Assembly (NCBI RefSeq): GCF_000308215.1
Contig: NZ_CAJE01000022.1
Span: forward strand, 1 to 34,288
Reading direction: 5' to 3'
DNA from: Methanomassiliicoccus luminyensis B10
Lineage (GTDB): Archaea; Thermoplasmatota; Thermoplasmata; Methanomassiliicoccales; Methanomassiliicoccaceae
Length of the DNA: 34,288 bases
Positions 1 through 34,288 of this stretch are shown here, piece after piece. The position numbers and the translations under genes were made by a program. The notes below the pieces were generated by a model. It was not told the DNA's origin. It searched no databases and worked only from the letters and a program-made list of their open reading frames with translations. Numbering within the stretch: the first letter of the stretch is position 1; each line of letters starts with the position of its first letter.

Positions 1-33
1 CCGTAATAAGGGATGTTAAATACCCCTGTTAAC

Positions 34-71
34 GGCCAGGGAAGAAGGGCGTTTTCGGGCCCTTTCCGGCC
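34..71. terminator. GC-rich inverted repeat, possible terminator of an upstream gene
   Basis: A 6-bp stem (45-50 with 59-64, 8-base loop containing TTTT) sits inside an outer GGCC/GGCC pair (34-37 with 68-71). It lies before the gyrB promoter and may end transcription of a gene outside the window. No coding region is supported in bases 1-256. Confidence 0.25.
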
Positions 72-79
72 AGGGGTTT

Positions 80-102
80 GCTTATATAGCTCGCTTATAT
101 AG
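80..102 (+). promoter_or_regulatory. Tandem TATA boxes upstream of gyrB
   Basis: The 10-mer GCTTATATAG occurs twice, at 80-89 and 93-102, exactly 13 bp apart. Both match the archaeal TATA box. They lie about 155-175 bases before the gyrB ATG, which would give an untranslated leader of roughly 130 bases, long for an archaeal gene. Confidence 0.55.
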
Positions 103-136
103 CCAGCATGTAAAGAAGCAACTATTAATATGTTGA

Positions 137-2626
<2,490 letters not shown>

Positions 2627-2637
2627 GGTGATACCAC

Positions 2638-5600
2638 ATGACAGACGATACTGCAACTTCACAAGATCAGCAAACCCCGGCCAACCCGAGGGAGATACGC
2701 CGCCCCATCGAGGCGGAGATGAAGAAGTCGTACATCGACTACGCCATGAGCGTCATTGTAGGCCGCGCCCTCCCCGACGTGCGTGACGGCCTCAAGCCCG
2801 TGCACCGGCGGATATTGTACTCCATGTACGACATGGGCCTGCCTTCCAGCAAACCTCACAAGAAGAGTGCCAGGGTGGTCGGCGAGTGTTTCGTTGCCGG
2901 GACCAGGGTCCTGACGAAGCGCGGCCTCATCCCGATCGAAGAGATCGAGAGGGGAGAAGAGGTCTACACCCAGAAGGGCAGGTCGACCGTGACTGAACTT
3001 TGGGAGATGCCGAAAAAGGACCTTGTCCGGGTACGGACCGAGAATGGGATCACCGTTAAGGCGACCCCATCGCAGAAGTTCAAAGTCATCACCAGAGGCC
3101 TTCAGTACGTTTGGAAGGAGGCCAAGGACCTGACGCCCGAGGACAGCCTCGTCCTGCGCCTTGACTATCCTGATGACATTCCGTATGTGAAGCTCCCGGA
3201 CTGGAATGGAAAGGAGATGAGGCTCGACGAGAACATCGCGTACCTTATGGGGCAGTTCCTATCCGACGGGAATTTCGAGCCCAAGTATGCCAAGGGCATG
3301 GGGCGATTCAACTTCTACTCGACCTCTAACGGCGTGATGGAAAGGATCACTGAGATCTTGAAGGAGGCCTTTGGCTACGAAGCTTTGACCGAAGGCCGAG
3401 GGACCCACATCGAGGACCTGCCCCATCATCCAATGATGCGCCACATCAGGGTGAACAGTCGGGCGCTGAACGATTATTTGGCATCGGCCCTGGGGATAGA
3501 CCGCACCTGGAAAGCTGGCACCAAGCATGTGCCAGAACTCTTCTTCCGCTCTCCCCGACCGGTTCTCGCCGCTCTGCTCTCGGGCATGATCGATGGGGAC
3601 GGCTCGGTCCATAAGAGCCGCTCCATCATTCACTACGGATCCATCTCGGAGAGAATGATCGAGGATGTCCAGCTCATCATGCAGCATCTCGGGGTTCCGA
3701 GCCACAGGTATGTTCAGAAGCCCAGCGACTTCCACATGTATGAGGGCGCGATTATAGTAGACAACTATCCTCTACATTCTATAGAAGTAATGGGTCGATT
3801 CACAAAGGTACTGGCTAAGCAACTAGACCTCCGCAGCGAGACGAAACGGGAGCGGCTTGAGCACATATTTGGCGCTGAAAATGTCGCTTGTGTGTTCGAC
3901 CGGATACCATATGCTGCGGAAGCGGTATTCGATGATCTCTCCGAAGCTCACATCGGGAGCGGCTGGTATCAAGACGTAGGGGGGAACAAGTTCCGTGCCG
4001 GAATAACCTATCCTGACGGGACCAAGATACGCTATTCCTCAGATCTCAGGGAGCGCCCTCTGGGCCGCACGCAGATCATGGACTGGGGCATACACTCCAA
4101 GCTCGAGAGGATAGGCTCCAAGATGGCCCCTATTATCGAAGAGATGATGGAGAACAACATCTTCTTCGTTCAAGTCGCCAGTGTTGAAGCAGCTCCGGCG
4201 GAGCACACTTACGACCTCACGGTCGCGGTCGTGCACGAGTTCGTGGCGAACGGGATAGTGGCTTCTAATTGCCTCGGGAAGTACCATCCTCACGGTGACA
4301 CGGCCGTGTACGACGCCCTGGTCCGCATGGCCCAGGATTTCTCGCTGAGATACCCCATGGTCGACGGCCACGGCAACTTCGGCAGCGTCGACGGCGACTC
4401 CGCGGCGGCGATGCGCTACACCGAGTGCCGCCTCAGGAAGCTCGCGGAGGAGATGCTGCAGGACCTTGACAAGGAGACGGTGAACTTCGTCGACAACTTC
4501 GATGGCTCCCTGAAGGAGCCGGAGGTCCTGCCGGCGAAGGTGCCCAGCCTCCTGGTCAACGGGTCCTCGGGCATCGCCGTGGGCATGGCCACGAACATAC
4601 CGCCGCACAACCTCAGGGAAACATGCGACGCGGCCATGCACCTGATCGACAGCCCCGACGCGGACAGCATCGACCTGATGCAGTTCATCAAGGGCCCCGA
4701 CTTCCCCACCGGCGGCATCATCTACGGCACCAACGGCATCGTGGAGGCCTACTCCACCGGCAAGGGCCGCATCAAGGTGAGGGCCAAGGCCGACTTCGAG
4801 GATATGGAAGGGGGCAAGAGGCGCATCATCGTCACCGAGATCCCCTACCAGGTCAACAAGGCCAACCTCATCGAGAGCATCGCCGACCTGGTCAAGGAGA
4901 AGAAGATCGAGGGCATCACCGACCTGAGGGACGAGAGCGACCGCGAGGGCATGCGCATCGTCATCGAGCTGCGCAAGGACGTCATGGAAGAGATCGTGCT
5001 CAACCAGCTGTTCCAGCACACCCAGATGGAAGTGACCTTCGGCGTCATCAACCTCGCCCTGGTGAACAATGAGCCCAAAGTGCTCACGCTCCGCGAGATG
5101 CTGCAGGCCTACGTCGACTACCGCAAGCATGTGGTCACCAAGCGCACCGAGTTCGAGCTGCGCGAGGCGAAGGCGAGGGAGCACATCCTGCAGGCGCTGA
5201 TCAAGGCGGTCGACGCCATCGATGAGACGATCCGCATTATCAGGGAGGCGCGGACCACGGAAGAAGCGCGCAACGGCCTGATGCAGCGCTTCGAGATCGA
5301 CGAGGTGCAGGCCAAGGCGGTCCTGGAGATGCGCCTGCGCGCCCTCACCGGCCTGGAGATCGAGGACCTCCGCACCGAGTTCACCGCCATCGAGGAGCGC
5401 ATCGCCGATCTCGAGAGCATCCTCGCCGACGAGTGCAAGATCTTCGCCATCATCAAGGCCGAGCTGCTTGAGATCAAGGAGAAGTACGGCGACGACCGCA
5501 GGACCGAGATCGTCATGGACGCCGGCGAGCTGGACATCGAGGACCTCATCCCCAACGAGGAGATGGTCATCATGATCACCAGCGACGGCTACATCAAGCG

Positions 5601-6564
5601 CCTGCCGCTGGACACCTACAAGCAGCAGCACCGCGGGGGGCAGGGTCTGCTGGGCATGGAGACCAAGGAGGAGGACGAGGTGGTCGACCTGTTCGTCACC
5701 ATGACCCACAACTACATCATGTTCTTCACCAACAAGGGCCGGGTGTACGTCCTCAAGGCGTACCGCATACCCGTGGCCGGCCGGCACTCCAAGGGAAAGC
5801 CGATCATCAACCTCCTGCCCAAGCTGGAGGAGGGCGAGAGGGTGGAGGACAATATGGCCTTTGACAAGTTCGACGACCGCTACGACCTGGTGTTCGCCAC
5901 CCGGAACGGCATCGTCAAGCGCACCGCCCTCCGGGAGTACCGCAACATCCGTTCCAACGGCATCATCGCCATCAGCCTGGAGGATGGCGACTCCCTCGTC
6001 GACACCAAGCTGGTGGAGCCGGGCGCGGAGATCGTGCTGGCCACCCGGAGCGGCCAGGCGGGGAGGTTCGACGCCTCCGAGATACGGTCGGTAGGGAGGC
6101 AGGCCATCGGGGTCATCGGCATGCGCATGGAGGACGGCGACGAGATCGTCAGCATGGCCGTGGTGAGGCCGGAGGACAAGCTCCTTAGCATCACCGAGAA
6201 CGGGTACGGGAAGATCTCGCGCGTGTCCGATTACCGGAAGACCCACCGCGGCGGGAAGGGGGTCATAACCATCAAGACCACCGACCGCAACGGGCCCGTA
6301 GTGTCGGTAAGGGCCATCTCCGACGGCGACCAGATCATCCTCACCACCCAGCAGGGCAAGGTCATCCGCGTCCCCGCGGAGGAGATACGCACCATGGGCC
6401 GCTCCACGCAAGGAGTTACCATCATGGACCTCTCCGACGGCGACAAGATCACCGCCGTGGCCCGCCTGGTCGGCGCCAAGGAGCAGCTGATGGTCGCCCG
6501 GACCGAGTCGAAGGAGGACCTCAGCGTGCTGCCCGTCGGAGGGGACGACCCCGCCGAGGAGTGA
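2638..6564 (+). CDS. gyrA: DNA gyrase subunit A, intein-containing precursor
   Basis: DNA breakage-reunion subunit of gyrase. The precursor is 1308 aa; without the 461-aa intein it is 847 aa, the usual GyrA size. The N-terminal winged-helix/tower part shows [34 protein letters not shown] and [10 protein letters not shown] with the catalytic Tyr594 of the precursor (Tyr133 after splicing). The C-terminal DNA-wrapping beta-pinwheel carries a GyrA-box-like QHRGGQG at 997-1003, slightly off the QRRGGKG consensus, and a second THRGGKG in a later blade. A wrapping domain of this kind favours gyrase over topoisomerase IV. A good ribosome site (GAGGTGAT) begins 13 bases before the ATG, overlapping the end of gyrB. 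A GC hairpin follows the stop codon. Confidence 0.97.
2887..4269 (+). other. GyrA intein with LAGLIDADG homing endonuclease and atypical splice residues
   Basis: Residues 84-544 of the GyrA precursor, inserted between RVVGE and [10 protein letters not shown], the same neighbourhood as the mycobacterial GyrA intein. It begins with Cys84 (CFVAGTRVL) and ends with Asn544 before Cys+1. Two dodecapeptide motifs mark a LAGLIDADG-type endonuclease: [12 protein letters not shown] (Asp210) and [12 protein letters not shown] (Asp321). Block B reads ATPSQKF, with Gln146 where His is usual, and the C-terminus is Ala-Ser-Asn, with Ser543 in place of the usual penultimate His. Parts of it are visibly more AT-rich than the surrounding gyrA, consistent with more recent arrival than the GyrB intein. 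Whether splicing is fast is uncertain. Confidence 0.95.
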
Positions 6565-6572
6565 AACCATTT

Positions 6573-6590
6573 CCCCGCCCCCGGGCGGGG
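6573..6590 (+). terminator. GC-rich hairpin after gyrA
   Basis: CCCCGCCC (6573-6580) pairs perfectly with GGGCGGGG (6583-6590) across a 2-base centre, 9 bases after the gyrA stop. A T6 run at 6635-6640 is too far away to belong to it. It is a plausible end or processing point for the gyrBA message. Confidence 0.45.
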
Positions 6591-6617
6591 CGGACCGCCG
6601 CCTCATTATCTGTCAGT

Positions 6618-6627
6618 GATTATATCA
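6618..6627 (+). promoter_or_regulatory. TATA box for the RAD55-like ATPase gene
   Basis: GATTATATCA lies about 30 bases before the TTG start at 6655, so the message would be nearly leaderless. This supports the TTG over any upstream start. Confidence 0.45.
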
Positions 6628-6654
6628 CGCAAGGTTTTTTAATGACCCAGCCGA

Positions 6655-7380
6655 TTGACGGCCGGGGGTAACGAAACGCTCAGGGACTCTATTCCGGGGC
6701 TCGAACGAGTATTCCGCTCGGACATCGAAGCACCGAAGGTTATTCTGGTCACCGGCCCTCCCGGCTCGATGAAGACAAGCTTCTGCTACTCGATCATGTC
6801 CACATACCTTCAGAAGACCGGACAGTTCGGGCTCTATGTGACTCTGGAGGAGACGGCGGCCAGCCACGTGACCAACATGCGCAGGCTGGGCATCCCACCG
6901 AGCCCCAACATGGAGATATCCGATTTCACTGACCTCAGGGAGCTGGACGGTGTGATTGACGAGGAGGGCTCCACCGACTACGTCCAGTTCATCCAGCAGA
7001 CCGTGGAGTACACCAAGAAGAAGCACGGCGACAAGTTCACCGTCCTCGCCCTTGACTCCCTGGGAGCGCTGTACTCCCTGATGGAGGATAACGACAACAT
7101 CCGCAAGAAGATGTTCTACTTCTTCAAGATGCTCCGTGATCAGAACCTCGTGTCGTTCATCATCATGGAGCGGTCCCCCGGCGGCCCCTCGAGCCTCCTG
7201 GGCAACGAGGGCTTCCTCGTCGACGGGATCATCGAGCTCGGACTGGACCGCGATCGGGGCAAGATGGCCAGGTTCATCCGGGTGGAGAAGATGAGGGCCT
7301 GCCAGCACAGCATGGAGAAGCACACCATGGAAGTGGGCGAGAAGGGAGGTCTCACTGTTCTGGGACCTTCACTCGGTTAG
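6655..7380 (+). CDS. RAD55/KaiC-like (FlaH-like) ATPase, 241 aa
   Basis: A single RecA-fold ATPase domain of the archaeal RAD55/KaiC-like group, to which the archaellum protein FlaH also belongs. The Walker A motif is GPPGSMKTS at residues 34-42 and a Walker B-like strand is FTVLALDSLGALYSL near residue 128. The protein has no membrane segment and no extra domain. Translation appears to start at TTG 6655: the frame is closed by a stop at 6643, and the nearby ATG at 6642 is out of frame and gives only nine codons. It lies between gyrA and a coiled-coil gene on the same strand. The nearby pilus-type ATPases and FlaH's role as partner of the archaellar ATPase make a regulatory role in the surface-appendage system attractive, but that is inference; RAD55-like proteins have many roles. 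Confidence 0.8.
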   Translation: MTAGGNETLRDSIPGLERVFRSDIEAPKVILVTGPPGSMKTSFCYSIMSTYLQKTGQFGLYVTLEETAASHVTNMRRLGIPPSPNMEISDFTDLRELDGVIDEEGSTDYVQFIQQTVEYTKKKHGDKFTVLALDSLGALYSLMEDNDNIRKKMFYFFKMLRDQNLVSFIIMERSPGGPSSLLGNEGFLVDGIIELGLDRDRGKMARFIRVEKMRACQHSMEKHTMEVGEKGGLTVLGPSLG

Positions 7381-7445
7381 AAATGTTAATAATCGTGTCG
7401 ACCGATTCCCACGCGGTCTGTAACGTCGCTTAAGGAGGAAGATCA

Positions 7446-8474
7446 TTGTCCACATCCGATGAGGTCCCCATTTGGGAGGTCATTGAACAGTTCAAGGAGA
7501 AAGTGAAATCCCAGGAGCTGGAGGTCCGTAAGCGGCAGGACCGCGTCGAGGCGGAGGAGTCCGACCTCGATAAGAGGAAGCAGCAGCTTGAGGAGCTGTC
7601 CCGGGACCTGGGCACCCGCGAGAAGGGGCTGCGGGACCGATTGGCCGAGCTGGAGCCGCGGGAGGCCGCCGCCGAGGAGAAGGAGTCCCGCCTCAGGGCC
7701 CTGGAGAAGGAGGTCCGGCAGCGCGAGGAGGCGGTGCAGAGGTCCCGCGCGGAGCTGGAGTCGAGGCAGGCGGAACTGACCAGGCGCGAGGACGAGATCG
7801 TGGCACTTTCCGAGCGCAGCGCCGGGTACGAGAGCGGCCTCAAGGAGATGAACGAGAGCATCCGCAAGGCCGAGGAGGGCCTTCTGGCCAGCGAGGTCAA
7901 GATCCGCGACCTGCTGGGCGAGGTGTCCTCGTCGCGCGAGAGCCTGCTGGCCAAGGAGAAGGCGCTGGCCGATCAGGAGGCGCTGCTGGCCGAGGGCAGG
8001 AAGATAGTGCTCGAAGAGCAGAGGCGGTTCGTGAGCTGGGAGAAGACCCTCAACGCTCGGGAGGAGGCTCTCCGCGAGCGGGAAAGGTCCGCGCCCGTCG
8101 CGACCGATGATGGCACCCCGGTCCTCAAGGCCGAGCCCGAAGCGGCGATCGAGGAGGCTATCGAGATAGGGGCGCCTAAGCCGGCCGAGGTCGAGCCCGA
8201 GGCGTTCCCTGCGGAGGACGAGCCCGCCCCTGTCTTCAAAGTGGAGCCGGAACCGCAGCCCGAGGAGGAAGCGCCCACCCCGGTGTTCAGGGCCGAACCG
8301 GAAGGCCCCACCTGCCCCGAGTGCGGCGCCATCGTCTCCGAGGACGACCGCACCTGCCCCTCATGCGGGTACGAGCTGAAGGAGGCCCCCAAGCCCCCCG
8401 AGGCCAAGCCGGAAGAGGCGGAGCCCCCCAAGAAGGCAGTGTCCGTCCGAAAGGTCAGCATCCGGCGCCGGTAA
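7446..8474 (+). CDS. Coiled-coil protein with C-terminal zinc ribbon, 342 aa
   Basis: No named family recognised. Residues about 12-215 are an almost unbroken charged coiled coil rich in Glu, Arg, Lys and Leu. Residues about 220-285 form a Pro/Glu/Ala-rich linker with an imperfect repeat (TPVLKAEPE, APVFKVEPE, TPVFRAEPE). A zinc ribbon follows, CPECG and CPSCG about 17 residues apart, then a Pro/Lys tail ending in KVSIRRR. No signal peptide or membrane span, so cytoplasmic. The TTG start at 7446 is supported by a strong ribosome site, GGAGGAAG, ending 5 bases upstream. The same ingredients (zinc ribbon plus Pro/Glu tail with an Arg-rich patch) recur in the cytoplasmic tail of the next gene's product, and a long coiled coil recurs in the minus-strand ATPase at 21210-23015. 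A scaffold or adaptor role is an inference. Confidence 0.8.
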   Translation: MSTSDEVPIWEVIEQFKEKVKSQELEVRKRQDRVEAEESDLDKRKQQLEELSRDLGTREKGLRDRLAELEPREAAAEEKESRLRALEKEVRQREEAVQRSRAELESRQAELTRREDEIVALSERSAGYESGLKEMNESIRKAEEGLLASEVKIRDLLGEVSSSRESLLAKEKALADQEALLAEGRKIVLEEQRRFVSWEKTLNAREEALRERERSAPVATDDGTPVLKAEPEAAIEEAIEIGAPKPAEVEPEAFPAEDEPAPVFKVEPEPQPEEEAPTPVFRAEPEGPTCPECGAIVSEDDRTCPSCGYELKEAPKPPEAKPEEAEPPKKAVSVRKVSIRRR

Positions 8475-8481
8475 GCCCCTC

Positions 8482-8502
8482 CCGCCGCGGGCGGCTTTCT
8501 TC
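8482..8502 (+). terminator. Hairpin plus pyrimidine tract after the coiled-coil gene
   Basis: CCGCC (8482-8486) pairs with GGCGG (8490-8494) over a 3-base loop and is followed by CTTTCTTC. It starts 7 bases after the stop codon. Confidence 0.4.
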
Positions 8503-8612
8503 ATCGGCTCTCCCCGGCGGGAACGCGGCGGCGAACACCGCCCCGCGCCCCCTGCCAGATACCTTATTCCGAGACACATGTTCTCGGAGTTTTGACCAGT
8601 GAAATTCAGCGG

Positions 8613-8626
8613 AATATATTTAAATA
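8613..8626 (+). promoter_or_regulatory. TATA box of the large surface-protein gene
   Basis: The AT-only stretch ATATATTTAAATAA stands out in a GC-rich intergenic region of about 200 bases. A start of transcription about 25 bases downstream would leave a short leader before ATG 8675. Confidence 0.55.
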
Positions 8627-8674
8627 ACCTCACCCCGCTGCTCTCACAGCGTTCCCAGACTGGAGTGTCCAGAC

Positions 8675-11600
8675 ATGGATACGCGAGGTTTCGGTGGGTT
8701 CATGACGGGTCGAGTTCTCCTCAACCGAGCGGCAAGCATACTGATAGCGACAGCTCTTCTGCTTACACCATTCACAGGCATACTGTTGTTCGCGGGGACG
8801 GGCGGAGCGCAGGCCCTGCCTTCGGAATATTCCAACGGGGACCGCATCATCGGTTCCGGTTATGACACACCGACCTGGGAGATCACCACCGAGACCTACA
8901 TGAACGGGAACTTGACGATCAAGGAAGGCGGCGTGGTGGTCGTTGACCACGGCAGCCTGGTATTCTCTCAGACCCTCGGTCATGACGGGGTCGTCAGCGC
9001 GGACGACTTCATCTATACCCTCACCATCGAGGACGGCGGCAAGCTCATCCTCAAGAACTCCACCCTTACTACGCGGCTGAACAACCTTAATGCGTTCCCC
9101 AGCCTCGGCGTCTACGTCCATAACGGAAGCTCGCTCGAAGCTTACGACTCGACCCTTAGATTCCCCGGCCACCTCGTTGTCGAGGACTCCGCCCTGACCC
9201 TGTGGAGGTCCACCATCGAAGGCCATGACACCGATTTAATTGAGCGATACTGCGACCCTACGATCTTCCCCGCCGGTGAGTTCGACGATGCCCCTGTGAT
9301 GTTATTAGTTGACGCCACGGTGAACCTGTACGACTCATATCTGAGAGATATCTACGAGCCCGAAACATATGACGCCCCCATTCCCAACCTCGCTCCGGTG
9401 TATGATTACGACTATCCATTCGCTTCTGACACATACAACCTCGACGGCACCAGGAGTGCGGTCGCCTATACGCTCGATTCGGGGAGTAGGACTCTTTCCA
9501 CTTACAAGAGCGTGACCCTGGCCGGCAACACGAACCTGACCTCGGTCAACACCTACATTGGGGTCGATTTTTCGCCTGACCCTTACCGGCACAACAATAT
9601 GGTGCTTCTGGACAACTCCAAGGCATATATCTACGGTCTCACCGTGGATGAGTCACAAGACCCTAAGGACTATACTCGCGAGCCTGCGTTCGTGACGGTC
9701 GAAACCACGTTCGAGGCGGACGTTACGGCTCGGGGATCTAGCGACACCACGACGAATCAACCAATCTCCAATGCAACAGTATATGATGGCAATTATTACG
9801 TGATTAAAATGGGCCAGATACTGAACCTTAATCAGTTTGATACGGGAGGTTCAGCAGGCAGAATCAATGGCGCAACTTTGAATTTCCAATATACTACTGC
9901 ATATCCCTATGGTGGAGATAGTTATGTTCAATGGGCTCTGAATGGCGAGAGCTTTGTGAATACGAATATCCAGGTTACCCAAGTCGATGGATTGACTAAC
10001 GTCACATACGATTTGTATCAGAATGGGGAAGGAGCGATTTCGATAGAGGATATAAAACGCATTGCCATCCAAGTAATCAATGACGCCACTGCATCTTCAC
10101 ATGATATCTATGTGGATAGGATCTGGATCGAGGTCACTCTAGCCCCCACTGTCTACATATATCGGTGGGCCAACGTGACCGCCCTCGACGACCAGGGCAA
10201 CTCGGTGATCGGCGCAGAAGTATCCGCGAAGTTGCAGGACCCCTACGGCGAGATTGCTTACTACGTCACCCCGGGCGGTGTGCAGAGCGCTCCTTCCGAT
10301 GATGTGATGAGGTACCTCGGCATCGATCCCTCCTCCTTCACTGCCTGGGTGACCGGGAACGACGGCAAGGTGACGATCCCCTATCTTTCCGAGATAATCG
10401 ACGCGCGCAACCCCAATCCCTACAAGAACCCGTCATACAACCTGACGGTCAGCTTCACCGACGACAGCGACGGTGCGACATACTACAACTATGTCGGCCT
10501 CCCATTCGAAAGGTACCCCGACCTGGTCGGTACCGGAATGTTCGTCCAGCTGCCGGTCTACCTGATCAACCTGATATTCCTGCCCGACCTGTACGTTGCA
10601 TCGGAGGACATGGCATTCAGCGATGCTACCGCATCGACCGAGGCCACCGCGAGGATCACTGTCCACAACTCGGGCGCCGTAGCGGCCAAGAACGTGGTCG
10701 TCGAGATATATGCCGGTAACAGGAGCACCGGCGGACAGCTTCTCAGTACAACGACGATCTCGGTCCCTGCCCACTCCTCTCTGGAGGCAGTACTGGTGTG
10801 GATCCCTGAGGAGATAGGCAACTATCCCATCTACGTCTACGTCAACCCCGACAGGACCGTACAGGAATCCAGGTACAGCAATAACAACGCATTCAAGAAC
10901 GTCACCGTGTCCATAGAGCTGGGCGATTCCGACCTCGTGATCGGGGGCACCTCGCAGTTCCAGGATCTGGTCTTCTACACGCCCCTGAGCCCGACCACCA
11001 ATGTGATCGTGACCACGGGCGGCAAGCTCACCTTCGTGGGCACCCAGTTCGCCATGAGGCAGAACGGAAACCTGAACGTGGTCGTGGAAGGCAACGGCCA
11101 GCTCCGCTTGCTGGATGGATCGACCATGACCTCGACCGGCAGCATCGGCCTGGTCCTGTTCGACACCGCTCGCCTGGAGATCGTGAGGTCTAGCATAGCG
11201 GCGGAGGTAAGCATATTCGCGTACGGCGAATCCGTGGTCGATGTGACCGAGTCCGCGGTCAGCTCCGAGCTGAGCGCCCCGGCCACCTCCAGCATGCATC
11301 TGGCAGCGGTCAACTCCACCTTCTCCGCGGTGACCCTGGCCAATACGTCAACGGCCGCGCTCACCAATGTGGACATCATCATATTCAGCGTGCAGGACTC
11401 GGCATATGTCGAGTACTACCGGTGGGTGGAGGTCACCGTCGTGGACGGCAGGGGCGCCATAGTGGAAGGCGCCGATGTCTCCATCAGCCGGATGTATGCC
11501 GCCATAACGCCGGCGCATGGCGCGGAGAAGCTCTCCGGTGCCACCGGCATTGACGGTACGGTCATGCTCCTGGTGCTGTCCGATGTGATAACCAGCAGCC

Positions 11601-13663
11601 CGGCGACCACCCGCAGCGCGGGCGTTTACTTGGTGACGGTGTCATTCGAAGCCCCCGACGGGGTGACCTACTACGGGGCCAGCAACGACGTGATAAACGT
11701 GCCCGCGTACGTTCGCGGCGCCTCTCTCACTTCCGGAGTGGTAACGCCCACCAACGCCGATGGGTCCGAGAGATACCTCGCGCTGGAGGGATGGGAGCCT
11801 GAACTTGACCCGGCCAATCTCTCAGTATCCAGCCTGCGCTTCACCCCGACCGGTTCCGTGCAGGTCGGCGCCACCGTATCCATTCTGGTGGACATAACAA
11901 ACCATGGGGAGAGCGATTCCAACGAAGCTCAGATCCTGCTCTACGTGGACGGCGTGGCCGTTCCCACCGCCGCGAGGCCTGTGCCAGGAGGCATAGGGGC
12001 CGGGGATACGATCACTGTCAGCACTACCTGGACGGCAAGCGTGCCTCTCGGCTCCAGGGATGTCCTGAGGGTCATCACCGTCGAGGTCGTCCCCGGCTCC
12101 GGCGATTCCGCCAGCGATGACGAGGAGCAAGGGACCATCAGAGTCCTGGACTCCCGCCCCGACGTGGTGTTCCTCGGCAACATCCAGGTGATGAAGTCCC
12201 AGAAGGCCGTGACCAACGCTACGGCCGGTGAAAAGGTGACCATCTCCGCCACCGCCGCCACTTCCTCCGGCTCACCCACCGCCTATGCGATGAAGTTCTA
12301 CTTCTTCGTGGTGAACGAGACCGGCGTCCGCACTCTGATCCACGTGACCAACAGCATGGACGTGAAGAACACCGATATCGTGGCGCTTTCCTACACCTGG
12401 ACCATCAATGTCACTACCGGCGACTACGACATAGAGGTCGTGGCCAACTACGACGGCACCATTGATGAGAGCAGGACCGACAACAACGTGATCAGCACCG
12501 CCTTCGAGGTGAAAACGCCCGATCCGTATGTCACTCTCAATATTCCGTACGGCCAGACCTACAAGCCCGGCGAAACCATCTTCGTCAGCGGCACGGTCAC
12601 CAACAAGAACACCAACGCCGCCATAAACGGGGCGACGGTGTCGGTCAGCCTGTACAGGAACGGTGTGATTGTAGACAACGGCCCATTCACCCAGAAAACG
12701 GGTTCGGACGGCAACTTCTACATAGCGGTCCACATCCCCGAAGGGAGCGAGGACGGCACGTACGAGATCCGCGTCACCGCGGACGTCAACGGCAAGACCT
12801 TCGACCAATACGACCAGGCCACCGTGAAGGCCGCGGCCGAGGGAGGCGCCCCCTGGTGGCTCTACGTCATCATATTGGCGTTCGTCTCCGCGGTCATTCT
12901 GATCTTCTCCGCGTACCTGTACAAGTATGGCCTGGGGAAGATGGTGGAGTGCGGCGAGTGCGGCGCTCTGATACCCGACTCGTCCAAGCGCTGCCCCAAG
13001 TGCGGGGTGGAGTTCGAGACCGGCACCGCCAAGTGCAGCAAGTGCGGCGCCTGGATCGCCGCGAACTCGGTCTCCTGCCCTGACTGCGGCGCCAAGTTCA
13101 TCACCGAGGCCGTCGAAGAAGAGGAGAACGAGTACCTCAAGAGCATGAGGGAGCAGTACGAGGCCTTCGTCGACACGTACCGTGAGGAGGCCAAGAAGGT
13201 CCTCGACAAGAAGTACTCCGACGCCAAGTTCCCCGACTGGTGGAAGAAGCAGGCCTCTTACGTGACCTTCGAGACCTGGCTGTCCCAGGAGGAGGACAAG
13301 CGCAAGATCGGCGGTGTGGCCTGCCCGACCTGCGGCATACTGAACCCCCGCGGCGCATCGATATGCCACAAGTGCGGCTCTCCGATGGAGGCGCCCAAGG
13401 CGGCGCCCGTGGAGCTGCCTCCTCCCGAGGAGAAGAAGCCTGAGGTGGTCCCGCAGCAGAAGCCGCTCCGGCGCATCATCCGCAGGACGGTGGAAAAGAA
13501 GCCCGCCGTGCCCATCGAGGCCAAGCCCGAGGACGCTCCCGTTTCGGACGCTCCCAAGCCCGCCGAGGCGGGGGAGGGGACCTCCAGCTCTGAGGGGCCC
13601 AAGCCTGAGGAGGCCAAGGCGGCCGAGGAGCCTAAGCCGGAAGAGGACAAACCCTCCGCTTGA
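8675..13663 (+). CDS. Giant surface protein with CARDB-type repeats, one membrane span and cytoplasmic zinc ribbons, 1662 aa
   Basis: Starts with a hydrophobic signal segment (about residues 16-45). The extracellular part has a beta-rich region of short strand repeats and two copies of a YYRW/IYRW-initiated Ig-like module (about 492-630 and 912-1030). CARDB-type domains follow at about 635-747, 1047-1158 and 1160-1280, recognisable by the W-x-x-x...D...ESRYSNN or DESRTDNN endings, then an Ig/MG2-like domain (about 1282-1385). A single membrane span at about 1394-1418 is followed by a cytoplasmic tail with three zinc ribbons (from Cys1426, about 1450 and 1550), a helical stretch and a Pro/Glu-rich end. 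CARDB is an adhesion-type module. ATG 8702 is an alternative start. Residues about 342-488 come from DNA clearly more AT-rich than the flanks. A role at the cell surface linked to the pilus operon is inferred. Confidence 0.88.
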   Translation: MDTRGFGGFMTGRVLLNRAASILIATALLLTPFTGILLFAGTGGAQALPSEYSNGDRIIGSGYDTPTWEITTETYMNGNLTIKEGGVVVVDHGSLVFSQTLGHDGVVSADDFIYTLTIEDGGKLILKNSTLTTRLNNLNAFPSLGVYVHNGSSLEAYDSTLRFPGHLVVEDSALTLWRSTIEGHDTDLIERYCDPTIFPAGEFDDAPVMLLVDATVNLYDSYLRDIYEPETYDAPIPNLAPVYDYDYPFASDTYNLDGTRSAVAYTLDSGSRTLSTYKSVTLAGNTNLTSVNTYIGVDFSPDPYRHNNMVLLDNSKAYIYGLTVDESQDPKDYTREPAFVTVETTFEADVTARGSSDTTTNQPISNATVYDGNYYVIKMGQILNLNQFDTGGSAGRINGATLNFQYTTAYPYGGDSYVQWALNGESFVNTNIQVTQVDGLTNVTYDLYQNGEGAISIEDIKRIAIQVINDATASSHDIYVDRIWIEVTLAPTVYIYRWANVTALDDQGNSVIGAEVSAKLQDPYGEIAYYVTPGGVQSAPSDDVMRYLGIDPSSFTAWVTGNDGKVTIPYLSEIIDARNPNPYKNPSYNLTVSFTDDSDGATYYNYVGLPFERYPDLVGTGMFVQLPVYLINLIFLPDLYVASEDMAFSDATASTEATARITVHNSGAVAAKNVVVEIYAGNRSTGGQLLSTTTISVPAHSSLEAVLVWIPEEIGNYPIYVYVNPDRTVQESRYSNNNAFKNVTVSIELGDSDLVIGGTSQFQDLVFYTPLSPTTNVIVTTGGKLTFVGTQFAMRQNGNLNVVVEGNGQLRLLDGSTMTSTGSIGLVLFDTARLEIVRSSIAAEVSIFAYGESVVDVTESAVSSELSAPATSSMHLAAVNSTFSAVTLANTSTAALTNVDIIIFSVQDSAYVEYYRWVEVTVVDGRGAIVEGADVSISRMYAAITPAHGAEKLSGATGIDGTVMLLVLSDVITSSPATTRSAGVYLVTVSFEAPDGVTYYGASNDVINVPAYVRGASLTSGVVTPTNADGSERYLALEGWEPELDPANLSVSSLRFTPTGSVQVGATVSILVDITNHGESDSNEAQILLYVDGVAVPTAARPVPGGIGAGDTITVSTTWTASVPLGSRDVLRVITVEVVPGSGDSASDDEEQGTIRVLDSRPDVVFLGNIQVMKSQKAVTNATAGEKVTISATAATSSGSPTAYAMKFYFFVVNETGVRTLIHVTNSMDVKNTDIVALSYTWTINVTTGDYDIEVVANYDGTIDESRTDNNVISTAFEVKTPDPYVTLNIPYGQTYKPGETIFVSGTVTNKNTNAAINGATVSVSLYRNGVIVDNGPFTQKTGSDGNFYIAVHIPEGSEDGTYEIRVTADVNGKTFDQYDQATVKAAAEGGAPWWLYVIILAFVSAVILIFSAYLYKYGLGKMVECGECGALIPDSSKRCPKCGVEFETGTAKCSKCGAWIAANSVSCPDCGAKFITEAVEEEENEYLKSMREQYEAFVDTYREEAKKVLDKKYSDAKFPDWWKKQASYVTFETWLSQEEDKRKIGGVACPTCGILNPRGASICHKCGSPMEAPKAAPVELPPPEEKKPEVVPQQKPLRRIIRRTVEKKPAVPIEAKPEDAPVSDAPKPAEAGEGTSSSEGPKPEEAKAAEEPKPEEDKPSA

Positions 13664-13665
13664 AA

Positions 13666-13718
13666 CCCCTTCTAATCTTCTCTTTTTCTTTCCTTTACCT
13701 CATTCTCATCCTCTCTCA
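13666..13718 (+). terminator. Pyrimidine-rich terminator of the surface-protein gene
   Basis: About fifty bases of nearly pure C/T, including CTTTTTCTTTCC, start right after the stop codon. T-rich tracts without a strong hairpin are the usual archaeal termination signal. Confidence 0.6.
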
Positions 13719-14012
13719 CGTCCGAGCTCGTGCTCCGGCGCTCGCATGGTCAACAGATCCTTCAACGGAGCATACCCTGCGCTTCATCATCCCTCGTCCC
13801 AGCGCATCAGGCAGCATCGCGTTCCGCGACGAGATCGATCGGCATCGCCCGCTGCCCCATCAGTTGGCGGGGCCTCACGCCTGACCGCGAGCAACGTGCC
13901 GATGAGTCAACGCACGTGGGAACGGTGCAGGTCGAGGAGCTACACCTAGGAGAACAGCAAAGCTCAAGGCCGGCGCGGGAGGGAAATGGAACGGCGCGCC
14001 CGCCCGGGCCGT

Positions 14013-14023
14013 GAAAAAAGAAA
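14013..14023 (-). terminator. T-tract ending the pilus operon
   Basis: On the minus strand TTTCTTTTTTC lies immediately after the stop codon of the last ATPase gene, preceding GC-rich sequence. Confidence 0.5.
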
Positions 14024-14026
14024 GGC

Positions 14027-15724
14027 TCACTCGGGGTTTTCGCTCTTGCGCACTTCCTTCATGACCTTCTCGGGGTCCTTGTAGTACGCGGAAACGATCT
14101 TGGCCACCTGGCGGTAGTTGGACACTCCGGACCTCTTCATGTACTCCAGGATGTCCATGCGCCTCTTGATCTCCTTCTCCATCTCCCTGGAGGACCAGTT
14201 GCGTACCGCCCGCACCTTCTCGTACACATAGGAGTGCCCGGAAAAGTTGAAGGTGTCGTCGGCGGGGTTCCAGGTGAACGCCGCGTTGGTGATGAGCTCG
14301 CCGGTCTCGGGGTCCATGCCCACAATCTCGGTGAGGCCCTTCACCCTCCTGGTCATCTTGGTGCCGACCTTGACTTGGCCCTGCAGCATGACGATGTTCA
14401 GCGCGGTGAGCAGCGCCCTGGGCAGGTTGATGGGGTCGTTCTCGAGACGATGGACCATCGCCTGAACGTCCTCGGCGTGGAACGTGGAATAGGAAATGTG
14501 CCCGGTGGCCATGGCCTGGAACACCACGTACGCCTCCTTGCCGCGGACCTCGCCGACCATCAGGTACTGAGGTCTCTGCCTCAGCGCGGCGGTGAGCAGG
14601 TCGAACATGTTGATGTTGCCGCTGCTCTCTCCCCCCTTCCCGCCGAACCCTTCCCGGGTAAGCCCGGGGATCCAGTTCTCGTGGGGGAGGTTCAGCTCCC
14701 TGGTGTCCTCGATGCTGACGATCTTCATCTGGGGAGGGATGAACAGCAGGATGGCGTTCAGCGTGGTGGTCTTGCCGGACGCGGTGCCGCCGCACACCAT
14801 CATGGACGATCCGAACTCAACGGACAGCCACATGTACGCCATCATCTCGGTGGACATGGTCTTGAACCTCAGCAGGTCCACCGGGGTGAAGGGGTTGTCC
14901 TTGAAGCGCCTGATGGTGAAGGTCGATCCTCTCTTGGTCACGTGCTTTCCCAGGGTGGCGTTCAGCCTCGACCCGTCGGGGATGGTGGCGTCCAGGATGG
15001 GATTGGCCACGGAGATGTGCTTTCCGCACTTCTGGGCCAGCCAGGCCACGTACTCGTCCAGCTCGTCCTCCCTCTCGAACTTGATGTTCGACTTTACGCT
15101 GCCGTACTTGCGGTGGTAGATGTACAGAGGGATGCCCATGCCATCGCAGGAGCAGTCCTCGATGGAGGGGTCCGTGAGCATGACATTGATGATGCCGTAG
15201 CCGATGAAGTCGCGGCGCAGGTAGTAGGCGATCCTTTCCTTGGAGAAGGGGTGCAGCGCCACCCCCAGCTTGGTCAGGAGCTGGTCGATGGCCGCGTTCA
15301 GTATCTTCTTCTTCTCCTCGGAGTCCTTGGTGTCCGCGAGGTTCAGCGACACGATGAGGGCGCTCTTCATGCCGTCGAGCAGCGACCTCTCGTCGTCGGT
15401 GAGCTTGGGTTCGTGGACCTCGTAGATGTACTCGGCCGCGGTGCCATCGTACAGTATGCGGACGTACGAGTACGGCTCCTCGATGGGGGTGGTCTCGACC
15501 TCCTCCACGCTGGCGTCGGCGATCTTGGGTATCTCAGTGATGGCGGTCTGCTCGGCGTTGGAGCCCAGGGGGAGCAGGACCTTCATGGGCTTGTTCCTTA
15601 GGCGGACCAGGAACGAGAGGTACCTGGTGCTGACGTTGAACTTTTTCTTCTTGACCTTCCCCTCATCATCGGCGAAGATATCGTCCAGCTCGTCGCTCAT
15701 GTCCCGCTTCATGGCCTCGTCCAT
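14027..15724 (-). CDS. Type II/IV secretion (FlaI/TadA-like) ATPase B, 565 aa
   Basis: Hexameric secretion ATPase expected to power assembly of a type IV pilus-like fibre at the inner face of the membrane. After an N-terminal domain (TEIPKI near 75; EEPYSYVRI) come the conserved FIGYG, HRKYGS and STFTIRRF signatures. The Walker A is GGTASGKT at residues 312-319, followed by the Asp box (SIEDTREL), the Walker B region (LMVGEVRG) and the His box (GHISYSTFHAE). The start chosen is ATG 15724, sharing one base with the stop of the preceding platform gene (TGATG) and preceded by GAGGT. The frame stays open far upstream, but that stretch lies antiparallel in phase to the platform gene and has no pilus ATPase features. 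It is a paralogue of the ATPase at 17663-19411, about the same length and with the same motif order. Confidence 0.9.
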   Translation of the reverse strand: MDEAMKRDMSDELDDIFADDEGKVKKKKFNVSTRYLSFLVRLRNKPMKVLLPLGSNAEQTAITEIPKIADASVEEVETTPIEEPYSYVRILYDGTAAEYIYEVHEPKLTDDERSLLDGMKSALIVSLNLADTKDSEEKKKILNAAIDQLLTKLGVALHPFSKERIAYYLRRDFIGYGIINVMLTDPSIEDCSCDGMGIPLYIYHRKYGSVKSNIKFEREDELDEYVAWLAQKCGKHISVANPILDATIPDGSRLNATLGKHVTKRGSTFTIRRFKDNPFTPVDLLRFKTMSTEMMAYMWLSVEFGSSMMVCGGTASGKTTTLNAILLFIPPQMKIVSIEDTRELNLPHENWIPGLTREGFGGKGGESSGNINMFDLLTAALRQRPQYLMVGEVRGKEAYVVFQAMATGHISYSTFHAEDVQAMVHRLENDPINLPRALLTALNIVMLQGQVKVGTKMTRRVKGLTEIVGMDPETGELITNAAFTWNPADDTFNFSGHSYVYEKVRAVRNWSSREMEKEIKRRMDILEYMKRSGVSNYRQVAKIVSAYYKDPEKVMKEVRKSENPE

Positions 15725-16632
15725 CAGATCAACCTCGTGCCCACCAGGCCGATGAGCAGCATGATGAAGGCATGCTTCATGCCGCCGGATATCTGGCCGT
15801 CCTGCAACACTCCCGCCAGTATGCCGTCCCCTACGGCGTGGATTATCACGGCGAGCACGAACAGTATCTGGATGGTGGGGATGACGTCCGTCTTGATATT
15901 GACGGGCATGTTGGTTATCCCGGCCTTCTCCGCCCCCTCGGCCACCGAGGCGCCGGCCTCCATCATCTTCGGGAGGAAGGTGGTGTTGAGGATGAATATA
16001 GTGGCGATGAACACCGCGAAGGCGATGTAGATGACCATGACGTAGGTGACCATGTTGATCTTCCTCTCGCTCTGGCTCAGCATCGCTTCCCTGGCGTCGT
16101 GGGCCACCATCGTCAGCACGTCGGCGACGCTGCCCCCGGCGATGTTGGCCTTGATGATGATCGAGGTCATCCTCTTGACCAGAGGGGTGTCGACCCTCTC
16201 CGCGAACAGGCGGATGGCCTCCGACGCCGGAACGCCCCAGTCGATCTGCGCGGCCATGCGGCGTATCTCCGGGGTCAGCTTCCCGTAGCGGCCCCTGGAG
16301 GCGACCTTGATGGCTTGAGCGAGGGTCATGCCGAAGCGGCCGGCCTCGGCGACGTCGCGGAGGAACTCCGGCAGCCTGGCCTCGATGTCCCTGACCCGCT
16401 TGACCTCCCGCGAGGCGTAGAACCCGTACGGGCCGGTGAGGACTATCAGCGCCAGGAAGGTGTAGGTGAGCCAATCCGAGGGGGCGTCGATGCCCCCGAT
16501 GGCGTCCAGGAACCCTATCGCCGCGAACAGCGCGCACACCATCGCGCTGATGATGAGTATGGTCCGGCCATAGTCTATCTTTTCCAGGTTCAGTTGGTCC
16601 AGGTCCATTATGTTCTCGTATTCGGCGGCCAT
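15724..16632 (-). CDS. TadC/FlaJ-like pilus platform protein B, 302 aa
   Basis: Polytopic membrane protein of the type II secretion F (GspF/TadC) family, the platform on which the ATPase acts. Two membrane spans near residues 25-45 and 55-72 precede a cytoplasmic helical domain with the typical LPEFLRDVAEAGRFGMTLAQ and GGSVADVL motifs. Further spans lie at about 195-220, 250-270 and the C-terminus. It is shorter than archaellar FlaJ and matches the TadB/TadC half-size arrangement, so the two adjacent platform genes may form a heteromeric platform. Start ATG 16632 has a clear GAGGTGATGAG site that overlaps the end of the preceding gene, and the two are 9 bases apart. Translation is coupled to the following ATPase by a one-base overlap. 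Confidence 0.87.
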   Translation of the reverse strand: MAAEYENIMDLDQLNLEKIDYGRTILIISAMVCALFAAIGFLDAIGGIDAPSDWLTYTFLALIVLTGPYGFYASREVKRVRDIEARLPEFLRDVAEAGRFGMTLAQAIKVASRGRYGKLTPEIRRMAAQIDWGVPASEAIRLFAERVDTPLVKRMTSIIIKANIAGGSVADVLTMVAHDAREAMLSQSERKINMVTYVMVIYIAFAVFIATIFILNTTFLPKMMEAGASVAEGAEKAGITNMPVNIKTDVIPTIQILFVLAVIIHAVGDGILAGVLQDGQISGGMKHAFIMLLIGLVGTRLI

Positions 16633-16641
16633 CTCATCACC

Positions 16642-17556
16642 TCAGAACGTCGACTCCTTGGTCATATTCCAGATCACGAACGTGAAGCCGAACTGGCACA
16701 TCGGGATCATCAGCAGTATGACCATCTCCAGCAACAGCACCGTCGTGGACGAGCTGCCTCCTCCGCCGGGCACTATGGCCATGATGGCCATGATGACCAC
16801 CAGGAACAGGGGGAACGCCACCACCACGGTGACGAACGATTCGGCCAGAAGTCCGATGGACTCCATCTGCGACCGCATCTCCAGCTTTCCTTCCTTCTCG
16901 TACTGCTCCGCCTTCTGCAGGAAGTAGGGCTTCAGCTGTCCGCCGGAGGTCGAGGTCGTCACCACGCCCTGCAGGAACTCCTGGAACTTGGTGGACGGGC
17001 TTCTCTGCGCGGCCATCTTGACGGCCGTCAGGATATCGATGCCCAGCAGATCGGTGTCCCTGGTGATCCATTCCGCCTCGTTCTTGATCTCGCCGTAAAT
17101 GTCCTGCTTGGCCAGCTCCTTGAAGATGACGTCCACGTTGACGTCGGCCGACGCCATTGCGGAGATGAAGCTCATGGCCGGGCCGATGCGCTTGTTGATG
17201 TCGCGCATCCTGGCCTTGGCCTTGGTGCCCGGCATCGCCGACATGACCATGTAGGTCAGCAGCGGGGGCATCATGACGATCATGACGAAGAAGACCATCA
17301 CCATGCCCGCCGCCACGTGGAGAAGGCCCAGAAGAACGCCGCCGAACAGCAGGGCGACGGCCAGCGAGCCGGCGAACACCAGGAAGGTGGTCATCCACAC
17401 GTAGGCGAGGTACTCCTCCGGCCTTATGCGCAGGTGCGCCTGCAGCAGCTGCTGCTCCAGCTTGGGGTTGGGCTTGGCGTTCAGCTTCACCATCTTGCCC
17501 ATCACGCGCCAGGAGAGCATCTGGTAGTTGGTCAGCTCGATATAGTCCGGGAGCAC
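16642..17556 (-). CDS. TadC/FlaJ-like pilus platform protein A, 304 aa or longer
   Basis: Second platform protein of the GspF/TadC type. It shows two N-terminal spans (about residues 50-75 and 80-105), a cytoplasmic domain (RIGPAMSFISAMASADV, then TSTSGGQLKPYF) and two C-terminal spans split by a GGGGSSS linker. The first conventional start is GTG 17556, but it lacks a ribosome site. The frame stays open upstream to a TAG just inside the preceding gene, and the extra residues (Lys/Ser/Thr-rich, then ERIGPHLIKLPAG) look like real protein. There is no ATG, GTG or TTG in that extension; the only candidate is CTG 17673, which follows a purine-rich GGAAGGGGGG site by 7 bases. The true product may therefore have 343 aa. 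It lies downstream of ATPase A. Confidence 0.83.
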   Translation of the reverse strand: MLPDYIELTNYQMLSWRVMGKMVKLNAKPNPKLEQQLLQAHLRIRPEEYLAYVWMTTFLVFAGSLAVALLFGGVLLGLLHVAAGMVMVFFVMIVMMPPLLTYMVMSAMPGTKAKARMRDINKRIGPAMSFISAMASADVNVDVIFKELAKQDIYGEIKNEAEWITRDTDLLGIDILTAVKMAAQRSPSTKFQEFLQGVVTTSTSGGQLKPYFLQKAEQYEKEGKLEMRSQMESIGLLAESFVTVVVAFPLFLVVIMAIMAIVPGGGGSSSTTVLLLEMVILLMIPMCQFGFTFVIWNMTKESTF

Positions 17557-17662
17557 CCCGGCGGGCAGCTTGATCAGGTGCGGCCCTATCCTCTCGGCAT
17601 CGGTCCTCTTGGTCTTGGTGTACGATTTCTTGGAATCGAACTTGGAGAACGCGTCGGATACC

Positions 17663-19411
17663 TCAGGCGCCAGTCTCTATCCCCCCTTCCTGTAGTTCCT
17701 TGCGCACCTTAGTGATGGTCCTCTCCGGGTTCTTGCAGTAGTGATTGATGAGCTCCCAGATCTTGTGGTGGTCCACGATGTCCCGGTATACCAGGTACTT
17801 GATGATGTCCACCCTGCGCTCGAACTCGGCGGTCATCTCCTCGTGGGTGAGGTTCTTCATTTCCATGATCTTGTCGAACAGGAAGCTGTGGCCCTTGAAG
17901 ATGAAGCGGTCGGTGGCCTGGTCCCACTCGTACACGGTGTTGGATATCAGCTCGTTGGTGTCCGGCTCGAACCCCACGATCTCGATGACCTGCTTCATCC
18001 GCCTGGTGAGCTCCTGCCCCACCCTCACCTGGGACTGGATGATGACGTTGCGCAGCGCGGTGAGAAGTATGCGGGGGCAGTTGATGGGCTGGTTCTCCAG
18101 CCTGTTGACCATCGACTGCACCGAGTCGGCGTGCATGGTGGAATAAGTGGTATGGCCGGTGGCCATGGCCTGGAACATGGTGTACGTTTCTTTGCCTCGG
18201 ACCTCCCCGACGATGATGTAGTTGGGGCGCTGCCTCAGCGAGGCGCGCATGAGGTCGTACATGTCTATCTCGCCCGGGGCCTTGCCGTCCGGGCCCCTCT
18301 CCCCCACCCCGGACCTGGTGGTGCCGGGGATCCAGTTCTGGTGGGGGAGGTTGATCTCCCTGGTGTCCTCCATGGTGACGATCTTGGCACCGGGGGGTAT
18401 GAACAGCGAAATGGAGTTCAGCGTGGAGGTCTTCCCCGAAGCGGTCCCGCCGCAGATGATCATGGACTCGCCGTTCTCCACGCCGAGCCAGAAGTACGCC
18501 ACCATCTCCGGGCTGGCCGTTTTCCCTTTGACCAGGTCCACCGGGGTGAAGGGCTTCTCCTTGAAGCGCCTGATGGTGAAGGTGGAGCCTTTGGTGGTGA
18601 CCTCGCGGGAATACGTCGCCTGGATACGATGGCCTTCCGGGGAGGTGCCGTCCAGGATGGGGTTGGACACCGAGATCTGCTTACCACCTCTCTGGCCGAG
18701 AGAGACCACGTAGGAGTTCAGGGCGTCCTCGTCATCGAACATCAGGGCGGTCTTGAGGCTGCCGTACTTGCGGTGGTATACGAACAGGGGGATGTTCACT
18801 CCGTCGCAGGAGATATCCTCGATCTGCTCGTCGCGCATCAGGATGTCCACCTTGCCGTAGCCGACGAAGTCGCGCAGGATGTAGTACTTGAGCTTCTTCT
18901 TAAGCAGCGGGTTGACCTTGGCGCCCCTGCTCTTGATGTACGACTCCACGCTCTCGGAGAGGTACTCCCTCTTGTCCAGGCTGGTGAACTTGTCCCACTC
19001 GTAGCTGAGGGTGCGGCCCAGGGTGTCCTTGATCAGCGCCAGGAGCTTCTGGTCCTCCGCGTTGAGCCTCGGCTCCAGAGCTTCCAGGTAATACTCGCTG
19101 GTCTCGTTGTTGTAAGTGATGCGGGTGTAGCTGTAGGGTTCCAGGACCGGGTACACCTCCACCGTCTCCACGGCGGGGTCATCGATCTTGGGTATCTCGG
19201 TGACGGCGGAGCCGTGGCCCTTGGACCACTCGATGCGCTGGGCCACCTCGTGGGCGGACAGCATGACCCTGGAGGCTCTGCGGGGCATCGCCCGGCGGAC
19301 CACTTTGAGGTAGCCGTCCCTGACCGCGCCGGCCATGGTCGCTCCCTCGGGAGCGTCATCTGGCATTTGCGTCTTGGTCTTCTTGCTGGGTTTGGGTTCG
19401 GCCGCTTGCAT
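17663..19411 (-). CDS. Type II/IV secretion (FlaI/TadA-like) ATPase A, 582 aa
   Basis: Secretion ATPase of the FlaI/TadA group. The N-terminal region (TEIPKI near 72; LEPYSYTRITY) is shared with ATPase B. Conserved signatures include LRDFVGYGKVD, HRKYGS, STFTIRRF, Walker A GGTASGKT at 321-328, Asp box TMEDTREI, Walker B IIVGEVRG and His box GHTTYSTMHAD. Start ATG 19411 lies 9 bases after the pilin-like gene, with GAGGTTGA as ribosome site. The first ~45 residues are basic and Pro/Lys-rich, unlike ATPase B. Two full motors in one operon could serve extension and retraction, or act as a heteromer; the sequence does not decide. Both keep all catalytic motifs, so neither looks like a degenerate copy. 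Confidence 0.92.
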   Translation of the reverse strand: MQAAEPKPSKKTKTQMPDDAPEGATMAGAVRDGYLKVVRRAMPRRASRVMLSAHEVAQRIEWSKGHGSAVTEIPKIDDPAVETVEVYPVLEPYSYTRITYNNETSEYYLEALEPRLNAEDQKLLALIKDTLGRTLSYEWDKFTSLDKREYLSESVESYIKSRGAKVNPLLKKKLKYYILRDFVGYGKVDILMRDEQIEDISCDGVNIPLFVYHRKYGSLKTALMFDDEDALNSYVVSLGQRGGKQISVSNPILDGTSPEGHRIQATYSREVTTKGSTFTIRRFKEKPFTPVDLVKGKTASPEMVAYFWLGVENGESMIICGGTASGKTSTLNSISLFIPPGAKIVTMEDTREINLPHQNWIPGTTRSGVGERGPDGKAPGEIDMYDLMRASLRQRPNYIIVGEVRGKETYTMFQAMATGHTTYSTMHADSVQSMVNRLENQPINCPRILLTALRNVIIQSQVRVGQELTRRMKQVIEIVGFEPDTNELISNTVYEWDQATDRFIFKGHSFLFDKIMEMKNLTHEEMTAEFERRVDIIKYLVYRDIVDHHKIWELINHYCKNPERTITKVRKELQEGGIETGA

Positions 19412-19420
19412 CGTTCAACC

Positions 19421-20365
19421 TCACGTGGTGAGCATCTTCATTTCCATCTGGGCCCGGTTGTAGTTCACTTCTGTCACTTTGTAAAGAGTAAGGGTGATGG
19501 TGGTCACTCTGTCCGTCGACGCGCTGGGAGAATCGGATGGTGACAGGTCATAGTCTACGCCATCCCCGACCAGTTTCTTCTCGCTAAGGTAGTCCTTGAG
19601 ATATTGGTGCCACGCCGCGCCGTATACTGTAGTTATGGTCAGCTGCAGCGTGCCACTGCTCCCCGCCCCCCAGGTGTACTTTTGAGAGTCGACATACACC
19701 AGGTCCAGGCTGAACCCCACCGCGTCGGAGCCGGTGACGGATTGGCTCGCTCCGATGAGGTCTATCTCGGTGAAGTCCACGTTGATGTTCCCGCCGACCT
19801 TGCTGATGTCCAGGTTGGGCTTGGCCTTGATGGACTGTCCGTCATCCTGCTTGAGTATGATGGCGCCGTTCTCGTAGCAGATCCATTGCGGCACATAATA
19901 GCGGTTGGGGACGTACAGGTCCGCCCTCCCCCCGCCGGTCGAATTGATGAGAGCGCCGGACACCGGGTCGGTAAATCGGACATTGACCCCGGACGTGGAA
20001 GTTCCTTGAGGAACGTATGACAAGAGGCCCACGGTGGCCGTGGCGAAGAGCGGCACGCCCTCGGAGCCGAGCTTGACGGGGGCGAACATGTTGATGGAAT
20101 AGTCCCCGCTGCCGCCCTGCTGCAGGGTCATGCTGTCCACATTGTTCTTGAGCTGACCGAACTGGTCGATGACCTGGTTCATGTGCGAACGTTCGTTGTC
20201 CATCATCCAGGCCGGCACGTAGGAGTTGGTGATCAGGGCCATGAACGCTATGAACACCATGAGGGCCATGATGGTGCCCACTGTGGACGCCACCCCTTGC
20301 TTGTCCTTCTTCAGAAACGAGGCCCTCTTCGACCTGTTCAGGGCCCTATGTTGCACTGGTCCCAT
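19421..20365 (-). CDS. Type IV pilin-like protein with class III signal peptide, 314 aa
   Basis: First gene of the pilus operon. A basic N-terminus (NRSKRASFLKKDKQG) precedes a 20-residue hydrophobic stretch beginning VASTVGTIMALMVF, the layout of archaeal class III signal peptides processed by a prepilin peptidase, with cleavage likely after Gly24. The rest is a beta-rich extracellular domain (Asn, Ser, Thr and Tyr-rich) with no cysteine cluster. At 314 aa it is larger than typical archaeal major pilins and resembles the larger pilin/archaellin-like proteins of Thermoplasmata, so it may be a minor or tip subunit or an anchoring pilin. No prepilin peptidase is visible in the window. The ATG at 20365 gives the full basic region; the internal GTG codon 20356 is a weak alternative. 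Confidence 0.78.
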   Translation of the reverse strand: MGPVQHRALNRSKRASFLKKDKQGVASTVGTIMALMVFIAFMALITNSYVPAWMMDNERSHMNQVIDQFGQLKNNVDSMTLQQGGSGDYSINMFAPVKLGSEGVPLFATATVGLLSYVPQGTSTSGVNVRFTDPVSGALINSTGGGRADLYVPNRYYVPQWICYENGAIILKQDDGQSIKAKPNLDISKVGGNINVDFTEIDLIGASQSVTGSDAVGFSLDLVYVDSQKYTWGAGSSGTLQLTITTVYGAAWHQYLKDYLSEKKLVGDGVDYDLSPSDSPSASTDRVTTITLTLYKVTEVNYNRAQMEMKMLTT

Positions 20366-20511
20366 TGGCTCAGCTGCTCCCCGATGCTGGGATATGCAAG
20401 TACCGATGGGGTCTTAAAGGCTTCGAGGTAGCTGGCATTAATTCGGAATTTGTATACTAATTCCACATAATTCACCTGGAAGAGGAGCGGGGCGGGGTGG
20501 GTCTGGCGAAA

Positions 20512-20520
20512 GTTTATAAT
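20512..20520 (+). promoter_or_regulatory. TATA box of tRNA-Phe
   Basis: GTTTATAAT ends 27 bases before the first base of the tRNA, the expected archaeal distance. Confidence 0.55.
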
Positions 20521-20546
20521 AGACATGTCCTTTACTCTCTGGCGGA

Positions 20547-20619
20547 GCCGCAGTAACTCAGCTGGGAGAGTGCAAGACTGAAGATCTTGAAGTCGCTGGT
20601 TCAAGTCCGGCCTGCGGCA
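20547..20619 (+). tRNA. tRNA-Phe (anticodon GAA)
   Basis: A 73-base cloverleaf. Acceptor stem GCCGCAG pairs with CTGCGGC, D arm ACTC/GAGT, anticodon stem CAAGA/TCTTG around loop CTGAAGA (anticodon GAA), variable loop AAGTC, T arm GCTGG/CCGGC with loop TTCAAGT, discriminator A. CCA is not encoded and there is no intron. Confidence 0.96.
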
Positions 20620-20649
20620 CTCCTTCTCTAATCTTCTCCGGGGAAACAT

Positions 20650-20658
20650 TGTATAAAC
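20650..20658 (+). promoter_or_regulatory. TATA box for the 143-aa gene
   Basis: TGTATAAAC lies about 30 bases before ATG 20686, predicting an almost leaderless message. Confidence 0.45.
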
Positions 20659-20685
20659 GAGCACCTCATTAGCAGGGGCGGTAAG

Positions 20686-21117
20686 ATGCAGATCACAGGT
20701 TTCGAGACCAGCACCATCGAGGCCAAGAGGTTCTCCCGGGCGGGAGAGCACATCAGCAATATCAGGATCGATCACAACAGCGCGGTGACACAGATCAACC
20801 GGTCCTCCGACCGCGCCGCCACCGTGGAGTTCCGTTTTACCATCAATTACACCGGCATGGGGTACATCAAGATCGAGGGCTCCATTGCCCTTGACGGGGA
20901 AGCGGACCAGCTGATCAACGAGTGGAAGTCCACCGGGTCGATGCCGAACGACACCGCCAACATGGTGCACAACGCCATCGTATCGAACTGCATCCCCACC
21001 GCGTTGCTCATAGCCAGGGACATCCGCCTTCCGCCCCCGTTCCCGCTGCCCCGCATCAACATCGAGAAGAAGGCGGGGCCCGCGCCGAGGAGCCCCTCCG
21101 GGCCCGAGTTCGCGTGA
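20686..21117 (+). CDS. Conserved-looking small protein of unknown function, 143 aa
   Basis: No family named with confidence. The product is soluble and beta-rich: alternating strands (AAKR..., ISNIRIDHNSAV, ATVEFRFTINYTG, YIKIEGSIAL), an acidic helix (DGEADQLINEW) and a C-terminal helix (ANMVHNAIVSNCIPTALLIARD) followed by a Pro-rich tail (LPPPFPLPRINI). The strand-strand-helix pattern recalls SecB-like chaperone folds, which is only an impression. The start is supported by a TATA box about 30 bases upstream and a purine-rich GGGGCGGT. It stands alone between tRNA-Phe and a convergent ATPase gene. Confidence 0.7.
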   Translation: MQITGFETSTIEAKRFSRAGEHISNIRIDHNSAVTQINRSSDRAATVEFRFTINYTGMGYIKIEGSIALDGEADQLINEWKSTGSMPNDTANMVHNAIVSNCIPTALLIARDIRLPPPFPLPRINIEKKAGPAPRSPSGPEFA

Positions 21118-21164
21118 GCTCGCCACTGGGTAATGTTGATAACTATATGCTCAGAAAGGGCTTG

Positions 21165-21181
21165 GCCGCGTTCCTCGCGGC
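21165..21181. terminator. Hairpin between convergent genes
   Basis: GCCGCG (21165-21170) and CGCGGC (21176-21181) form a perfect 6-bp stem with a TTCCT loop. AT-rich sequence (TAATTCATATTTTGATTT) follows it on the plus strand. Confidence 0.45.
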
Positions 21182-21209
21182 TAATTCATATTTTGATTTA
21201 TATGCAGTA

Positions 21210-23015
21210 TTATTTTATATGATCGAGGGCAAAGCTACCGATGCTGAGCCCGTGCCTGGTGGCGTTGTACCGGATGTACGAGCGCGACTGCACGTCGGTG
21301 ATGCCCTTCACCATGAAGAAGGTCTTCAGCTGCTCGATCTTGAAGTCGATCATGCCGTCCATGATGGAGCCGAGCATCTGGATCTCCTGCTCCCCGTGCA
21401 TGCCCTTTTCTATAGTATACATGGTAACTGCGCGGTCCCTCTTGCGGCGCCCGCAGAAGGGGCTCAGGAAGCGGAACGCAGTGTTGGGGTCCGAGTACGC
21501 TATCAGAGTTGATATGGTGCGGAAGGCCAGGCGGTAGTACTCGTGCTTCTCCTTGTACATCTTGGCCACCTCCTCCACCGCGTCCATGATCTGGTCGTGG
21601 GCGGTCGGGACGTCGATGTACGTGGTGTACTTGTCCTGGCTGACGTCGCCCATGCTGCGGGAGTATGAATCGACGTACCTCACCAGGCCGAGGGCCTCGT
21701 ACTCCTCGTACTGGGGTAGGACCAGCTTCATCTCCTCGCGGATGTCGACGGGGGTCTTGTCGGTGGTGACCCAGATGGCCGGGATGCCCTTCTTCAGGCC
21801 TTCGGCGATGAACTGGTTGACCATGGTCTCCTTGCCAACGAAGGGAGGCCCGTACATCAGGATGTTGGACCCGAAGGGGATGCCGCCCAGCAGCAGGTCG
21901 TCCAGGCGGGGGCTGCCGGTCTTCACCTTGGCCGAGTCCGTCTCCAGGGCGATCTCCTGGTCCTTGGTCTTGAGCTCCTCCTCGATGGCCCCCATCTCCC
22001 GCTGGCGGAGCTCGGACTCCTTGCTGCGGAGGAAGTCCTCCTTGGCCTTCAGCTCCTTCTCGCGGCGGTCCACCTCGGACCTGAGCTCTTCCAGGCGCTT
22101 CTTGAGCTCCGCCTCCGCCAACCCTCCGGCGGAGCGCTTGGCCTCCTCCATCCGGCGCTTCTCCTCGGTGATGAGGTTCTCCCTGTAGAGGAGGTCCTCC
22201 TCGCGGCGGGTAAGCTCCTGCTCCTTGTAGCTGACGATCTCCTTGAGGCCCTTCAGCTCGTCATCCTTCTCGGAGATGGTGTCATTGAGGTGGTTCACGG
22301 CATCCTGGAGCTCCAGCGCCCGCCGCTCCTTCTCCTGGGCGTGGCGGAGCTTCTCCTGGACCTCCTTGCTCGCCTCGCTCTTGGACAACTTGGCCAGCTT
22401 TAGCTCGTCCTCCCGGGCCCGCTCCTCCAGGGCCTTGCGCTTAAGGTCGTTCTCCAGCCTCTCCACCGTTCGGGCGAGCTCGTCCTCCCTGAAGCGGTGC
22501 TCCATCTCCTTCTGCGCCAGCTCGGCGTGGTACCGTTGCTCCAGCTCGGAGGTGTCGGGGGCCTTGAGCCCCTTCTCCCTCTCGTTCAGGGCGTTCTCCC
22601 TCTCTCGGAGGGCCGCCTCCCTCTTCTCGAGGTCGGCCGAGGCGTTGGACATCAGCTCCGAGTTGGAGCGGGTAAGCTTCTCCACTTCCTTCCTGAGGCG
22701 GGCGTTCTCCTCCAGAACGGTGTCGATGTCGTCCCCGTTCCCCAGCATCCTGCGGAGCCGGGCCACCTCCTCCTCGCGATCGCGCAATCTCTCCGCGATC
22801 TCGTCATCCAGCTCCTTATCGTCAAGGTTGCGGGAGTAGAACGTGGGCCGGTCCGCGGGGTCCTCCTCGAGCCATGCCGCGAGGGCGGTGCTGCCGGACA
22901 TCCATCCGCGCAGCATATCGTCATGGACGGGAGAGAGCACGGCGACATCGCCGTCTATGGCGTCGTCGGAAGGATCGTTCTCTCCGGTCTTTTTCTTGCG
23001 GGACAAAGGCTGCAC
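21210..23015 (-). CDS. Coiled-coil/RAD55-like fusion ATPase, 601 aa
   Basis: Residues about 65-365 are a long charged coiled coil with Glu/Arg/Lys heptads. Residues about 370-601 are a RAD55/KaiC-like RecA-fold domain, entered by a typical KTGSPRLDDLLLGGIPFGSN segment. Its Walker A is GPPFVGKET: Lys395 is kept but the next residue, normally Thr or Ser, is Glu396. A Walker B-like strand ends in VRYVDSYSRS. The start is GTG 23015; the frame upstream is closed by a TAG with no other start, and a TATA-like GTTAATAGTT lies about 35-45 bases upstream. The altered P-loop suggests weak or no ATP hydrolysis, as in FlaH-type proteins that bind nucleotide for regulation. Proximity to the pilus operon suggests a cytoplasmic partner of the secretion ATPases, which is inferred. 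Confidence 0.83.
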   Translation of the reverse strand: MQPLSRKKKTGENDPSDDAIDGDVAVLSPVHDDMLRGWMSGSTALAAWLEEDPADRPTFYSRNLDDKELDDEIAERLRDREEEVARLRRMLGNGDDIDTVLEENARLRKEVEKLTRSNSELMSNASADLEKREAALRERENALNEREKGLKAPDTSELEQRYHAELAQKEMEHRFREDELARTVERLENDLKRKALEERAREDELKLAKLSKSEASKEVQEKLRHAQEKERRALELQDAVNHLNDTISEKDDELKGLKEIVSYKEQELTRREEDLLYRENLITEEKRRMEEAKRSAGGLAEAELKKRLEELRSEVDRREKELKAKEDFLRSKESELRQREMGAIEEELKTKDQEIALETDSAKVKTGSPRLDDLLLGGIPFGSNILMYGPPFVGKETMVNQFIAEGLKKGIPAIWVTTDKTPVDIREEMKLVLPQYEEYEALGLVRYVDSYSRSMGDVSQDKYTTYIDVPTAHDQIMDAVEEVAKMYKEKHEYYRLAFRTISTLIAYSDPNTAFRFLSPFCGRRKRDRAVTMYTIEKGMHGEQEIQMLGSIMDGMIDFKIEQLKTFFMVKGITDVQSRSYIRYNATRHGLSIGSFALDHIK

Positions 23016-23156
23016 CGGCCTGATGGCCTGCTGAGAGCCGTAAGGGAACTATTAACGATTTCGTCCCCATTGTCAACTATCTGAACAACCTGGCGGGGCG
23101 GAGATGATGGCGCCATGTGGTCCAGCCACTTCTGGGACGGATAGGCGGAGACAAAT

Positions 23157-23166
23157 GGTTATATAC
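23157..23166 (+). promoter_or_regulatory. TATA box for the 56-aa gene
   Basis: GTTATATACC lies about 55 bases before ATG 23218. Confidence 0.5.
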
Positions 23167-23217
23167 CGACATCCTCATTCAATCTGGCGAGTTCAGCTTT
23201 AGCCAGGTGTATTGCTC

Positions 23218-23388
23218 ATGGAGAAACAGATCCACGTCAAGATCGACAAGAAAAGCGACTTGACGCTGCGCGAGGTGCTCAAGAAGATCGAGGAGATCCA
23301 GGCCGAGCACCCTGAACTGGATGTGTTCTTTGACGGCGATATCTACGCCATCTGCAGCCGCCCCCGGGCCGTACCCGCGATAAAGTAA
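23218..23388 (+). CDS. Small acidic/basic protein of unknown function, 56 aa
   Basis: Reads MEKQIHVKIDKKSDLTLREV... and ends in RPRAVPAIK. One beta strand, a long amphipathic helix (LREVLKKIEEIQAEHPE), then strands DVFFDGDIYAICSR. It has its own TATA box, a ribosome site (AGGTG about 10 bases before the ATG) and GC-rich third codon positions, which together make a real gene likely. No family is recognised; the compact beta-alpha-beta pattern would suit a small nucleic-acid- or protein-binding domain. It lies alone, divergent from the coiled-coil ATPase. Confidence 0.75.
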   Translation: MEKQIHVKIDKKSDLTLREVLKKIEEIQAEHPELDVFFDGDIYAICSRPRAVPAIK

Positions 23389-23423
23389 GTATCGATTTTT
23401 CCGTGAAGCGCGCCCGGATATCT

Positions 23424-23430
23424 CTTATAT
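23424..23430 (+). promoter_or_regulatory. TATA box for the DUF531-like gene
   Basis: CTTATAT lies 17-23 bases before ATG 23447 and 23-29 before ATG 23453. The expected start of transcription coincides with the coding start, so the message is probably leaderless. Confidence 0.5.
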
Positions 23431-23446
23431 CTCCTGTCCGGTCCTG

Positions 23447-24019
23447 ATGCCCATGCCCCGCCTGGGCCGGCCCACCATCGCTCTGTACAATTCCTACGAC
23501 CCCAAGAACTTCCGGGAGGCGCACCGCCGCGCCCTCGCCCGCGCCGGACCGCTGGCCCTGGCGTTCGACCTGAACCTGGCGACGTTCGGGTTCCCTTTTC
23601 CACGGGAGCTAGGCACGCCGCAGGAGATCGCCGATTGGGTCGCCACCACCACGTCCATCGGCGAGCACGGCGGGTTTCTCAAAGAGCTTACCGCCAAGGG
23701 CCGTTTCCAGACCTTCGATTACCCCCACAGGGGCTTCCCCCCGCAGCTGGGGGAAGTGGTGCTCACTACCCGGAAGCCGGACCCCGGCAAGAAACGGGAC
23801 GTGGACGAGGTCGTGGCCATGCTGGCGAAGGGGCAGAGCGTGATGATCTTGTTCGGCCTCGGCCCCAAAGGGGCCCCGAAAGAGGTGTTCGAGATGACCC
23901 GCCACCACATGGATATCACGCCGGGAGGGTTCTCTTTGGAGACCTGCACCGCCATGGGAGCGGTGGCGGGAGTCATAGCTTATAAACTGAAGGGATATTA
24001 TCAAAACGTATTATCATAA
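23447..24019 (+). CDS. DUF531-like archaeal protein (SPOUT-type fold suspected), 190 aa
   Basis: Starts with a typical strand-turn signature (IALYNSYDPKNFREAHRRAL), then ALAFDLNLATFGFPFP and a glycine-rich C-terminal half (MILFGLGPKGAPKEVF, then TPGGFSLETCTAMGAVAGVIAY). This pattern matches my recollection of the archaeal DUF531 family, whose C-terminal glycine loops resemble the SPOUT RNA-methyltransferase knot. The substrate is not known to me. The second Met (23453) fits the TATA distance equally well. It is a single-gene unit followed by an AT-rich intergenic region. Confidence is high for a real gene and moderate for the family. Confidence 0.75.
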   Translation: MPMPRLGRPTIALYNSYDPKNFREAHRRALARAGPLALAFDLNLATFGFPFPRELGTPQEIADWVATTTSIGEHGGFLKELTAKGRFQTFDYPHRGFPPQLGEVVLTTRKPDPGKKRDVDEVVAMLAKGQSVMILFGLGPKGAPKEVFEMTRHHMDITPGGFSLETCTAMGAVAGVIAYKLKGYYQNVLS

Positions 24020-24105
24020 TCCTGAATATTGTAAAATATGTATGGCTCGGCCGCCCTGATTGGTATCCAGATGATTTAATAATTAATCCTTTTCTGAAAT
24101 AGGAA

Positions 24106-24115
24106 CTATTATATT
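24106..24115 (+). promoter_or_regulatory. Promoter of the SipW/TasA-like cluster
   Basis: ACTATTATAT, preceded by a purine-rich GAAATAGGA that could be the BRE, lies about 90 bases before the first gene. The AT-rich 24020-24120 region contrasts with most intergenic sequence here. Confidence 0.45.
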
Positions 24116-24147
24116 GAACATCTGTTATCACCCCCAAGACTGAGTCA

Positions 24148-24166
24148 ACTATCGGGATTCGATAGT
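24148..24166. repeat. Inverted repeat in the leader of the SipW/TasA-like cluster
   Basis: ACTATCG and CGATAGT are perfect 7-bp arms with a GGATT loop, about 35 bases after the proposed TATA box and 36 before ATG 24202. It could be an operator for a dimeric regulator or an RNA hairpin in the leader. Confidence 0.5.
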
Positions 24167-24201
24167 CCGATTCACAAACGATCCGCAGGAGGAATCATTT
24201 A

Positions 24202-24840
24202 ATGGAAACGAGAAAAATTGCCATAGGCATATTGGCGATAGGCATAGTCGCGGCCCTCTCGGGCGGCATGATCTACGCCTATTTCACCGATAGTGACAAA
24301 TCCGAAAATAACGAATTTACTGCTGGAAAATTATTTCTGCAGCTTAACGACGGTGTGACCAAGACCGTAACTCCGGCTCTCGGCACTTTTGACAACATGC
24401 AGCCCGGTGATAGTGATACTGGAAGCATTACCGTAAAGAACGCGGGGACCGTCGATGGCTATGTTACCTTTAAATTCAGCGACTTTGGCGAGACAGACGG
24501 TCTTCCCACTGAAGTAGATGGAACAGATCTACCGGATCCTTCAAAGCCGCAAACCCTAGGCGGTAATCTGGGTACCGTAATTACTGTGAAATATGGTGAT
24601 GGCGGAAGCAAGACCGTAGAGTTGGGAGATGACTTTTTTACCACTATAATGGCTGAGATAGAGGATGATGAGTACCACTTTGCCCTGCCTGCCGGTGAAT
24701 CCCTCACAATAGAGATTTCGTGGTCGATAGCTACCTCTGTAGGGAACGAGATCCAAGGGGACTCGCTATCTTTTGATATCGAATTCACGCTGACCCAATC
24801 AACTCATAACTCTCTCCCACCTGAGATCAATTCGTGGTAA
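24202..24840 (+). CDS. TasA/camelysin-like secreted protein with SipW-type signal, 212 aa
   Basis: The N-terminus has a short basic start, a hydrophobic segment (IAIGILAIGIVAALSGGMIYA) and then YFTDSDKSENNEFTAGKL, the hallmark of SipW-dependent signals in TasA, TapA and camelysin. The mature part is a beta-sandwich with the family patterns MQPGDSDTGSITVKNAGTVDGYV and LPAGESLTIEISW, ending in GDSLSFDIEFTLTQS. Members form extracellular matrix fibres or are metallopeptidase-like (M73) surface proteins; no HExxH metal site is visible, so a structural role is more likely. It has the strongest ribosome site in the cluster (AGGAGG, 9 bases before the ATG) and its own promoter, in line with high expression. 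The processing peptidase is the next gene. Confidence 0.85.
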   Translation: METRKIAIGILAIGIVAALSGGMIYAYFTDSDKSENNEFTAGKLFLQLNDGVTKTVTPALGTFDNMQPGDSDTGSITVKNAGTVDGYVTFKFSDFGETDGLPTEVDGTDLPDPSKPQTLGGNLGTVITVKYGDGGSKTVELGDDFFTTIMAEIEDDEYHFALPAGESLTIEISWSIATSVGNEIQGDSLSFDIEFTLTQSTHNSLPPEINSW

Positions 24841-24873
24841 GAGCTTATATGACGGGGCAATCGTGCAGGAAAA

Positions 24874-24893
24874 CCCTTTCCCTTTCCATTTTT
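24874..24893 (+). terminator. Pyrimidine tract between the TasA-like and SipW-like genes
   Basis: CCCTTTCCCTTTCCATTTTT is an almost pure C/T run ending in T5, directly before the AGGAGG of the next gene. It may cause partial termination and so lower peptidase expression relative to the fibre subunit. Confidence 0.35.
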
Positions 24894-24904
24894 AGGAGGA
24901 TCGA

Positions 24905-25432
24905 ATGATGAACAAGAGGCTAAGCCAGCTCGGCACCGTGGTCGTGGTCGTACTGTTAGCGATAGCGCTGACAGGCCTTCTCGCTCCCATATTCGGATAC
25001 CGCCTCGACGTGGTGCAATCTGGAAGCATGGAGCCGAATATCGGGGTCGGCGATCTGGTAATAACGGCTCCAGAGGAGTTCTCCGATATCCGTACAGGCG
25101 ACGTCATATCGTTCCGCTCTCCCGACAACGGAGTGTTGATCTGCCACCGGGTCGTGGGCGTGGATGAGAGCAACAGCACCCTTCAGACAAAGGGCGATGC
25201 CAACGAGGACAACGATCCCTATGTTCTCAAAGAACAGCACGTGGTCGGCAAGGTGGTCGCGAACATCCCGCTGATGGGATATGCGGTCGATTTCCTCAAG
25301 ACCCCCTTCGGGTGGGCCGTCATAATAATGCTCTTCGCGCTGGTCCTGGTTATGGGCAATGACAAAGGCGCCAAGGGCGGGAAGGACAGCGATAGTAGCG
25401 CTGTCGAAACCACAAAGAAGGACGATGCATGA
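24905..25432 (+). CDS. SipW-like (ER/archaeal-type) signal peptidase I, 175 aa
   Basis: Membrane serine protease that removes signal peptides outside the membrane. An N-terminal span (about 11-30) is followed by box B with the catalytic serine (SGSMEPNI, Ser41), box D with His81 in place of bacterial Lys (GVLICHRVVG), and box E with Asp98/Asp104 (TKGDANEDND). The Ser-His type is that of archaeal, ER and Bacillus SipW peptidases. A second span (about 138-158) precedes a charged cytoplasmic tail. Two adjacent ATG codons (24905, 24908) both fit the AGGAGG site. Its position between two genes with SipW-type signals makes them its likely substrates. The stop overlaps the next start by ATGA, so the downstream gene is translationally coupled. 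Confidence 0.92.
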   Translation: MMNKRLSQLGTVVVVVLLAIALTGLLAPIFGYRLDVVQSGSMEPNIGVGDLVITAPEEFSDIRTGDVISFRSPDNGVLICHRVVGVDESNSTLQTKGDANEDNDPYVLKEQHVVGKVVANIPLMGYAVDFLKTPFGWAVIIMLFALVLVMGNDKGAKGGKDSDSSAVETTKKDDA

Positions 25433-28068
25433 GCCAGCGAAACGTCGTCCTTGCAGTCGCTACATTATTGACCGTGATGGCGGTGAGCGACAGCGGGACC
25501 TTTGCGATATTCTATGACACCGAATCCTCGATGGGCAATAGGTTCACCGCATGGAGTTTCCATGGGTGGGTTCAGAGCACCGGGGACGACTTCACTTTGG
25601 GGACGACAGGCTCCAACGTGGACACAACGACCAGCCCGGGCGATGTATCTCTAAGTAGAGGAGATGCCGCTCAATGCCTGTTTGCCTTCGGAGGCGGAGG
25701 CTCAGCAGGCTTCTATCGTTACGATGTCCAATCCAATGCCTGGGCCACCATGGCCAGCGCCCCTGAGGGGGTGACTGACGGCGCCGCCCTGGCCTATGAT
25801 CAGGACCGATACATCTACGCCATCCGCGGCGGAGGTCACAGCGACCTATGGAGATACGATGTCCAGAGCAACTCGTGGGAGTCCCTGGCCTCTGCACCCG
25901 GACCGGTAGGAAGCGGCGGCGATCTGGTATACGATGACGGCGTACTATACGTCCTCCAGGGCGGCGGCAACACCGGCCTGTGGACTTACGACATTGCCGC
26001 CGAGAGCTGGACAACATTAAGCAGCACTCCTTCCGGAGTGAGCAGCAATGGTGCTCTGGCATCATATCAGGGCACCCTATACGTCATGCGCGGCAGCGGC
26101 ACCCTGACGATCTGGACCTTCCACGACGGGACCTGGTCCAGCCTTAATTTCCCGGAGCAGTGGCTCACCACCGGGATGGACATGTTCCTGAGGGCGGACG
26201 GAAAACTGGTCATCCTCTGGTTGAACGGGAACCAGGGATGCGGCTACATCTATGACATTCAATCGAAGACCTGGACCCGCGAATCGTCGCTGGACCTCGG
26301 CACGAACATACAGGACGGCATCGACCTCGCCTTCGACGGTAGCTACATCTACGCGCTTCAGTCGCTGGATGCGGGCGGATACTGGGGCCCTTTCTGGAGA
26401 TACGTCCCCAACAGCGGCTGGTGGTCATGGGGGGACCTTGCCAAGAAACTGCCCGGCGCGGTGGGCTCCGGCGCGTGCCTGGTCAGCGCGACGGCGGGCG
26501 GCGACCATGCCACTCCGGGGGTCTTGATATCCTCGGTATTCGATGCCGGCAGCACCTTCGTCAAGTACACTGCGCTGTCCTGGAGCGCGATCCTTCCCTC
26601 CGGGACGGAGATACGTTTCGAGGTCAGGGCGGCGGATACAGAAAGCGAACTGGAGAATGCTGCATGGATTCCCGTGAACGGCTCGTCATCCCCGATCAGC
26701 GACCTCTTCGGCCGCTATGCGCAGTGGAAGGCCACCCTTACCACCGCCGATCCGACTCGGACCCCGGTGCTCCAGGAGGTCATACTGTACTACATGCAGT
26801 CCCCCAGGAGCTGGGTCCAGACCACCTATGCTGACTTCAGCTCGGGGTCCTGGTCCAATATCGACATCACCACCAGCCCCGGCTCCGCGATGCTGACCGC
26901 AGGGACCGCGGGCCAGTACATCTTCGCCTTCCAGGGCGGGGGCTCTGCGGCCTTCCACCGCTACAACGTGGCTTCTGACACCTGGACCGCCATGACCGCC
27001 GCTCCCGGGGCAGTTACGGACGGCGCCGCCCTGGCCTATGACCATGGCAGGTACATCTATGCCCTGCAGGGAGGGTCCAGCGCACTGTGGAGATATGATA
27101 TGGTACAGAACTCCTGGGCCGTCCTGGGGAATGCGCCCGGGATAGTGGGCAGCGGCGGCGATCTGGTATACGATGACGGCGTACTATACGTCCTCCAGGG
27201 CGGGGGAGGCACCGGCCTGTGGACGTACGACATAGCTGATGGCGAGTGGTCGACGGCCATCAATACGCCCGCCGGGGTAGGTGCCGGCGGTGCCATGGTA
27301 TCATATCAGGGCACCCTGTACGTCATGCGCGGCGGCGGTACCTTGGGCATATGGGCATACCACGGCGGAACCTGGTCAAGCCTGAACTTCCAGGAGCAGT
27401 GGCTTGTCTCCGGCTCAGACATGGTGCTGGGGCCGAACGGGAAGCTGTACACGTTCTGGCTGAACGGGAACCAGGGCTGTTGCTACATCTATGATCCTCA
27501 GCTGAAAACCTGGAACAGGGAATCGACATTGGATTGGGGTACGAACATACAGGACGGCATCGACCTCGCCTTCGACGGTAGCTACATCTACGCGCTTCAG
27601 TCGACGGAGACCCCGGGGTCCTGGTGGGGCCCATTCTGGAAATGTGACCTTGGCAGTGGTTGGTGGGCTTGGGGCGGTATCGCCAAGAAACTTCCCGGCA
27701 CGGTAGGTCCCGGCGCAAGCCTGGTCAGCGTGACCTCGGGGGGACAATACCACACCCCCGGCGTCCTGACCTCATCAACATTCGACACCGGGACCGACGG
27801 GGCGGGATACGGCACGCTGTCATGGACCGCGACATTGCCGCCCGGCACCGCCGTCCGGTTCGAGATAAGGGCTTCCAACACCTTGGTATCAGGCCAGCCC
27901 GATGCTGAATGGACCCCGGTGAGCGATCCGAGCTCCTCCTTGAGCTCCATCTCCGGCCGGTACGTGCAGTGGAGGGCCATCCTGACCACCGATGAGACAA
28001 ATCAAACGCCGATCCTCCATGAGGTCAAGCTCCAATACGTGGGCTGGGACCGTGGGAATGGGACATAA
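25429..28068 (+). CDS. Secreted propeller-like protein with SipW-type signal and two ~413-aa repeats, 879 aa
   Basis: The N-terminus (VVLAVATLLTVMAVSDSGTFAIFYDTESSMGNRFTAW) carries the SipW-type motif, like the TasA-like protein. The rest is two tandem copies of one module of about 413 aa, from WVQS and WVQT respectively. Each has about five Kelch-like blades marked by GGG...YRYDVQSNAW, LWRYD, LWTYD and YIYD sequences, followed by a beta-sandwich end (RFEVRAADTES..., RYAQWKATL). Kelch-type propellers bind proteins or sugars. No membrane anchor is visible, so the mature protein is probably secreted or attached to the matrix. The start overlaps the peptidase gene by 4 bases and the end overlaps the next gene by 11. 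Function as matrix component or adhesin is inferred. Confidence 0.85.
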   Translation: MSQRNVVLAVATLLTVMAVSDSGTFAIFYDTESSMGNRFTAWSFHGWVQSTGDDFTLGTTGSNVDTTTSPGDVSLSRGDAAQCLFAFGGGGSAGFYRYDVQSNAWATMASAPEGVTDGAALAYDQDRYIYAIRGGGHSDLWRYDVQSNSWESLASAPGPVGSGGDLVYDDGVLYVLQGGGNTGLWTYDIAAESWTTLSSTPSGVSSNGALASYQGTLYVMRGSGTLTIWTFHDGTWSSLNFPEQWLTTGMDMFLRADGKLVILWLNGNQGCGYIYDIQSKTWTRESSLDLGTNIQDGIDLAFDGSYIYALQSLDAGGYWGPFWRYVPNSGWWSWGDLAKKLPGAVGSGACLVSATAGGDHATPGVLISSVFDAGSTFVKYTALSWSAILPSGTEIRFEVRAADTESELENAAWIPVNGSSSPISDLFGRYAQWKATLTTADPTRTPVLQEVILYYMQSPRSWVQTTYADFSSGSWSNIDITTSPGSAMLTAGTAGQYIFAFQGGGSAAFHRYNVASDTWTAMTAAPGAVTDGAALAYDHGRYIYALQGGSSALWRYDMVQNSWAVLGNAPGIVGSGGDLVYDDGVLYVLQGGGGTGLWTYDIADGEWSTAINTPAGVGAGGAMVSYQGTLYVMRGGGTLGIWAYHGGTWSSLNFQEQWLVSGSDMVLGPNGKLYTFWLNGNQGCCYIYDPQLKTWNRESTLDWGTNIQDGIDLAFDGSYIYALQSTETPGSWWGPFWKCDLGSGWWAWGGIAKKLPGTVGPGASLVSVTSGGQYHTPGVLTSSTFDTGTDGAGYGTLSWTATLPPGTAVRFEIRASNTLVSGQPDAEWTPVSDPSSSLSSISGRYVQWRAILTTDETNQTPILHEVKLQYVGWDRGNGT
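25567..26811 (+). repeat. Tandem module repeat, copy 1
   Basis: First of two coding repeats in the propeller-like gene. It contains 25912-25964 and 26302-26364, which are identical in DNA to 27151-27203 (53 bases) and 27541-27603 (63 bases) of copy 2; both pairs are offset by exactly 1239 bases. Confidence 0.9.
26812..28056 (+). repeat. Tandem module repeat, copy 2
   Basis: Second copy, beginning with the Trp-Val-Gln that also opens copy 1. Blades three and five are closest to copy 1 at the DNA level, including silent positions, while the ends have diverged. Confidence 0.9.
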
Positions 28069-29770
28069 TAAGGCGATGCGGCATCTTGCGGGGGCCGCGC
28101 TGCTCCTATCGATGATGCTGTTCCTTTCCGCCCTGCCGTCGACCCCGGCGAAGGTTGCCGATGTCCCGTCGGTGCGCCTCTCCCTGGGCGGCCAAGGGAG
28201 CGTGCCCTGGTCCATGGAAGCGATCAAGCCGGGCGATCACGGCACCGAGGTGACGGTGCTGCAGAACACCGGGAGCAAGGACGGGACCGTTCTGCTGTGG
28301 ATCAGCAACATCAAGGAGACCGACGCCGCCGGGGACGGAGCGTTCCTGGGCCAATACATGAGGTTCAGCATCGACGCCGAGGGCCTGTGCACGGAGGCGC
28401 GGTTCCCGTGCACGATATACGAGCTGCCGGAGTACCCGTCGAGCAGCAGCAAGATCATTATAAGGTCGCTCCCCGCGGGAAGCTCCGTCACGATCCACTG
28501 GACCTGGGAGTTCTTGGAGACCGGCGCTCCCCAGAACGAGGCCCAGGGGGACGGCCTGAGCTTTGATATAAACTACCTGCTCTACGAGCCGCCGCCGGCC
28601 GGTGAGGACTACCAGTGGATATGGATGGAGATCCTCGGCCTGGGGGCGGTGGTGGGGATGAACTCCACCGGGCACGTGGTGGAGACGGTCCAGGTCACTG
28701 ACCCGTCGGGGGCGTTCCGCCTCACTATCCCCAAGGGGACCAGGGTCGTCACCGAGGGAGGGCAGCTCCCCTCAGCCATCATCATGACGACCGATGCCGG
28801 GGCCGGGGGAGCGGTCCCGGACGGATGGACGAAGGTGGGGCCGGCCTACGTCCTCAGCGGTTATCTGGAAGGCACCGGGACGGTAAACGTCCTCTTCATA
28901 GGCCAGGTAGGCCTGACCTTGGGTTTGGACCCTTCCACCGTGCCGGAGGGCACCAGGATGACGTCCATGTTCATGCTGGCCGCGGACGGCCAGTGGGCGA
29001 TGGTTAGCGGGTCCTCCACCATGACATCCAGTTCCTGGGAGGCCTGGGGGATCATCGGCCGCACCGGCACCTATACCATCCTGGCCAGCGAGAACGCCTC
29101 GGACCACGCCTTCATCGAGGCCAGGGACCTGACGGTACGGCCGGGGACCTCGGAGCTATGGTGGCCGGTGGTCCTGGCGACCTCGACCGGCAAGACCGTG
29201 TCGGTAGGCGCCACACTAACCAATCACGGCGACGTCGTCGGGAACATCACCATCTCGCTGTTCGTGGACGGCGAGGTCATGGGGTCGGCGACGGTCACGC
29301 TGCTTCCGGGAGAGAGCCGCGAGGTCGTCCTCACGGCGGACGGGCTTCGTGACGGCGATCACCAGGTCAGGATGGCCGGCCTCACCAGCTCGTTCCGGAC
29401 GGAATCTACGATCAATTGGCCGGCCATAGTTCTCGTCGCGGCGGCGTCATGGTCCCTGCTGATGCTGATGGCCGCCAAGCTGGGCCGCTCCCGTCCGGAA
29501 GTGCCAGAAGCGATGATGGCGGACCGCAAGGACCGCGTGCTTGTGGAGCTGGGGTCCCGCGACCTGTCCTTCGAGGAGCTATCTCAACGGACCCGCCTCG
29601 AGGATGATGATCTCCTCCAGGCCCTGGAGGTCCTGTGGAAGGAAGGCCGTCTCGGGGCGGAGAGGAGGGACCATATCATCTATTTCATGAGGCCGGACGG
29701 CCCGACGGCCGATACGGCGGGCGATGATCTCAATACGTCTCGTACCTCAGGCCCAGGGAGGGGAGCGTGA
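28058..29770 (+). CDS. Membrane protein with extracellular TasA-like and CARDB-like domains and cytoplasmic winged helix, 570 aa
   Basis: A signal segment (about 7-25) is followed by a TasA-like domain (about 35-185) with the same patterns as the first gene of the cluster: VTVLQNTGSKDGTVLLW, LPAGSSVTIHWTWEF and GDGLSFDINYLLYEP. A middle region (about 190-370) is unassigned; a CARDB-like domain follows (about 372-450, VGATLTNHGDVVGNITISLFVDG), then a membrane span (about 452-475). The cytoplasmic end (about 487-548, LVELGSRDLSFEELSQRTRLEDDDLLQALEVL in part) has the helix pattern of a winged helix-turn-helix. It lacks the SipW-type cleavage motif, so it may stay membrane-bound. Start ATG 28058 overlaps the previous gene by 11 bases; ATG 28076 is an alternative. 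A one-component sensor-regulator of the matrix genes is inferred. Confidence 0.83.
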   Translation: MGHNKAMRHLAGAALLLSMMLFLSALPSTPAKVADVPSVRLSLGGQGSVPWSMEAIKPGDHGTEVTVLQNTGSKDGTVLLWISNIKETDAAGDGAFLGQYMRFSIDAEGLCTEARFPCTIYELPEYPSSSSKIIIRSLPAGSSVTIHWTWEFLETGAPQNEAQGDGLSFDINYLLYEPPPAGEDYQWIWMEILGLGAVVGMNSTGHVVETVQVTDPSGAFRLTIPKGTRVVTEGGQLPSAIIMTTDAGAGGAVPDGWTKVGPAYVLSGYLEGTGTVNVLFIGQVGLTLGLDPSTVPEGTRMTSMFMLAADGQWAMVSGSSTMTSSSWEAWGIIGRTGTYTILASENASDHAFIEARDLTVRPGTSELWWPVVLATSTGKTVSVGATLTNHGDVVGNITISLFVDGEVMGSATVTLLPGESREVVLTADGLRDGDHQVRMAGLTSSFRTESTINWPAIVLVAAASWSLLMLMAAKLGRSRPEVPEAMMADRKDRVLVELGSRDLSFEELSQRTRLEDDDLLQALEVLWKEGRLGAERRDHIIYFMRPDGPTADTAGDDLNTSRTSGPGRGA

Positions 29771-30764
29771 CGCCCTCGCCCTCGACGATGCGGCCGACGA
29801 TTTTGGCACCCTCGCCGTAGGTGGAGACGATGCCCTTGGCCTCGTCCTCGGCACAGATAATCCCGAAGCCCATGCCCATGTTGAAGGTCTGGTACATCTC
29901 CTTGTCCTCCACCGAGCCCAGGTCGCCCAGCAGCGAGAAGATCGGCGGCACCGGCAGGGGGTCGTCAAAGCGCACCTCGATCCCCTTGCGGAGCCGCAGG
30001 AAGTTCCTCAGGCCGCCGCCGGTCACGTCAACCATGCCCTTCACCCGGTGCTTCTCCAGGACCTTGAGGACCTGGCGGACGTAGATCTCGGTGGGGGTGA
30101 GCAGCTCCAGTCCGATGCTGTTCCCCAGTTTGGGGAACTTCTCGAACGGGTCGACCTCGTTCTGGTGCAGGATCTTCCTGGCGAGGGTGTAGCCGTTGGA
30201 GTGCAGGCCCGAGCTTGCAAGACCGATGACCGCGTCGCCCGGCGCGACCTTCGAACCGTCGATGATGCGGTCCCGGGGGACCATGCCTAGGCAGGCACCG
30301 GAGAGGTCCAGCTCCTTCATGATCTCCGGGAGCACCGCCACCTCCCCGCCCACCAGGTCGCAGTTGGCGAGCTCGCAGCCCTTGTTGAGGCCGATGCCTA
30401 TCTGCTCCATCAGAGGGGGGTTCGGCGCGTCGATGGCCATGTAGTCGACGAAGGAGATGGGCTCGGCGCCGACGCAGATGGTGTCGTTGACGTTCATGGC
30501 CACGCAGTCGATGCCGACGGTGTCCCACTTGTCCATTTCCTTGGCGAGGAGGAGCTTGGTCCCCACGCCGTCGGTGCACAGCGTCAGGACGATGTCCCCG
30601 AAGTCGATGAGCCCGGTGAACTGGCCCGGCAGGTCGATCATCCTCACCTTGCCGGAGCGGCGGTACTTCAGCTGCTTGACCAGGGCCTCGATCGCTCTGG
30701 ACTTGCCGTCGATGTCCACCCCTGCCCGGGCGTACGTCATGTGCTCCTTCTGCTTGTCGACCAT
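29730..30764 (-). CDS. purM: Phosphoribosylformylglycinamidine cyclo-ligase (AIR synthetase)
   Basis: Fifth step of de novo purine synthesis: ATP-dependent closure of FGAM to aminoimidazole ribotide, in the cytosol. At 344 aa it has full family length. Signatures in order: TYARAGVDID near the N-terminus, CTDGVGTKLLLA, MNVNDTICVGAEPISFVDY, NCDLVGGEVAVLPE, GLASSGLHSNGYTLAR and DVTGGGLRNF. The start ATG 30764 fits a TATA box 25-35 bases upstream, so the message is near-leaderless; ATG 30740 is a shorter alternative, and the longer open frame upstream is non-coding in character. Its last 41 bases overlap the 3' end of the convergent membrane-regulator gene. It is not in an operon with other pur genes. 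Confidence 0.95.
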   Translation of the reverse strand: MVDKQKEHMTYARAGVDIDGKSRAIEALVKQLKYRRSGKVRMIDLPGQFTGLIDFGDIVLTLCTDGVGTKLLLAKEMDKWDTVGIDCVAMNVNDTICVGAEPISFVDYMAIDAPNPPLMEQIGIGLNKGCELANCDLVGGEVAVLPEIMKELDLSGACLGMVPRDRIIDGSKVAPGDAVIGLASSGLHSNGYTLARKILHQNEVDPFEKFPKLGNSIGLELLTPTEIYVRQVLKVLEKHRVKGMVDVTGGGLRNFLRLRKGIEVRFDDPLPVPPIFSLLGDLGSVEDKEMYQTFNMGMGFGIICAEDEAKGIVSTYGEGAKIVGRIVEGEGVTLPSLGLRYETY

Positions 30765-30787
30765 TCTGACCGCTACTGTAAGGGTTG

Positions 30788-30799
30788 CCTTATAAAAAA
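30788..30799 (-). promoter_or_regulatory. TATA box of purM
   Basis: On the minus strand TTTTTTATAAGG lies 24-35 bases before ATG 30764. Confidence 0.55.
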
Positions 30800-31067
30800 C
30801 ATCGCCGTTCATCCCGCCTTTGAAAAGGTGGGTTTTACGCGGAGAGGCTGTGCAACGGAACGGCGCTCCATTATCTACGGGACCTTCGGATGCCTCGAAG
30901 AGGACAGGCGCTCTCGATGAGGGTAAAACGGCTGAAGTTCCGAATTGGCTCCCGAACATCGCCATTCGTGGTACATCAATGACTGGCAGGCTCCGAGTCA
31001 GCGAGCCGGATGCAGCGGGCGATGGGGCCTAAGGCCGTTGGACAATTGAGGCCGAGCTCAGCTGCAT

Positions 31068-31089
31068 GCTCACGAACTCGTTCGTGAGC
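31068..31089. repeat. 22-base near-perfect palindrome
   Basis: GCTCACGAAC (31068-31077) and GTTCGTGAGC (31080-31089) are exact 10-bp inverted arms around TC. No T-run follows. It could be a protein-binding site or a terminator of an unseen transcript. Confidence 0.6.
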
Positions 31090-31178
31090 GGCTGACTTGA
31101 AGGACTTCCTCTCGATCCGCCGTCAGCCAGCGGTTTCGCAAAGCCGCGCCGCACCAGACGGTCCTGGCCCGAAGCTCC

Positions 31179-31538
31179 CTATGTCGAGAAAAGCTCCGGC
31201 CGCGCGGTCAGCAGATCCATCAGCACCGCCGCACCGCTGTGCTCGGCATCGTGGGTGGAGAAGATCAGCGTCACGTCCTTCCCGGCCGACAGCCGGCGGA
31301 GGGCGTCCAGATGAGGACTGCCCTTCAGCTCCTCTAGGTAGCGCTGCCTGAACTCCTCCCACTTCTCCGGGTCGTGGGCGTACCACTTGCGCAGCCCGGC
31401 GGAGGGGGCCACCTCCCGGCACCAGATGTCGATGCCGGCCTTTTCTTTGGTCAAGCCCCGGGGCCACAGCCTTTCCACCAGCACCCTGACCCCGTCCTCC
31501 TTGGCAGGCTCCTCGTAGGCCCGTTTCATGCGCAGCAT
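31179..31538 (-). CDS. DUF488 family protein (YeaO-like), 119 aa
   Basis: Small cytosolic protein of the DUF488 family, recognisable from RVLVERLWPRGLTKEKAGID, WCREVAPSAGLRKWYAHDPEKW and the C-terminal TLIFSTHDAEHSGAAVL. The family's biochemical role is not established. The start ATG 31538 has a TATA-like GATTATTACC about 25-30 bases upstream, suggesting a leaderless message; ATG 31529 is an alternative. It is divergent from the FtsJ-type methyltransferase gene, from which it is separated by 139 bases. Confidence 0.9.
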   Translation of the reverse strand: MLRMKRAYEEPAKEDGVRVLVERLWPRGLTKEKAGIDIWCREVAPSAGLRKWYAHDPEKWEEFRQRYLEELKGSPHLDALRRLSAGKDVTLIFSTHDAEHSGAAVLMDLLTARPELFST

Positions 31539-31640
31539 CGTTAAGCAACCCCAGCGCAGAGGTAATAATCCTATGGCTGCGGGATCTGCGGCGCCTCATC
31601 TTCCTCCGCGCACCGTTCGGCCCGCCGCGCTCGGCAGGAC

Positions 31641-31651
31641 ATAATCTTTAA
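31641..31651 (+). promoter_or_regulatory. TATA box of the rRNA methyltransferase gene
   Basis: ATAATCTTTAA lies 27-37 bases before ATG 31678, predicting a very short leader. Confidence 0.4.
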
Positions 31652-31677
31652 GTTCGACCGCCCAAATAGCCAGGGAG

Positions 31678-32319
31678 ATGAGCAAGCGCTGGCTTAACGA
31701 GAGGAAGCACGAGTTCTACTATCTCAAGGCGAAGAAGCTGAACTACCGCTCCCGCGCCTCGTTCAAGCTGCACCAGATCGACGAGAGGTTCGGGGTGTTC
31801 AAGCCGGGGGGCGCGGTGGCGGACCTAGGCGCCGCCCCGGGCGGGTGGCTGCAGGTCGCGAAAGAGAAGGTGGGCGAGCAGGGCAAGGTGGTCGGAGTGG
31901 ACCTGCAGGCCATTGAGCCGCTCCCCGGCATCAGGACCATCAAGGGTGACATCACCGAGAAGGAGACGGTGGAGGAGCTGAAGTCCCTTCTGGAGGGGAA
32001 GGCCGACACCGTGATCTCGGACATGGCCCCCAACATCAGCGGCAGCTACTCCATGGACCACGCCCGCTCGGTCGATCTGTGCGCCCATGCCCTCGACTTC
32101 GCCCGGCAGGTGCTGAAGCCGGGGGGCAGCCTGGTCATGAAGATCTTCGAGGGGGACATGATGAACGAGTTCCTCGCCGAGGTGCGCAAGAGCTTCTCCA
32201 GCGTGCGGCTCCATTCCCCCAAGGCGTCCCGCTCCAGCAGCTCGGAGATCTACATCATCGCCAAGGGCTTCCGGGAGGCCAAGACGGGGCCGACCGAGGC
32301 GGACAAGTTGGCCGAGTGA
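31678..32319 (+). CDS. rlmE: 23S rRNA 2'-O-methyltransferase, FtsJ/RlmE family
   Basis: SAM-dependent methyltransferase expected to methylate a ribose in the large-subunit rRNA A-loop. The 213-aa protein has the FtsJ layout: an RNA-binding N-terminus (YRSRASFKLHQID), SAM motif I (ADLGAAPGGWLQVA), acidic motif II (VVGVDLQAI) and the K-D-K-E catalytic tetrad: Lys in RASFKL, Asp in VISDMAPNISG, Lys in LVMKIFEGD, and Glu in SSEIYIIAKGF. The size and the R/K-rich start fit archaeal RlmE rather than the tRNA-specific Trm7 group, though substrate cannot be fixed from sequence alone. The start ATG follows a purine-rich AGGGAG. A hairpin lies 29 bases after the stop. Confidence 0.93.
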   Translation: MSKRWLNERKHEFYYLKAKKLNYRSRASFKLHQIDERFGVFKPGGAVADLGAAPGGWLQVAKEKVGEQGKVVGVDLQAIEPLPGIRTIKGDITEKETVEELKSLLEGKADTVISDMAPNISGSYSMDHARSVDLCAHALDFARQVLKPGGSLVMKIFEGDMMNEFLAEVRKSFSSVRLHSPKASRSSSSEIYIIAKGFREAKTGPTEADKLAE

Positions 32320-32348
32320 TACCGCAGCCTCGGTCCCCGATCAGGCAA

Positions 32349-32366
32349 CTTCGGCGTTCGCCGAAG
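32349..32366 (+). terminator. Hairpin after the rRNA methyltransferase gene
   Basis: CTTCGGCG (32349-32356) pairs perfectly with CGCCGAAG (32359-32366) across TT. No T-run follows, so termination is only possible. Confidence 0.4.
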
Positions 32367-32390
32367 CACGCTGGCCATTTGCGGCAAATC

Positions 32391-32399
32391 TATTAATTT
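32391..32399 (+). promoter_or_regulatory. TATA box for the 77-aa gene
   Basis: TATTAATTT ends 21 bases before ATG 32421, so transcription should begin at or near the start codon. Confidence 0.5.
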
Positions 32400-32420
32400 C
32401 GCCACCCCTATCCCGATGCG

Positions 32421-32654
32421 ATGATCACCTATCTCACGGTCACTTTCAGCACCGAGGGGGCCCGCCCGTCCGAGGTCATGGAGACCCTTCACGGCCTGGG
32501 GTTCGAGCCTACCACGGGCAGCTACGATTTCATATATCGGTGGGGGAACAAGGCGACGGTGGAGGACGCCATCTACCTGGCGGACAAGGTCCAGCAGACC
32601 CTCAAGGGGAAGCAGGTGCTGTTCAAGCTGCAGACCGTGAGCGATTACCTCTGA
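32421..32654 (+). CDS. Small protein of unknown function, 77 aa
   Basis: Compact alpha/beta protein: strand (ITYLTVTFSTEG), helix (PSEVMETLHGLGF), strands (GSYDFIYRWG), helix (TVEDAIYLADKVQQTLKG) and strand (VLFKLQTVSDYL). This beta-alpha-beta-beta-alpha-beta order is that of ferredoxin-like folds. No family is named. It has its own TATA box and is followed after 11 bases by the FAH-family gene, so the two are probably one operon. Confidence 0.8.
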   Translation: MITYLTVTFSTEGARPSEVMETLHGLGFEPTTGSYDFIYRWGNKATVEDAIYLADKVQQTLKGKQVLFKLQTVSDYL

Positions 32655-32665
32655 GCCGGAGCGCC

Positions 32666-33292
32666 ATGTCCTGCGGCAAGATAGTGTGCATCGGGCAGAA
32701 CTATCGCGCCCACGCCAGGGAGATGGAGCTGGAAGCGCCGGCGGAGCCGGTCATATTTTTGAAGCCATCCACCGCGCTCATCGCCGACGGGGACGTCATC
32801 GAGGCGCCCGCAGGCCTGGGAAGAGTGGACCACGAGGTCGAGCTCGCGCTGATAATCGGGAAAAAAGCGAGGAAGGTGGCGGAGAGCGAGGCGCTCTCCT
32901 ACGTTTCCGAGGTCGCGGTGTTCAACGACGTCACCGCCAGGGACGTGCAGTCGGCGGCGCGCACGGCCGGGCTGCCGTGGGCGCTGAGCAAGGGCCTGGA
33001 TACCTTTGCCCCCATGTCCCGCCCCGTGCCGGTTTCGGAAGCGGGGGACCTGCGCTCCCTGAGGCTCGAGCTCAGAGTGAACGGTGAGGTGCGGCAGAGC
33101 GGCAGCACCTCGAACATGATCTTCGGCCCGGAGCGGCTGATCGCCTATATTTCGAAGTACATGACCCTGGAGCCGGGGGACATCATCGCCACCGGGACGC
33201 CGGAAGGGGTCGGGCCCCTGAACGACGGCGACGTGGTGGAGGCGGGGATAGAAGGGGTCGGCAAGGTCTCCAACCGCGTAAGAAGGATTTAG
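32666..33292 (+). CDS. Fumarylacetoacetate hydrolase (FAH) family enzyme, 208 aa
   Basis: Mg-dependent FAH-fold enzyme, close in size to the FAHD1/YcgM group (acylpyruvate hydrolase, oxaloacetate decarboxylase or tautomerase). Motifs: IGQNYRAHAREME at the N-terminus, FLKPSTALI, metal-ligand acidic residues in VDHEVELALIIG, FNDVTARDVQ, SKGLDTFAPMSRP and the C-terminal TGTPEGVGPLNDGD. The ATG at 32666 gives the usual family N-terminus and follows a GGAG ribosome site; the longer open frame upstream overlaps the 77-aa gene and is not coding. Substrate cannot be decided from sequence. Methanogen homologues are usually standalone, so a housekeeping keto-acid role is likely. Confidence 0.93.
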   Translation: MSCGKIVCIGQNYRAHAREMELEAPAEPVIFLKPSTALIADGDVIEAPAGLGRVDHEVELALIIGKKARKVAESEALSYVSEVAVFNDVTARDVQSAARTAGLPWALSKGLDTFAPMSRPVPVSEAGDLRSLRLELRVNGEVRQSGSTSNMIFGPERLIAYISKYMTLEPGDIIATGTPEGVGPLNDGDVVEAGIEGVGKVSNRVRRI

Positions 33293-33348
33293 GTTCGATA
33301 CGCAGTTCCCTAGTGGACCGAACCATTTCCCGATCGCGGGAGGATGAC

Positions 33349-34284
33349 GTGAAGGACGATAGTTACGAAATCAGCAGTTGGCTGCTCTCTGGCGACCCGT
33401 CGATACAGTACATGATGTTCCGGTTCTTGCACAAGAAGGGCCCTGACGACCTGGCTCGCTCCCAGGAGGCCATCGGCGACTATGGGTTTGCGGCAAGATT
33501 GTTAGCCTGTCAAAATGCGGACGGCCATTGGGGGAGGCATTACTATCAACCCAAATGGACGTCGACGCACTACACTCTGTTGGACCTAAAAAACCTCTAC
33601 GTCCCCCGGGATACCCCCGCATGCCGGCAAATGACCAAAAGGATGTTCGCCGAGCGCATGAAGGAAGACGGCTCGATCAATCTGGCAAAGAGCGACCTTC
33701 CCAGCGATGTCTGCGTAGACGGCATGATACTGAACTATACCTCCTATTTTCATGATCGCGGCGATGAAGTGAAGAAGCTTGTGGATTTCATCCTGCAGCA
33801 GCAGAAACCCGATGGTGGATTCACCTGGAACCTGAAGGCCGAAATTGGTGACCCCCACACCACGATTTGTGTGCTGGAAGGTTTGAGGGAATACCAGAGG
33901 GCGGGATTTGCCAATGGAAAAGGCGCCTTGGATAGTGCAATAAGATTTGCAGAACTATTTTTGATTAGCAGCAATCTCTTTATGCTGGCCAGCGACAAGC
34001 GTTTTCTTAAATTGTCCTACCCCTACAGATATCATTACAGCCTGTTCCGGGCTTTGGATTATTTTGCCGATGTAAAAACCGCTGATGATGTCGATATGCA
34101 GACAGCCATCACTTGGCTGAAAGGAAAACGAAAAAAGGACGGACGCTGGACATTGGAATACAAGTATCCCGGTAGCGTTCACTTCGATATGGAAAAGGTG
34201 GGCGAGCCTAGCAGGTTCATAACTTTGAAGGCCATCAAGATCCTGGCTTCATTCGGGGAAGGTTCTCGCGGGATTCCTGACTGA
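33349..34284 (+). CDS. Squalene-cyclase-like alpha/alpha-toroid protein, 311 aa
   Basis: Resembles prenyltransferase/squalene-oxidase repeat proteins: LLACQNADGHWG, YQPKWTSTHYTLLDLKNL, QQQKPDGGFTW and GKRKKDGRWTLE are the QW-type repeats, and HTTICVLEGLREY is a conserved stretch of a family of about 310-320 aa found in bacteria and methanogens. At this length it is half a hopene cyclase and lacks a visible DxDD motif, so cyclase activity is doubtful. GTG 33349 is preferred over GTG 33313 because GGGAGG lies 5 bases before it. The gene's second half is more AT-rich than its neighbours, which may point to later acquisition. The stop is inside the window, so the gene is complete. Confidence 0.8.
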   Translation: MKDDSYEISSWLLSGDPSIQYMMFRFLHKKGPDDLARSQEAIGDYGFAARLLACQNADGHWGRHYYQPKWTSTHYTLLDLKNLYVPRDTPACRQMTKRMFAERMKEDGSINLAKSDLPSDVCVDGMILNYTSYFHDRGDEVKKLVDFILQQQKPDGGFTWNLKAEIGDPHTTICVLEGLREYQRAGFANGKGALDSAIRFAELFLISSNLFMLASDKRFLKLSYPYRYHYSLFRALDYFADVKTADDVDMQTAITWLKGKRKKDGRWTLEYKYPGSVHFDMEKVGEPSRFITLKAIKILASFGEGSRGIPD

Positions 34285-34288
34285 AGAA

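Follow-up and report, generated by a model that had tools for sequence, protein, structure and literature searches.

A predicted TasA-type fiber cassette in Methanomassiliicoccus luminyensis, with donor-strand roles putatively divided among three proteins

Four close-packed genes of Methanomassiliicoccus luminyensis, a cultured human-gut methanogen with a 26-contig draft genome (PMC4153887), raise the question of what a TasA-like protein, a signal peptidase, a propeller protein and a membrane protein joining an outer TasA-like domain to an inner winged helix might build together, and of whether the winged helix belongs to the system as its regulator. A first-pass annotation, made from the DNA letters, had read the locus as an archaeal matrix module that carries peptidase, substrates and a candidate regulator. 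TasA fibers, the signal peptidase SipW and archaeal relatives of TasA are already known. Here we analyze the window, which is the whole of contig 22 (34,288 nt) of the 2.62-Mb genome, and compare its gene cassette with related loci in archaeal and bacterial genomes.

Gene content of the cassette

The four plus-strand genes, here termed T, S, K and M in their order, occupy positions 24202-29770, with an intergenic spacing of 64 nt between T and S, -4 nt between S and K and -11 nt between K and M. Their features are as follows.

24202-24840, plus strand: T, TasA/camelysin-like fiber subunit of 212 aa with predicted donor strand and acceptor body (PF12389, TIGR04088)
24277-24324, plus strand: predicted SipW-type cleavage region and donor strand of T, AYFTDSDKSENNEFTA (TIGR04088 match, invariant residues)
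24905-25432, plus strand: S, archaeal/SipW-type signal peptidase of 175 aa with a transmembrane segment at each end (TIGR02228, SipW model)
25025-25027, plus strand: Ser41 codon of S, SGSMEP motif (invariant in 9 homologs)
25145-25147, plus strand: His81 codon of S, CHRV motif (invariant in 9 homologs)
25196-25198, plus strand: Asp98 codon of S, GDxN motif, candidate third catalytic residue (invariant in 9 homologs)
25429-28068, plus strand: K, predicted secreted donor-only protein of 879 aa, a tandem pair of Kelch propeller and beta-sandwich units (Kelch_6, 1e-18)
25507-25551, plus strand: donor-strand-type motif of K, IFYDTESSMGNRFTA (TasA profile positions 2-56, E 2.5e-5)
about 28058-29770, plus strand: M, with signal peptide, TasA-like acceptor, middle beta domain, CARDB, transmembrane helix and winged helix (domain searches, AlphaFold2)
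28169-28585, plus strand: TasA-like domain of M, predicted acceptor without donor strand (TasA profile positions 43-194, Foldseek)
29114-29413, plus strand: CARDB Ig-like domain of M (PF07705, 1.1e-4, 22.8 bits against a cut-off of 22.7; AlphaFold2 strands 353-452)
29417-29485, plus strand: C-terminal transmembrane helix of M (hydropathy; AlphaFold2 helix 454-476)
29507-29689, plus strand: winged-helix domain of M, predicted cytosolic (AlphaFold2 H-H-H-E-E, Foldseek)

T passes the cut-offs of both the Pfam Peptidase_M73/camelysin model (PF12389; E 7.5e-13, 49.2 bits, cut-off 22.5) and the SipW-dependent signal model (TIGR04088; E 7.1e-7, 29.2 bits, cut-off 19), and its residues A26, Y27, F28, D30, N37 and G42 are invariant across 12 homologs. 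The T family profile matches the solved TasA fiber 8aur (6.3e-5) from chain residue 2, donor strand included, and weakly matches AbpX (0.018). Against the B. subtilis TasA equivalog (NF046066) T scores 21.2 bits, under the cut-off of 450, and these scores place it in the TasA fold family and not among TasA orthologs. Peptidase activity, as the Pfam name "M73 metallo-endopeptidase" would suggest, was set aside, the matrix protein TasA being of the same fold family.

The same pattern holds for S, which passes the archaeal/ER-type signal peptidase I model (TIGR02228; 7.5e-30, 103.9 bits, cut-off 51.85) and falls under the cut-off of the Bacillus SipW equivalog (NF046067; 2.6e-25, 89.1 bits, cut-off 190), as a relative of SipW by sequence and not its ortholog. 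Asp98 may complete the catalytic site formed by Ser41 and His81. Since the genome encodes a second, distant signal peptidase candidate (359 aa, contig 17), the housekeeping role need not fall to S.

The two halves of K are 63% identical across 410 aa (71% in DNA), which points to an origin by internal tandem duplication. The N-terminus of the window's K does not match TIGR04088, a model that two bacterial K proteins (L187 and L186) pass, nor does the protein match the TapA model TIGR04087, for which the best relative reaches E 0.048 and 13.3 bits (cut-off 80).

For M, the longest ORF runs from 27992, and an ATG at 28058 or 28076 is preferred as its uncertain start. Its outer domain stays under the Peptidase_M73 cut-off (PF12389; E 0.0095, 16.2 bits, cut-off 22.5), which the M proteins of relatives G016, G018 and G020 pass. 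Modeled with AlphaFold2 (mean pLDDT 82.9), M matches TasA 5of2 in Foldseek with probability 1.00 and a TM score of 0.52 by target length; searches with the whole model return many multi-domain chance matches, and only the high-probability local ones (TasA, CARDB/Ig) were used.

The first-pass gene calls are confirmed by these results: four tightly spaced or overlapping plus-strand genes, a TasA/camelysin-like first product, a Ser-His signal peptidase with Ser41 and His81, and a fourth product with an outer TasA-like domain and an inner winged helix. The region had been started at 24106, which takes in intergenic DNA upstream of T. For the third gene the propeller is upheld, and its SipW-type signal is recognized by the TasA profile described below and not by TIGR04088; the suggested check of the first and third products with SipW-dependent signal profiles thus succeeds for T and fails for the window's K, though relatives of K match.

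Two minor observations concern the cassette's edges. Between an AT-rich upstream stretch and T lies a 19-bp palindrome, ACTATCGGGATTCGATAGT (24147-24165), which is absent from the relatives' sequences, so the idea that it serves as an operator was dropped. At the other end, M and a convergent purM-like gene share 41 bp at their 3' ends (29730-29770), and a purM-like neighbor recurs beside M in several relatives.

Distribution of the TasA fold over T, K and M

The whole 2.62-Mb genome was searched with a TasA profile compiled from 12 T sequences and free of K and M sequences. The profile matches exactly three places, all of them in the cassette: T over profile positions 2-198 (E 1e-66), M over positions 43-194 (3.6e-11) and K over positions 2-56 (2.5e-5). 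In the alignment, the mature form of B. subtilis TasA begins at profile position 27, and its residues 28-38 constitute the donor strand inserted into the following subunit (PMC9674648). Coverage and alignment together indicate that T combines donor and body, that K holds the donor part only and that M holds the body only, and on this reading of the profiles the cassette is defined by a division of donor-strand roles among T, K and M.

The split is kept in relatives. M matches in other genomes begin at profile positions 39-46 (one row covers only 43-96), and the donor motif is absent from all 19 M proteins inspected, each of which has an A-x-A-like site followed within a few residues by the first body strand; donor-motif matches in M such as "VIDLE" were rejected because they are that body strand itself. 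Wherever the C-terminus of M is visible, it carries a transmembrane segment. Conversely, a donor-type motif (hydrophobic-x-D-x-[E/D/T], after a hydrophobic core) is kept in 19/19 inspected K proteins, and the remainder of K varies. There are two Kelch propellers in the window and one in G132, G011, G019, G010 and others; G016, G018 and G020 lack the propeller, and L072, L073 and L186 carry DUF2341 modules in its place. Roughly half of the K proteins (L035, L037, L038, L040, L041, L042, L043, L071, L072 and L073) have a cysteine just ahead of the motif, a possible lipid or disulfide site.

Linkage and distribution in other genomes

Conserved linkage in related genomes had been set beforehand as one of two tests of the first-pass reading, and it is kept well past Thermoplasmatota. 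Besides two Methanomassiliicoccales families, M lies beside T, S and K in Methanosarcinaceae, Methanococcoides, Methanofollis and metagenome-assembled genomes of Dehalococcoidia/Chloroflexi. Where flanks are present, K adjoins M in 18/18 loci, S is present in 16/17 and T in 16/16; this tally was made by hand, excludes L068, whose M lacks its N-terminus, and G454, where M lies at the start of a contig, and includes G139, joined by inference across two contigs that each break inside K. The gene order is T-S-K-M, with T-S-M-K in L071 and S-T-K-M in L187 as exceptions. L186 and L189 carry extra T genes, and the extra T-like genes of G453 and G831 blur a scheme of one subunit per role. The cluster of G133 (L104) consists of T, K and M, and no TIGR02228 protein is among the matches listed for that genome; the cluster's composition implies that S is not strictly required beside the other three.

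The cassette is patchily distributed. Strong homologs of S occur in a minority of the surveyed genomes of the order, in neighborhoods with the same genes, and within the window's family S and a TIGR04088 protein occur in the same sampled genomes; the one exception is G010, where the contig breaks off beyond S. Among 400 sampled genomes of the window's class, 6 encode full-length M, as do 2 of 200 in the class of L072 and few Dehalococcoidia; when the M profile is searched across a class, most matches fall on the common CARDB and middle domains, and a match was counted only if it included the first ~180 positions. Such patchiness is suggestive of repeated loss or of horizontal transfer. The loci outside Archaea derive from metagenome-assembled genomes, and single bacterial assignments could be binning errors; for all of them this is unlikely, because several independent bacterial bins are involved.

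Two loci show signs of change. In the Methanococcoides locus (L072, 2721-9672) T and K contain in-frame stops, through decay, assembly error or recoding. The Dehalococcoidia M at L068 (3892-5507), without signal and first strands, adjoins the same regulator genes that precede the intact cassette of L065, a possible deletion of T, S and K.

A fiber model and its alternatives

We propose that the cassette builds a TasA-type extracellular fiber whose subunits, in three complementary roles, join by donor-strand exchange and are served by a dedicated peptidase, a model that we judge to have somewhat more in its favor than against it. Cleavage of the SipW-type signal peptides by S would free the N-terminal donor strands of T and K. 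K, a donor strand without acceptor fold, would start the fiber and end at its outer tip, carrying there an exchangeable binding module (in the window, the Kelch propeller). T, both donor and acceptor, would polymerize into the shaft, its N-termini pointing at the cell. M would be processed at an ordinary A-x-A site and kept in the membrane by its C-terminal helix; as an acceptor fold without donor strand, it would receive the strand donated by the final T and so anchor the fiber. The winged helix of M may, in some Methanomassiliicoccales, report or control the state of the fiber. We infer this order and polarity from the donor-strand logic of known systems, which would leave K no place but the outer start of the fiber, make T its shaft and put M at the membrane-held end; the role of the propeller as tip module is suggested by its free exchange between lineages, which would fit that position. 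TapA gives its N-terminal strand to start the TasA fiber (PMC10151520), and in monomeric TasA the groove is occupied by a strand of the same molecule, which an incoming donor then displaces (PMC9674648). If the model holds, a conserved acceptor-only membrane subunit beside a donor-only tip protein would give a concrete answer on the anchoring and direction of such fibers, and the cassette would tie archaeal and Chloroflexota surface fibers to the Bacillus biofilm system. Experiments may be possible, M. luminyensis being in culture.

The nearest known counterpart, tapA-sipW-tasA of B. subtilis, likewise combines a TasA-fold subunit with an N-terminal donor strand, a dedicated SipW-type peptidase and a donor-strand-only accessory protein. 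It differs in that TapA has an Ig domain, whereas K is a propeller or variable-module protein, and in that the cassette adds M, a putative acceptor-only membrane protein; TapA, its own fold already complete, is no such protein. SipW is also linked to camelysin-type substrates in bsaA-sipW of Clostridium perfringens. We know of no K- or M-like gene there or in the B. cereus locus sipW-calY1-bc_1280-calY2. The latter resembles the cassette in linking SipW to camelysin-type substrates (PMC10151520). Archaeal bundling pili (AbpA, Pyrobaculum) and AbpX are built from TasA-related subunits, and it is AbpX that the T profile weakly matches. The Sulfolobus thread (Saci_0406, with Saci_0405 as putative cap) is an archaeal donor-strand-complemented fiber for which a donor-only cap is proposed; the excerpted text of its description states the polarity as unknown, has ordinary signal peptidase I processing and describes no acceptor-only membrane anchor (PMC9715654). 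In the open-access literature searched, with the main bundling-pili paper outside that scope, we found no description of an acceptor-only membrane subunit or of a conserved T-S-K-M set.

The acceptor domain of M might be self-complemented, by analogy with monomeric TasA, whose residues 48-61 lie in its own groove (PMC9674648). On this basis M and K could coat or scaffold a TasA-like matrix, attaching to its side, with M having a self-filled groove and no place at the fiber end. The large extra domains of M, of a kind common in surface proteins, would suit such a role. We nonetheless find it unlikely, if worth keeping in view, given that M always begins just past the donor segment and adjoins K in every assessable locus.

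The winged helix bears on the second alternative, that M is mainly a transmembrane sensor-regulator whose outer domain binds matrix fibers and whose inner domain alters transcription of the cassette. Its fold is well predicted: AlphaFold2 gives the tail helices at 8-22, 29-36 and 40-53 and two strands, with pLDDT of about 88-90, and Foldseek relates it to HlyU/ArsR-type wHTH regulators (probability 1.00, E 7.5e-4). No Pfam regulator family scores over its cut-off, and phmmer matches to designed "Cake" proteins were ignored, as no stretch passes alone. Among tails besides the window's, four of six are clearly basic (pI 9.3-9.6) and one mildly so (8.0), as the reading would lead one to expect. 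Against it, the domain is acidic in the window (pI 4.7-4.9) and in L034 (below 5), and relatives lack the palindrome upstream of T. Moreover, it occurs in the M of G000, G016, G018, G020, G132, G133 and L067 and is absent, with the remainder of M kept, from four of 11 Methanomassiliicoccales (G011, G019, G021, G139) and from every assessable M outside that order; M of L071 has a different cytosolic tail. The winged-helix M proteins of Methanomassiliicoccales form two groups, in a tree whose deep branches have low support.

We consider the sensor-regulator reading improbable, and M better read as an acceptor-only, membrane-anchored fiber subunit than as a regulator with a TasA domain. The first-pass module is consequently well supported as a secreted-fiber module with peptidase and substrates, and not with a regulator of its own as a constant part: any regulatory part would be an accessory that some Methanomassiliicoccales carry. 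A combined version, in which M is the acceptor-only transmembrane subunit at the fiber end and the winged helix senses fiber attachment, strikes us as a rather improbable speculation; if true, it would couple surface-fiber occupancy to gene expression by direct signaling through an archaeal membrane. Finally, that the cassette is a secretion module for K as an enzyme with a galactose-oxidase-like or sialate-epimerase-like propeller would account for the Kelch/NanM-type matches of K, but is very improbable with the propeller missing or swapped for DUF2341 in several relatives that keep the donor motif.

Elsewhere in the window, gyrB (257-2626) and gyrA (2638-6564) lie side by side, each with an intein-splicing domain (PF14890), the gyrA intein with a LAGLIDADG domain too. 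Positions 8675-13663 encode a secreted or membrane protein of 1662 aa with three CARDB stretches, an MG2 domain and a zinc-ribbon tail. Near the cassette, at 16642-20365, stands a cluster that is probably type IV pilus-like:

16642-17556, minus strand: multi-transmembrane protein
17663-19411, minus strand: type II/IV secretion ATPase
19421-20365, minus strand: DUF7289-like protein
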